A stretch of DNA of 64,000 bases from contig BLSF01000013.1 of the NCBI GenBank assembly GCA_012862575.1, positions 62,001 through 126,000 of the forward strand, written 5' to 3'. The notes below the pieces were generated by a model. It did not search any database. It was given only the letters and a program-made list of their open reading frames with translations, and was not told where the DNA came from. A program made the translations under genes and the position numbers. The DNA comes from Parietichytrium sp. I65-24A. Taxonomy: Eukaryota; Sar; Bigyra; Thraustochytrida; Thraustochytriidae. Each line of letters begins with the position of its first letter. Within the stretch, counting starts at the first letter, position 1. Shown here one piece after another: positions 1 through 64,000 of the stretch.

Positions 1-252
1 CTCACACTCTTGGAATCCACATTCATGCGCCGCGTCGAAAAGGTACTACAGGCGCAGATGAAGCTCTCGCGAAGCCCGGAGTCATTTCCTCAAGCGGCTG
101 GCTCCTCTGCCGAAGAGAGCGTCTCGTCTGCCGAAGAGAAAGTACTATCTCTTCAGCTATGCAGCTTAGTGGCCGGTACCTTTGGAAATCGTCAGGGGCT
201 GGAACTGAATGCCATGCTTGGCCCAAGCACGCACATATTCTCATTCGACTAG
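1..252 (+). CDS. possible 3' end of an upstream gene (partial)
   Basis: Frame 1 is open from the first base to a TAG at 250-252, giving about 83 residues. The first half is basic and helical-looking, the middle is Ser/Glu-rich, and the end is LELNAMLGPSTHIFSFD. No family is recognised. It could be the C-terminus of a gene that begins left of the window. A 113-residue frame on the opposite strand (23-364) is also open, so the coding assignment is weak. Confidence 0.25.
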   Translation, partial: LTLLESTFMRRVEKVLQAQMKLSRSPESFPQAAGSSAEESVSSAEEKVLSLQLCSLVAGTFGNRQGLELNAMLGPSTHIFSFD

Positions 253-782
253 AGCACTCGGATGTCGGCGGACTGTTCGCGTGAATTACCCACTCCGCGA
301 GTGGCCGGCGCACATCTTCGAAGTTCCCATTGACTCTGTGATGAAAGTACAAAGCAAGTGACAAAAGTTAGCTAGCCAGGTCAAGCATGAGCATGCAACA
401 CAATCTCCACCAAAACCGTCGAGATCCTGCGCCTACGCCACAGCTCCACGCGGCTCGATTCCCACCATTTGACGCCACGTCCACAATGCATTGCTCCCCG
501 CTCCATCTCCATCTCCTCCAACTCCTACTCTAAACTCTATTCCTGCTACTGTCCACAACCGGGGGGAAAAAATTTTCAGACTCCTCGTCTCCCAACATCA
601 CAACAAGACAACAACACGACTACTTCTAGCTAGAGTACCTCACTAATCGGTCGTTGTCCCCGCGCGGACGGCCGCGGCGAACGTTGCGAAGGGCGCGCGT
701 AACGGTGCGTCCCAGTGTGACGAGCGGGGTGTGTGTGTGTGTGTGTGTGTGTCGGCTTGTGATCGTTAATAGTAAGTGCGCG
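253..782. other. intergenic region and 5' flank of the Sfi1-like gene
   Basis: No convincing gene is seen. The right end holds a (GT)12 microsatellite just before the chosen start of the next gene. Confidence 0.5.
729..752. repeat. (GT)12 microsatellite
   Basis: Uninterrupted GT dinucleotides end about 30 bases before the ATG of the Sfi1-like gene. They lie in its likely 5' UTR or promoter. Translation in the gene frame would give a Cys-Val run, one reason to start the protein at 783. Confidence 0.95.
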
Positions 783-2855
783 ATGGAAGCGGTGAAGAAG
801 CGCGAGGTGCTGGCCCAGCTGCGCAGGAGAGTGCAGAGGAGGAGCGCGACGCGGAGGAACACCCTGCTGGCGCTGTACTTTCGGTGGACGGTGCTGGTGA
901 AAGGAGCGTTCTGCGTGTGGCAGGGCAAGACGCAAGCCTCGCTAGAGAAGAAGGCGGAGGAGAGCAGGCGAAAAGAGGCGGAAGAAGAAGAAGAGTGGAG
1001 ACGGAAACGCAGGCAGGAGACTGAGGAGGCAGAAAGAGCGGCCGAGAAGGAGAAGCTAAGGGCCAAGCATGTGGCTGCGCTGAGGCACTGGGCGATGGTC
1101 GTTCAGAGAAAGGCCTTCGTAGAGTGGGTGCATGTGGCGGCCAGGAAATGGAAAGTTGACGCACATGCGCGAAGGAGACGCCTGTCGCAAGGGATGCGGC
1201 GGATGAAGCAATTGACGGAAGCGTCGCGATTGAACGGCCGCTTTGCTCTTGCGCGGGATGTTGCCGAGGAGTGGCATCGAGAGCGCAGTTTTCGCGTTGG
1301 GTTTGGGCAGCTAAGAAGGCAATGCGAGATGGCACGGAGCCGAAGGACGGCTGCCGCCTTTTACACTCAGAGCACGCTTGGCCGGGCGTTCACAGCGTGG
1401 AGAGCGACTACATGCCAGTCGGCTTTAGAGCAAAAGGACATGATTCACCTAGCAGATATGTTTTACCGCGAGAGGATACTGAGGGGAGCACTCCGAATAG
1501 CGATCCGTGCTCTACGTGATCGCGTAGCGCGACGGAAGAACGCGCTCGCTGCAGAGAGACGTTGTTATCAACTGAAAGCTTGTCGTTCAAAGCAACTGGC
1601 GATGAGCATCATGAAGAGGTGGGCCAAACAAAATCGGACGTTGAATTATTTAACTCTGGCGGCAGTTACGCACCACTTGCGTTCCTGCACCAGCAAGGCT
1701 ATGAGGGGTTGGTTGGAGTATCACTTGATGTGGAAGAGTAGGGCGAAATCCCATTTAAAGGCAGAGTCATTCCGCAATGGTCGCCTGGAACGACTAGCGC
1801 TCGACTGCTGGAAGACCTACACACAGCGGCGCCAGAAGAAAAAGGCTATGGCAGAAAAGGCTGTTGTCTGGAGGCGAGATCTGCTTCTACAACGAGGAGT
1901 ATCCGCATGGCTAAGGACAGCGGCGAAGGACCAGGCCGTAAGGACCCAAGCACTCCAGGAACATCAGGTAAATAAAGCTGCCTCTCTTGCGAAACGTGTT
2001 GCCGCAATCGCTTATCATTGGCAGAACCTAACCCTTCGCCGTAAGTTGCAACGAAATGGCTCAAACAGATCTTCGTTTACGCGGAGTCGGTTCCCCCCAG
2101 TCCCTTCCTTATCGTACTCGCAGAGCCGAAGAATACCGGCTGTTGCTCCTTCTCTCGGGACAGGAATTGACTATGACACGAGACAGCCTGTACGAGCTTC
2201 CATCTCTATGGATTGGATTGATAGAGTTGCTCTTCCAGGCCCAGTGGAGGCTCCCCGCGCAAAGCGCCCTCCACCTCGAAAACCGATAGAGCTGTTGTAT
2301 CCCTCGAAAACGCTATCGGGTGACAATGACGATACCTCAAAACATTCTTTTGTTTCGAATACTCGCCTGCCATATTTCTCTTCAGCTGAGTATGCGGAAA
2401 GGGAGCCGAATCTTTCTTTCGAACAAGGGGGTCCGATTGAAACGCGGGAAACACAGACTGATGAGGAGCCCGCCATGGCCGCCTCGCAAATTAGCATGAG
2501 CTCAACAAACTACGAGAGGGCTTTGAATCGCACTCCTCCGAACAATTTTTACTCGGTTCACGGGATGACGGAAGAGGAGGTCCGAGCCAAGCTCTTGGAG
2601 TACTCTGCGCTAAAGAAGCAGCTGCAGGAAGATCGTCTCCAGAAAGCCCACATTCGTCAAGAAATTCGCCGGCTTCGCCGCGAAGGAGCTCTCGACCTAT
2701 CTACTGACCTGTCGGCCAGTTCGGGCACGGTATCGCGTTTCGTGGACCAGCTGTCTGCTATCGAGGACCGCAAGTCGCAATTCGAAATTCTCCGTTCCCA
2801 AGTCCTGCCTCTGCTCCGGGCCCTTCTCAACCCTCATCATCACAATCGTCAATGA
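783..2855 (+). CDS. Sfi1-like centrin-binding-repeat protein
   Basis: A 690-residue, very basic, helical protein. Roughly nine repeats spaced about 23-35 residues apart each centre on a Trp with flanking hydrophobic and basic residues, for example RHWAMVVQRKAFVEW, GRAFTAWRATT, MRGWLEYHLMWKSRAK, LALDCWKTYTQRR and GVSAWLRTAAK. This is the pattern of Sfi1-type proteins, which form a long alpha helix coated with centrin at spindle pole bodies, centrosomes or basal bodies. Repeats fill about residues 1-460. A Ser/Pro-rich linker follows, then a C-terminal coiled coil (about 600-680, EEEVRAKLLEYSALKKQLQE). The start at 783 is the first ATG; the frame is open further upstream but runs through the GT microsatellite. 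Family assignment is by repeat pattern only, so other Trp-repeat coiled-coil proteins are possible. No intron is needed. Confidence 0.7.
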   Translation: MEAVKKREVLAQLRRRVQRRSATRRNTLLALYFRWTVLVKGAFCVWQGKTQASLEKKAEESRRKEAEEEEEWRRKRRQETEEAERAAEKEKLRAKHVAALRHWAMVVQRKAFVEWVHVAARKWKVDAHARRRRLSQGMRRMKQLTEASRLNGRFALARDVAEEWHRERSFRVGFGQLRRQCEMARSRRTAAAFYTQSTLGRAFTAWRATTCQSALEQKDMIHLADMFYRERILRGALRIAIRALRDRVARRKNALAAERRCYQLKACRSKQLAMSIMKRWAKQNRTLNYLTLAAVTHHLRSCTSKAMRGWLEYHLMWKSRAKSHLKAESFRNGRLERLALDCWKTYTQRRQKKKAMAEKAVVWRRDLLLQRGVSAWLRTAAKDQAVRTQALQEHQVNKAASLAKRVAAIAYHWQNLTLRRKLQRNGSNRSSFTRSRFPPVPSLSYSQSRRIPAVAPSLGTGIDYDTRQPVRASISMDWIDRVALPGPVEAPRAKRPPPRKPIELLYPSKTLSGDNDDTSKHSFVSNTRLPYFSSAEYAEREPNLSFEQGGPIETRETQTDEEPAMAASQISMSSTNYERALNRTPPNNFYSVHGMTEEEVRAKLLEYSALKKQLQEDRLQKAHIRQEIRRLRREGALDLSTDLSASSGTVSRFVDQLSAIEDRKSQFEILRSQVLPLLRALLNPHHHNRQ

Positions 2856-3587
2856 AAGCTACACATTTCCATTAGTTAATTCACAGTCAATCAAGTGTAA
2901 TGAATACGATAATTTCATGCACAGCTGCGGACCGGGCGGCAGGCAACTCATCCGTTGAAGCCGTCTTTCCCTCTGGAAGCCCTCAAGGATATCTCAAACA
3001 AGCTTTGTCGACAAGGACTTTTGCCTCGCACAATATCCTGTCAAACCAGCTGCACCGCTGCCCGACCACACAAGGTAGAACACACAGAATCACATATCAT
3101 TCATCGAACCCGACACTCAATGTAAGCGACGTGACTATCCAATCAGACAGCCTTTGACCTCCATATACTTTCCATCTGCATCCTGAATTCTGAAGTTCTG
3201 ATAATTCTGATAATTCTGATCCTGATTCCTGATTCCAACTCTTTCTCTCAGCAGCAGAGCTACTCAGGCTAAAGCAGCTGCTAGTGAGTCTGTAGATGTA
3301 GAGAGCGCCAGTGGACGCAGTGGTCACAGTGGACGTGGTGAATGAATAAGAGCAAAGAAACTAAAGAAAGAAAGAAGTATCCATCCATCCACGCACACTT
3401 GCATCTCTTCCATCACACCAAAACATACACAACATACACAACATACTCACCGCGTACCCTCGACTGCATCAGTGCCCAGTGCCCAGTGCCCGAGGACAGC
3501 GTGGCATACGCGGCGCGAAGAGTCGACAGTCCCGCTGCTCCCGGAGTCGATCGAGCCTTCGTAACGCGGAGGGTGCGCGGCGCGCAC
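2856..3587. other. intergenic region between Sfi1-like gene and SMG1
   Basis: No gene is seen. A short imperfect repeat of TTCTGATAA and TTCTGAATT words lies at about 3181-3240. The SMG1 frame is open from an ATG at 3342, but that stretch encodes low-quality sequence and is read here as 5' UTR. Confidence 0.5.
3181..3240. repeat. TTCTGAATT / TTCTGATAA low-complexity tract
   Basis: Short near-repeats of TTCTGAT and TTCTGAA stand in tandem. The same words recur in other intergenic stretches (about 33425-33460, 33645-33715, 37395-37415, 40610-40625 and 60585-60630). Confidence 0.6.
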
Positions 3588-6500
3588 ATGGCTTCGGACT
3601 CGGTGGCCGAGGCGTGCAGTCGTCTCGCTGCATGGTGCGAGAGCGGTTCGCTCGAGGACGTCCCCGACGATGCGTCGTCCTCGCTGGTGGGTGCGGTGTG
3701 GGAGGCAGCGGCGCGGACGGGCACGTGCGCGAGCGACGTGGTGGCACAGGTGCTGGACAGCGAGGACACTTTCGCCCGCAGCTCGGGATCGCGCGCAGCC
3801 ATGGCCCGATGCGTGCACGTCCTGCGCCGCGTACTGCTCCCCGATGCTGCCGAACTCGCCGCGTTCCTGCGCGGGAACCCCGAGCAGCAGCAGCAGCAGA
3901 AGAAGGAGCTGGAGAACGAGAATGGGAATGGGTTTGATAGTGGGGAGGGCGATGAAAAGGCGGCCAAGCTGGAGGCGGAGCTGGAGCTGGAGCGCACGGC
4001 GAGGTTCGTGGCAGTGGTGAACGGCGTGGTGGGTTGGTGCGCGTCGGAAGAAGGCGGCGGCGGAGCGGACAGTGGGGAGCTGTGCGCGCCGGCGGCAAGT
4101 CTGTGCCTGCACGAGGCGTTCGGCAAGGAGTGGGAGCGGCAGCAGGTGGTGCTGCAGCACATGCTGGCCATGCTGACGCAGGACATGGCCGTGGTGTGCA
4201 GGTCGGCCACTGCGCAGCCACGCAGGACCATCGGAGTGCTGACGGCATGGGCGATCGTGTGCGCGGGATTGGCGAGGGTCGCGCAGGCAGGCGCGGAGCT
4301 GGACAAGCAAGTGGAAGTGTGGGCCAGCTGCGTGGGCAGCTTCGCGCAGGTCCTGTTTAGCGAGAGCGAGTGGGCCATCGCAGACGAGCTGGCAATGCGG
4401 TGCGGGCTGTGGGTGGCCCTTTTGGAGCCGCAGGCGCTGTCAGCAAGTGTATGGTTCAATATCTCGATTCCGCTTGCAAGTGCGCTGCGGAGACCGAAGG
4501 AAAGCCTGGCCAACGAAATAATCGAAACGTTGGAGCAGGTGGCGTGGCGGATGCCTCCCGACGCCCTTGAGCGACTGTGCTTCTCGGCTGGCAGCGCAAT
4601 GAAACAGATGATTTCACGGAATGTTGCGCTTGACCGCGCCAAGAGGTTCTTTTTAAAGTGCGCTGATGAGCAGGCGCTGGCGCAGGATATCTCTCGCCTT
4701 CTCACCAGCAAAGACAAGCTCGGCCCCGCTGACGAAAGGTGGGCCACGTTTGAAATTGAGCTCGCTGCCGAACGCGGAATCGATCTAACTCTTGGCGCAG
4801 ATTCAATTTCCCACTCCCTGGAGCTCATGACGAGTCTACCAGCTCTCCAGATGGCTTTTGTCAACGCTCTTCTTAAGGAGGAAAGGGTCTGTCGTAGTGA
4901 GAATGTCATGAACGAAATTGTGAGATACGCCCTTCGGCACTCTTTGAGGGGCGTTCTGCTCGCCGCCGTGCGGTCCACTGGGGGCACCACTATTTCGCCT
5001 GCGCTCTTGCGGTTGTGCATCGTAAATAACAACGAAGATTGGGAAGTTCGCTTGGCTGCGCTTAAGGTTACTTCGTGCTTTGTTACTACTTTGATCTGCC
5101 TGGAGGACACCAATCGCGAAGTTCGGGCACAAGCTGCGGAGAACCTGGCCTCGATGCAGACACCTATGACGGATGCGCGCATGCGGCAACTGGAGCTTCT
5201 CTTGGCGTCGCGCTCGATTATACTCAAGAAGAGAAAAAATGCCATTCACGAGCGCGCCCACGCTCTATTTCTCGACAGCTTCCTAACCAGCGCTGCGAAT
5301 CTAAACAGAGCCCCCGAACTGCTCTTCCAATGGATAGAGGAGAGTTCTTTCTCTTCGAGCTACGTGGACACAGACAGAACCTGCGCGTCAGGTTTGGCGC
5401 AGGAGTTGGTCCGAGCAAAGCTGAAGAGTGTTTTTGGAAATGCATCGGCGACCTTGTCCAAGTTATCCTCTATACTTGACAACCTCGCGAGCAGTACGAA
5501 GCCGACGCATGACCGCCTCTCTTCGCTGTTGATGTCTTTTGTGTTTTCTCTTGAGCAGGAGTTTCATAGCGCAACCAAACGCGCCGCCGCTCTCACCAGG
5601 GAACCCCAGAGTGAAGCAGAGGCTCGCCAAGCTAAAAGCGACAAATTTTTTCTCACAAACAAGGCCGTCTGCGATGAATGGCTCTCCCGCATTCGGCCAT
5701 CGTGTTTGGAGTGCTCAAGGATTTGCGGCTCTGATCTGGAAACTGATGCACTGTGGCACGGTTGGCAAGGCCTGCGAGAAGGCAGGGTAGATGTAGTCGA
5801 GACCTTGTACGCGCTCTCCCAGGTCTTGAAGGCTCGAGGAGAGCCCGAGTTTGTAATGGATCTGCTCCACTGGACAATCGAACGGGACGCGGAACCACAA
5901 CAAGAGCTCCACCTTGACTCGCTCTTGCGCGGGACAGTGCACCAGGCGGCAGGGGAGCATACACAGGCGCTAAAATGCTTCAGTATGGTGAATGAGCAGC
6001 TCTGGCCGGGTCTGCTTGCATCAAATGGCGCTTCCAGCGTAAAGGTGAAACGAGAATTCACCTGGTCCACGGAAGCTTCCATAGACAGCTTGGTGGCTTT
6101 GTCTTCTTGGGGTGAGCTGGACGAACTTTGTATAAAACTGGAGCAGTCTCAGGAGTCGGCATGGGCCGCCGGGAGAGACTCGCTTGCTGAGCTCTTCGCC
6201 GTTGGGAATCCAACGGTCTTGTTTCTCGCTCAAGCCAGTAGGGGCTTTGAGCAGGTAAATAACACCATGGCGGAACAGCTTGAGAGACTCGTGAACTCGG
6301 ACACGCTAGGAGACGCTCGAGTGCTCCCGCTGCAACAATTGGACGCTGCTATCCTATGTCGTCTTCTCGGAAATGTCACCACTCTGTCAGCATCCTCAAG
6401 CAACACTGGAAGGCTTGAAGACTTGAAGGATAAAATCGCGCGCATCATTCGAAGAGCGATACACTCGAACGTATCACTATCTACGACAAATGCGTTGCAG

Positions 6501-9500
6501 GCTCGGCTTTGGTTTCTGGATACTCTCTCAAAACCTCACGGTCCATATGGCACCAAAGCGCCACCTTCCGATATAGAGGACTTGAACCTATCCACCCTGG
6601 AGATGCTGAGGCGGATATACTGGCGCGAGCCAAAATTTCAGGACCAGGTTTTGATTCTCGAATCGCGAGTTGCACGGGAGAGCGGGAACTTTGCAGCTGC
6701 TAACCGGAGGCTGCTCCAAGTCTCGGGTAAGAAGCATGTCGATTTCTTGTTGGAGCAAGCTCTGCTGCAAACTGTAAACGAAGAGCCATCGCTGGTGACT
6801 ATCGGATTTCTTCAGGAATTGGTGACGAACGTGGTGAATGAAAGATACATGCATACTCCAACTTCATTGCGCGCTGCCGAGAGGCTTTCTCAGCAGCTCG
6901 CAGGTATAGATAGCGAGTCCAAGATTCAGTACCATCTGGAGCAGGCGTGCCGTCTGATAGAGGCTCGAACTGCAACCGCCGGAGAGCGGTGTGGAGGTCA
7001 ATCAGCATGGTTTAATCTGGGATGTTGGGCACGCAAAGAAGCCCGCACACGCCCGGCTGAGAGAGCGCAACTCTTAGCATCCGCAGGACGTGCATTTCTG
7101 AACCATGTAAATTATTCAGATGAAGGTGCTCGAAGCGAAAGAACCGTCGCTTGTTTGTATTCGCTAGAAATTCTTCAAGAAGCCGAACTGCCCGATATGG
7201 TAGTTTCTGACACTCCGCCGGAAGCATGGTTGCCCTTGGTGCCCCAGCTATTGGGGGCTCTCAATAGTCATAACCGTTCCGTGCTTGAGAGTCTTGTCAT
7301 CTCTGTGGCAAAGGCTCACCCAAATCAGGTGATCTGGGACGTATTTGCTGCGAGGAACGAATTGTCTCGGGAGTTTTTCACTCAAGTGAGATCTGCATTC
7401 CCTCAATTTGATTCAGCCGAGCGAGTGATTACTGACTTGGTGGGTTGTGCAGTGTGGGTTGAGGAAAGATGGCAGAGCTTTCTTGAAAGGCTTCTCCAGC
7501 AGAGGGTGAAAACCGTCGAAGCCGTTCGGACTTTACTTGGCAACAATTCATTTGACGAGCAGACAAAGCGCGAGCGCTGCGCCGCGGTTATGCAGCCCAC
7601 ACTTTCTGCTCTCCATGACCTCTATTCGGCGACATTTGGCGAAATGGACGAGGACGACGATGAAGTGGAGGATGATGGGGAAGATGATGATCACGAGAAA
7701 GGTCCAGCCCAGGATGGCGGGGACCACGATGCCGACGGCGACGTCGCTGAAGAGGAGGGGGATGACGACGATGATGACGAAGAAGGCGAAGATGCCGAAG
7801 GGGCGTTTTCAAATGGCCAAGCCGTTGGATCAGGTCTAAGTCAGGCTGACATTGCTTCTACAGACGGGGCATCAGACGCGCGCTCTGCGTCCAATGTTTC
7901 ATCAAAGGGCGTTAGTAAATCAAGAGCCCGGTCGCGCCAAGCACGAAGGCCTGTCGAAGACGACTCAAATACATCACGCTCAAAAGCAACCGTTGCAAAT
8001 CAATGTGATCAAAACGCGAATACTGGAGCGTTGCAGGGTGACGGCCGCAAGAGCCCTACCAGCGGCGTTCGGAATGAGAGAGCAGGTAGTGGTGGCTCAG
8101 AATCTGCTGCTATTAAGAAGAGAGCTTTATCTAATCGGCTGCGGGAGTTCCAGGAGAGCATCAGGAACACCATTCAGAGTATGGAGGACTTTGCCACACT
8201 TGGGGTAGAAAACGCTTGGAGTGCACTCGACCTCGAGCATCGGCGACTTTCGCGCTGGATGAAAACTCGCCATGCTGAAGGCAAACTTAGCCTCTATGCA
8301 CCGAATCTCTTTGACCAACACACAGGTCAGGCAGGGCTCGTGATTCCTGGTTCAGATAATGTTGCGTTGACCGGTTTTGTGGATCGAGTAGTGGTCTTGT
8401 CGACCAAGACGCGGCCAAAGCGTATCTGGGTGCAAGGTAGCGATGGGCGGGAATACAGCTTTCTTTTGAAAGGAGGTGAAGATATGCGCGTAGATCAGAG
8501 AATCATGCAGTTAGGGCGGGTGGTGAACGAAATGATTGCAGCGGAGCAGGCTCACCATAAAGACATCCGGGCAGCCGGTGTGGCATTCAATACCTTTCGT
8601 ACTTTCACTGTTAATCCGCTGAGCCGCAGGGTCGGGCTTGTGCAATGGATTGAGGACGCCACGCCGCTCTTGTCCGTGTACAAAGATTGGCAGGTGTCGC
8701 AAGGGCAATCGTCTCCGCCAGGTGGATCGGATTACCTCGCTATCATCCACAAGCATGTTTCCAACGCAATTGGGGTGGACAAGGAGGTTGTCAGTCAAAT
8801 GCAGTGGAAGGAGTGGCCACAGGATGCCCTTGTTGCGGCGCTTCGAAGCGCCTCCGAATTAGTGCCAGCAGATCTTTTGGCCAAGGTACTCTGGTCGCAT
8901 GCACCCGACGCTTCATCTTGGTGGGCAAGAACGCGACGTTTCGCAAGATCGGTTGCCGCAAGTAGTATGGTAGGGCATGTTGTTGGCCTCGGCGACCGTC
9001 ATCTTGACAACATTCTTCTCGACTTATCCGACGGGGCAACGAGTGGTCAAGTGGCTCACATCGACTTTGCCGTTTGTTTTGACAAGGGACGGCGTCTACG
9101 TGTTCCCGAAACTGTTCCTTTCAGGCTGACAAAGGTGATGCGGGGTGCGCTCCCCTTCCACAATGAAAAGGAAGAATCTCGCATTGGGACAGCCGGAGTG
9201 TACGCATCTTGGAGTCACATTGTTCTTGGATCAATAAGAGACAACCGGGATTTGGTGACGTCATTGCTCTCTTCTTTGATCTTTGATGAGTCTATTGATT
9301 GGCTCAGTGAGGAAGAAAAGGGAGAAAATTACACCATGGACGTGAATGTGACTATCTCTTTGTTAGCCTCAGAGCTCAACTTGGGGGACGCCGCCATTGA
9401 GTATCAGTTCGAGCGCGAGTCTGACCCAAGTCCAAAATCCGCAATGCTGCAGGTATTTGAACGCCTGTTTGAACAAGAACGTGATTTGGCCGCGCAAGTG

Positions 9501-11288
9501 AGCCTAGATGATGCATCGTTGCGAGATTTTGATGGTCAGATGCAAGAATTCGACGGGCGTATGAAAGCCGCAGTGGAGAAGGTCGTCCTTGCAGAAGAGA
9601 GGCTCGAGGCAGCACGAGAAGAACTCTTAGCGAAACAACGCTTTATTCGCATGCAGCAGGGGGAGTGTGATCGTTTGCAAGCCCAACTTGCAAATGGCGT
9701 TATTGGGTTACAGGAGGAGCATGTACTCAATAGACTGAGGTCAATGTTCAACAACGCGATAGGAAATCTGCTCTCCCCGGACCAATCATCGCTATCGCCA
9801 GCCATTCGCTCCACTGACAAAAAAGATGCCCTCTTCCTCCCCGCTTGCAGTGAGGTTCGTCTGCGGTTCGGGGAAGCTGCGCAGTTGATTCAGGATATGC
9901 GGGCTTTGCTCATCAAATATGATGACTTGCGTTCGTACGGATCAGACTCTCTGGTCGAGGGGTGGGTTGATTGGTTTCAGCAGTGTCGCACGGAGTCTAA
10001 CGAGGCCCTTGACCGTCTCAAGAGCCTGAAGAGCATGTTGCGCCAAGCGAGGCCTGGATATCGGGAAGAAGAGGGCGAAGGAGGCCCACAACTTTCCGAG
10101 TCAGAATTGCAGCGAGAGCTCTCACAAATATCTTCTATCCTTGAAAGCAAGTTCGTGGAGTCATCTACCTCAAAGTTACTTGAGCAGCTCAATCCTAGCA
10201 AGATTGTGCAGGCAATTGGCGACGTTGCAGCGGCTTGTCGCGAAGACTCTAAAGCCTGGCGCAACGCTCGGGCGATAGAGTGGTATTGGGCTCGTTCCCA
10301 CGCTTTTGAGCGAAGCTCCTCTGTCATCAATGCGGTTAAAGCAAGATCAGATATTCGTCGACGACTTCTGGAAACTTTTTCTCGTTTGAGCACTGCAGCC
10401 GAGTCTTTCAAAACCGCAAGCACGAAATGGAAGGCCGCAGTGCAGGACACTGACGCAAGGCGCAAGGTCATTCAGGAAATTCAGGAATCGTGCAGATTGT
10501 TGCTTGGAGTTTTGGAAAGTCTTACGAAAGTAGAAGCACATAGTCGAGACCTGCGCACAGTGGCTGATGATGGCGAAGGTTTAGCTGCTCCACTTGACGT
10601 TAAATTTGGGGAGCTGCTAAGAAGTATGAATAATTCCTTCTCCCAGTTTATTAGCGCTGCGATAGACGGGGCACAAGCAGCCTTGGAACTTGTGAGCCTG
10701 CGGCGTCTTCAAGGGAATGCGGGCGAAGAACGTGCGAAACTGTCAAGAACTCTCAATGAGCATACGATCGCACTTGAGAACATAACGCATCAAATTTCGA
10801 GTAGGCAGCACAGAATTCGTCGGGATGCATACCTCGAACATGTGCATATCTGGGCGAATCTCTCCAGCATCAGAAGAGGGGCAGATAAGGAGGGTCCATT
10901 CTATGCTATTGCTAGCCGTCTAATAGAGGCCCGAAATGCCTATCTCAAGACGAAAAGTTTGTTAGGACGCCCTGGCAGTCAAGGGCGGGACAAGCTTGCG
11001 GAAATCCAAAGTTTGCTTGACACAGCCCAAGTGCTTCGCAAAGAGTTGGCCAATTTGTTGGAACACGCCAAGCGCGATTCTGGGGACGATGGTCGCAAGG
11101 AGGAGGCATTTGAAGCAACAAGGAAGAAGCGCAGGGAGGCTCTGTGCAAGGATGCTGTTAAACGGTTAGAGTCTAAATTAGAGGCGAACGGAAGTTCCAC
11201 ATCTGCTTTGATAGAGCAGCTCACTAGTCAAGCGATGAGCGAGGAACGGCTTTCGCGAATGTATCAAGGTTGGATGCCTTTTGTGTAA
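3588..11288 (+). CDS. SMG1: SMG1-like phosphatidylinositol 3-kinase-related kinase
   Basis: A 2,566-residue PIKK. SMG1 phosphorylates UPF1 in nonsense-mediated mRNA decay. The first ~1,350 residues are helical solenoid, FAT-like sequence. An Asp/Glu-rich tract (about 1351-1407) follows, then a Ser/Arg-rich linker. The kinase N-lobe begins near 1600 with KTRPKRIWVQGSDGREYSFL and KGGEDMRVDQRIMQL, closely matching SMG1. The catalytic loop is GLGDRHLDN (about 1800) and the metal-binding segment HIDFAVCFDKG (about 1825). RLRVPETVPFRLT follows, which is SMG1-type rather than ATM, ATR or TOR. A ~700-residue coiled-coil insert separates kinase and tail, as in SMG1. The last residues, RLSRMYQGWMPFV, form a FATC end. 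The start at 3588 (MASDSVAEA) is preferred over an in-frame ATG at 3342, whose extra 82 residues look like translated UTR. The human protein is longer (about 3,660). No introns are visible. Confidence 0.92.
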   Translation: MASDSVAEACSRLAAWCESGSLEDVPDDASSSLVGAVWEAAARTGTCASDVVAQVLDSEDTFARSSGSRAAMARCVHVLRRVLLPDAAELAAFLRGNPEQQQQQKKELENENGNGFDSGEGDEKAAKLEAELELERTARFVAVVNGVVGWCASEEGGGGADSGELCAPAASLCLHEAFGKEWERQQVVLQHMLAMLTQDMAVVCRSATAQPRRTIGVLTAWAIVCAGLARVAQAGAELDKQVEVWASCVGSFAQVLFSESEWAIADELAMRCGLWVALLEPQALSASVWFNISIPLASALRRPKESLANEIIETLEQVAWRMPPDALERLCFSAGSAMKQMISRNVALDRAKRFFLKCADEQALAQDISRLLTSKDKLGPADERWATFEIELAAERGIDLTLGADSISHSLELMTSLPALQMAFVNALLKEERVCRSENVMNEIVRYALRHSLRGVLLAAVRSTGGTTISPALLRLCIVNNNEDWEVRLAALKVTSCFVTTLICLEDTNREVRAQAAENLASMQTPMTDARMRQLELLLASRSIILKKRKNAIHERAHALFLDSFLTSAANLNRAPELLFQWIEESSFSSSYVDTDRTCASGLAQELVRAKLKSVFGNASATLSKLSSILDNLASSTKPTHDRLSSLLMSFVFSLEQEFHSATKRAAALTREPQSEAEARQAKSDKFFLTNKAVCDEWLSRIRPSCLECSRICGSDLETDALWHGWQGLREGRVDVVETLYALSQVLKARGEPEFVMDLLHWTIERDAEPQQELHLDSLLRGTVHQAAGEHTQALKCFSMVNEQLWPGLLASNGASSVKVKREFTWSTEASIDSLVALSSWGELDELCIKLEQSQESAWAAGRDSLAELFAVGNPTVLFLAQASRGFEQVNNTMAEQLERLVNSDTLGDARVLPLQQLDAAILCRLLGNVTTLSASSSNTGRLEDLKDKIARIIRRAIHSNVSLSTTNALQARLWFLDTLSKPHGPYGTKAPPSDIEDLNLSTLEMLRRIYWREPKFQDQVLILESRVARESGNFAAANRRLLQVSGKKHVDFLLEQALLQTVNEEPSLVTIGFLQELVTNVVNERYMHTPTSLRAAERLSQQLAGIDSESKIQYHLEQACRLIEARTATAGERCGGQSAWFNLGCWARKEARTRPAERAQLLASAGRAFLNHVNYSDEGARSERTVACLYSLEILQEAELPDMVVSDTPPEAWLPLVPQLLGALNSHNRSVLESLVISVAKAHPNQVIWDVFAARNELSREFFTQVRSAFPQFDSAERVITDLVGCAVWVEERWQSFLERLLQQRVKTVEAVRTLLGNNSFDEQTKRERCAAVMQPTLSALHDLYSATFGEMDEDDDEVEDDGEDDDHEKGPAQDGGDHDADGDVAEEEGDDDDDDEEGEDAEGAFSNGQAVGSGLSQADIASTDGASDARSASNVSSKGVSKSRARSRQARRPVEDDSNTSRSKATVANQCDQNANTGALQGDGRKSPTSGVRNERAGSGGSESAAIKKRALSNRLREFQESIRNTIQSMEDFATLGVENAWSALDLEHRRLSRWMKTRHAEGKLSLYAPNLFDQHTGQAGLVIPGSDNVALTGFVDRVVVLSTKTRPKRIWVQGSDGREYSFLLKGGEDMRVDQRIMQLGRVVNEMIAAEQAHHKDIRAAGVAFNTFRTFTVNPLSRRVGLVQWIEDATPLLSVYKDWQVSQGQSSPPGGSDYLAIIHKHVSNAIGVDKEVVSQMQWKEWPQDALVAALRSASELVPADLLAKVLWSHAPDASSWWARTRRFARSVAASSMVGHVVGLGDRHLDNILLDLSDGATSGQVAHIDFAVCFDKGRRLRVPETVPFRLTKVMRGALPFHNEKEESRIGTAGVYASWSHIVLGSIRDNRDLVTSLLSSLIFDESIDWLSEEEKGENYTMDVNVTISLLASELNLGDAAIEYQFERESDPSPKSAMLQVFERLFEQERDLAAQVSLDDASLRDFDGQMQEFDGRMKAAVEKVVLAEERLEAAREELLAKQRFIRMQQGECDRLQAQLANGVIGLQEEHVLNRLRSMFNNAIGNLLSPDQSSLSPAIRSTDKKDALFLPACSEVRLRFGEAAQLIQDMRALLIKYDDLRSYGSDSLVEGWVDWFQQCRTESNEALDRLKSLKSMLRQARPGYREEEGEGGPQLSESELQRELSQISSILESKFVESSTSKLLEQLNPSKIVQAIGDVAAACREDSKAWRNARAIEWYWARSHAFERSSSVINAVKARSDIRRRLLETFSRLSTAAESFKTASTKWKAAVQDTDARRKVIQEIQESCRLLLGVLESLTKVEAHSRDLRTVADDGEGLAAPLDVKFGELLRSMNNSFSQFISAAIDGAQAALELVSLRRLQGNAGEERAKLSRTLNEHTIALENITHQISSRQHRIRRDAYLEHVHIWANLSSIRRGADKEGPFYAIASRLIEARNAYLKTKSLLGRPGSQGRDKLAEIQSLLDTAQVLRKELANLLEHAKRDSGDDGRKEEAFEATRKKRREALCKDAVKRLESKLEANGSSTSALIEQLTSQAMSEERLSRMYQGWMPFV

Positions 11289-11551
11289 GACAAAAATAGA
11301 TAGAACGAGACAATAGGAAATGATAAAATTTTATCACCACCCCATTCGCGATTGAGATGTCGCAAATTTCCCACGGAGCGCAAATGCGAGTGGCCGTTAA
11401 TTACTTCTAATGGCTACCTGGGACCACGATGGTATCGCAAACTGTACGCATTAGGGCAATTTGACATTGACTAGGACTGCTGGCTGATTGACTGTGAGTA
11501 GATGCAGAGAACGCAAACAGCAGTCCAGAAACGTGAGATTGTTCAGAAGCA

Positions 11552-13492
11552 ATGACAATGAGCAAGATGCATATCTTCACGCTGGCTTGCACAGCGTTTG
11601 GTGTGGTGATGCATGCATCCGACGCACAGCTCAATACGAGGAATGTTGTTGGAGGGGAAGGGTTTCTCTTGAGCGAACTGAAGAGCGAAAAATTAGAGGC
11701 CGCTTATCAACGCGTGGAAAATGCTGATTTGCTCTCGCGAGAATACCCTATAGCTCCGGATTCTTCGTTTGCGACAACGCAAGGGGTCCAAATCGCCGTG
11801 AACTTGGTGAACGTGAGCGCGACAGAAGTTCTTTCAAACTGCAGCGCTTTGCAGAGGCACGTGGAAAAAGCAATTGAAGATAGCAGCGGCGGTCATGTTC
11901 TGGAGGTTTTGGCAGAAAGCGGGGACATTCTTGCGTCACTCAGCGACGGGCACGTCGCCATTCACTCTGATGCTGAAAGCCAATTCGTGAGCGTTGATGT
12001 CCTGAGCCACGGCTCCGACTCAAAATCAGCAAAGCACATCGTCGCACATTTGGCCAGCAGCCTCGGAGGCTCGATTTTGGATGGGGTAGAGCTAACTCGC
12101 GGCGTTCCTACACGGGCCGCTGTAAATGAAAAGATACTAAATCCGGCTTTTGTCGCTTCAACTATGGACACCTCGCACGACGACGCCACTCTGAAGGAGA
12201 CGTTGGCTCGCCGATGGGCGAAGGGGCTGCCCAAAGAAAGGCTCGAAGATCTTTTCGCAGATCTTGATGCTGAATTCGATGTCATCTATCAGAAGAGGAG
12301 CAAGTTCCAGCTCATTGAATTTCTTCAGCATAAGGAAAACAAGGACATTTGCTTGTTTTTAGATGGGCTTGTGCAAATATGTGAGTCTTTCGACCAAGCG
12401 TATTCCGAGGTGTACGTGCACCTTCCTGCAGCGTTTCTCTCGAGTCTGGAAACAGTCCTAATTGTTGGCGGTGGAGACGCTCTAGCGCTTCGAGAGGTGT
12501 TGGAATATTCTTCCGTAACGAGGGTAGTTCAGTTGGAGCTGGATCCGGAGGTGCCTAAACTTTGCGAAGACATGTTCAAAATTAATGCAAACCTTCCTGG
12601 TTCGACCCGCGCTGATCCGAGGGTGGAGTGGGTTTTTGGGGACGCCTCGAAAACGCTCGAAAAGCTCGCCTCTGCTGAAGAGAAGTTCGATTTGATCCTA
12701 TTGGATATCTCTGAGACCGACCCGAGCGGCTCTGTGTCCTCGGTCGACTTTTTCAGGCAGGTGAGCCAAGTGTTGCATTCCCACGGCATCTTCATCAAGA
12801 ACGATGAGAGCTACCAGAGGCCGACGGCAATGCTTTTTGACGAGTTTCTCGAGGTGGCATATCCGGTCCCGATGATATTGGAGCAAACATTTGTGCTGGG
12901 CAGTCACAAAACGTCATTGTTCCCTATGCCATCTTTCAGAGTTTTGGAGGAGAATGGAATCAACACCACTTTTCTTGCCCACGGCCCATCTTCCCGGTAT
13001 AGGCAGCTTCAGAGCATGATTCGACGTTATGAAAGCAGGGCGGTCGAGGCAACGATACAAGGAGAGCATGCAGAAAATGTCCCCGAAATTGCCCCAACAA
13101 CTTGCGGACCAAGAACAATTCCGCAATCCCTCTGGGGTGATAGCCGGTGCTCCAATAAGGTGGGCCGATATGTCCTGTTGGAGATATTTAACTTCTCGCC
13201 CCTTCCGATCGCAATTAGTTTCAAGGGAGCCAATGGCGAAGAAGAAATTATAGCGAGCCATGTCCTCCCAGGATCATCAGAGAGGATCAGAACACGGATT
13301 GGTGATGAGTTAGTTCTGGTAGATGACGAAAAGTATCTTCACAATGTCGCGAGGTTTTTCGTGGCTCGTCAGCATGTCTCACACAAATATGTCGTCTACA
13401 CGAGCGTACAGGTTGAGTTACATGCGACAGTTGACAACCCCAAAACGACACCAAAAAATTTGCGTCGCGCCTCTCCAGTAGAAACCCTTTAG
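11552..13492 (+). CDS. signal peptide + SpeD-like (inactive-looking) + spermidine synthase-like + VHL-like protein
   Basis: A 646-residue protein. Residues 1-26 look like a signal peptide. Residues ~65-180 resemble prokaryotic-type AdoMet decarboxylase (SpeD): SDGHVAIHSDAES then VSVDVLSHG align with SESH..IH.....ASIDVYTCG. The pyruvoyl-forming Ser is Gly133 and the catalytic Cys of TCGD is a His, so decarboxylation is not expected. Residues ~235-460 match spermidine synthase: FLDGLVQICESFDQAYSE, VLIVGGGDALALREV (304-318), LELDPEV, then GDASKTL and LLDISETDPSG. Residues ~540-625 (LEIFNFSPLPIAISF, then LPGSSERIRTRIGDELVLVDD) resemble the VHL beta domain. A fused SpeD-SpeE order fits coupling of decarboxylated AdoMet supply to aminopropyl transfer, but the dead SpeD motif and the signal peptide argue for a changed role. 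Domain calls are by eye; the synthase call is firmest. Confidence 0.75.
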   Translation: MTMSKMHIFTLACTAFGVVMHASDAQLNTRNVVGGEGFLLSELKSEKLEAAYQRVENADLLSREYPIAPDSSFATTQGVQIAVNLVNVSATEVLSNCSALQRHVEKAIEDSSGGHVLEVLAESGDILASLSDGHVAIHSDAESQFVSVDVLSHGSDSKSAKHIVAHLASSLGGSILDGVELTRGVPTRAAVNEKILNPAFVASTMDTSHDDATLKETLARRWAKGLPKERLEDLFADLDAEFDVIYQKRSKFQLIEFLQHKENKDICLFLDGLVQICESFDQAYSEVYVHLPAAFLSSLETVLIVGGGDALALREVLEYSSVTRVVQLELDPEVPKLCEDMFKINANLPGSTRADPRVEWVFGDASKTLEKLASAEEKFDLILLDISETDPSGSVSSVDFFRQVSQVLHSHGIFIKNDESYQRPTAMLFDEFLEVAYPVPMILEQTFVLGSHKTSLFPMPSFRVLEENGINTTFLAHGPSSRYRQLQSMIRRYESRAVEATIQGEHAENVPEIAPTTCGPRTIPQSLWGDSRCSNKVGRYVLLEIFNFSPLPIAISFKGANGEEEIIASHVLPGSSERIRTRIGDELVLVDDEKYLHNVARFFVARQHVSHKYVVYTSVQVELHATVDNPKTTPKNLRRASPVETL

Positions 13493-14303
13493 ATTAGATC
13501 CTGCTGACAGATCGCACCTGCTCTTCTCGCCTTTGGTGAAATACCCTTAGATTCTACAAGAAGGAGGCTTCGCAATCCTCTCGAGGACAGTTAAAAGAGC
13601 TCAACTCTTTCGCATGTGCTGCCTTCCTGTGAATCCGATCATCAGTGATTGTCGCAAAGCTCTCTCAAACCAATTCTGTCTGGGATCTTTTCGTGCCTTT
13701 GTTGACTGTGTAATTTGCCGGCTCGGGAAGTACTCCCTGCCTCCTCGCTCTGCATCTGTCCGAGTCTACGTCTCAAAACTCACGAACTGTACTCGTTGCG
13801 GGATGAGCAGCCTTGGTTGGAGGCCAGCGGTGCCGGTACCAGTTGAAGGAGAAGCACCTCGGATATCGCATGTTCCATCTCTTTGGTACCTCAAGCAAAA
13901 CATGAAATTATTCATTGTCTCAACGCATTCACCAGACTCCGTCCATTTCGCAAACTCAAACCGACACGAAGGGGAATCAAGTTATAGTTTCTTTTTCATT
14001 CAGTTTCATAAATCATCAATACATCTTTGGAACAACCACAATCAAGTATCGAGTATCGGGTGAGGAGAATACCCGTGGTCGGCGTAGCTAACATGGTCGC
14101 GAGTTTGAGTAGTGCCAATCGGTCGTTTCGACTGGTTAGCCGACAATATACGTGCCACTGCCAATTGGCAAGCATGCGTTCATGCGTTTTAGAATCAATT
14201 AATTAAACACCGCAGACCCCACCTTGTGAGGAGGTGGCGACGCGAGTACTAGTACCGAAACGAAAAGGTTTGAAGTTGAAGAGGAAGAGATACTGTGAAG
14301 AAA

Positions 14304-14513
14304 ATGCTGTTCTTGATGATGTTACCTCTCCGCATTTTTCTGCTCGCGCTGATCGGAGTTCTCGTGTGGTTTGGTTTACAGTTGGATGAATGCGACGACT
14401 ACCAAGCCATTGGACCGCGCGGTCGGGGCGGCTTTCTCCAGCCAGCAGTTAGTCATTCGCGACCCTTCAGAAATCTAAAATCCATGGCCAACTTGGGTGC
14501 CTCCTGCTCCTGA
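14304..14513 (+). CDS. possible small membrane protein
   Basis: A 69-residue frame beginning MLFLMMLPLRIFLLALIGVL, one strong hydrophobic helix, followed by a Gly/Arg/Ser-rich tail. No family is recognised. It stands alone and could be chance, so confidence is low. Confidence 0.2.
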   Translation: MLFLMMLPLRIFLLALIGVLVWFGLQLDECDDYQAIGPRGRGGFLQPAVSHSRPFRNLKSMANLGASCS

Positions 14514-14665
14514 GCAGGTCACCACGCTATAGACTCTGCACTTGTGGCTGGCAGTCGCTCACTATGCTCGACTAGTCCCAACCGAGGGGTGGCACAGTGG
14601 GTGGGTGGTGGGCCGCTGTGGCCACAAGTTTTCAACGGCTTTCTTTGTTGTTAGAAGTGTGGAAC

Positions 14666-14702
14666 GGGGTACGGGGTACTGGGTACTGGGTACTGGGTAC
14701 TG
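14666..14702. repeat. (GGGTACT)n tandem tract
   Basis: About five tandem copies of a seven-base GGGTACT/GGGTACG unit. The GTAC core is the same as in palindromic motifs found in many other intergenic stretches of this window. Confidence 0.85.
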
Positions 14703-15007
14703 CCCAATGTGAGTTTTGCTGCAGTGTGAGTGGTGCTGAGCGTGTAAACTCGTCGTTGACTTTGATGGAGAGGCACGTAGAGTAGCATGATCGAAAAATA
14801 GCGTGTCTGAAGCGCTCGCGTAAACGAAAGGGTCTTGGGAGGGCTGGCTATGTGTTGAATTGTGATTTTTTAGCTAGTGGAAAGCAGTCGAAAGGGTGTA
14901 GTGGGAAGGGTCCGTTGATAAAACGAATATCGATGATCATGATCAAATGATTCGTAAGAGCAGAAGTGCGCAAAGAATTCACTAGCGCTAGCGTTGGAGT
15001 ATCCGAG

Positions 15008-15127
15008 ATGAAGAGACGAGTTACGTTTTTCGTCGTCGCCCTCGCCCTCGCCGTCGCGTCTTTGCCACTTCTCGTTGGAACAAATTTAGCGCTCTTTTTG
15101 GTACTAAGACGTGTTCAAGAAAGGTGA
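15008..15127 (+). CDS. possible 39-residue membrane or leader peptide
   Basis: ATG at 15008 opens a 39-codon frame: basic start MKRRV, then about 28 hydrophobic residues (FFVVALALAVASLPLLVGT...), ending RRVQER. It resembles a signal peptide or single-span microprotein. It lies 400 bases upstream of the first receptor gene on the same strand. It may be an upstream ORF, a stand-alone microprotein or chance. Confidence 0.2.
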   Translation: MKRRVTFFVVALALAVASLPLLVGTNLALFLVLRRVQER

Positions 15128-15533
15128 ATTGGGAAATGGGAGGTCGATGATGATCAAAAGGACGTTTCCAACCTCATTTGTTTGGAGATCTGCACCTCGT
15201 GTTACTTTAACTGCTTCTTTTCGTCAATTTAAAAGCGATGCCAAGTGATGTAGGGATGGGGGAGTGGAGAGAGGAGGACATCGCTCGAGCTAGTTTTCGT
15301 TTCAAAATTTCTTTCCACAAGTCAGAAATGACTGCTTCTAATCCAGCAGAAGGTGGGGAGGAGCTCGACTGTAAGGACCCGCTGCTGCTTGGAGATTGTT
15401 TAGCTCCGAGTAGACACTTACAAGCGAAGCATTGTGTCGAGTCTGGAAGTTACTCTGTCAGTTTGCAGACCCCAAAACTGAGGTCGCGCGTGCAATCAGG
15501 TCTCAGTGCTGTGACGAGAGAGTGTGGACGAAA

Positions 15534-18151
15534 ATGCGGCAAGCGTTGACGGCCGTCGGCGCCCTTGTCAGTTTGTGCTGCACTGCAGTGCATGCTGAGT
15601 CTGAAAATTTTCGCGTCAACTTTTTGACTCCGTTAAGCGACGCTCGGGAGACAGACAATACCAACTGCCCGGATAATTTTATCGAAGGCAATCATAGCTT
15701 CGCATCGCGATGCCTTTTCCGCGATGACGAGTACACGTCCTTGACGGTAACTGGGTTGCTCGCAGTGAAGCACTTTAACGAGAGAAACTCAGACTATATT
15801 TCAGAGCTTGCGGAGCTTCAATGCGACAGGAACTTGAGTGTGTCGATCTTTGACAGTGGGTTGAGCGAATCCGTTACGATTCGGCAGATGCTTGAAATGC
15901 TAAAGGATGAGTCAAGCGCGCCTCACGCAATCGTGGGACCAGCTCGATCAGCGTGTTCTGTTTCTTCTTCTTTGATATCCGGTGTGTACAATATTCCGCA
16001 AATCAGTTATTGGTCAACAAGTACTTCTCTCGATAACTTGCTCCAGTATCCATCGTTTATGCGGACAATTCCAAGCGACGTAAGTTGACAAAACATAAAA
16101 AGAAATGTAAGGCAACTGAATCGTACAGCGCTGACGAGCGGTTCATTTCAGGATACTGTCGCATACAGCCTCTGTCAATTTTGGGCTGACGAGGGCTACA
16201 AATTCGCCGCAATCGTTTATGTGAGCGACAGCTATGGTAAGTTCTTTTCTCTCAGGAATTTTTTGCGCTTCTATGGCCATGCTCAGAGATATGGAATTCA
16301 TACTTACAAGAAAGACATCCTGCAGGAGACGCTTATAAGGAATCGATTTTGAAGCACTGCTCGACCTTTGACATTCAAGTATCTTCTTTCGCCTACTCGG
16401 AGGCTGTGGACGGTGATACGTCTGCAACAAAGGCACAGGTTCAGGCAATGGCAGCGCTAGGAATTAACGTGTTCCTTTTAGTTTCCGCGAGTGGCGTGAG
16501 TGTGGCAGTCGACTCTATTCTGGCTGAAGCCAATAGCCTGGGGCTTCTTGAGGTTGGCAAGCAGTGGTTCTTCTCTGACGGCGTAACGAATGCGCAGTTC
16601 GCACTTGCTTTTGAGGCATTACCAGAAATTGCAACCAAGCTAAACGGTGCGATGCGGGTGATAGCTACTGGCGGCACGGCTCTCAACTCTGTGTGGACCA
16701 AGTTTGCCGCAGACTGGCCGACATTTGATGTATCCGAATTCGAAGAACACTTCCCTTCGTACATTGCGCTCAGTCCCACGCTTTTCGGAGACACCATGGC
16801 CAACAGCTCAATGGTTCAGCACGTAGGAGCATTCATGTACGATGCGGTCATGGCAATTGGCATTTTTGGTTGCAAGGTCTCGAGCGAGAATGCCGTACCA
16901 TCCGATTTTGGGGATCAATTCCTCGAAAGCAAGTCGAGTTGGTCATTTCGCGGGCTTACGGGAGACGTTGCATTTAATTCACTTGGAAACAGGAATGTCA
17001 CTACGGCCAACTTCGAGCTTTCAAATTTAAGAGTCAACGTGGTGGACGGGACCTACTCTTCTGAATTTAACACTGTGGCGCAGTATATTGGTGGGGAGTG
17101 GCAGCGCGCGGAAGGCACAACGTTGTACTATCTTGGTAGCTCCTTGGTTCCTGTGGCTGATGTGGACACACCAGAGCATGATAGACAACAGTCTTCTCTC
17201 ACTCGAAGCTTTTGTCACACCTTGTCTGCCATCAACGTATTCACGGCGTCAAGCTTCCTACTTTGGACCTTCCACCACAAGAAACATCCAGTCATCAAAG
17301 CAAGCCAAGTGAAGTTTCTAGCCTTGGTTGCAGTCGGAACGATCCTGTCCAGTAGTTCGATTATATGGTTCGCACAAGATGATCACAACCTGCCAGAGGA
17401 AGCCTTCAAATTCGATCAGGAAATTGCTCTCGAAAATTACACTCCGCTCGATCGCTCTTGCTCGATCGCCCTGTGGTTCTTTTCGATGGGCTTTGTCCTG
17501 AGCTACAGTAGTCTTGCCTCCAAAATCTACCGAGTTCAAAGGATTTTTGGTAACAAGACGCTCAAGAAAGTCAACATCTCAAATAGGCAGTTATTTTCAG
17601 TCATTGTAGCTTGTGCAGCGGTTGACATGATTATTTTAGCGTTGTGGGGGCTGCTCTCACCCCTGCGCTTCGTTAGAACGGTGCTCAGCCGTGATTCGCT
17701 TGGGTTTGCTATAAAGAGTGCTGGTTCATGCGTGTCTGATAACTATGCACCGTTTTTGATTTGCTTGGGAACATTTCACCTCTTGCTGCTCTTTGGAGGA
17801 AACTACTTTGCATACAAGACCAGACACGTGAGTACAGCGTTTTCAGAGGGGAAGTTTGTTTCCATCGCTATGGGAAGCACTCTACAAGTATACGCTCTCG
17901 CGATACCAATATTGGTTATCGCCGCAGACAACCCAACAGCTACAATGTTCCTTCGAAGCGGGGTGATCTTCATCTCAGACTTTTCGATTTTGTGCTTGGT
18001 TTTTGTCCCGAAATTTATCTACATAAGGCAAAACAAGGGAAAATACAGCACGGCAAGCCTCATAGCACCAGTACCGCCGCCAAGCGATACTACCCATATT
18101 GCCCCGCAGTTTACGCAAATCCCTCCTGAAACCGAAACAGCCATATCCTAA
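15534..18151 (+). CDS. class C (GABA-B-like) G-protein-coupled receptor, three exons
   Basis: Predicted 818-residue receptor. Exons 15534-16079, 16152-16236 and 16326-18151; introns of 72 and 89 nt with GTAAGT donors and AG acceptors, phases 0 and 1. Residues 1-21 (MRQALTAVGALVSLCCTAVHA) form a signal peptide. Residues ~22-495 are a periplasmic-binding-type (ANF receptor) ligand domain: GLLAVKHFNERNS, IVGPARSACS, IPQISYWSTS and FMRTIPSD are the classic class C motifs. Residues ~505-777 contain seven hydrophobic segments of the GABA-B type, with SMGFVLSYSSLASKIYRV, IFGNKTLKKV and a TM7 SDFSILCLVFVPKF. There is no cysteine-rich linker between the domains, as in GABA-B receptors. The tail is short. 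The ATG at 15534 is chosen because the frame upstream reads poorly and the signal peptide begins there. The ligand is unknown. The next gene is a close paralogue. Confidence 0.88.
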
Positions 18152-18294
18152 GACAGGTTTTCGCTTCTCGCAAGAATGAACATTTATTGACTGAGATTGT
18201 AATTGTGATGAGAAGCCGCTCACTGATGGGAATGGTATATTCTTCTGAGCTACTTTGCACATTGAGCAGCACGATGTCCGACTCCACGTTGTGT

Positions 18295-18577
18295 GAAATC
18301 TTATGTTCTCCGGATCAACAAATGTAAGACGGGTTAGTAACATGTAATTGACACAAACCTTCTCATAGTATACAAATCTTCTAAACCATGGGCTCCCGCA
18401 AGCAACCGACTCATTTATTACCACATTCATGTTTGCAAATGATACGCGCTTCTCGCCCACGCGAATGTCAAGATCCAATTCAAGAGCCAGTTGGAAAGCA
18501 TTTCCATCTACATTGGCAACGAGGTACAAAACAGGCGTCCGAGTCCGAATCGTAACGGACTTTTTAGCCAACTCTAG
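18295..18577 (-). other. coding-like patch, minus strand
   Basis: One minus-strand frame reads about 90 residues that alternate like beta strands, for example TPVLYLVANVDGNAFQLALE and RVGEKRVSFANMNVVINES. It has no ATG in its first 47 codons. It begins just after an AG that could be a splice acceptor, and it runs on into the 3' end of the receptor gene. It may be an exon, a relic or chance. No family is recognised. Confidence 0.2.
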
Positions 18578-18817
18578 CTAATCGGCTAGAGAGCGCTAAG
18601 CTCAGCTCAGCTCTCTCTTTTCAACGGTCATCTTTGGTTAACTGCGTATCTATCCATCCACTCGTGCACGTGCAGACTCACTTGTGACGGACACGTCAAG
18701 AGCATTGAAGACTCTCTCTCTCGTCAGTGAGCGAGCACAATTTGTTCCACCAGCATGTCGGTTACGTTTGTGGTGGACTGGGGCTCTAAGTCTGGAGACA
18801 ACGACGATCAGTTCAGG

Positions 18818-18844
18818 TTTTTTTTTTTTTTTTTTGGGGGGGGG
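18818..18844. repeat. T18G9 homopolymer junction
   Basis: A run of 18 T directly followed by 9 G. Such runs are prone to sequencing and replication slippage, so its exact length is uncertain. Confidence 0.9.
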
Positions 18845-19220
18845 TAGGAAGACAAAGATAAGGTGGAAGCGATGGCGAGGGTTAGGATAGGTTGGAAGAG
18901 AGAGAAAGACGTAATTGCGCATGGGTAACGTTCATGGAGGTCAAAAAGCATATTTTTCCTCTACAGGGTGCGAAGTGTAGGTAGGCACTAGTTCCAGCTT
19001 GATCGTCACGGCCACCGTCGCTGATGATTCAACGCCTCCTTTTGTGCAGGAGCTAGGACAGCGCTAGCGGTCTTCGAGTCATTTGCTCCATCTCTTTGAG
19101 TTCAAAGGGGATCTGGAAGAAGTGAGTAGAGGAAAGACAGCGACACAGTTCGGCGCAATCCTGGGGCATCCAAGTCCCTTTTGGGAGAGCCGTGGAGACA
19201 GGCGAGTGCTTCCGGGCAGT

Positions 19221-22200
19221 ATGCGACGGCAGGTCTTCGCGCTCACTGCTCTTGCGCTGACTTGGCCGAATGGGTCCGCTGTGACTTTGGAGCCTTTCAG
19301 CGTGAGCTTTCTCACCCCGCTGAGCGATGCCCGCGATGCCTCGGAGACTGGCTGCCCTGGCTTATTTTTGGAGGGCAACAGCACCTTTACGTCGAGGTGC
19401 TTGTTCAGCGATAACCAGTATTTTGCGCTCACAGCCACGGGTTTGCTCGCAGTAAAACATTTTAACGAGCGAAATTCAAAGTATGTACCAGATCTGGCAG
19501 ATCTCCAGTGCGAGCGCAAACTGTCCGTGAAAATGTACGACAGCGCTCTCAGTGAAGCGGTTTCCATTCACAAGATGTTTGACATCATACAGGATGGTAC
19601 TCCTCACGGCATTATCGGACCTGCAAGGTCTACATCTGCATCAGGTACAAGTGTTATCTCTGGCGCGTACAATATTCCACAGATTAGCTTCTGGGCCACG
19701 AGCACCAAACTCGACGATAGATCGGAAAGCCCTACATTCCTGCGAACGATTCCGAGCGATGTAAGTTGATTTTTTATTGTGCGGGAGGGTGAAGAGAGAC
19801 TGTAATGCATTGTGCTAAAACTTTGGTTCTCGTGTACAACTGAAGGACTCAGTTGCATATGGCTTGTGCCAGTTTTGGCAGCAAGAAGGCTATGAATATG
19901 CTGCGATGATGTACGTCAGCGACAGCTACGGTAAGTTGACGCAGCATCTAGCGTTTCAATCTCGGGATGCCAGTGATTTGCTGATTGTTTCGTACTCTGG
20001 CTCGTGTCGCCGTTGTTGTTTTCTGTTTTCACAGGTGAGGGATACGAAAGCGCAGTAATGAAGCACTGCGCGAATCTTGGAATCCAGGTGACGTCATTTT
20101 CATTCACCGGTCTTGAAGCGGACACGGTCGCAACGAGGAGCCAGGTGAGCGCAATGGCTGAGGTTGGGGTCAATGTATTCCTGCTTGTGTCTGCCAGCGG
20201 AGTCAGCGTTGGGGTGGACACTATACTTCTTCGAGCGAACGAACTAGGCTTGCTTGAAGTTGGGAAGCAGTGGTTTTTCTCGGAAGCAATATCACATAAT
20301 CAGCTCGAGCTTGCGGTTAAGCAAGACAACTCAATAGCACATAAGATATCCGGGGCGATGAGAGTCATTGCCACGGGAGGCACTTCTACGAATGATGCAT
20401 GGGTTCAATTTGCGGAAGATTGGGCTTCCTTTGAAATAGACGAGTTTACGGAGTACTTTCCGTCTTACGCAGTACCAGAAAGCGACCTTTTCATCAATAC
20501 TCCCGCAACGATATCTTTGGTGCAAAATGTTGGGACGTTCATGTATGACGCCGTCATGGCATTTGGAATGATTGGTTGTTCAGTCTCAAGCACAGGGAGT
20601 ATTCCGTCTACGTTTTCTTCCGAGTTCCTTGCCACGCAAACCTCTGTCTCGTTTTCGGGTCTTACAGGAAACGTGAGCTTCAATGACGCTGGGAACCGGG
20701 ACATTAGAACGTCTGGCTTTGAGTTGTCCAATTTGTTAACCACCCTGGCGAACGACCAGTTCACCACTGAATTTAAGACCGTAGCCCGATACGTCAACGA
20801 GAGCTGGTCCATCGTGGACGGTGCGACCATTCTCTACCTTGGTAATTCCGAAGTCAAAGTCTTAGACAAGGACATTGATAGCTTCCATGTCAACTTTCTT
20901 ACGCCGCTGAGCGATGCGCGTATTTCGACTTTTGCGGATTGCGACGCGAAAGGGCGAACGTTTCTGGAAGGGAACGATACCTTCGCTTCCAGGTGTTTGT
21001 ATTCCAGTGATGAATATTCTGCGATAGTGTTAACCGGTCTGCTAGCCGTGAAACACTTTAATGAGAGAAACTCAAAGTACGTCTCTGAGCTTGCTGACTT
21101 GCAGTGCAAGCGGAACATTTCGGTCAGCATATATGATAGCAGCCATAGCGAGTCCGTTGTGATACGTGAAATGCTCAATATGCTCAAAGTCGACAACTCA
21201 ATACCTCACGCAATAGTGGGTCCCGTTCGGTCCGCGTGCTCCATCTCCTCATCGCTGATCTCTGGAGTGTATAAAATTCCCCAAATCAGCTTCTGGTCAA
21301 CGAGTACTGCACTGGACGACTTATTGCAGTACCCTTCATTCATGCGCACAATACCAAGTGATGTAAGTCGTTTAAACCGGGATGAGTGGCAAACGTGACG
21401 GGAACGCTAACTAGGGAGGCTCTATCCATAGGACACTGTTGCGTTCAGTTTGTGCGAGTTTTGGAGTGGGGAGGGATATAATTTTGCCGCAATCATTTTT
21501 GTGAGCGATAGCTACGGTAAGTGTGGACGCCGCCAATCATTGGAAGGGCCAAGTACTAGTACTGGTTTTCAAGCACTGACACATCTTGTGTATTTCAATC
21601 GACAATCGACCGACGACGACGGTACAGGTGAGGCGTACAAGGAGTCCATTGTAAAGCATTGTCTCAATCTGGGCATCCAGGTCTATTCCTTTGCATTCTC
21701 AGAAGATGAAAGCGACACAAGTGCGCTAATGGCGCAGATGGCTGCAATGGCGGCCTTGGAGATCAACGTGTTTTTGCTCGTAGCTGCTAGTGGCAGCTCT
21801 GCTGCAAGTTCAATTGTCGTTGAGGCGAACACACTAGGCCTGCTGGAGGTCGGGAGGCAATGGTTCTTTTCAGAAGCAATCACCTCGGACCAATTTGCCT
21901 ATGCAGTTTCGCAAGAGGCTGAAATTGGGCCCAAACTAGGGGGTGCAATGCGGGTCATTGCTACTGGCGGAACCTCTCACAATGAAGTGTGGGAACGCTT
22001 TGCCGCCGATTGGCCCACTTTCGTGGCATCCGAGCTCACTTCCCCGTTACCATCGTACATGAACGTGAGTGACGATATCTTCACCACAGTGTTCGCAAAC
22101 TACTCAAATGTGCAACATGTGGGGTCCTTCATGTACGACGCTGTAATGGCTATTGGTATAATTGGATGCTCGATTTCGAGCGAAGGGAGTATCCCATCCA

Positions 22201-23423
22201 ACTTTGGCAGCCAGTTCCTATCTGCCAAGTCTTCGATATCCTTCGGAGGATTAAGCGGCAAGGTGGCCTTCAACGAGTTGGGGAATAGAAACACCAGCAC
22301 GGCGAATTTCGAGCTTGCAAATTTGCGGGTGAGCTATGCATCAGGCTCCTTTTCGGCAAATTTTGTCACCGTTGCGGAGTACATTGATGGCGCATGGGAG
22401 TTATCCGAAAGCGAGACCTTATACTATTTGGGCGATTCCTCGGTGCCCGTGAGTGCCGTGGACGTTCCCGAGCACGACAGGCAGCAATCTGACTTTACAC
22501 GCGTGTTTTGCTACGTGCTGAGCTTTATCAATATTTTCACCGCGTCGAGCTTTTTGGCGTGGACATTTCGCAACCAAAGGCACACGATCATCCGAGCAAG
22601 CCAGGTCAAGTTTCTTTCCTTGGTGGCCATCGGAACCATGCTTTCTAGTGGCTCTATAATCTGGTTTGTGCAGGATGACTATTATCTGGCGGAGGAGAAT
22701 TTCAACTTTGATGTGGAGGTGGCACTTGAGAACAACAGCTTTTTAGATAGCGCCTGTTCCACTGCTTTGTGGTTATTCTCCATGGGATTTGTGTTGAGCT
22801 ACTCCAGTTTGGCGAGTAAGATCTATCGGGTTTCCAAGATTTTCGGAAATAAGACCCTGAAAAAAGTAAACATCCGCAACGCGCAGCTCTTCACGATGAT
22901 TCTTGCCTGTGCTGCTGTAGACATGATCGTCCTCCTTTGTTGGGGGAATACCGCTCCGCTCCACTATGTGCGTATTGTCCAGGCCCGCGACTCCCTGGGG
23001 TTTCCAACTCGAAGCGCGGGAAGGTGCGAATCGGATAACTACGCGCCATTCTTGATTTGCCTTGGCACGTTCCATCTCATACTTCTCTTCGGAGGCAACT
23101 ACTTTGCATACAAGACTCGCAACGTGCATACGGCTTTCTCCGAAGGCAAATTCGTGTCCATCGCAATGGTCAGCACGCTGCAAGTATACGCCCTCGCCAT
23201 TCCCATCCTTGTCATCGCGGCAGACAACCCTGCGGCAACCATGTTTCTCCGCAGTGGTGTCATCTTCATCTCCGATTTTTCGATCCTCTGCTTAGTGTTC
23301 GTCCCCAAATTCATTTACCTCCGACAAACTTCGGGAAAGACAGCCGCGAGCAGCCTCGTTTCTCCCGTGGTGATCACCCAAAACACAACCAACTTTCTGG
23401 GGCCGTCCACAGAGGATATGTAA
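19221..23423 (+). CDS. class C GPCR with two tandem ligand-binding domains and one 7TM domain, five exons
   Basis: Predicted 1,277-residue receptor. Exons 19221-19760, 19846-19930, 20035-21362, 21432-21516 and 21628-23423; introns of 85, 104, 69 and 111 nt, all GTAAG...AG. A signal peptide (MRRQVFALTALALTWPNGSA) is followed by ligand domain 1 (about 22-487). At KVLDKDIDSFHVNFLTPLSD it runs with no stop into ligand domain 2 (about 489-960), then seven hydrophobic segments (about 970-1243) nearly identical in pattern to the neighbouring receptor. Each ligand domain keeps the same two intron sites: phase 0 after the IPSD motif, and phase 1 inside SDSYG, bracketing an exon of exactly 85 nt. Domain 1 ends where the 7TM linker would start, and domain 2 lacks a signal peptide, so this looks like a clean domain duplication or gene fusion. 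Exon 3 spans the junction, which argues against two separate genes. Ligand unknown. Confidence 0.85.
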
Positions 23424-23674
23424 AAAGGCTTCCGCCCCCTGCACAACTTCGTAATAGGAGCGACGTTCAACTCTGCTCTTCTTTATTCATTTTCCAACAC
23501 ACTAAAACACAAATACACAAACCGTCCATCCATATAACCATCTATCTGCCGATCCTTCCATCCTTACGTCCGTCCAGTCCATCTTTCTTCATCCGCGAGG
23601 TCACCTGTGCAGCGTAAGGTAACGTGGCCGGCCTTTCCACCATCCCACTTTCTCATAGGATTCACTTGTCCTTT

Positions 23675-23710
23675 CCACCAAGTGCAGCGTAAACAAACCC
23701 CATCGGAAGG
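23675..23710. repeat. 36-bp dispersed repeat, copy 1
   Basis: Matches 30472-30507 at 32 of 36 bases in the same orientation, with core AGCGTAAACAAACCC. Sequence just outside the 36 bases does not match. The core word TGCAGCGTAA also occurs at about 23609. Confidence 0.75.
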
Positions 23711-23893
23711 ACCCCCAGGGGTGACATGGGTTGACCTTGGTGACCTTTCCATCCTTTCCACTTTCACCGGCCACTGCGGAACGCATTGCTGAGGAACGCA
23801 TTTCGTGCGCTCTCATTCTCCCATACATTCCCATACTATCCCACACTACCCACACACGTATACAACAACATACACACCTACCGTACCATATCG

Positions 23894-23910
23894 TACCGGT
23901 ACTCAGTACC
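23894..23910. repeat. GTAC-core palindromic motif
   Basis: Reads taccggtactcagtacc. It is nearly the reverse complement of the motif at 28489 and 42942, differing at the centre base. It lies 130 bases upstream of the LRR gene start. Confidence 0.75.
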
Positions 23911-24040
23911 ATAGACGAAGTGCAACAAAGTTGCAGCGTCCCCACAAGTGCCCCACAGCTAGCATTGTCTCTCCCTCAAGCCAGCTAGCTTCTAGTTTGT
24001 ACTCTGTACTCTGTCCCTCACAGTCCGCGTTATTGGTGCG

Positions 24041-25463
24041 ATGGTGTGGGGAAACGCTCGTCGCGGTGCCTCCGACGTGGTTTCCCGTCTGGAGAGCGCA
24101 GTCTCGGACGGAACAGTTCTCGTTCTTCCTCCATCGCGGACCTTTTCCGACGCGGACGCGTACGCTCTTGCGTCCGCGCTGTCTCGCAGCGCCGCCGCGC
24201 ACGTGCTCCTGTCCGGCCACTCGCTCTCTCCCGCCGGCGCCGCGGCGATCGCCCGCGCGTGCGCGCCGGACTCCCCGCTGCGCACCCTAGCTGTGGGGTG
24301 CGCGCGGCTGGGCGACGACGGCGCCCTCGCGCTGGTGCGGGAGTGGGGGGGCGCGCGGCTGGCGCGGCTGGACCTGGAGCTGAAAGGCCTGTCCGCGGGC
24401 GCGGCGCAGTGCCTCGCGGAGGCTGTGGAGCGAGGGTCGGCGCTGGGCGGCCTGCGCGACCTGGTCCTCGCGCGGAATGCGCTCGGCGATGATGGAGCTG
24501 CCGCGCTGGCCCCTGCGCTCGCGCACATGCGCGCTCTCGAGCTGCTGGATCTACGCGAAACTGGGCTCGGCCCTAGTGGTGTGGCAGCGCTCGCAGAAGC
24601 GCTGAACATGGCGGCCCACGCGGATTGTGAGGATGGAGACAGGGCCAAGCTGGCAATGGTTCTTGACGGGAACGCGATTGGGGACGCTGGGGCCAAGGCG
24701 ATGGCGATGGCGATGGCGATGGCGGTGTCCTCAGATGAAGGAGAAGGAGAAGGAGAAGAACGCCTCGGAGAAGAAGGTGCGGGTGCTGAGTTTGGCGGGG
24801 TGCGGGATCGGGGATGAAGGCGCGAGTGCGCTGTGCACGGCCGTGTTGGAGAGCGCGGCGCTGCAGGAGATGGAGGTGCTGCGTCTGAACGAGAACAACA
24901 TCCAAGGCGCCGATTGGCTGCACGGACTGGCGCAGTCCAAGTTGGACAGAGTCGAGCTTGCCAAGAATAAGCTCGAGCCTGTGGCCTTGCAGGCTCTGGC
25001 CAAAGCGCTGAACGAGCGTGGCGAGGAGGCTCGGCTCAAGCTTTTGGACGTCAGTATGAACAAACTGGACATCGCGGATGGCGGGGATGATAGAGAGGCA
25101 CAATTGCTTGGCGCGCTCGGGGAGCTAGCAAAGAGCGCCAGTCTACATGAAATCCGTCTACTTGGAAACGAGATCGGCGACCGCGGAGCGGTGGAGTTTG
25201 TGCAAGCCATCGGCGAGAACAGCTCTCTCAAGACGCTGTCGCTCGGCGGGGTTGGTTTGACCGTCGATGGATTTGAAAAGGTGTTGGACCATCTCGGACG
25301 CAACCAAGCATTGAAGGTGCTGGAGCTGGGCGGGAACGCGCTCGGAGACGAGGGCAGGGTCTTACTGGAAAAGTTCAAGAAGGAGTCGCGCCCTGATCTT
25401 GACGTGGCAATGGACAAAAACATGGGCTCTGACGATTCGATGCCCCCACAGCCGCCAATGTAA
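24041..25463 (+). CDS. ribonuclease-inhibitor-type leucine-rich-repeat protein with a frame change near 24.73 kb
   Basis: About 470 residues of RNI/NLRC-type leucine-rich repeats, with units like LRDLVLARNALGDDGAAALA, LLDLRETGLGPSGVAALAEA, VLSLAGCGIGDEGASALC and IRLLGNEIGDRGAVEFVQAI. The N-terminal part (24041 to about 24734) is in one frame. The C-terminal part (about 24735-25463) is in the frame one base further on. Repeats continue in register across the switch, which lies in a low-complexity stretch of GATGGC and GGAGAA units. A one-base gain or two-base loss in that microsatellite, as a sequencing error or real mutation, is the simplest reading. A 10-nt gtgtcctcag segment at 24725 would also restore the frame if removed, but it is far shorter than the introns seen elsewhere here (69-111 nt). 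The first 600 bases are very GC-rich. Such proteins are cytosolic protein-interaction scaffolds; the partner is unknown. Confidence 0.75.
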
Positions 25464-26027
25464 AAAATCAGGGCAAACTTGTGCGTGCTCACGCAAACCC
25501 GGATTTGGTTGTTTTGCTGTCCAAGTCGCCCCTATTCGTACTTTGGCCAACCTTTCCAGACCTACTGAGTAGTAATTTTGAAGGCGTTACGTTTGGCAAG
25601 GCGACATTTTCTGCTCCAGGAGACAGTGAGCTGCAGAGCACAAAGCAGAGAGCAGAAACGCGAAACTAGCTCCGCGCAGCTCTGCCTTCTGATGTTGAGT
25701 AACATGTGAATTCTGTAAACACGTGAATTCTTAATTAATGCAACTCGGACGCTACTAGCTACTAGCATGGCAAGGCAATTTTCGATGTGAGTGTATGTCG
25801 ACACCAAGCACACTCTGGATATTCGTATCCTTAGTCCTGAAAGGAGTTTTCTTTTCCCATTTCCAGCCAAGAACGTTTGCGCAATCAAATGCGTGGCGTA
25901 GTTCGACTGGGCTTTGTGTGGCACGACAAGTCTGTCTTTCAGAGTACGCGATGAAGAAATAAAAACAACACTTCCAATCTAACGGAAAACAATTATTATA
26001 CAGCGCACGGCATTGTTGGAATCCTTC
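25464..26027. other. intergenic region between convergent LRR and TBCE genes
   Basis: The 3' flanks of two convergent genes. No gene or clear repeat is seen. Confidence 0.5.
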
Positions 26028-28142
26028 TCACTGGTTTAACATAACGTTCTTGCCTTGTTCGATCTCCTGGCGCTTAATATCGGACTCTATCTTGGCCCGT
26101 TCCTCCTGCTCGCGCATTTTTGCTTCTTCCTGAGCAGCGCGCTTCTCTGCGTCCAGGCGCTCCTTCTCTGGATCTCGGGCTTCCATGATGATCTCACCAC
26201 CAGCCTTGACGCCAAAATCTACGATCGGAAAGTTATCGTCATCCATCGGGGTGGGGTGTCCAAACGACTTGCCGGTCTCGCGGTAGAATAGTGACTGAAG
26301 CTCGGTTTCAACACCAAACAATTTGTGGCAGAGAGTCTTGAGCTCCTTGACGGTCATTGAAAGCGGTAGCCTTTTGTTCACAGGCGGCACAGTGCAAGAC
26401 CGGGGATCGAAGCTGCGAATGGTGACCTTTGCGCTGTTGGAAGCCAACGAACTTCCTTGGTCTTGAGTAGCCGCTCTCTTGGCGGACTCCATCGGATCTC
26501 CGTGAAGCTTCACTAGCTCATTATACCTTGGGTTCTCTAAGAGAAAGGTCTCCTCGCTCGAATTAGCCTGGTCTGGGGATAATGTTGCACGAGAAGTGGC
26601 GAGACGCTTTAAATATAACCTTTCCGCGTCGATTCTCTCTCTCTCACTAACATCTGACCCGTTCAAGCGTGCAAGTCCTCTGACACGAGCAATAATGGTT
26701 TGACGTGCTGCTCCAGGATTTGGAGCAGTTGCTACAATAGGGGCGTCCTGTAAACGAAGCTCTCGAAGTACCGGAAAGTTGTTGAGTGCATCGATGCTAG
26801 CAGGACTGTGAATGCGCGTTCTCGCGAGTAAGAGTGTCTCGAGCGCAGCAAAAGGCTGCGAACCTCCTCCAGTGCCGTCTCCCTTGAATAACCGGGCCTC
26901 GGTGTATCTAGCCTTTTCCTTGTGCTCCAACATCGGCACCCTCAAGCCGTTGCTCATCACAATATCGATCTCGACCGGGGGAGAGGCTGGGTTCTTGAGC
27001 GCAGTCGAGTCCTTGTCAGGTGATTCGGGCTCGCCAAACTGCTTTTGCTCCTCGATTTTGCTTGCCGAACCCCCTACATCCATTGGCTTGTCAAAAAATA
27101 TCTCTTCAATTGGGTTTTCGCTGGCATTCACATGGCGAAGAGCAGGAAGACGTGAAAGCCTCCAAACCTCCGACCAGTTGGAAATTTTGTTTCGACTAAT
27201 ATCGAGGATTCGAAGGTTTCGAAAGCCCTTTGCAAACGACTCCGGGGTGAATCCTTTACGATCAATGGCCTTGATCTGCTCCTGAGCCCATGCAGCGTAA
27301 GAACCTTTCTTGTGAACCGCTTTTTCAGACTTGATGTCCGCAAGAGGATCCAGCGAATGCAAGTCGTTGTCCCCAAGCACAAGCTGCTCGAGATTTGGAA
27401 ACGACCCTTCTACGTCGAGCCTCTGAATCTGAGCAAACGACGTACCCGTTCGATTGAGGACCAAGACCTTGAGGGAGTCAAAACGATGCTTGAGGGAGTC
27501 TGGGAGGCGCTCCACCGGGTTGATTGGGAGGCCGGACTTGAGCGCGTTCCGGGCAAGACTCAAGTGCTCCAGTTCTTTCAGCTGCGTGAGAATCGATCCA
27601 ACGGTGTTCCAGTTGTCGATGAGATTGTCGGAAAGATCAAGCTCGCGAATACCCGGGCAGTTGGCGGCCAGCCAACCTGCGGGGCCAGCGGAGACGACGG
27701 CGCATGAACCCAGGGACACCTCCTTGAGCTTGCTGATCTTTTGCTTATTCCTGATCATCTCCATGCCCACCTTCTCGATCTCGACCGCCTCCCCGTTTCG
27801 CCTCCTCGGTCCTGCCTCGCCCTCCTCGTCCGCGGCATCGCCACTGCCATCGTCCGGCTCGTAGCGCTCCACCAGCGCGTCCGCGAACGACTTTCCCACG
27901 CGCAGGAACTGCGGCTTTGCGAACGACCCTCTGCCTGGCGGGCACGTAAAGTACCTGTGCTCCACGCCATCCGCATCCGTCACAGCGCCGTCGTGCTTGC
28001 CCCGCCCGTCGCTCTCCCACTCCACGCCCACCCACACGAAATCCTTCTTCTTCGCGGACGCCACCGGTCCCACGTAACGCACCACCCCGCGGAACCCTTC
28101 CTCGTCCGCCACCGCGGACCCTTCCGCAAATTCCTGGTTCAT
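26028..28142 (-). CDS. TBCE: tubulin-folding cofactor E
   Basis: A 704-residue protein with the cofactor E domain order. A CAP-Gly domain (about 16-95) shows FRGVVRYVGPV, VWVGVEWE, GKHDGAV and a GRGSF motif. Leucine-rich repeats (about 130-500) include LDLSDNLIDNWNTVGSIL and LRILDISRNKISNWSEVWRL. A C-terminal ubiquitin-like domain (about 572-657) shows LPLSMTVKELKTLCHKLFGV and an acidic, basic coiled tail follows. TBCE binds alpha-tubulin through CAP-Gly and completes tubulin dimer folding with cofactors C and D. The protein is longer than the human one (527) because of an insert within the LRR region (about residues 360-440, Ser/Pro/Glu-rich) and the C-terminal tail. The start at 28142 (MNQEFAEGS) is chosen because CAP-Gly begins 15 residues later; an upstream ATG would add 46 residues of poor quality. 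Intronless. Confidence 0.93.
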   Translation of the reverse strand: MNQEFAEGSAVADEEGFRGVVRYVGPVASAKKKDFVWVGVEWESDGRGKHDGAVTDADGVEHRYFTCPPGRGSFAKPQFLRVGKSFADALVERYEPDDGSGDAADEEGEAGPRRRNGEAVEIEKVGMEMIRNKQKISKLKEVSLGSCAVVSAGPAGWLAANCPGIRELDLSDNLIDNWNTVGSILTQLKELEHLSLARNALKSGLPINPVERLPDSLKHRFDSLKVLVLNRTGTSFAQIQRLDVEGSFPNLEQLVLGDNDLHSLDPLADIKSEKAVHKKGSYAAWAQEQIKAIDRKGFTPESFAKGFRNLRILDISRNKISNWSEVWRLSRLPALRHVNASENPIEEIFFDKPMDVGGSASKIEEQKQFGEPESPDKDSTALKNPASPPVEIDIVMSNGLRVPMLEHKEKARYTEARLFKGDGTGGGSQPFAALETLLLARTRIHSPASIDALNNFPVLRELRLQDAPIVATAPNPGAARQTIIARVRGLARLNGSDVSERERIDAERLYLKRLATSRATLSPDQANSSEETFLLENPRYNELVKLHGDPMESAKRAATQDQGSSLASNSAKVTIRSFDPRSCTVPPVNKRLPLSMTVKELKTLCHKLFGVETELQSLFYRETGKSFGHPTPMDDDNFPIVDFGVKAGGEIIMEARDPEKERLDAEKRAAQEEAKMREQEERAKIESDIKRQEIEQGKNVMLNQ

Positions 28143-28488
28143 GTTCGCCTCCCTTTTAATCTTCCGATCTTGTGCTCTTCTGGAACAACGCTCTTTGAAA
28201 GCTCTTCCCGCTGCTAGTACGCGGAGTTGAGTTCTTTCTCGTCGGTGCGAGGACAGTCCACCACCAATAGCAATAGGCAAGGTTAGACAAGGCCACTAGT
28301 TCAGTTACGCCGCGAGGACACTGTGGGTACTGTGGGTGGCACGGGAGTTATGCCGAGCTGTCCGAGCTGAGTGGGAATGAGTGGGACGACAACGCTGCGG
28401 CGGTTATTGGCGGTTGCTGCCTTACTCCTACGAGTGACAGTAGTGATTGCATAGCAATATTTATACCTGTTCGACTATTGGACTTTAC

Positions 28489-28506
28489 GGTACTCAGTAC
28501 CGGTAG
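28489..28506. repeat. GTAC-core palindromic motif (identical twin at 42942)
   Basis: Reads ggtactcagtaccggtag. The same 18 bases occur at 42942-42959. The inner 13 bases form a near-perfect palindrome. Confidence 0.85.
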
Positions 28507-29122
28507 CAGGTGATGTTGGTCATGAATCAAGATAGATGTTGGGGCTAATTCCACTACCGATAGTAATGCCGGATAAAACGGTGTAGGCCAAGCAATCACC
28601 TCCGTTTCGCAGGTGTTTGTTGTATTTTTGTTTTCCACTTTGGTCCCGAATTGGTTTCCTCAGGAAAGTGAACAGAGAGAACCTTCTTTGTTCTTTAATT
28701 TTCGCCTTCGAGTTTCCACTTGCTGGGGCATACTCTAGCCTCTACTCTAATACAAGCGAACAAGTGATCTTTATCCATAGCGAGCATCTACTGAGGGCTA
28801 CTGCGCTGGATAGTGAAACTGCGAATTTTACAGCACTATCACTATCTAATTCATCATAGGCACCCCTACCCCTATAATAGCCCATAGCCGGCACCTAACA
28901 CCAAAATAAGGCAGTGTGCACTGCAGCGAGCCGCTCATTGTTCTCAATAGCATTTCAGCCGTGTTCCACTTTACGACTCCACTGTTTCCTGAAAGAAAAC
29001 ACTGGCATCGCCGGAATCGCCTGTCCAGCACGGCTAGCATAGCTGGTAGAGATCCAATAAGCCAACCTTGTATTGTACGAACGGATAGCTATCTCTAGCC
29101 TAGTTAGCTAATAGTTGCGCGA

Positions 29123-29153
29123 GGAAAGAGAAAGAAAGAAAGAAAGAAAGAAA
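29123..29153. repeat. (GAAA)n microsatellite
   Basis: Roughly seven GAAA units, slightly interrupted at each end. It lies 420 bases upstream of the acylated-orphan gene. Confidence 0.9.
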
Positions 29154-29573
29154 CAAGGAAAGAAGGGAAGAAGTGCGCCACACAAACTTGAACACAGATC
29201 GCTTGACTCGCTTGAGTCGCATTTGATCAAGTTACCAGCTTGACGCGCAGGGATAAGTTTAGGTGAGATCCAGCAGCTGTAGTTCCTGTCATAGTGAGGT
29301 AACTGACAGTGAGTGCTCACTGTGCTCACTGTGCTCACGCAGTTGCCGCAGCTGCACTCAGCACTCAGCACTCAGGACTCCTGCTACACGGTAGGTTAGC
29401 TTGTACGACGCCGAGTCAGGGCTGTGTACTGAGTACGGAGACACAGCGAAGAACTGGTCAAACCGCTTTTGCTTTTTGGATTGAGCAAGCTGGCGTCCTG
29501 CTAGCTTATTGATTGGGCAGCCGGAGACGCACAGTTTACGCGCCTTAGGCTGCGATCACAGTCTGTACGTACT

Positions 29574-30275
29574 ATGGGTTGCTTCAACTCCAAAGAGACA
29601 GCAGAGTCCCCTGCAGCAGCAAGCAGCAGTCCGATACCAGGTGCAGACCCGATTTTGACCGCGAAGGAAGAGAAGGCGATAATCTTACAGGAGAAAGGCA
29701 TGAGCAACGAAAAGAATCCCGCCGCGGACACAAAGGTGGTGATGGCGAGCAGAGTGTACATCAGTGCGCAGGACCTGTACTTTCCGCGCTACCCGGTTGC
29801 CAGCAGCCCGGGCATGGTCGGTACATTTCATCTCCCCGTTTTCAAGCCAGCCCCAGGTCGGGCTGGTCGCGCGGACTGGCTTGTGCAGTTCGAGAGGAAG
29901 GACCAGCAAGCCCGCGTGCTACGTGTACACACGAATGGGACCTTCGATGTTGAGGTAGAAGACGAAGATCCAGAACAACCCCCCGCTGTCCATTACAAGT
30001 GCCTGAACTTTTTGATGCGCCCATCCGGGGAGCAGCTTGACTGGGGCCAATGGCTTGTGCCAGGCACACAAGTCTACTGCGCAGTGTTTGACGGCAAATT
30101 CGACGACTTTTCTTTGGTGCGGAAGGGCAACGTTGTAAACAATCTCATACGCGGCAAAGAGACTTTTGTGGATATTGCATATGAGAACTCGGATGGGCAC
30201 ATCGAGTACTATGTTCCGGTGAAGGATGTTGGGCTGAATTGGCCATATTACGAAACAGAAACCAAGCTGAAGTAA
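29574..30275 (+). CDS. orphan protein with predicted N-terminal double acylation
   Basis: A 233-residue protein starting MGCFNSKE. Gly2 with a small residue at position 6 fits an N-myristoylation signal, and the adjacent Cys3 is a typical palmitoylation site. Together these predict a lipid-anchored protein on the inner plasma membrane or endomembranes. Residues ~10-55 are Ala/Ser/Glu/Lys-rich and probably disordered. Residues ~60-228 look like one compact, beta-rich domain with WLVQFERKDQQARVLRVH, FDVEVEDED, WLVPGTQVYCAVFDGKF and IEYYVPVKDVGLNWPYYE; the two similar halves recall Tudor- or SH3-like folds, but that is a guess. No known family is recognised. The start is fixed by the acylation motif. 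Intronless. Confidence 0.8.
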   Translation: MGCFNSKETAESPAAASSSPIPGADPILTAKEEKAIILQEKGMSNEKNPAADTKVVMASRVYISAQDLYFPRYPVASSPGMVGTFHLPVFKPAPGRAGRADWLVQFERKDQQARVLRVHTNGTFDVEVEDEDPEQPPAVHYKCLNFLMRPSGEQLDWGQWLVPGTQVYCAVFDGKFDDFSLVRKGNVVNNLIRGKETFVDIAYENSDGHIEYYVPVKDVGLNWPYYETETKLK

Positions 30276-30960
30276 CTTAAAAAAAAAACGACTCCAATGT
30301 GTACTTACTTGCACCCGTGATTTGACCATGTTCCCGTTCCCGCACAGAAAGATGCCTTTCAAATATTAAACCAGTTGAAAAGTCTTGCGGAACTACGAAA
30401 CCGACCTTGTAATTCCAAATCGCTGCTTGCGGGAAAGGAAAACCAATCATTTGGTCGGAGCCAAAGTGAAGCCACGAAGTGAAGCGTAAACAAACCCTAT
30501 CCGAAGGTGGGGCGGGGTCGGAGCTGGAATCGATTTTGAGGAACTCTCTTTGGCTATGCGTGGGGGTCAAGGTGTAACGATAATGATTTTATAAATTGAA
30601 TTTTGATTGATAAATTTACCAGAATAAATTTTACAGTTTCCTGTACAAGGCCAAATCTAAGTTGAAAAAATGTCGCTATCAGAAGTCGGCTCGGCCCAGT
30701 TGTGGCTAATGTAACATTCAAAATTGTGGAGCCAAGCCGCTTCTCAAGCGCCGTGGAAAATGTTATAGAGTCTACACGTGTCGAAGTGCATGTAAAATTG
30801 TGGTCACGATCTCCACTCCAGAGAGATCTGCGGATCGTACTATTATTGCAAAGTAAGGTCATCACCATGCGGAGAAAAATGTACAAAAAGAAACGTTTGC
30901 GGCAATCAAGAGATTCGCAGGGGCATTCAGGTGCTGGTAAATATGTCAAGTGCACCTGGT
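30276..30960. other. intergenic region left of the transposase-derived gene
   Basis: Holds copy 2 of the 36-bp dispersed repeat. Open frames exist on both strands at 30554-30998, but neither reads as a recognisable protein. Confidence 0.5.
30472..30507. repeat. 36-bp dispersed repeat, copy 2
   Basis: 32 of 36 bases match 23675-23710, same orientation. It lies about 450 bases from the 3' end of the transposase-derived gene. No inverted partner is visible on the far side of that gene. Confidence 0.75.
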
Positions 30961-32673
30961 TTAAACCTCATAGTCCGGAACCCCACCTTGGTTCATAATA
31001 GCCTGCATGAGGTTGTACTGAAATTGTTGCAAGATGCTGTCAAAAGGGGTTTCCTTCAGAGTGCAAAGTGCGTTGTGGATTGCCCTGTCCAAGATACTGA
31101 GCTGCGAATTAAGGGGCTCGCCATTTCGGTATGGCCTTGTTGGATACTGATTTGTGTCACCCTGATTGCGGATGTTGCAGACTTCGGCTCTCAGAGCCCT
31201 GCAAAAGTATTCACAGAGGTTGAGCATGGTGGAGTGTTCTGGAGCACGCACCAATGCCAGTCTGGCCCCGCATTTCTCCAGCGCTTCGCACGCAGCCTGG
31301 TAGCGCTGTAAATGGCTGATTGATCTGAAGATCTGCTCGTCATCGCGCTGAACAGGTACGCTGTCGATGACCAAATACACGACTTTGCTTTGGAATTTGG
31401 GTGCGTCTCTCTCTATCGCGCATAGGACCTGGTTGATAAAGTTGAGAAACGATGCCTCATTCCACGTATGCGAGTAAGCAGAGCCTCCGCGTTTTCCTTC
31501 TGGAGAAAGCCTGATTTGACTTTCTGGGACAAAGATGTCCGAGTAAAATAGTCCAAGGCTTGGGCAAGTAGCGATGCCGGCCTGTGCCTTTAAGGAGGCC
31601 CTCTTAGCTGCAGAGATCTGCTGCCCGCTTTCTTGGCGAATACCTGGGCTGGCCCAGTCGTTGACCTTGTGCATTCCGAGGTAAAATGACATCCCGTCAA
31701 TCATGATGAGCTCCTTATATGGGTTTTGAAGACAGCCCTGCAGCCAATTTGCGTAGGTGAGTCGGTCAGCCATCGTCTTTGGGGCGTTCCTGATATTGTT
31801 AGGTGTCCGCATGTGACGACGACTGATAGGAATGGACTCGATCCAGCGGCGGATTGTCTCATCCCCGCGAATCTCCGCAGTCTCGTACATGCGCTGCACC
31901 GTAGGCTCCAAGGGCTCCTCCGTTGCTGCTGGCTTGAACGCTCCTCCAGTGCTCTCGGTCATGATGCGACGAAAGGTCTCTTGATTGACCTGGGAGCGGA
32001 TGTCGGAGAGCTTCATGTCTCCGTTGAAGTAGAGCAAGTTGGTGAGGAAGTGCGAATGCCAGTGCTGCAGCTTGCCATGGGCGATGCGTTTCTCATCGTC
32101 GTTCTCGGCGTTGTTGTCTTGCTTGCGGTACTTTGACACAAGATTATCCGCTGTGCTGTTTGGCATACCGAGCTGCTTCGCCTGCTCCAATCGAAACCTG
32201 CGTCCGCCGATGCGGTCTGCTTCCAGAATTAAGTTGCGGTCCTCTTCGCTGTACACTTGTCTTGCCTTCCTGCTCGGACTACTTGCTGTGCTGCCCTGCG
32301 AGATTTTGCGTTTGTTGCCAGTGAGAGGCTGTGGTGGTGGCGGCGGCTGCTGCTGATCCCCATCGCAGCAAGTGGGCCTTTCAAGGGGCAGGAGAGGTGG
32401 TGGTACATTGTTGTTCTCCTCTTTTTTGATCAAGTTGGACATTTGGCTCCTGTTCTCCTGCTGGTTCTCGCTGTCCTCGTCCGTCCTTGTGGTGACCGGA
32501 CTTGATGCACTGAGGGGTGGTTTCTGTAGATAAGTTTCATTGTTGCTAAAGATAACGTCTTCATCAAAGAATGGTGCCGCGCACTCGTCCAGGGTCTCTC
32601 CTTCGCCGATGCCATTGCTATCCATGCGGACAAGGTACGAAAGTGGCGCCTCCTCGAACTCCTCGTTCAGCAT
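30961..32673 (-). CDS. Tc1/mariner (IS630)-like transposase-derived protein
   Basis: A 570-residue protein. The N-terminal third is acidic, Ser/Pro/Gln-rich and probably disordered. A helix-turn-helix-like segment (about residues 140-190, RQVYSEEDRNLILEADRIGG then EQAKQLGMPNSTADNLVSKY) is followed by a DDE catalytic core. Candidate acidic residues are about Asp325 (ELIMIDGMSFYLGM), Asp435 (VVYLVIDSVPV) and Glu487 (PEHSTMLNLCEYFCRALR, resembling the PPYSPxLNPIE motif). The gap between the second Asp and the Glu is 51 residues, wider than the usual 34 of Tc1/mariner. The frame is intact. No terminal inverted repeats or TA duplications were found by eye, so this may be a domesticated gene rather than a live element. 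The first ATG is at 32673; the frame extends ten codons upstream without ATG. Confidence 0.6.
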   Translation of the reverse strand: MLNEEFEEAPLSYLVRMDSNGIGEGETLDECAAPFFDEDVIFSNNETYLQKPPLSASSPVTTRTDEDSENQQENRSQMSNLIKKEENNNVPPPLLPLERPTCCDGDQQQPPPPPQPLTGNKRKISQGSTASSPSRKARQVYSEEDRNLILEADRIGGRRFRLEQAKQLGMPNSTADNLVSKYRKQDNNAENDDEKRIAHGKLQHWHSHFLTNLLYFNGDMKLSDIRSQVNQETFRRIMTESTGGAFKPAATEEPLEPTVQRMYETAEIRGDETIRRWIESIPISRRHMRTPNNIRNAPKTMADRLTYANWLQGCLQNPYKELIMIDGMSFYLGMHKVNDWASPGIRQESGQQISAAKRASLKAQAGIATCPSLGLFYSDIFVPESQIRLSPEGKRGGSAYSHTWNEASFLNFINQVLCAIERDAPKFQSKVVYLVIDSVPVQRDDEQIFRSISHLQRYQAACEALEKCGARLALVRAPEHSTMLNLCEYFCRALRAEVCNIRNQGDTNQYPTRPYRNGEPLNSQLSILDRAIHNALCTLKETPFDSILQQFQYNLMQAIMNQGGVPDYEV

Positions 32674-32723
32674 GTTTTCCGCCTTTTCTGTTCTGCTCTT
32701 CAAAAAAATTCCAAGTCGAGGTC

Positions 32724-32768
32724 CTTGCTTTCCCTCGATCGATCGCTCTTGCTTTCCCTCGATCGATC
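32724..32768. repeat. 21-bp direct repeat, period 24
   Basis: cttgctttccctcgatcgatc occurs at 32724-32744 and 32748-32768. It lies just upstream of the transposase-derived gene start and may be part of its promoter or 5' UTR. Confidence 0.9.
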
Positions 32769-32905
32769 TCTTTTGATCAATCTTGTTCGTTTTCGTCTTG
32801 GCTGTTCTCGATTCTCAATGACCCGATCAGTTTCCGTTCTGCTCCAGTCCTGGCAGACCTGGCCAGATCCGCAGCGCTAGGCACTCCCGGAGGCTCCACC
32901 ACTAC

Positions 32906-32930
32906 TACTCAGTACCCAGTACCCAGTACG
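32906..32930. repeat. GTAC-core tandem (CAGTACC units)
   Basis: Three CAGTACC/CAGTACG units in tandem, sharing the ACTCAGTACC word with the motifs at 23894, 28489 and 42942. Confidence 0.75.
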
Positions 32931-35008
32931 ATGCTCCCTCCCATTACTTGCTGGTTCGCTTTGCTGTATTCTCGCCCCTAGCGAGCCCACACACTTCCCT
33001 ACAGTCCGTTTCCGGCCAGCTGATTTTCCCGACAGGCTACACGGTTGACTATCCGCAGCCTACGCCGCCTACTCCTTCTGCCCGCACAGCACTCCGCATC
33101 TACTCTCTACATTCTTCAGTGCGACGATCTGCTTGGCTGTTGTTGGCTGTTGCTGTCTTTTTCTCTCTCTGTCTCTCTCTCCTTCTTTCACTCTTTTTTT
33201 ATCTCTTTCCTTCTTCCTCCTATTCTTGCCTGCGTGTCATCTGTCACTTTTCATCTGTTTGTTGTCTCTGGCGGGCGACTGTACTGACTGTGAGTGCTGA
33301 TTACCGGTATTGGGAGTGAGTGTTGTGTGTTGTGTGTTGTTTGATGTTGTGACTGATGACTCTCCCATGTCTCCAGACCAAATTGCTTGCAAGTCTACTC
33401 GTTCATTTCTTTTGTGAGACTGACTGTCAAATTCAGAATTCAGAAAAATTCTGAAACAGAAAACAGAAGGGTCTCTTCCGAACACAAGTTAGTTACTCTG
33501 CCAACCAACTCCGATCCTTTTTCATCATTATGATCTATTTGATCCTTCGATCCTTCAATCCTTCCTATCTACGTCGATCCTCTTGTCCCCATTTCCCCCA
33601 TGCCTCCAATCCTCCTCCAGTGCAGATTCATTCTTCTGGCTATCAATTCTGAATTATTATTTCGAATTGCTAAATTCTAAATTCTACTATTTTGAATTCT
33701 GAATACTCTAAATTCCAACTATCTGTCTGTCTTGTCATGTCTTGTCCTCCTCTCCTTCATCATCCCGAGACAGCAGAGAGGTCGCACAGCACACTTGCAT
33801 GCACTCCTTGCGGGTGCTGCTGGTGCTCTGTTCCGGTTTTCCCGAGAGGGCAGGCCTGCCGCCCTCCTCTCTCGTGCGCGCTGTACCAGCGAATGCGCTA
33901 GGTGCAGGGTACTACTTGACACTCTTCTCACGCGAAGTGTCTTTCAAAGGCCCCTCACAGATGCGCATTGCCTTCACTTGCGACACACTACGATCATTTT
34001 TTTTGCCACAATCTTGCGGATCCTCTCCTCTCGGCAGAACTGCTACTCCTTCCATGTTTAAAAAGTTTTCCCGGCGCACTATTGAGGTCTTATTCGGGGG
34101 TAGACAAGGTGCACCATTTTCGAGATTGGGATTGGTCGACGAAATCAAGACACGGCTAAGTCGCTGTCGACGATTGTAGCGGCTGGTAACTCGGCATAGT
34201 ATTTTACTCAAAAGAACCCTGGCAAGAAAACTTGAAAATAAAAAATTTCAGAAGCGAAATCTTTCTCAATGGATACTTGCTGCAGAAAAAAAGAAACGGT
34301 AGTCAGCGGTCTAGCTCAACTACCCAACACCACCAAAGAAGGAAAGAAAGAAGGGCGGCAGGAAAACTTGGAACGGGAATCGAAAGAACAAGAGACATTC
34401 TAACAAAGTCCCTAAAGCCCCATGACTCCAGGCAAGTTGTCTCTTTCTACCTATTCAATTGCGTAACGCACCGAATAGTACTCCGACAAAAAGTCTTCAG
34501 CCGTCCTTTCAGCTGCCCATTTCTACTAAATACAATAGGATACCCCGCAGCAATACGTGCTGGACAGGAAGAGATTGGAGGAGGATGCTTTTCCCCTCCT
34601 GTCTCCATCTTACAGAAGCGTCTACCAACCCGATAATCTCGCTCACTTTTAAAGAAGCGTTATATTCGATAGATAAGACCTCTTTGCGGAAGCTTGCTAC
34701 GTAATTCACTATAAATTACTGAAGTCTTCAGCATCATGCGAGTTCTTGTCAGGACTCTGGCTGGGCGGAATTCGGCGGTACACCTTGTCTACCAAGACCT
34801 TTAAGCTCGGGGGGCATGGGAGTTTGCGGAGGAAGAAGGTTAGAACCAGAGCCCTCTGAAGTTGGAGGGCTTGGAACATGATGAAGGAAACCTTGAGTGT
34901 ATAGCACTCCTGTACGATATGCTAACACTGGTTGTAAGTGGTTTCGTACACCTCCAACATCACTGGAAGAGTACGGTACCGAGTTAATAGTGCTGTACCG
35001 GTATATAT

Positions 35009-35045
35009 AGTATATATATATATCGATAGTATATATATATATCGA
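35009..35045. repeat. AT-rich 18-bp direct repeat
   Basis: agtatatatatatatcga occurs twice with one base between (35009-35026 and 35028-35045). A GTAC-core word lies immediately to the left. Confidence 0.85.
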
Positions 35046-36783
35046 GAGGTATGGGGCGAGACTGTGGTGCAAGTGCGCTGTTCCTGTTTTGCTCAGCGAT
35101 TATTTCAATCTTGTTGATCGCATGGAAACAGCCCTTCGCCTTTTATTCTGTAATTTTTGACAGTCAGTTGATGCAGCTGCGGGTGCGTCTATTTTCTGAT
35201 GCTGTCGAATCTCGTTCGTGGACAATCGCACCCGAACTTCAGAATTCAAGAGTAAAGGCACTAGTGTACTGCTTAAGTTCTGGGAGTTGTGCACCAATGT
35301 CCCGTTGTTTTGTATCTTTTGCTCATGTGTGATTTCTTCAATTCACTGTCAATGATTATTTCGAGAGACTTAACTGTGCGAGCAAAGTTATGCCGCGCGA
35401 CACATTGTAATTCAACCTCGCTTTGTTCTTAGTCGCGCACCGACAGCCAGCTTTTTTCATCTCTTCTAACTTAAAAAACCAAATCCAACGAAAGGTTTTG
35501 TGAGTGCTCTGGTCGAATTCGCATGGTTCCGCTTGTCTCTTCTCCTGGATTCCGAACCGGCGCGTCCACTTCCTTCATTTCATATTCTCTGCTCAAGTCG
35601 AGGCTTCTCGGAACCGCTCGACACGCCCGACCCAACGAAATTGATCGGTTTCATCGTTCTTTTTCACACAGCAACATAGTTCAGCCATTCCAGCGATCGT
35701 GTTGGCTGCGGGTTCTCAATCCTCCAAATTTGTCCAATGAACATCTCTGAAATGGCTGAAGGGTTGTGTTGTCTGCTGAGTGTTCCTTTGTTTTTGCAGT
35801 CACTTCACCTGTGAAACAATGGAATCTAAACAATTTTTTTCCAAAATTCAAGGCAAGCAGTTCTTCACACTTTCAAAATAGAACAGACTCTGTTAACTAA
35901 AAGACGCTTATTGACTGTGAGCACTGAATTCTCACGCAGACGTTTTGCGACAGGTCAGCGATGCTGCTATTTGAGCGCTAACACCTCGTAGTACGTAGTG
36001 CAGATGCAACTAATTCTGCTTTGCACGAATTCACACCCGAATAGGGGGTCGGTACTGAGTACAGGAGCCCTTTCGCACCCTATTCCAACATCACGATTGA
36101 TTCTTTTGCAGACACTGCCCCTTCCTACTCAACATCATGGGCTTTATCTATCTTTCGGATGGACAAAGTAGAACTGACGAACGAAAGACTTTTCTCGCAC
36201 CATAGAAAGACTTCGGCCGGAAACTTTTTACCTCCTCACTCACAGACCATGATTCGAAAAAAGTCACTCAAAGCCAACGGGCCATCTTTCCCATCGTTCT
36301 TCCGTGGTGGGGAGAACGGGACACGGTGCTGAGCCCACTGACATCCACTGACATTGAGTAGTGTTGCATGAAGTCTGGACCTGTGACCACAACAGGTTTC
36401 AACGTGCTGGTTGCAGGTGGTGTTTTTTGATTCCGACTCACCAAAAGCGCGCGATGGTCCATTGGTGCATTGGTCCTGGGCATTTCCTCGACGCCGTTTG
36501 GGAGGCGCTTTGTGCTCTCGACATTGCGCTTGCAACTATTTGCAACTTTAGTTTTCCTCATTTCCTTGCGCAGCGTTCTTTCAATGGAATAATACATGAT
36601 AGCAGCTGCGAATAGTAGTCAAGTCGTTGTTTTGCGACATGCTAAGGTTGCCCCTGCGATCGCTGTTTACAACGTTTTATTTTTCGCTGCCAATCAGATT
36701 CGCTCCTATTGTTGGGCAGGCCTATACTCAGCACCAGAACTACTACTACCAATCCAGATCTGTAAACTCTGGAAACACAGTGT

Positions 36784-36830
36784 GGTACTAGTACGGGTAC
36801 TTGGACTAGTACATACACAGTACAGATACC
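36784..36830. repeat. GTAC-core cluster
   Basis: Contains several GTAC words, including ggtactagtacgggtact and gactagtacat, within 47 bases. Confidence 0.7.
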
Positions 36831-37021
36831 GTTGGTCCTTTCAAGATAATTTGATTTTCCTTTTCTTTCAATTGATCAAGATTGATCAAGAAATCAACAA
36901 CTTTGAAAGTTGATTCCTGGCCCGACACTTGATCCGGGCCTGCTTCGACTGCTCTAGTAACGCTGATATGCTTTACTGTCACTTGATCCTTTCTGGGTTT
37001 TCGCGAGTGCATGGTCCTCCC

Positions 37022-37046
37022 GGTACCGGTACTCGGTACTCGGTAC
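37022..37046. repeat. GTAC-core cluster
   Basis: Four GGTAC words in a row: ggtaccggtact, then cggtact, then cggtac. This is the densest instance of the motif in the window. Confidence 0.8.
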
Positions 37047-37734
37047 ACTAGCATTCAACCTGATAGGTGAAAACAGGCAGAATCAGCAACAAGTGGGCAG
37101 GCTTCCAATCGCCTTCAATGAGTCAATTTCATACTGGTTACTGATGCAACACTTGCTTGCCTCCAGTACAAGATACAAGGAGAACGAATGCGCCACCCGA
37201 ACAACCCGAACCGGATTTTGTTCTCCGTAGTCGAGTTAAAATAGTGATCGAGTAAGAGAGTGAGTGAGTGCGCTGCGTAAGATGGAAGCAAACGAAGAGA
37301 ACGTACCGAGCTGGGTGGGCCGACGGTGGGTTGATTTTATCTCAGGAGAGCGCACTCAGTGTACAGTGTATGACTTGGATCTTGAAGGATTCGTAGTTCT
37401 GAATTCTGAACGAATTTCTGGATCCCTGCACAGTTCTGTCTCGCAGGTTCCAAAGTGCCGCACTTTGGCCGCAGGGGTATAGAGAACGGCAAAAAAACCT
37501 TAAACAAATTTTGAGGGACCTTTCCGCCCACACTTGTTAGAGAGTGGCTTGTCTAGTAAATGGCGACAGTGCCGGCAATGGTAAGAAAGAGGGAGAGAAA
37601 TCTCATCGCTTGGCATGGAAGATGGGTGTTTAAGATTTACATCAGGAGCAAAGTAGGAAGCAGAGTGAACTCCGAAAGGACATCTGCGCTGAAATCTCAT
37701 GCGATAGAGAGAGTACTCGAGGAACGTTTCAACA

Positions 37735-39189
37735 CTATTTTGCACAGAACTCCTCATCGAGTTGGATGGCGGAGGCTGGGTTTGCACGATTGAAAGATTT
37801 CAGGAGCTTGCACTCCAGGGTTCTGGTGGTGTTTTGGTAGAATGCGTTCCTCCAAGCTGCCAGGTCCTCCTGGCGCTTAACAAGAGCTGCTTTATCTTTC
37901 ACCATCTCCGTCATAATTTTAGGCCAATCTTTCCAAGTTTTGACGAAGACGAATGGCGCATTTGAGTCTAAGAACGGTTGATATGCTTCGACGCAGTTGG
38001 AGCGCTTGTATGTGCTGTCAATGGCAAGTACTGGAATGGAACCAGCTTCCACTGCCTCGTAAATGCGATACGCCTCTGGATTTGCGCCGGATGGGCTCAA
38101 GGTGAAGATGGATTCGAGGAGAATCTTCCGATAGTCACTGGGTTTGTTGTAGTTGTCAGAGTCCAGGAATTTTTGGAACTTGACGTTCACTTGAACCACG
38201 CCTGCATTCAGCAATGGGTATGCGAGGCGCGTCTTCTTGGACCCGAGTACTTTTTGCAGACGTCTGCGAGAGTCACTGTTGATACTCGCCTGAAAATTGT
38301 ATGCTAATTTGCGCTGCGTTGCAGGCAGCACTTCTTGCGCGTCGACTGGCGACCATTCAAAACGTGGTCCCAACGGGATGTAGGATGTCGAGAATTTAGT
38401 GGAATGGTATTGCCGGAAGAGCACGGGAGAGGAGCTCTTCTTGCACTGGCTGCTTAGACAGTGGCATCGCTCATCTCCAGTCACAAACACTGGAATATCG
38501 CCACTTGCGCTTCGTGAATTGCTGATTGTAGTGACAAGGATTCGAGGCCATTCCTTCGGGCACATGGTCACCAAATGAGGCTTCAAGTCATCCCGAGATA
38601 TAGTGCCTCCACTGTAATACTCGTCAAGAACCTCGGAAAGTTGGCTATTGATGTGCCAGTTCAGCCTTCCCCCATATCTCTGCAGGACGTTACGAATAAA
38701 GATCGACGACTTTTGCGGCTCCGGGTTCACCTGCTCCACGCATGCGTTTACCAAGCCAAGCGAAGAGGGCCCCTTCGGGGTCCAATGCCGTCGTGACCAT
38801 TCCAGTAATTCCTCCCGATTATACGAATCGACCACCATCTCTTCGGGTTCCACATCGTCCAGAAGTCCAATAAAGTCATCGTTGCGATTCTTAGGAAGGA
38901 TGCCCCTCTTGGATCCGGAGGGAAGCGGCATGCTCGTGAAACTTTTAGGGCTGAAATCATCGGGAAGAAAGTTCTGTCCAAGCTTGACCAGCGTTTCGAA
39001 TCGAAGCCCTGCAACCACAAACAAAACTCCCGCGCAGACCAGCTTGAGGTTTATTCGACGCTTCAAGCCGATTCGTCGTGCCGGCTGGGCAGCCCGGCCC
39101 AAGAGCTCTTCCACAGCAACCGTCTCCGATGCCTCATCTTCTGAGTCGTACTTGTTGTGGCCAAACTCGACAGACTTTGCTTGCTTCAT
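37735..39189 (-). CDS. RXYLT1 (TMEM5)-like glycosyltransferase, copy 1
   Basis: A 484-residue type II membrane protein. It has a short cytosolic tail, a membrane anchor at about 46-64 (LKLVCAGVLFVVAGL) and a luminal domain. Residues ~363-480 closely follow the C-terminal half of ribitol xylosyltransferase RXYLT1: FTLSPSGANPEAYRIYEAVE, then GSIPVL, a Cys in KRSNCVEAYQPFL, NAPFVFVKTWKDWP and KRQEDLAAWRNAF. RXYLT1 sits in the Golgi and adds xylose to ribitol phosphate of O-mannosyl glycans; the substrate here is unknown, and the wider family includes exostosin-like GT47 enzymes. The start is an ATG followed by an acidic and basic tail before the anchor. A paralogue lies 1.9 kb away on the same strand. 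Intronless. Confidence 0.78.
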   Translation of the reverse strand: MKQAKSVEFGHNKYDSEDEASETVAVEELLGRAAQPARRIGLKRRINLKLVCAGVLFVVAGLRFETLVKLGQNFLPDDFSPKSFTSMPLPSGSKRGILPKNRNDDFIGLLDDVEPEEMVVDSYNREELLEWSRRHWTPKGPSSLGLVNACVEQVNPEPQKSSIFIRNVLQRYGGRLNWHINSQLSEVLDEYYSGGTISRDDLKPHLVTMCPKEWPRILVTTISNSRSASGDIPVFVTGDERCHCLSSQCKKSSSPVLFRQYHSTKFSTSYIPLGPRFEWSPVDAQEVLPATQRKLAYNFQASINSDSRRRLQKVLGSKKTRLAYPLLNAGVVQVNVKFQKFLDSDNYNKPSDYRKILLESIFTLSPSGANPEAYRIYEAVEAGSIPVLAIDSTYKRSNCVEAYQPFLDSNAPFVFVKTWKDWPKIMTEMVKDKAALVKRQEDLAAWRNAFYQNTTRTLECKLLKSFNRANPASAIQLDEEFCAK

Positions 39190-41046
39190 GACTCCAGCCG
39201 ACTTGACCTCCCGGCCGTTCGCGCCTTTGACCGAATCTGACTATGAGCTGAGCCGGCCACCGAGAAGCAAGCCTTCCTGAAGGCCACGCCGCCCGCGATG
39301 AACCTGGTATCTATCGCCTCCGCTTCAACACTCTTTCGAGGCTTCGTTTGTCCGTGGCGGCGTCTTTGCTCACTGCTCACTGCTCTCTATTTTCTACTCT
39401 CTGTCAGAGTTTCAACTCCACACGAGTCTACGCGTCCCAATTCAACTAAGGATTTACCTGTCCTCTGCTAACTGAAACTTTTGGATGGAATCGCTATGTC
39501 CGTTTCCTGACTGGATGACTCGACGACTCAGCTCGTGAGATGAAACTCCCTTGACGTAAACGCCAGTGGACATAGAGTGCGTCCACCTCGACCTACGATT
39601 AACGATGATCGATAATCGATGAAATTTGATCATCGCCATGAATAAGCAAGTTGGATCATGATGGATTTGTTGGGGGTGTTTTGGATTTTCGGAAGTCTCC
39701 ATTGTCACGTGATTGTCGCCAATAAGTAGTAGGCCTTGTACAGGCGCCGCTCGTGAAGGCGTGTAAAGACTACTTCATGTGCTCTTGAAATCAAGGTGCT
39801 GTGAGCCTCCGATGATGCTTGCCGATGCCGCTAGGCGCCACTACACTGCCAGCATGGGCCACCGCCGGAAACATCAGCACCAACACTGACTCCAACAAAT
39901 TGGTCCAAATAGCCAGAGCTATCTGCTAGAGAGCTCACTCTGGACAAATGCGAATGCAGGTGACATCTGGTGACACAGGTGAAAGAGGTGAAAGGCAGCC
40001 TCGCAGCGACTGAATTATCGGTACCAGGTACCGGTATGTGTGTTTCATCGCCTACCTAGTTGGGGACGCGAAAGTCGTGCAAGTCTTCTTCTTTCTAAAG
40101 AAACTATGTACCTGGTACTGGGAGTACTGTAAGATATTCTCAAATCTTCTACAGGTGTCCCATTATAGTAAAGGGACGGGGGTCCCAGATGGCCCTGTAA
40201 TGGTCTTCATATAATACTTCCAATAATAAATATGGACTAGTAGGTTTAATCTGGTTTTGGTCGATCAAGGATGATCAAGTGCATGACAGATGAAGAAGAC
40301 CTTTACCCATTTATTTTGGGCATGTGAACACGCACACGTGAAGAGGGAATATGTTTCCTGAAGTCCTCGACCAGCGGAGAGTAACTTTGATAAAGCCTCA
40401 ACGTTCACGCCTGCTCAGACGAGTACGCAACGAGGATGTGCTCAACGAGATCTTCAGAATTCAATTGATCGAAAATGGGTTCTCCCCACTACTACTGAGC
40501 TGATCTAACATGTGCGGCCCTCCCCCAAAAGAGGTGCGAGGCCATGACCTCAAGTGAAATACAGTTCTATCAGCGCGAGAACCTCTTTGAAGCCATCCTT
40601 TGACTGTTCTGAAATTCTGAATCGTAAAATATGCACCCATTTAAAGTGCACATGCCATGCAAGCGGCTTGACCTTTCCCTTGAGCTGCCGAACGCAACTT
40701 CGAGCCGAGTCTTTATGGATCGAAGCGACAGAGTAAATGGACCACAGTGCAAAGCACGGGAAGTTGTGTAAAGCGCCAAGCAGGCAAATGCTTCTCGGGA
40801 GAAACTATTTGCCATTCTGCAGAATTCACATTGACGCACAGAGGCGGCCGATTTGTTTTGGCTTTCAAGTCAGGAAATCTAGAGCTAGCTAGAGAGCACT
40901 TGTTATTCTACAATAATTTTTATTTATATGTGAAAATGTGCGGCGGACCATGACTCGCGATCTACTTCAAGGCGACCAGAGAAAACAAACGCCGGGCGTT
41001 GGTGCTGTTTCCTAAGACGTAATCAATCAATGCAATTTTAGGTGTT
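39190..41046. other. intergenic region between the two glycosyltransferase paralogues
   Basis: No gene is seen. It holds GTAC-core motifs at 40020-40036 (ggtaccaggtaccggta) and about 40111-40130. Confidence 0.5.
40020..40036. repeat. GTAC-core palindromic motif
   Basis: Reads ggtaccaggtaccggta. It shares the ggtacc...ggtaccggta architecture of the twin motifs at 28489 and 42942. Confidence 0.7.
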
Positions 41047-42525
41047 TCAATGGGTGCAAAAGTCCGTTATACGGTACGTTGTCGAAGGATGAGTTGCAAT
41101 GTAAGTTCTCATGAGCTCACATTCCACCAATTTAGTTGTGTTTCCCATAAATTCGTTTCGCCAAGCTGCCATGGCCTCCTGTCTCTTCACCAGGCCAGGT
41201 TTATCAGTAAGCAATCTGGTCATAAGCGCAGGCCACTCGCTCCAGTTTGAAACATATATAAATGGAGCATGAGTGTCAAGAAACGGACGATAGGCATCCT
41301 TGCACCGTGCTTTCTTATAGGTTTTGTCCATCGCAAGAACCGGAATGGAACCGGCTTCCACAGCTTCGAAGATCCGATATGATTCCGGGCTACTGCCAGA
41401 CGGACTTAGAGTGAAGATGGAGTTGAGCAACACTGCCCTGTATTCTCCAGGTGTGTTGTAGCTCTCTGAATTTAAAAATTTTCGGAACCTGCCATTTGTC
41501 CGAACAACGCCGGATTGCAAAAGTGGGTACTCCTGGCGAACGGCAGGGTCGGCTAAAATGAGTCTCAAATCTCTTCGAGACATACTGTTCACACTTGCTT
41601 GGTAATTGTAAGCGATTCTCCTGCTGGTAGCGGGAAGTACCTCGTCTTCTGAAACAGGGGCCCACTCAAACCTAGGACCAAGCGGGATATACGGCTTGAC
41701 GGAAGTTGGACTATAATACTGTCTGAATGCAACAGCAGTCGACTCTTTGCTATCGCAGAGCCAAGATGAACAGCGGCACTTCTCGTCACCAGTCATAAAT
41801 CCGGGGGCGTCTATTTCCAAGTTCTTAGCTTTCTTGGTGATCAAAACCCAGACACGGGGCCAGGCACGTGGGCAATCAGGCACCTTGTTAACAATGAGCT
41901 CCTCTTTCGAGATTGAGCCGGCATTGTAGTACTGATCAAGCTCGTCCGAGAGCTCTTGATTTATATGCCAATTGAGCCTCCCTCCATACCGCTGCATTAC
42001 GTTACGAATGAAAATTGACGACTTTTGCGGTTCGGGGGCAAGTTGCTCCACGCAAGCGTTGATGAGCGGCTTAGATGAAGGACCTTTTACTCGCCAGTGT
42101 TCCCTTGCCCAAGCCAGGTCTTCTTCGCTCATGGGTTGCCCGCTCGTGATGCTAGCGATGGACTCTTCTGTGGTGAGCAAAATATCCTCTTCTGCTTCCA
42201 CGTCGGTCATGGGTGGTGCGCTGTCCGCGACGGCGTCAAAGGGCTCTTCTGCAACGACCCCTTCCGTGTCGTCGCCGTAGATCTTCATCAACCCCGTGTC
42301 AACATTGTCGGTGTCGTGCCACAAGGTGCCACCGAAAAACATCAGCGAAACGAACGCCAGTGTTACCATGAAAGTATATTGGCTTCTTGCTCGCTCATTT
42401 GAAGGGTTGCCATCCGAATCCTCTTTGAATGTCCCCTCTTCTTCGAGGCGCTCTTCCATGGGAACACTGACGTATCCGGACGCACCGAATAACAGCTCCC
42501 GCACCATGGTTCCCAAGTTCGTCAT
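41047..42525 (-). CDS. RXYLT1 (TMEM5)-like glycosyltransferase, copy 2
   Basis: A 492-residue paralogue of the neighbouring enzyme. The cytosolic tail (about 45 residues), anchor (about 50-70, TFMVTLAFVSLMFFGGTLW) and acidic stem are unrelated to copy 1. From about residue 130 onward the two align throughout: NACVEQLAPEPQKSSIFIRN, RYGGRLNWHIN, YIPLGPRFEWAPV and FTLSPSGSSPESYRIFEAVE with GSIPVLAMDKTYK. Conserved cysteines flank the luminal domain. The same Golgi xylosyltransferase-like role is inferred, with unknown acceptor. The first ATG is at 42525; the frame extends five codons upstream without ATG, and other in-frame Met codons follow at once. Shared orientation and a 1.9-kb gap indicate tandem duplication, with anchors since diverged or replaced. 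Confidence 0.78.
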   Translation of the reverse strand: MTNLGTMVRELLFGASGYVSVPMEERLEEEGTFKEDSDGNPSNERARSQYTFMVTLAFVSLMFFGGTLWHDTDNVDTGLMKIYGDDTEGVVAEEPFDAVADSAPPMTDVEAEEDILLTTEESIASITSGQPMSEEDLAWAREHWRVKGPSSKPLINACVEQLAPEPQKSSIFIRNVMQRYGGRLNWHINQELSDELDQYYNAGSISKEELIVNKVPDCPRAWPRVWVLITKKAKNLEIDAPGFMTGDEKCRCSSWLCDSKESTAVAFRQYYSPTSVKPYIPLGPRFEWAPVSEDEVLPATSRRIAYNYQASVNSMSRRDLRLILADPAVRQEYPLLQSGVVRTNGRFRKFLNSESYNTPGEYRAVLLNSIFTLSPSGSSPESYRIFEAVEAGSIPVLAMDKTYKKARCKDAYRPFLDTHAPFIYVSNWSEWPALMTRLLTDKPGLVKRQEAMAAWRNEFMGNTTKLVECELMRTYIATHPSTTYRITDFCTH

Positions 42526-45061
42526 ATATCCTCCCGTCAATACCTCAGAAGGCCCGCTAAATGGCAGTCAGCTCACTCTTGACCGCCGGCGCCAGAAGCA
42601 AGCGCAGCGCGCACTTCCCCGGACTGGATGAGTCCTGCCTGATGCAAAAGGCCAATTCAACTTGCCGGACTGCTTACGCGCCGACTGCTCAAAGCGTCTC
42701 CATTCCTTGTCTACTCGAGAACCAGCTAATGTGTGCTGCGCTATACATGCTATGCAGTCTCTTGCCACTCCACTCACCGCTTACTCGCTCTGTTCTTGTA
42801 TCGGATTCTTTAGCTGACTTGTACGGAATTGCGAGTGAGGAATGATCATCGGCCGTTAATCGTTGAAATCGTTAGCGAGTGAGTGTGCAGTACATTTCTC
42901 TCTTCTCTTACACGCAGACTGGACGTCTCATTTACAGTGGTGGTACTCAGTACCGGTAGTCAAATTTGCGGCCCCAACCATTTCAGCATTTTCCTTCATG
43001 CTTCCTCTCTTGAAATTGAGAAGCAACACAGCAAACACTCTGGGACACATTTGCTCTTATCTTTCCCATTACTACTACGAATAGCAATTATAGCTCGAGT
43101 GTACGCGTAGACAATCTTCCTATGGTGCTCGAGTACTACTGAACGGGCTGGGAGATGCTGGGAGCTCTGATGTCTGAAATCTTTTTGAGATGCAAGTGCC
43201 AAAAGCGTCAGATAGATTCATTTAGTGAGTGCGCCGAGAGTCCCAGGCAGAGAAAACGCTAAGCGTTCCGCGAGGCGCACAATTCGGTCTTCCATCGATG
43301 TCACCGAGAGAGATTGCGAAGGAAGGTGCTGTTCCAGCAGTTCCAGCTCTGCAGAGGCGAAGGAGTTCGTGGTCGTCCGCTCTCAGCGCGAATTAGTATT
43401 CGTATTGAGCGCTTCGATTTGAAAGTGAGCTGGCACTGCTGGCACCGTTGGAACCACTTCGAGCCTTGGGATTGGCAGACATGTCTCTCGTCAAGTCGCT
43501 TTTCGCATCTACGATAAGCTTATCAGATAATACAATGAGTCCGGACGCGCTTGGGGAGGCGGGGGCCCTTCTATTTTGCAAGTCTCCTCGATGAATCGCT
43601 GACTCGCCGACTCGTCGACATGAACGACTGAAGGATTTGGGGTCCCACACATCCATTCTCCCACTGTCGTTCGCTAGTCTGAGTGCCGGTCACTGTGATG
43701 TGTCGTAGACTATCTTATTCAATTTATAAAGTTAAAGCGGATGTTTGATGGCTTTGGGATTTCCACTTCCATCTTGGCTTTTGTAGTTTCGGTACTAGTA
43801 CTAACGCTGTAAGGGCCGTGCTCTGTAGTCTGGAAAGTCTGGGAAGTCTGGGAGGCTCTGATATTTGGTCGACGCGATTAACGCTTCCTACTGCCATTCG
43901 TGATTTGATTCACGTACGTACTATAACTAAAAAGAAAAACAAAAGGCATTCTTACTAGTGGTAGCATGTTTTCGATCCAATTCGCGAAGAAAACTGGCAG
44001 CAACAATTTAGAACGCGCTTCTTAAAGTTCGCGTTACATACTTGTACTTACAGGATGAGAACTCTTTCGAGAACAGATTAACCCAGAGACCACAGAAACC
44101 ATCAGAGACCCCTTGCTGGCTCAGCTTTTTTAAAAATACCCAATGGATTTTATTTCATTTTTATTTTATTTACCGTTTCTTTGTTCGTTCGTTCCACAAA
44201 ACGATTATGACATGATGCAAAGCTCCTGAGAGCTGTATTAAGCGGCCACTTGGTCGTGCTCTGTTGAAAGACCTTTACGCAGTGACCATGACCATGCCCC
44301 GCATCACTCATGACGCAATTGACAGTCGAATGACACATATCTTCACATGCTTTTATGCCTTCACAGTCTCAGAACTCCCAGATCGAAATTACGAAAGCAA
44401 AAAGTAAATGGTTGTTTCCCACTGTCACATGGCATGAAGAAAAGCCCAGATCTGATGAATGAAAACGCCTCCCTTGCGCGAGTGAAGTTTCAATGTTCAT
44501 ATAAACTGAATGCATGAATGCGAAAAAGGACGCTGGGATGCATTTGGCTCCGCTCGACCAACTCCGTGACTTGCTTTCATCCATCAAAGGCGAGTTCTCG
44601 GCGCGAATGCATGGTCCTCAGTCTTTGACCTTTGACTCGCGCTGCGCTAACTAGCAGGGATACGTTGATTGATATCGCCCCCACCATTGCTTGCTGAGCG
44701 CTTCGAAATGCGTACTCGAGTACTCAAGATGGCAGCAGAAGCAGCGGTTGCCACATCGACGTGGCGAACATGCGTGGTGATGCGTGGTGCCTTCGGAATA
44801 GCAAAAAGCAACATCAAGTAAAAGGCGTAAGGAAAGCAAAGCACCTACTTGGAGAACAACGAGCATTTCATGAACAAATGGTGATTCAAGAGGACTGGTG
44901 GCGATGGTGATCAATCGATCGACAGCAAGAGGCACAGCTGCGAGCAGAGCACATTCACAGTAAGCAACAGACAGGTGGCGCGCAAGAGGCCAAGTTAGGG
45001 AGCTACGGGGCGAAGAAAAAGACTGAAGAGTGAAAGAGGGAGGAGGATATAAAGATCGAAA
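42526..45061. other. intergenic region upstream of TSR2
   Basis: About 2.5 kb with no convincing gene. It holds GTAC-core motifs at 42942 and 43791. Open frames near 43225-43660 overlap on both strands and show no motif. Confidence 0.5.
42942..42959. repeat. GTAC-core palindromic motif (identical twin at 28489)
   Basis: Reads ggtactcagtaccggtag, identical over 18 bases to 28489-28506. Flanks beyond the 18 bases do not match. Confidence 0.85.
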
Positions 45062-45928
45062 ATGAGCGACCAGCGGATGAGGCAAAAGGTGCTGCAGGAG
45101 CGCGAGTGGACCAAACCTTCCCAGCTGCAGCTCTGGGCTGGGTTTGAGGCTGTGGTGCTTAAACTGTTGGTGGAGTGGGACGTGCTTCATAATGCAGTGG
45201 AGGGCGGCTGGTCGGATGATGACCCGTACTATGAGCGCGCGCTCATGATTGACGATGCACTTGCGAACTTTGCAGATCGCGCCAGGAGCGGCAGCTCCAT
45301 CGATCCATCTGAACTTACCGGGTTTCTTATTGGCAGTCTTGATGACCGCTTCAATGCCGACGTCGACTCGGAAGCGGCTACGTCTGTGTCCAGAATCCTT
45401 GTCAAGGTGTACGACGAGATGCGCCAAGGTTCCACCACGGGCCTGCGACACCTTCTCGGAGATCAGCTCCTCAACGATGTCCTGACTCGAGGAGAGTCGT
45501 TTGACATCGATACAGCTCTTCTCAAGATCAACACTGCTACTGTTGCACCGATTCAGGTGCAGTCGAGTCCCGAGAATACTTGTTCGGATGGCCCCCTACT
45601 CATTTTCAACCAAGGACAGTCCGGGCAGCAACAAGCACAGGCCCAATCTGCGCCCCAGACGACCCCTGCTCGGATGCCTGCAGTCTCAGAACCGGACAGT
45701 GATGGCTGGCAAACTGTATCCCGCCGCCGGTCGCCACGTATTGCACAACAGTACAATGTAGTGCCTAATGCGTGGGCAGCCGGCAGCTCTGGGGCAGCTC
45801 TATTTAACCAAGGCGCGCCAGCACAAGAGCACGAGCATACTCACGAGGGGTGCTGCGGCGGTCACTCTCACTCCCATGGCGCCCAGCAATCTTCAGAAGC
45901 GGATGACGCCACCATGCAAGAGGATTAG
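45062..45928 (+). CDS. TSR2: pre-rRNA-processing protein TSR2, with His/Cys-rich tail
   Basis: A 288-residue protein. Residues ~20-120 match the TSR2 domain: FEAVVLKLLVEWDVLHNAVE, a short helix, then SELTGFLIGSLDDRF and SVSRILVKVYDEMRQG. The usual WGG/GFGG turn reads GGWSDDD. A Gln-rich linker follows, then DGWQTVSRRR, equivalent to the DGWTIVRRK near the end of human TSR2. TSR2 is the dedicated chaperone that carries ribosomal protein eS26 to the pre-40S particle. Beyond the normal end there are about 65 further residues holding HEHTHEGCCGGHSHSHG, six His and two Cys in 17 positions, a likely metal-binding segment not known to me in other TSR2 proteins. The start is the first ATG, just before the domain. 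The gene is convergent with the reductase, 13 bases between stop codons. Intronless. Confidence 0.85.
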   Translation: MSDQRMRQKVLQEREWTKPSQLQLWAGFEAVVLKLLVEWDVLHNAVEGGWSDDDPYYERALMIDDALANFADRARSGSSIDPSELTGFLIGSLDDRFNADVDSEAATSVSRILVKVYDEMRQGSTTGLRHLLGDQLLNDVLTRGESFDIDTALLKINTATVAPIQVQSSPENTCSDGPLLIFNQGQSGQQQAQAQSAPQTTPARMPAVSEPDSDGWQTVSRRRSPRIAQQYNVVPNAWAAGSSGAALFNQGAPAQEHEHTHEGCCGGHSHSHGAQQSSEADDATMQED

Positions 45929-45941
45929 GTTGCTTTTCCTT

Positions 45942-47168
45942 TTACAATTCATCACGTTGGGTTGTCGACTGGTCGACTCTGACGACCTGGTAGTCGCCTT
46001 TCGACGCTTGGACCCGCCATTCGAGTATTTGCTCATTTGTCTTGGTATTGAGCACGCGGAATAAGTGTGAATCGAATGTCGAGACTTGCAAAGACACCTT
46101 GGGCTGGATATGTCCTTGAGAAACTGCTTGACCTGTTGGCGAGATCCAGAGCAGTTCGACACGAGACTTGCTGTTTTCATTGATGAATGTTACGTGTAGT
46201 GATTCTGTGTCCTTGGCAACGCTGTTGCGCATGATTTGTTGCATATTTTCGGGCAGCGGGCCTGCTTTCGCAAGATGTAAATTTGAGACTAATTGACTTT
46301 CCCTTTGGGTCCCTGTAATCAACAACACTCCTTCCAATCCAGAGACGTACTGAACGGCGAGGGCTTCCGATGTAATGCCGGCGGCTACTGCCGCCTCGCG
46401 AACTTTGGGTGCCTGGAAGACGTCACGATTACTGTTGACCACTCCGTACGCTTGCACAACGATCTTCTTTTCGTTGCAAAACTTCCGAATTTGTTCTTGC
46501 CAGTGGTTTTGCCTGGCCATCAGACGTAGCTGAATTGCCCAAGGCTGCACAGTTGAACCGGCAACAAGTTCACGTAGCTGGTCAAAGTGCATGTTGCTCA
46601 CACCAATGTATTTAATGACGCCCGCTCGTTGCAGTTCTTCAAGGGCTCTCCATGCTTCCCAATCGGAGGAATCAAGCATTGGCCATCCATGAGGCCCGTG
46701 GATGAGAACGCTGTCTAAGTATTTCACGCGCAAATGAGACAGCGATAGCTCGACACTTTCTCGGACTTGCTCAGTGGTGTTTGCGTGTGCATTGTACGGT
46801 ATATTGTTGGGGTCTTGATCTTTTGGAAATGTAAATTTGGTTTGGATAAACAAATCCTCTCTCCTCACGACAGTTTGCTCCTCTAAATACAACTGCAAAG
46901 CATCGCCGACTAGACTTTCCGAATAGTGTTTGGGTTGGTTGGCTGTGTCCACTGCCCTAAATCCCAGTCGCAGCGCTTGCAGCGTTTGCCTCGCGGAGTC
47001 TTCCTTTTTCCAAGCCGTTCCGTACATAACCGACAAATCTCTCGCCTCAAGCCCATGTGCGCTCTGCGCGCCGATGGCAAGGGCGGACAACCATCCTCGA
47101 GACACGCCAATTCTTACATCCTTAGCCAACACAACAAGAACCAAAACCCCAATTGCATTCCACCACAT
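45942..47168 (-). CDS. aldo/keto reductase with N-terminal targeting segment and C-terminal VHL-like domain
   Basis: A 408-residue protein. Residues 1-37 begin MWWNAIGVLVLVVLA, a signal peptide or anchor. Residues ~45-310 form an aldo/keto reductase barrel with a complete catalytic tetrad: Asp74 (AVDTAN), Tyr82 (KHYSES), Lys111 (IQTKF) and His157 (SVLIHGPHG). VIKYIGVSNM and the late LLITGTQRESQL (NADPH-phosphate region) agree. Residues ~324-395 (HVTFINENSKSRVELLWISP, then SLQVSTFDSHLFRV) resemble the VHL beta domain, which in VHL binds hydroxyproline. AKRs reduce carbonyls with NADPH; the substrate is unknown. The first ATG is at 47168; the frame is open to 47285 from a GTG, but the ATG places the hydrophobic segment at the N-terminus. 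Secretory location is inferred. Confidence 0.82.
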   Translation of the reverse strand: MWWNAIGVLVLVVLAKDVRIGVSRGWLSALAIGAQSAHGLEARDLSVMYGTAWKKEDSARQTLQALRLGFRAVDTANQPKHYSESLVGDALQLYLEEQTVVRREDLFIQTKFTFPKDQDPNNIPYNAHANTTEQVRESVELSLSHLRVKYLDSVLIHGPHGWPMLDSSDWEAWRALEELQRAGVIKYIGVSNMHFDQLRELVAGSTVQPWAIQLRLMARQNHWQEQIRKFCNEKKIVVQAYGVVNSNRDVFQAPKVREAAVAAGITSEALAVQYVSGLEGVLLITGTQRESQLVSNLHLAKAGPLPENMQQIMRNSVAKDTESLHVTFINENSKSRVELLWISPTGQAVSQGHIQPKVSLQVSTFDSHLFRVLNTKTNEQILEWRVQASKGDYQVVRVDQSTTQRDEL

Positions 47169-47833
47169 CTTCAGCCTGAGGCCACTGCAAGACCTCACCT
47201 CCAACGCTCTCAGCAGTCGCCGCGACTGGCCAACAAATACACCAAAACTGAGAACTTGGAAGACAGCTTTGTCAGCGGCCAACACCAGCTTTTCTCTTCA
47301 ACTTTGATGGCCTAGTAATCGAGGATAGTGACACGTTAAGTACTGACAGAGGGTACTCGCCGCGCCCCTGATGCTTCTGTGTCGAAGATACAATACACAG
47401 GAATGTATGTATTGTGTGTATTGTATGTAACTTATTGTATGTATCCACATCTATCCACCCAAAACCAAGTAACCTTTAGAAATAACCTAAATGACCCCTA
47501 CAGAACCTGATGCGTTCCGCAAACTCGCAAACGCGTTCCGCACCGCTATTCAACTAGCAGTGCACATAAGTCGTATGGTAACCAGTAGCCCATTCGACTG
47601 TGGTGAAGAGCATAGTCCTTTGCTAATAGAAGCGGTAGAGTGTGTAGACTGGTTTGGTTGGTGGAGAGTTCCGATAGACAGAAACAGACGAAACAGACTC
47701 TGAGTGACCGAGGACACAGGAAAGTGTACCCATCGCGTACACATTGAGAGGAAAGGAGAGGGGAACATTCATTTGTTCGGTTGTTCGGTGAGCGGGAAGC
47801 AAGGAGACAAGGAGACAAGAAGACAAGAAGACA
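47169..47833. other. intergenic region between divergent reductase and zinc-finger genes
   Basis: No gene is seen. A TGTATTG-rich imperfect repeat lies at about 47388-47445. It is a shared 5' flank of two divergently read genes. Confidence 0.5.
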
Positions 47834-48763
47834 ATGGCGCGAAAGAGAGAGCGAGAGGAGGAAAAGAGAAAGGCTCGTGAGGAGAGCTCGGAAGGCGAAG
47901 AGTCTGGTCAGGATTTGAATGAAAAGTCTGCGAAGAAGAGCAAGAAGGAAAAGAAAGAGAAGAAGGAGAAGAAAGAAAAGAAAGAGAAGAAAGAAAAGAA
48001 GGAGAAGAAGGAAAAGTCCAAGACACGCCCGACAGAAGCAGAAGAAGAGGAGGAAGAGGAAGAGATGATGAATCGCGATGACGAAATGGTCGACGAGGAG
48101 TATGCGGAAGAGGATGAGGAAGAGGAAGAGGACGAAGCAGAAAATGAGGCAGAGGCGCTGTCGGAAATGATGGCGAGCAGCAAGCAAAGATTCAAGCTGC
48201 AGTCCCTGATGAAATTGCAGAAGGAAGAGCGCGACAAAGCCCAGAAAGAGGCAGAGGAGGCAGGAAGCGACGACGATGAGGACAACGAGTTTGACGAGGA
48301 CGACCTGCCAGATATGAGCATTCTTGAATCTGGTCCTTATTCCGACTTGGTGGCTACCAAAGGCAAGCCAGTCAAGTGCAAGCATTGCCAAGACAAGTTG
48401 TTGATCACAGATGTTGACATCTCCAACCACTTAAAGTCCAAGTCGCACAAAAAGAAGGCGCATGCAGCTTATTTTAATTCCCTTACGGAGGAAAAGAAGG
48501 TAGAAATCTTGGCAAAGCGAAAACAAAAGCGGATCGAAAAGCTCGAGAAAAAGGGAAAGTCCCTAGATGAAGTATTGGCTGCCAAAGAAGCCAGAAAGCA
48601 GGAGCAGAAAAAGCAAAAGGCACGGAAGGCAACTGAGAAGCTTTCTCAAGACATGATTGCAAAGCGTAAAGCAAAATTTCAGGAGAAGAAGGCCCGCAGA
48701 GCTGCGCGCAAACAAGCTGCCAAATTGGAGGCCGCAATCGAAGCTGCACAGAAAGCCAAGTAA
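47834..48763 (+). CDS. lysine-rich protein with one C2H2-type zinc finger, probably nucleolar
   Basis: A 309-residue, highly charged protein. The N-terminus is basic, then a run of KKEKKEK repeats (about 37-62), then acidic Glu/Asp blocks (about 70-105 and 143-158). A single zinc finger at about 182-205 (CKHCQDKLLITDVDISNH then LKSKSHKKK) has C-x2-C-x12-H-x5-H spacing, like U1-type and pre-ribosomal RNA-binding fingers. The C-terminal ~100 residues are a Lys/Arg/Ala-rich helix. Alternating Lys and acidic blocks are typical of nucleolar proteins. The position between TSR2 and NOG1 supports, but does not prove, a role in ribosome assembly. No specific orthologue is recognised. The start is the first ATG. 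Intronless. Confidence 0.8.
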   Translation: MARKREREEEKRKAREESSEGEESGQDLNEKSAKKSKKEKKEKKEKKEKKEKKEKKEKKEKSKTRPTEAEEEEEEEEMMNRDDEMVDEEYAEEDEEEEEDEAENEAEALSEMMASSKQRFKLQSLMKLQKEERDKAQKEAEEAGSDDDEDNEFDEDDLPDMSILESGPYSDLVATKGKPVKCKHCQDKLLITDVDISNHLKSKSHKKKAHAAYFNSLTEEKKVEILAKRKQKRIEKLEKKGKSLDEVLAAKEARKQEQKKQKARKATEKLSQDMIAKRKAKFQEKKARRAARKQAAKLEAAIEAAQKAK

Positions 48764-49119
48764 TGGCAACCCGTGCATCTGTTTTTGTGTAATGTATACA
48801 TGAATCTTTCTCCCTCTTTTTTTTTTCTAATCTTTTAGTTGGAATAAAAAAAACGCCTTCTGCCAGTTGCTATTGGCTAAACTGAAAAACCTCGATTGAC
48901 CAAGTTCACATAGGACGGCACCGCCGATCTGGCTGATGCACAAAATTTTGGAAGCGGATCGTCACGGCGCGCATATTGAGAACATTCAAACGCTTGAGGA
49001 AAAGTGAGATTTTTTCTTTTTTTAAGCACAGTTTCTGTAAATCCCCACAAGCGTCGTCCATGTTTGGACAGGCAAGTACGAGGAGATGACAAATGAAAAA
49101 CGAGAAAAGAGGTCGACAA
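48764..49119. other. short region between convergent zinc-finger and NOG1 genes
   Basis: The 3' flanks of two convergent genes. A T10 run lies at about 48819 and an A8 run at about 48846. No gene is seen. Confidence 0.5.
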
Positions 49120-51147
49120 TTAACGCATGTCTGTTTTGCCGGCCTTCCTTTTTCCACTGAACAAATGCTTTGGCATTTTGGTAAGAACAACCCTGTCGGC
49201 CTCTCCTGCCTTTCCGCCAATCTGGAGCTTCTTTTGGGCGCGTTTCATGCGTTTGCTTGCCTCGACGCGCTGGCCAGCAGTGCTCAAGCCGCGGGTATTG
49301 CGGTCGACAGTGGACGCAGCACGCGACAAAGACCTTGCGCGCGAAGAGCTTCTTCGAGCAGCTGCAGACTCTCCGCGAGCAGCATCCACGGACTTTGCAC
49401 GACCATTGGTGGAGGAGCTGCGGCCTTCTGGGCCGACGGAGCGCTGGCGCTTGCGTCCACGAGTGTGAGTTTCGTCTTGCATTTTGGAGGTTTCGTAACC
49501 GATTTCCTCCAGCTCGGCTTTGACATCGGAAAGAGTCTTTTGCTCCGCGCGAAACTTTCGGAAAAGTTTTGGACGATTTTTGTCCTGCTCCATACGGCGC
49601 CTCTGGATCTTGAGCGTTCTGTGTTTCCGAATATTGGCACTGATAAGTTTCTCCTCTTCGTCCAAGTCCTCTGTGGCATTCTCGTAAGCTTCAATCTCGG
49701 CTTCCTCACGAAGAGCGCGGTCCTCCTCCTCCTTCTCCAGTTCGAGCAGCCTTTGCTCAATATCCGGATCAATAAAGTCTGCAATGTTTTGTCCGTCCAT
49801 GATTTCTGGGATTGCATCGTAACGAAACTCTTCTTTGCGAAGCTGGTAATACTTGCGGTAGTCCACAGAGTAGTGGCCTGGGCCGCCATTCTCCCACATA
49901 AGGTCGCGCTCCGTCTTGCGTTTTGGCTTCTCCTCCAAGTCCATGAGGTCGCCGTTCGCAGCGGCATCCTTGCGAGCAAGATCTCCTTCCCGCTCCTGAA
50001 TGACCGAATCTGGGATGAAGGCTGGTCGCTCCTTAGAATCACGGTCTTGTGGGACAGCAACGGTCAACCGGTTAAGGATGTTGTCCATCTTCTTGCTCTT
50101 CATTTTGGTTTCGAGGCGATGCGCCAACAGGAGATCACATGCACGGGTTTTCACCTCTGTGATGTTGATATCAGCTGCGGCACTCATAGTCATAATCTCT
50201 GCACCAGAGTCAGCGGCCATCTTATCTAACAGGTCGCGGTGGGCCTCGGAGAGCTTCTCAATAGGCATAACGTCGATCTTATTTGCAACAATCACGAGAG
50301 GCTTGTTCGCAAACAGAGGGCGAATGTTCTCAAAAAGAGCAACCTGTTGCTCGAGGGTCCACCCGCACTGCTCAGACAGGTCCACAAAGTAAAGGATGCA
50401 CGACTGCAAGTGCGCAAGCGCTGTGACAGCCTGCATCTCGATGGTGTTGCGCTCTTCCAAAGGTTTGTCCAGAATACCCGGGGTATCAATGACCTGCCAG
50501 CGAATGTAGTTGTAGTCCAAATGACCAACATACAAACTCTTGGTGGTAAATGCGTAAGGTTCGACCTCGACGTCGGCGCGGGTCACTTTGTTCATGAAAC
50601 TGGATTTTCCGACGTTTGGGTAGCCGGTGATCAAGAGCGTGCGGGTGTTTGGGTCGATGGACGGCAGACGAGAGAGATGCTTGCGGACCTCCTCAAGGTA
50701 GCCAAGCGATCCCTTCTGCTTGCGGAGAAGGGTAGCCATACGACCGAGCGCAGCGCGTTTGAGCTGCTTGCAGCGGTACAAGTTGTCTCCGTACTTGAGC
50801 TGCTTGACATAATCCTTCTGAATGCTCGCCACCAAGCTCTTGCAGGTATTGAGCTGGCCAAGCGCCACCTTGTAATGATCCCTGTCATAGAGCACATTGC
50901 ACAAATCAGACAAAAACGGGTGGATATCGTCCAGCTTGGGGAACTCGCTCAAAATTCTATCGAGCCTCGTGCAAATCTCCTCCTGCACGAACTTGACCTT
51001 CCTCATGTAGAAATTCCGAATGCGCGAAGTGTTGTAGCCCGGGTGCACCACGGTCGGCGTCTTGCGCTGCACTTTGGAGAGCACAATGTCCACCATATCA
51101 GTGGCCGACGGCACCGTCGTGATCTGCTTAAAGTTGTACACCACCAT
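49120..51147 (-). CDS. NOG1: nucleolar GTP-binding protein 1
   Basis: A 675-residue OBG-family GTPase required for 60S subunit assembly in the nucleolus and cytoplasm. The N-terminal NOG1 helical domain (about 1-165) starts [20 protein letters not shown] and includes [15 protein letters not shown] and the [10 protein letters not shown] motif. The G domain follows: G1 GYPNVGKSS (about 174), G2 region [13 protein letters not shown]3 [14 protein letters not shown] (about 219), G4 NKIDVM (about 287). NOGCT-type sequence continues with [17 protein letters not shown], then a long Lys/Arg-rich C-terminal tail. Length matches the family (about 630-650) with a slightly longer tail. The start is the canonical MVVYNFK. 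A (CT)n tract lies about 105 bases upstream. Intronless. Confidence 0.97.
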
Positions 51148-51250
51148 CTTTCTTGCCTTCCCAACCTCTTCTTAGATCTACACGCCCTCCGTGCGACAAA
51201 TATTGGCGGACTGCCAGCGACTGCAACTCGCAACTCGCAACTCGCAACGC

Positions 51251-51252
<2 letters not shown>

Positions 51253-51287
<35 letters not shown>
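51253..51287. repeat. (CT)n microsatellite in the NOG1 5' flank
   Basis: About 17 CT units, directly preceded by tandem CAACTCG units. On the NOG1 coding strand it reads (AG)n, about 105-140 bases upstream of the ATG. Confidence 0.95.
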
Positions 51288-51289
<2 letters not shown>

Positions 51290-52507
51290 GCTTCTCCTTC
51301 TCTCTCGCCACCAACAACATCCACTTTCTCTCACTCATTCATTCACTCACTCACTCATACTCGCTCACTCGCAAACCATCTCACAGTATCGCCCAATTAG
51401 ATCCATAACCAGTAGAACCTGGTACACACCACGCTATGACAGACAGCCAACCAATTTCCGCGACTCCATGCAGTAGCGATCGCTAGTGCTCGTTAGCATA
51501 GGTGTAGGGGAGGGGCTAGATGGAGCCTAGGGGCGAGGTGGACCAGGGGAGTAGAAGTTCTGTGTATGACGTGGTAGGGACCTGGAGGGATAGGTGGGTG
51601 AGGTAGGTGGGGCTAAAAGCTGCGGGAATAAGGATGGCTATGCATAGGTAGCATCAGCGGTGCGGAAACCAGTCATTCGGGTGTTGCGGAGGGTATAGGG
51701 GTTGGTTAATCGTAATTAGTCCGGAATTAAAGGATGCCGACCTCTTACTTGCATTAGTGAATTACTGACTGCATTGGGTTCTCGATTGACTCGATTGGGG
51801 CACAAGTCATGGAGCAAAGAAGCTCTGCGGACTGGGAAAGAAGAGCACCATCGTACTGCGTAACGATGAACCAATTCCTCCCACTCGTCTAACGACCGCG
51901 GATCCGAATAGACTGCCTTTGCCTCTGTGAGAACCCGACGCCCCAGGATGGAGAACCCAAATTGGGACTCTCTCAACTCGGTTCTTCGCCTTTCATCTAG
52001 CCACTTCCATAGCAGCTCATTAACACGTCTGCTTACGGGAGTGACTACAGGGCAGACTACACTACACGCACTACTACACTACCAGTTAAGATTGCTCTAG
52101 GACTGCAATATCATTAGCATTATAGTTAGACGCAGACTAGCTGCCGCAGTGGGGCTGGATCTTGAACTTGAAGGGTACGCGAGGACAGTCGCGTACAGAA
52201 CGCGTACGACGTGTCCTATTGGGAAGAGGTAAGTGTGTTTATGATAGGGGTGCGCACAGTAAGGTACGGAGCGCTTTGAGTGAGGAGCGCAGACAGGGAA
52301 ACAGAGTCGGTCGGTGGTTGGGACAAGTGGGTCAGTGGATCCAGTGGATCCAGTGGAACCAAGTGGCTCGGTGGAAACTTGCACTCGGGAAACGGGGCGC
52401 TGACGAGCAGCTGTTGTGAATCAACTGTGAATTGCATACAGTAGAATTGACTGCGGGGAGGAAGTGTCTGTCATCCAGGAGCTGGAGTTGGAAGAGAGCG
52501 GCTGGGC

Positions 52508-52530
52508 GAGTGAGTGAGTGAGTGAGTGAG
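52508..52530. repeat. (GAGT)n microsatellite
   Basis: About five to six GAGT units, 210 bases upstream of the RanBP2-finger gene. Confidence 0.9.
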
Positions 52531-52740
52531 AAAATGAGAAAATGTGTGGGCGGCGTGGGAGAGGTTGGTGGCGGAGTGGCTGATTTGTGTGTGTGTGTGA
52601 TGAGCTAGATTGTCGGAAGAAGGGAAGGAGTTTGGTGATAGTTAAGAGAATTCACGGCCGGTGGTGGTGGTAAATAGGTGAATAGGTGAATAGTGGGTGG
52701 TAGAGCTTGAATACTCTCTGGTGAAGAACAGAACAGCATC

Positions 52741-53946
52741 ATGGCAGACCAAGCAGATGCGTCAGGCGTAGAGACGAAGACTGTCGAGGCAGTGGCCGCA
52801 AAGGCTCCTGAAACGGAAACAATTGCGCAAGACAAGGAGCAGAACGCCGCCGAATCCGCTGACCAAAAGTCGCGTTTTGTGGATGAGGAGGAAGAGAACG
52901 AAGATGTAGAGGAGAGTCGACGCCGCCGCCGTGACAGATCCTCCTCGCGCGACAGGCGCAGGTCCCGCTCTCGTTCCCGGTCCCGTGGGCGCGACAGGTC
53001 GGGATCGAGGCACCGAAGGTCGCGCTCCAGATCCAGGTCAAGAAGTCCTGGCCGCAGTCGCGTTCACGCGGTAGAGCAGAGTATCTTAGGCGAGAAAAAA
53101 GACAGGTCCTCAGGAAATGGCGGCGAAGGCGAGGGCCATCACTCGGTTCGCGACGGAGACTGGACTTGCCCGACGTGCAACATGAATGTGTTCAAGTCGC
53201 GAGAGTTTTGCTTCAAGTGCCATACCCCAAAACCTTCCCACCTCTCCACTGCTCGCTTCGGCGACTGGACCTGTCTAAGCTGTGGCTCCAACTGCTTTGC
53301 AAAGAGATTCACTTGCTTCAAGTGCGGCGCTCCTCGCCAGAGACCAATGGTTCAATATCCTCCCGCAATGGGTGGCGGTTATCCGATGATGAATCCAATG
53401 ATGGGCGGAGGAGCGCCTCCGCGCGGCCCCGGAAAGCCGGGTGATTGGACCTGCCCGGAGTGCCAAACAAATGTTTTTGGATGGAGAAATGAGTGCGTGA
53501 AATGCCAGACACCAAAACCTGCCGGTGCTGGTATGGATGCCATGGGTGGGGCTGCCCCACCCTCTGGCTATGGAGTGCAGATGGGAGGTTTTCCAATGCC
53601 CGGTATGATGGCGATGCCAGGTATGATGCCAGGCATGCCGCCCATGATGGGCGGCGGCGGCGGCGGTGGTGGTGGTGGTGCAGCTTTCCGGCCTGGAGAT
53701 TGGATGTGCCCAGGCTGCATGCAGCACAACTACGCCTCGCGTAATTCGTGTTACAAATGCCATGCCCCAAAGACCCCATCCGCACCTGGAATGATGTATG
53801 GCCAGGCTCCACAACCAGGCGGCTCTAACCCTATCAGTAGCCGAGCACGCCCTGGTGACTGGACATGTCCGTCCTGCCAGGCAAACTGCTTCGCATCCCG
53901 CTCCACTTGTTTCAGGTGTGGCAAGGAAAAGCCGATGGGTGTGTGA
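52741..53946 (+). CDS. RS-domain protein with five RanBP2-type zinc fingers
   Basis: A 401-residue protein. It has an acidic N-terminus (1-60) and an Arg/Ser-rich RS domain (about 60-105). Five RanBP2-type fingers follow, each of form GDWxCxxC...RxxCxxC, starting near residues 139, 174, 234, 319 and 372. Linkers are Gly/Met/Pro-rich, including a G10 run near 307. Fingers of this type in ZRANB2, FUS and plant relatives bind single-stranded RNA, commonly at GGU. The RS domain points to splicing or mRNP factors in the nucleus. ZRANB2 has two fingers with the RS domain at the C-terminus; here the order is reversed and the count higher, so one-to-one orthology is unlikely. The start is the first ATG. 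Intronless. Confidence 0.9.
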   Translation: MADQADASGVETKTVEAVAAKAPETETIAQDKEQNAAESADQKSRFVDEEEENEDVEESRRRRRDRSSSRDRRRSRSRSRSRGRDRSGSRHRRSRSRSRSRSPGRSRVHAVEQSILGEKKDRSSGNGGEGEGHHSVRDGDWTCPTCNMNVFKSREFCFKCHTPKPSHLSTARFGDWTCLSCGSNCFAKRFTCFKCGAPRQRPMVQYPPAMGGGYPMMNPMMGGGAPPRGPGKPGDWTCPECQTNVFGWRNECVKCQTPKPAGAGMDAMGGAAPPSGYGVQMGGFPMPGMMAMPGMMPGMPPMMGGGGGGGGGGAAFRPGDWMCPGCMQHNYASRNSCYKCHAPKTPSAPGMMYGQAPQPGGSNPISSRARPGDWTCPSCQANCFASRSTCFRCGKEKPMGV

Positions 53947-54362
53947 GATAAATTGTCCTCTTACACATGAAAAGCCAAAGAGGTTTCACTTTGTCGCCAT
54001 TTGTCTTTGGTTTGAGAGCGTGCCTTCACGGCTCTTCGTATATCAAAACCACGAAAGTGGATTTCGCCTAATCAACAACAGAATTTTTGATTATCAGAAT
54101 TCGAAGCATTATGTGATTTTTTTTAAAGCATTGATATAACTTCAGACGGAGCAGGCTCTGTAGTATTCACAACAACACTGTACAATATGTTCCGCCTGCC
54201 CTGCATCACCCTTCCTTTCTTGCCAATCAACGAAACTTTACCTTTCCCTTCACGTTTGGCGACGAATTTAAATAAGAACTTAATATTGCGGCGCTGGAGC
54301 GACAACTCCAAGAAAACCGCCTTTTTAATAGCGTCTTTGGAAAGACTTGAATATTTTTGCCA
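53947..54362. other. region between convergent RanBP2-finger and coiled-coil genes
   Basis: AT-rich 3' flanks. No gene is seen. Confidence 0.5.
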
Positions 54363-54821
54363 TCATCTGAAATAGGTCTTCAGGAGGCGATTTCCTGACG
54401 CATGAGAGAGCTGATTTTTAAGCTCTCCATACTCTTGAATGAGAGAATTCAGACTGCTGTTAAGCTTGACACTTGCAAGCCTCATTTGCGTTCGAGTCTC
54501 CACTCTCGAGAGTCTCGAGGAAGGCACGGATGCCCGTCTCTTGGGAACCTCCGCTTCCCCTTGCTCTTCTGCTTTGGACTCTTTCTCAGAGTACCTGCGC
54601 AGCTCGTTCTCGATGAGCCTCGTCTCTTCCGTAGTCTCTGCCGCTTGCACGCACCCATGCGAGCTGCACTGCTTCCAGGCATTGCCTGAGGCAGAGATGG
54701 GTTTCGCCAGCAGCTCTTTTGCTCTGCCTCGGGCTCGCTGGCTCTTCTTACATAGGTCTCGCTTCGTGCGTGCCATGTGTTGCACGCTCAGCCAGCGCTC
54801 CATCAGCAACGCTTCGACCAT
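54363..54821 (-). CDS. small coiled-coil protein of unknown function
   Basis: A 152-residue, mostly helical, basic protein: MVEALLMERWLSVQHMARTK at the start, an acidic helix TTEETRLIENELRRYSEKE in the middle, and a heptad-like C-terminal helix (LASVKLNSSLNSLIQEYGEL then KNQL). No family is recognised. Ala/Leu/Glu helix periodicity and the absence of low-complexity runs make it more credible than other short frames in the area. The first ATG is at 54821; six upstream codons lack ATG. It is convergent with the RanBP2-finger gene. Adaptor or tether subunits of small complexes look like this, but nothing specific can be claimed. Confidence 0.5.
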   Translation of the reverse strand: MVEALLMERWLSVQHMARTKRDLCKKSQRARGRAKELLAKPISASGNAWKQCSSHGCVQAAETTEETRLIENELRRYSEKESKAEEQGEAEVPKRRASVPSSRLSRVETRTQMRLASVKLNSSLNSLIQEYGELKNQLSHASGNRLLKTYFR

Positions 54822-56125
54822 TTCGCACTCTCTCCACACCGCAGCCGCCTGTCTGCTCTCCTTCTTGCGTCTCTTAAACTCCTCTGCTCTCCGTCCTGAT
54901 GACTGTCTTTGTGTCTTTGTGTCTCTTTTCTGTCTAAATCTCTGTGTCTCTATCTATTTTCGCAGTGCGTGCTCCTTGCAAAACTTGGAGCTACGAAGGA
55001 AACGGACTAGCGCCGCTGCGTATATGCGCATAGCGTCGGGGATTTGCCACTCTCCATGGTAGATGCGCCGCTAGCAGTTAGAGCGCGAGATGGTGCACAC
55101 AATGTCCCGAGGCGTAGGGAAAGCGCTGGGTAGCAGGTAGGATGGGTTACACCTCTTTCACAAGTCAATTGCCATGGCGAACTTTGACTTTGGATCCATG
55201 AGTCAAGGCCACGGCTTCGGAGGAAAGGAGAAGGGCCTATGCGGATTGGCTGTGGACCGCGATAGGGAAGAATAGAAGAGGACGTTGCTGACGTTTGCGG
55301 AAGGGAATGCCCCGCGCCTTCGGCTTTATCTTTCTTGCAGGTGTCATGAAAGACTTCTCCGAAGAATACAAGGTTATCAAAGATTTCTTGTTCTCCGACC
55401 AAAAGGTTTTTGTCTCTTGGACGCCGGGTGTCTTCCATGATGAAAATACAAGGTCAACAAGATTTACTATTATCCGACAAGAAGGCTTTTGTCTCTTGTA
55501 TGCCGGGTGCCTTTTATGATGAAAAGAAGCGGAGGTGAACGGTATGCACTGCCATTTGGCATTAAGCTCGGCCAAATGGGAGAAATGCTCTCCGATCTTT
55601 ATCGACGGCTGTAAATGCCGTGGAAACGTAGAGAGCAGATACATCCCCCTGCTTTCGTTTGGTGGATTTTGTGAAAACGGACGTCCCTGGGATATTTGGG
55701 CCGCTCTGATACAACGAATGCAGGGACCAAGTGGTCCTCAAGAATGTGGTGCCACAATGATACGAGTCGATCGATATTACAGTGGGTGAGAGAATCAAGA
55801 CCCGACATTTGCTCTATCAAATCGACGAAAAAGACAGAAGGTTATCATCAGAAAAAGCTCAATATTTGGAGATAGTATTTCAAAAAAAAAGGAGCAAATA
55901 TACAAGAGAAAAGTAGTCCTCTCCCTTTCTCTCTCTCTGTTTCTATCCAGGAATGCATAAAATATGTACACCGCCGATTTATATACACTGGCGAGACCGT
56001 GGAGCCGCCCTGAGGATCCATGAGATCAAATCGCCGCACCCAATGTGCATCAGATGTTGGACATTAGTCTATAACGCTGCTCTCTAGAGGAACTAAGGAG
56101 GTGGAAGTGCGCAAAATCTCTCAAA
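54822..56125. other. intergenic region with an ~80-bp tandem duplication
   Basis: No convincing gene. Minus-strand frames of 135-143 codons at 55007-55644 overlap the duplication and look like by-products of it. Confidence 0.5.
55364..55522. repeat. ~80-bp imperfect tandem duplication
   Basis: Copy 1 (55364-55443) and copy 2 (55444-55522) share words such as AATACAAGGT, TTTTTGTCTCTTG, GCCGGGTG and ATGATGAA, at roughly 80% identity by eye. A weaker third trace (GTGTCATGAA...) lies just before copy 1. Confidence 0.8.
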
Positions 56126-56611
56126 TCAGAGGACCTGTGCCTGCGGGAGCGCCCAGCCCCTTTGCCCCCATGACACGCGAACTTTAGTAGAGCGTGCCTT
56201 GCGAGACAACTTGCTCGTTTTCCCAGATGCACTGGATGTGGATAAGCTTCGCTCACTTTTTGTGCATGCCCGGGGGGAGGAGAATTGGGGCAGCCAGTTC
56301 TCCCAGCAAGAGTCACTGCAAAAGCAAAAGTATGCGGTGCCAACCTTTGCAAGCTTCAATGGCGGCGCGTTTTCGTCGCCTTGTTCAGGCAGTTGCGCAG
56401 AGCAGAACGTGCAGCTCTTTTGCCCGTCAACGAATCGCTGGATGATCTCTGCGTTGTTGTAGGACGGCCTCGGAAAATCATACACCAAGTCATCATTGGG
56501 ATGCGCGTACTCTGTCGCTTTCACGTCCAACTTTTCGAACACCTTCTTCGCCTTTGCGCGGTTGCCACCGGCACACATCTCGCGGCCCGAAACGCACTCA
56601 AACAAGTTCAT
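56126..56611 (-). CDS. small Cys-rich (FCS/MYM-like) zinc-binding protein
   Basis: A 161-residue protein. After a short N-terminal helix (NRAKAKKVFEKLDVKATEY) comes a possible zinc site: SCTFCSAQL (C-x2-C) and, about 30 residues on, FCFCSDSCWENWL. This C-x2-C...C-x-C-x3-C layout resembles FCS/MYM- or TRASH-type fingers, which bind proteins or nucleic acid. The Ser/Lys/Arg-rich C-terminus looks disordered. No specific family is recognised. The start is an ATG, MNLFECVSG. It stands alone between two gene-poor stretches. The function is unknown; coding status is supported mainly by the Cys pattern and clean frame. Confidence 0.55.
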   Translation of the reverse strand: MNLFECVSGREMCAGGNRAKAKKVFEKLDVKATEYAHPNDDLVYDFPRPSYNNAEIIQRFVDGQKSCTFCSAQLPEQGDENAPPLKLAKVGTAYFCFCSDSCWENWLPQFSSPRACTKSERSLSTSSASGKTSKLSRKARSTKVRVSWGQRGWALPQAQVL

Positions 56612-59049
56612 CTTTCTTCAACCCCCCTTTCCACACTGGACCCGCTGAGCTACCGAGCAAACCTGGCTGCGTGCCCGATTGTTCTGTGACTGCAGCTGCT
56701 GACACCGTCCGGTTCCTTCGGTCTTCTGCCACTGCGACTGCTTCCTTTCGTGCGCTGTCGTTTACTCTTTTGCTCTCTCTTAGCGGTATTGTGGGTCCGA
56801 CAGAACACCTCCAACTCGAAACCTGCTCGTAGGAGCTGTGTTGCCGTCCACGTCTTTCGGGATTCGTGCCCCTGAGACCGCTCCACTGTGTGTGAGTCAC
56901 TCGACGAACGTTCAAGCCTGAGAGAGGGACTGACTGTGCAGTACTGCGTTGTCCTGTGCTATGCTGTGTTGTGCTGTGCTGTGCTGAGGGTCGCTCGCCT
57001 TAGTCTACAACGACTGACAACGAATGCTGCAGAATTCTTCCTTCTTTCTTTCCAAGACCAGTACCGTCTGATAACCTTTTCATGTAAAATTTTTTATTCA
57101 TTTAACACATGGGCTTGCCCTTTGCCCTCCAAGTCCGACAGACTGACAGACCGACGGAGTACGAGTTGTTTGTTTATTCACTGCCGGCCGGTGTGCTGGA
57201 AAGCAAGCGCCATGGGCAATTAGGGCAATTAGCTGAAAGGTGGTGCTAATAGCGACCAGAGGCCTCACTGCTCACTCTCAGAACTCAACCAACACTCGGC
57301 ACTGGTAGGTGTACACCTCGCCTAAGAAAGTGCATGCGTGCCGTTTTCCCAGTCGGCTTCAAGTTGACGTTTGTTCATTCGTTCATTCATTGAACAAGGA
57401 AAACAATAAAGGCTCAAGTTGCACTCCTTCTCTTTGCGACCAAACGAACAGTACGAGCAGCGACTTTGGAGTAACAGGCTTTCGTAGGCTCGTGGGCTGT
57501 GGAAGGTGATGGGATTGGCAGGCAGGTAGGAGAGGTATGTCTATTTTTTATTATTCCGTCGTTCTCATGTCAAGAACTACTTTCTTTCCAACGTCACCGG
57601 CGTCACTCGCAGCGACGGTCAGTCACTGACAGTGTACGAGTTACCTCCACACGCTCTCCGTTGTTGTGAGAAGAATTATTGACTAGCACTCCTCGCCGAC
57701 ATTTCTCGCAGCTTGCTAGCGCTCACTATGTTTTCACCCCAACCTCTGAGAGTCCCTCGTGACCTCCTCCATAGCACCTTGGTAACCTCGCTTGCTCAGT
57801 GCTTCAGTCGCAAAGTGTTTTTCATTTATTTACAGTGTTTGCAGTGTGCGTGGAGACCGTGGCGCTTCACGCTTTCACGGCGGTGCGAGGCTCTAGGAGG
57901 GGAGAGAGGGAGAAGGGAGACGAGGAGGTGGAGAGGTGGGGATAGCGTAGCGTGCTACTCCAGATTACTCCAGCGCCTGATCACACTCTCGAGACCTTTG
58001 AGTTTCACAAACCACCTCTTCCCCGCAACAGCCTAAAGCGCTATAATTATGCCGAGAGGCTCCTCCCATGCGAGTTTGGAGATCGGGGGAGAAAAAAAGT
58101 TCTTGTTTTAAGTTACTTTACATTGTTTTTAACAGTTCAAGTTGATTGAGAGTTTCGGATTTCGGCTGTGAATCGAGGCGACATTTGCCAAACATATAAG
58201 AAGGTACTGCGCACGGACAACATTATGGTTTTTCGATATTTGTCGCATAGGTCGCTCCCTTGCTGTTGATGAAGAAATTTCTCGACGAAGTCTTGCCATT
58301 ACAATCACGTCTCTACCTGCAAGTGTAGTGCTTCGATTGTTGAATTGTTTCAGAACATTTAGGAAACAACTGCTGCCGCAAAACTTGCCCCTGGTCGGGA
58401 GACTGTCCGAGGGGGACAGGTTTGTTCACGCGCCTCAATGCCCCGACCGACTCGCGCTGCTGTCGATTGTCGATTTAAAAGGCGTTTCCGAATAAGCAAT
58501 GCCTTCTGGTGAAGAGTTGAAGATCTGTCTGTCTGTTTGACTACGTCCGGCATGTCGCAGCTCTCGACATTGACGCCGAAGCGTCACTGTTTCTTGGGTC
58601 GAGGCGAGTTTAGCGTTTACCAATGGCAAAGAAACCAAGTGCCGGGGTTCTGATGTGCCGCGGCTCCTCGTCTACTTCCCCTCGTCCGCGTTGAAGTTGA
58701 TTTGCTGTTCGAATTGGGAACATGGTAGAGTCAGAAAGAACTGTCGCCGACAAGCCGCTTCTCGTTTTGTAACGGTCCTGTATGATAGTGGCGTGAACTC
58801 GGTGAGGATACAATCATCATGAAAGTTGTGCCCGATGCGTCCGCGACAGAAAAGGTATCTACGAGGGTTTGCTATCCTGAATTTTGTGAAACTCTACAAG
58901 GCACTCACTTTACATGAACATTGAAACTACTTTTACTCGCTTTCGTGTTTGAGATCCATTATTTCGCGGTCATTACACTCAACCTTCTGTAAACTCGCCA
59001 TCCTCTTCTTCGAAGACTGTCATTATATTGCCGTAATGCGCGCTGCGTG

Positions 59050-59280
59050 CCAGTGGGAAAAGTCCGTGCCCGCGAGCATATGGCGATGGAACCGGCGACG
59101 GAATCGATTACCCATCGAGCGTGTTGAGTTACTTGAAGATTGGCATGGGGATCGTCTCGGCAGACCAGGCGCTGGTCGACGCCAGGAAGGCGCTGTGTAC
59201 ACTGAGCTCGGGACGGACACTGACGCACAACTTCAAATTTCCACCTCCTCGTCAACTGAAAGAACTTTCGGCAGGACAGT
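59050..59280 (+). other. GC-rich coding-like patch
   Basis: A locally GC-richer stretch with two overlapping plus-strand frames free of stops. One reads GDGTGDGIDYPSSVLSYLKI and continues MGIVSADQALVDARKALC, which looks protein-like, but it has no good start, no recognised family and no flanking coding sequence. It could be a gene relic or an exon of an unresolved gene. Confidence 0.2.
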
Positions 59281-60122
59281 TTTTGTTCGTCGATATCGTG
59301 TTACGGTTCTTCATCAAATTGGATGTGCTAAAAAACGACCAGGCAAAGTACTTTTGAGTTAAGCTCGTGGCGAAGAGTCGAGTGCAGCCAAAGATACCGT
59401 TCCAGAGCAGCTGAAGGCCAGATGAAAAGACATGGTATTAACCAGCATGGACCTAATGTGATAAAAAGCGGATCGGGAATTTGCAGACCGGGCTGTGAAT
59501 CAAGTAGTAAACTTAAAGGAACATTGTCTAGTTTTCAGGGGTATACGAAAGCATTTCAGCGAAGAAATACAAAAAGATCAGACGATGCAACAAAAGCTGA
59601 ATTGGCCTATCGAATATCACATTATCTGGCCGCACAAAGAAGCCGCCATCGTATGGGGAAGGTGGACGGTCTCGTAAAGATTGCTGACGGTGATAGACGG
59701 ACCGCTCTACGCCGTAAACCACTTCGTGAAATTCGCGCTCTTCTCTTGCGCCTGACGCCGGGAGCCACGAGCATGATATCACCCACATATCATTTGCTTA
59801 GATTACACACCTGGAGTGCAAGCCGTCAAGAACCGAAACCAACTTGAACAATCACTTCCGCAAATTCGATCGTCCAAAAACTGTGGCGTTCAATTTTTTT
59901 TCCATTCGGGATTCACAAACAACTCACGTTGGGTCACTTTTCTTCTTGTTTTGCAGAGTAATGTGCCGCCGGTCAGTACTCGAGTAACGGTACCCAGTAT
60001 TGATTAATGACACGACATCTCTTTCATTGAACAACAAACTTTGAAGCCAGTGGATAATAAATAATGTGTACTCGAGTACCGAGTAGCGCAAATTGTCAGG
60101 AACCGATAATGCGTCTCAAGAC

Positions 60123-60186
60123 GATTTTCGTTGTTTTCGTTGTTTTCGTTGTTTTCGTTGTTTTCGTTGTTTTCGTTGTTTTCGTT
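60123..60186. repeat. 9-bp minisatellite (GTTTTCGTT)n
   Basis: About seven tandem copies of a nine-base unit. Because nine is a multiple of three, the minus strand translates as repeated Glu-Asn-Asn, but no supporting gene is seen around it. Confidence 0.95.
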
Positions 60187-62516
60187 CAACTCAGTCGCCG
60201 AAATTTCCACACGTTGGCACACAGTTTTACCAAGCCCTAAAGCGCCTACTGGGTAGGTGGAAGTGAGAGACTGTGGCATCATCAGTCCAAGGGGTAGAAG
60301 ATGGTAGAAGTTGTGCCTGCTTCTGCCAGCCATTCAATCGTTTCTGGCGAAATGTTCTGAACTGAAATGCTAAGTTTTTGAGCCGTTCCGACGCAACTCC
60401 GCAGTTGCCAGCGGTTTCGCACGTCGTTGCAACTTGCAACTTGCACGGCTTTCCAGCCAATGCCTTTCGCTCTACACTCTAAGCTCTGCGCTCCGTGGCC
60501 GGACAAGAGGAGGACAGGACACACATGATCACCAAGCATCAGATACAGTACTCACAGTCAGTAATAGTGCTAATTAATTCAGATTTCAGATTAATTTGGT
60601 TCAGAATTCACAACTCACAATTCAGATGGAAAGAAAGATCTCATCATTGCAGACTTCACAGCGTTGCCAATTGCACTGGATGCCTGGCTAGCGGCGGTGA
60701 CAAAAATAAAAACAAAAAGAGAAACAAAAAAAGAGGAAGAGAAAATCGCGCGATTGGGGTGCACAGTTGTACCAATGGTCACCGCACTCTACGACTCTGT
60801 TGAAGACAAATCTCAGCTGCATGGACCATGTTTCTTGAAATCAGCAAGCTGACTGTGTGATTCAGAACCAGTTGTTAGGAAGGAAAGAAAGAGAGCAAAG
60901 CAAGCAAGAAAGAAAGAATGAATGAATGAATGAAGAAAACTCTTTTCTGAACTGTTGTGCAGCTTCGTGGCAGCCCAGACGTGTGTATCAAGTATCTCAA
61001 TCAATCAACTGATGATAGTACACATACAAATTAAACAGAGTTTCTAATCCAGAAAACTGCAAACTTTCTCACTTCTCGCTCAACCTCACGTGCCCGAGGT
61101 TCGCATTCTTTGACAAAAGATCGCGTTATTGGCATCGTTGGTTGGCAAAGGCCCAGAGGCTGAACCTATTTTCTCAAGATCAACAAGTTGGCAGTTTTGA
61201 CGCCGTTCGTTTTGTCGGTTGTTCGAGTTGTTTGTTTGTGACCCGTCGCCACGATGATGCGCCCACCGCCTACGGAGGCCTAAGAGAGCGCATTACTCTT
61301 CTCTCCGCTCGCGCGCACCAGTGACACTTGTGACACTTGTGACACCAGTGATGTGTGGAAGGAATGAAGGGTCGTCGGGTTTGGCCTAGCTGCGATTGTA
61401 GATTGAAGCAAAGTGGTCAGCTTGGCTTCCTTCCGCATTCACTCACTAACTCACTTTTGACATCTTTTGACGGCCAAAGAGAATCGCAAGTTGAAAGTTG
61501 TGTCGGTTGACGGAGATGTGGATTCGTTTCAGAAAGGATGTGCTGTTTGTTGGCTGTTTGTTAGATTTTTATTTGTTCCCCGTTTGATTCAGAACTACTC
61601 GGTCGGTGCACGTTGGCCGCCGGCTGTGCAATGTGGGTGGCAGCGCGGCACAAGCGTTGACCGTCTCGAGGTCTCGTTAGTGCTTTTCACCACGCACGTC
61701 ACAAACACGAGTTCCAGATGAAAGCGTTCGAGCAAAAGGTGGATCCTCCTCCACGATTATCAAGTTATGCACGTTCGGAAGGCTTTTTGGGGCACTAGTA
61801 CTGTACTGCACGCACTGGGTGGGTGGGTTGGTGGATGTTGGTGGCCGGGTGGACGGATAGAGGGATTGGTGGAGATCAGATACACGCAGATACGCCATGA
61901 GAGTTGGCGTGGATGGATCATTTGAACTGAATTCCAAGCTTCAACTTTTAATTTTTGATGAGGATGACGGTGACGATGACGATGAGGATGAGTGCCAATG
62001 CCACGCGAGCTCTGCCAAATGAGAATGAGAATGAGAATGACACGGTTGGCTGGGTGGTGTTCGTGCGATACAGTCCCGACCGATGCCTGTTGTGGAGTAT
62101 TTGGTGTAGTACTAGTACTGCACTGCATCAGAACAGTAGATTCGTGATGAGGTAAGGTTGTAGTCATTCCCACACATTCCCACTCAGTGTCACTTGTCAC
62201 TTGCCACTCCTTTTTTTACACCACTGCTTGCCACTGCTTCGCTGGGAATCGCTGGGAGCAAGATTGTGTACTACTCGGGGCCCGTAACCTTGCCTACACC
62301 GGCGCTCCCGCCAGACCCGCCCGCTAGGCCGAGATGGATGGAGTGGCTAGCGCCGTCTTGTGCCAAGACGTTCATGAAAAATCTCACCGTGCAACACCAC
62401 GGCCATGATTGTAGGATTGGCAAAACCCGAATCGACAGAGCTGCACGTTTCTGCTCGCGCGACTCGCTCTTCCTTTCGTCTCAGTCGACCCATAAACAAT
62501 CTCGTCAAAACGCACG

Positions 62517-64000
62517 ATGGACGCTGCACGTATCGAAGAGCTTCTCAAGCTCAACAAAGCCGATGAGGAGACCCAGGCGGCGCGCATGGAGAAGGTCAAG
62601 GGACTCAAGGTCTTGTGGGTCACTGCGCCGTGCATTGGCGGAATGAGCCAGGGCCTTAAAGACAGTGCACGATGGGCTGTTGATAGCGGCGCCGTTATCT
62701 ACGGAGCTTTTGAGTCTGAGAATGACAAGCTTTTTCAGATCATGTCAGAAGAAGGCCTCATCTCGCACGCATTCTTCTCGGACCTCAGCACCGAAAACGC
62801 GGGCCAAACGTACGCCAATTACTTGAAGGAGCAGGGAGTTGAGCTTGATGGCGTCTTCTCCCCTTATGAAAATGCTCAGACTCTTGTTGGAGAGATCGCC
62901 GAACTTCTCGGACTTCCAGGCAACCCAAGCAAGGCATACAAAATTGCGCGATCGAAACACTGGGCTCGCACGGTCACCGCAGCAGCTGGCCTTGCAACTC
63001 CACGCTCTGCGCAGGCATCCAGCCGTGAGGAGCTCGCGAAAGTTGTAGAGGAGGTTGGGTTCCCATGTATCGTGAAGCCATCGTCCGGGGCCGGTTCCTG
63101 CGGAGTTTTGCGCGCCAACACTGTTCAGGAGGCCCTCGAAGCTTACGACTTTATCGAGAAGGACCTCTCTGAGAACGCTATGATGGCATACAACCCGGGA
63201 TGCGAGCGCAGCGTTGTCGTGGAGCAGTTTCTTGTCGGTGACGAATTTGACGTAGACATGCTTGTGTGGAATGGCGAGCTTATGTACTCTCAGGTGGTGT
63301 TCAACTGGCCATGCATTAAGCCATACTTTCTGGAGACTGGAACCCAGATGCCAGCGCCACAGCCAAAGGACGTACAAGACGCTCTGCGCGACTACTCGTT
63401 TGCATGTGTCAAGGCCATGGGATTCACCCAAGGCTGCTTTCACGTTGAGGTCATGTACACCGCAGAGGGGCCTGTGCTTATTGAAGTGAATGCCCGCCAG
63501 GGCGGTGGCCCAAACCAGGTGTTCAATTTGGAGATGTGCAACGTCAACATGTTCGCCAACTTCTTTATGTCCATCTGCGGAATTCCTATCAACCCACCTC
63601 ACCATGCGCCAACTTTTGCCATGGCAGATTACGCAATCACCTCCCCATACACTGGAATTCTTCTGGATGACAATCACATGAACCATATCCGCGCGCACCC
63701 TAACCATGTCCGCTCCCAAAACTTCATTAAGCCAGGAAACAAGGTTCGCGGACTTGACTCTGGATTTCCAGAGTGGGTCAGCCAGTTCATTGTCCGCGGT
63801 GAATCTGCAGAGCATTGCTCTGATATTGTCAACTCTCTGCTCGAGTGCATCGAGCAAAAGATCACCGTCCTCCCACACACCGAGGCCTCGAAAGCCGAAA
63901 AGGCTGCTCAAGCTCGGGAAACACCAGAAGAGGATCTTCCTGAGGTCGCAAAGCTGACTCTCAACGCTGTAGTCGAGCAAACCGCCCAGGCCGACGCTGA
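62517..64000 (+). CDS. ATP-grasp ligase, carnosine-synthase/L-amino-acid-ligase type (5' part, runs off window)
   Basis: ATG at 62517 opens a frame that stays open to the window end (494 codons plus two bases). Residues ~30-140 form the Rossmann-like N-terminal domain (GLKVLWVTAPCIGGMSQGLK). The ATP-grasp fold follows: GNPSKAYKIARSKHWAR, the ATP-binding loop IVKPSSGAGSCGV (about 195), VVEQFLVGDEFDVDM (about 250) and the metal site FHVEVMYTAEGPVLIEVNAR with QGGGPNQ (about 315-345). This motif set is that of ATP-dependent amino-acid ligases such as carnosine synthase (CARNS1) and bacterial dipeptide ligases, which form acyl-phosphate intermediates. Codon use is strongly biased to C- and G-ending codons, suggesting high expression, and it produces a spurious long antisense frame. 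Substrates and the C-terminus are not visible. Confidence 0.85.
   Translation, partial: MDAARIEELLKLNKADEETQAARMEKVKGLKVLWVTAPCIGGMSQGLKDSARWAVDSGAVIYGAFESENDKLFQIMSEEGLISHAFFSDLSTENAGQTYANYLKEQGVELDGVFSPYENAQTLVGEIAELLGLPGNPSKAYKIARSKHWARTVTAAAGLATPRSAQASSREELAKVVEEVGFPCIVKPSSGAGSCGVLRANTVQEALEAYDFIEKDLSENAMMAYNPGCERSVVVEQFLVGDEFDVDMLVWNGELMYSQVVFNWPCIKPYFLETGTQMPAPQPKDVQDALRDYSFACVKAMGFTQGCFHVEVMYTAEGPVLIEVNARQGGGPNQVFNLEMCNVNMFANFFMSICGIPINPPHHAPTFAMADYAITSPYTGILLDDNHMNHIRAHPNHVRSQNFIKPGNKVRGLDSGFPEWVSQFIVRGESAEHCSDIVNSLLECIEQKITVLPHTEASKAEKAAQARETPEEDLPEVAKLTLNAVVEQTAQADA

Follow-up and report, generated by a model that had tools for sequence, protein, structure and literature searches.

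A predicted class C receptor with two Venus flytrap domains in series on one 7TM domain, and further multi-domain receptors of this genome

The window is the whole stretch of 64,000 nucleotides that was analysed. Two class C receptor genes lie one behind the other on its forward strand. The upstream gene (15534-18151) encodes a sister receptor of 818 amino acids with a single Venus flytrap domain (VFT). It has three exons (15534-16079, 16152-16236 and 16326-18151) and two introns of 72 and 89 bases, whose places are homologous to those in the second gene. The second gene (19221-23423) has five exons and encodes 1,277 amino acids plus a stop, and its spliced translation contains only that terminal stop. 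Exon 1 (19221-19760) ends at a GT donor after codon 180, a position that matches the neighbour's. Exon 2 (19846-19930) is 85 nucleotides long and is homologous to the 85-nucleotide exons at 16152-16236 and 21432-21516, the latter being exon 4. Exon 3 (20035-21362) holds the joint between the two VFTs, and its coding frame has no stops. Exon 5 (21628-23423) carries the C-terminal part of VFT2, the linker, the 7TM domain, the tail and the stop. All four introns are GT-AG (19761-19845, 19931-20034, 21363-21431 and 21517-21627; 85, 104, 69 and 111 bases). Intron places agree among VFT1, VFT2 and the one-VFT neighbour, and the 85-base middle exon is found in all three. The preliminary description had the start, the end and the 1,277-residue length of the product right, provided these introns are spliced out. 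It had also spoken of a frame without a stop. This holds for the spliced product but not for the raw frame, which has eight internal stops. Seven of them are in introns 1-3, and the one at 19893 is in the 85-base exon 2, which the raw frame reads out of phase. In the 5' non-coding DNA the two genes share matches of just 11 to 15 bases.

The protein begins with a signal-peptide-like stretch (residues 1-25, 19221-19295), a hydrophobic run called by eye from hydrophobicity. VFT1 (residues 26-486, 19296-20867, interrupted by introns 1 and 2) and VFT2 (residues 492-956, 20883-22457, interrupted by introns 3 and 4) have limits that we set ourselves, those of VFT1 from the alignment. A class C 7TM domain follows (residues 968-1240, 22491-23309). 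A Pfam search of the 1,277-residue protein finds two stretches of ANF_receptor (1.7e-63), the best of them at residues 99-438 and the second in VFT2, and one stretch of 7tm_3 (3.8e-38, 132 bits against a cut-off of 33.5), which the genome-wide 7tm_3 search puts at the same position. This bears out the earlier claim of two VFTs in series on one class C 7TM domain in one chain. The only Pfam families at E 0.001 are ANF_receptor, 7tm_3 and Peripla_BP_6. At that threshold there is no match to the cysteine-rich domain NCD3G between VFT and 7TM, and none to a kinase domain, so the histidine kinase feature of BvgS-type sensors is absent. A hydropathy scan gave fewer than seven peaks in the 7TM domains of both window genes and weak peaks within the VFTs, so the 7TM call rests on Pfam. 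When the whole chain is compared with the PDB, GABA-B subunits match best, with GABA-B2 at the top. The 7TM domain aligns with that of GABA-B2, including the loop cysteine pair and the VPK motif of TM7. An extracellular-loop cysteine pair and a PK motif in TM7 are among the class C features named in PMC3727952. Taken alone, VFT1 best matches the taste receptors T1R1 and T1R3 and mGluR5, and VFT2 best matches T1R3, T1R1 and the calcium-sensing receptor. Each isolated VFT is thus closer to taste, glutamate and calcium-sensing receptors than to GABA-B, which means the label GABA-B-like rests on the 7TM domain and the missing cysteine-rich domain. Class C receptors usually have one VFT per chain. 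At the level of sequence the protein has the features of a class C GPCR in every respect except this one, since it has two. We are highly confident in the architecture of two VFTs on a single 7TM domain.

The joint is the critical point. Between our domain limits (486 and 492) it comprises five residues (20868-20882). A free local alignment with the whole, uncut 818-residue neighbour leaves a single residue unaligned, residue 489 (20874-20876). In this alignment neighbour residues 1-491 match residues 1-488 of the two-VFT protein at 55% identity, and neighbour residues 24-814 match residues 490-1275 at 69% identity. The junction had been placed at about 20870, which agrees with the limits of 488 and 490. 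Copy 1 had been said to lack the linker and 7TM domain and copy 2 the signal peptide. Both statements stand, as the match to copy 1 stops at neighbour residue 491 and the neighbour's first 23 residues are missing from the match to copy 2. Exon 3 extends from VFT1 (C-terminal half) into VFT2 (N-terminal half). It has 442 whole codons, with no stops in the coding frame and 21 and 30 in the other two. None of 20,000 mononucleotide shuffles was open. Since the joint is inside one open exon, no choice of introns can create it. The 801 bases around it (20500-21300) match one place in the 42.5-Mb assembly.

It is worth considering the neighbour more closely. We call its VFT V0, and the VFTs of the two-VFT gene V1 and V2. 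Amino-acid identity is 57% for V0-V1, 67% for V0-V2 and 56% for V1-V2, and beyond the VFT the two proteins share 74% of their residues. The three VFT pairs have non-synonymous p-distances of 0.23-0.29 against synonymous ones of 0.83-0.85. With the 7TM part included the ranges are 0.19-0.29 and 0.83-0.90. The synonymous sites are saturated, so neither dN/dS nor a date can be computed from them. As far as these comparisons go, both VFTs and the 7TM part are kept by selection on the protein sequence. A tblastn search with VFT and 7TM queries found no copy in the window beyond those already described, and one 7TM match at E 0.55 was taken as chance. With its 74% identity past the VFT, the neighbour is a natural one-VFT control.

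The distribution of such architectures was examined in the rest of the genome. There are at least 82 matches to 7tm_3, some of which are pieces of one gene, and at least 24 to ANF_receptor among the best candidates scored. Both ANF and BMP-type N-terminal domains are present in the genome. A set of 36 proteins gave 29 distinct class C genes after 5 rows without a 7TM domain and 2 duplicates were set aside; this sample is not random, being biased towards strong matches and towards long frames. Of the 29 genes, 4 have two or three ANF-type VFTs, the window gene included. Contig C8 has two genes with three VFTs and a 7TM domain (539215-545142, 1,976 residues, and 549576-555116, 1,847 residues), and contig C23 has one with two VFTs and a 7TM domain (130109-134464, 1,452 residues), the second VFT being matched in two pieces. 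Genes on C50, C54 and C20 have Peripla_BP_4 regions before an ANF VFT and then the 7TM domain. This brings the genes with more than one periplasmic-binding-type domain to 7 of the 29, and the six outside the window are single uninterrupted frames. By Pfam alone, the first C8 gene has 2 ANF stretches, the second has 3 and the C23 gene has 1. Taken in isolation, the second C23 domain matches ANF at 3.9e-8. Pfam gives no match for the isolated first VFT of the first C8 gene, which was called from an iterated profile and from a BLAST match to its counterpart, at 83 bits and 22% identity. Where one ANF domain follows another in the C8 genes, the joint resembles that of the window gene, and a short linker connects the end motif of the preceding VFT with the first strand of the following one. 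The spacers in the C54, C20 and C23 genes are longer and cysteine-rich, and those in C54 and C20 have Notch/LNR matches below the Pfam cut-off. No tandem of the Bmp domain was seen; its 22 matches are in 22 different frames, and this counts against tandem domains as a general rule. The genome also has 24 G-alpha matches, 17 of them over the cut-off. Eleven of the 17 are outside contig C45 and cover most of the model, and the other 6 are pieces at C45. For the PUFA synthase PfaA there were 13 matches, none of them above the cut-off.

A tree was made of 20 VFTs, for which the tool warned of long branches, and it was rerun four times with 17 rows, each time without the two C23 domains and without one of the long-branched C8 domains. 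Within the C8 pair, the best partner of each domain in the other gene is the domain at the same position. In the main tree d1 groups with d1 (89/85) and d2 with d2 (86/83), and d3 groups with d3 in one rerun only (81/95). Some C8 domains score equally well or better with single VFTs elsewhere (C8A_d2 with V1, 148 versus 131 bits), and in the rerun without C8A_d2, C8B_d2 groups with C20 (98/97). The two C8 genes are likely, on these sequence comparisons, to be one old three-VFT type. The window genes are a separate matter. V0, V1 and V2 form a clade (100/100) nested among the one-VFT receptors C6, C27 and C18, and V1 branches outside V0 and V2 (99/97). The V0+V2 grouping is kept in all four reruns (94/93 to 97/97). 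By these trees the window tandem arose apart from the three-VFT genes.

We argue that the most plausible route to the window gene would be that two genes of a local tandem array fused, the first losing its linker and 7TM domain and the second its signal peptide. A recent intragenic duplication of VFT2 is not favoured over such a fusion because V1 lies outside V0+V2. One can also imagine that the two-VFT form is ancestral and that the upstream neighbour lost its VFT1, with no fusion of one-VFT genes at all. The position of V1 fits this history, although the fusion history predicts the same position. The clade sits among one-VFT receptors, and a tblastn of the window, with matches up to E 1 considered, finds no additional VFT upstream of the neighbour, so we consider an ancestral two-VFT form unlikely. 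Another possibility is that there is no such protein, and that two adjacent genes, one for a VFT1-only protein and one for a VFT2-7TM receptor, have been misread as one. Similar genes do sit in a tandem array here. However, the exon is open across the joint with no stop there, and copy 2 aligns only from neighbour residue 24 on and so has no signal peptide of its own. Such a copy alone would presumably miss correct surface delivery. The same kind of architecture is also found elsewhere as single uninterrupted frames, and we regard two misread genes as very improbable. Tandem repeats are prone to assembly errors as well, and a collapse or mis-join could in principle have removed the linker and 7TM domain of copy 1. 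Such an error would have had to preserve the frame and coincide with the domain boundaries. Given the amino-acid identity of V1 and V2 and their saturated synonymous sites, the copies differ too much to have collapsed. The joint DNA is single-copy in the assembly, and three other genes have two or three ANF-type VFTs. The chance of an assembly error seems to us close to negligible. With the joint in one open exon and its DNA single-copy, we reject both of these readings in favour of one two-VFT gene.

How such a chain might work is less certain. In a class C VFT the chain enters at the distal lobe and exits at the proximal lobe. A joint of one to five residues would be too short for VFTs lying parallel and side by side, so an end-to-end stack is the better fit, and the three-VFT receptors suit a stack better than a pair. 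This argument uses general VFT geometry rather than coordinates; the AF2 models had mean pLDDT values of 36.0 for the joint exon (4 sequences) and 30.2 for the C-terminal half of VFT2 with the 7TM domain (2 sequences) and were discarded. We think it fairly probable that VFT1 and VFT2 are stacked serially. VFT2 is joined to the 7TM domain like the neighbour's single VFT and would drive it as in GABA-B. VFT1 would sit atop VFT2, and its own ligand would alter the closure or the pairing of VFT2, so that the chain would respond to ligands in combination. Dimerisation of the chains probably persists, which would make a receptor with four VFTs and with output through a heterotrimeric G protein.

The preliminary description had proposed that the pair could act as a built-in dimer or sense two ligands. 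In a built-in dimer VFT1 and VFT2 would pack against each other by their distal lobes, as the two VFTs of an ordinary class C dimer do, and a single chain could signal. The chain does have two homologous VFTs, and known class C receptors work through dimerisation. But one to five residues must then reach from the base of VFT1 up to the top of its partner VFT2, and the three-VFT receptors of the same genome also speak against a pair. The built-in dimer is not supported, and we consider it improbable. It is somewhat easier to imagine that VFT1 is a non-binding spacer or a partner-binding module and that VFT2 is the sole sensor. GABA-B2 and some other class C subunits carry a VFT that does not bind agonist, and VFT1 is more diverged from the neighbour than VFT2 is (57% versus 67% identity). 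Against this, VFT1 is conserved at the amino-acid level (pN 0.28 and pS 0.83 against V0), and it matches ANF across residues 99-438 as well as the VFTs of T1R, mGluR and CaSR. A spacer role is therefore doubtful. The alternative that both VFTs bind ligand is a prediction we hold to be evenly balanced, and one chain possibly senses two ligands. Taken as a whole, the reading of the gene as a GABA-B-like class C GPCR with a serial two-VFT stack, a combined-ligand response and an origin by fusion seems to us slightly more probable than its opposite.

A broader scenario can be put forward tentatively, and we would rate it somewhat below even. The lineage may have repeatedly built class C GPCRs in which two or three periplasmic-binding-type domains are stacked (as ANF-ANF, ANF-ANF-ANF and BP4-BP4-ANF), each domain a separate ligand input. 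A dimer with up to four to six ligand sites would then feed one G-protein output, and combinatorial chemosensing would be done in one chain rather than by heterodimers. A single receptor chain may in this way respond to several signals simultaneously. The activation of class C receptors is accounted for by the encounter of two VFTs within a dimer. Chains with two or three VFTs raise the question of how a distal VFT without direct contact to the 7TM domain controls it, and whether a single chain can carry the logic for several ligands.

The class C GPCR itself is a known kind of protein, and judged by sequence two or three VFTs per chain would be a new variant of it. GABA-B has one ANF domain per chain, so the window receptor differs from its subunits in having two VFTs. 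It is otherwise like them, with ANF-type VFTs, a class C 7TM domain and no cysteine-rich domain; GABA-B receptors have an ANF domain without NCD3G (PMC12716839). The GABA-B-like receptors of diatoms are also protist class C proteins with a PBP/VFT N-terminus and no cysteine-rich domain. Seven of them have a PBP-like (PBP1) domain, and their 7TM domain is basal to GABA-B (PMC3727952). Unlike the window receptor they are described without a tandem, a word absent from the main text of that paper. The Grl receptors of Dictyostelium also belong to the class C receptors of protists and have N-terminal domains of ANF or BMP type, but each receptor clade has one domain type and the main text again does not use the word tandem (PMC10445921). 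In the passages that bear on this, the surveys of choanoflagellates and relatives, social amoebae and diatoms report one ligand domain per receptor or domains of other kinds (PMC12716839, PMC10445921, PMC3727952), and the sponge survey is silent on tandem VFTs in the corresponding parts (PMC4302439). Among the GPCR papers listed from one open-licence full-text library (including PMC8687355), judged mostly from titles and the beginnings of abstracts, we found no description of a class C GPCR with tandem VFTs, and examples may have gone unnoticed in print or in predicted proteomes. Among 46 viral-contig and 58 genome-contig pattern stretches, from collections that are not eukaryotic, none was confirmed as a relative.

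The closest parallels to the stack come from other kinds of receptor. BvgS is a bacterial protein with a histidine kinase output, and its VFTs belong to a different family. Trypanosome receptor adenylate cyclases resemble the window receptor in having two VFTs per chain of a protist receptor, but they have one transmembrane helix and a cyclase rather than a 7TM domain (PMC6027212). The BvgS family of sensor kinases is like the window receptor in carrying tandem VFTs above the membrane. BvgS itself is a homodimer in which the distal VFT1 is mobile and the proximal VFT2 closed (PMC4352136). One can ask whether there is a eukaryotic GPCR counterpart of the bacterial tandem-VFT mechanism. By analogy, BvgS would be the best mechanistic model for the window receptor, though not a relative of it.

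A profile search of the same genome, with scoring limited to the best candidates, gave five scored Peripla_BP_4 matches, and each of the five shares its frame with a 7tm_3 match. The Peripla_BP_4 matches are on contigs C50 (39451-41130), C20 (3096-3773) and C54 (84408-85826). At two loci a Notch/LNR-like cysteine-rich stretch separates Peripla_BP_4 from the ANF domain, with matches that fall short of the cut-off in each case (E 0.01 at L027 and 0.0049 at L028). Another class C receptor is found on contig C46 (locus L034, 5769-9056). Its single frame starts with a Bmp (PnrA-like) domain and continues through Kelch repeats to the 7TM.

The window holds other genes. The uninterrupted frame at 3342-11285 (+) is 2,648 aa long and carries PI3_PI4_kinase and FATC, so its predicted product is a PIKK-type kinase. 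A single 651-aa frame at 11537-13489 (+) matches Spermine_synth (9.5e-22), and its N-terminal region has a weak AdoMet_dc likeness that is below the cut-off (5.7e-4). This is a possible decarboxylase-aminopropyltransferase fusion. Two RXYLT1_C/exostosin-like glycosyltransferase genes are neighbours at 37738-39240 (-) and 41050-42567 (-). This pair is perhaps a second local duplication in the window.

Elsewhere in the genome, contig C66 has a 5,583-aa frame (8562-22499). About positions 176-516 of the PfaA model, the ketosynthase region, are matched four times as repeats, with none of the four above that model's cut-off. The frame is a putative large modular PKS-like gene.
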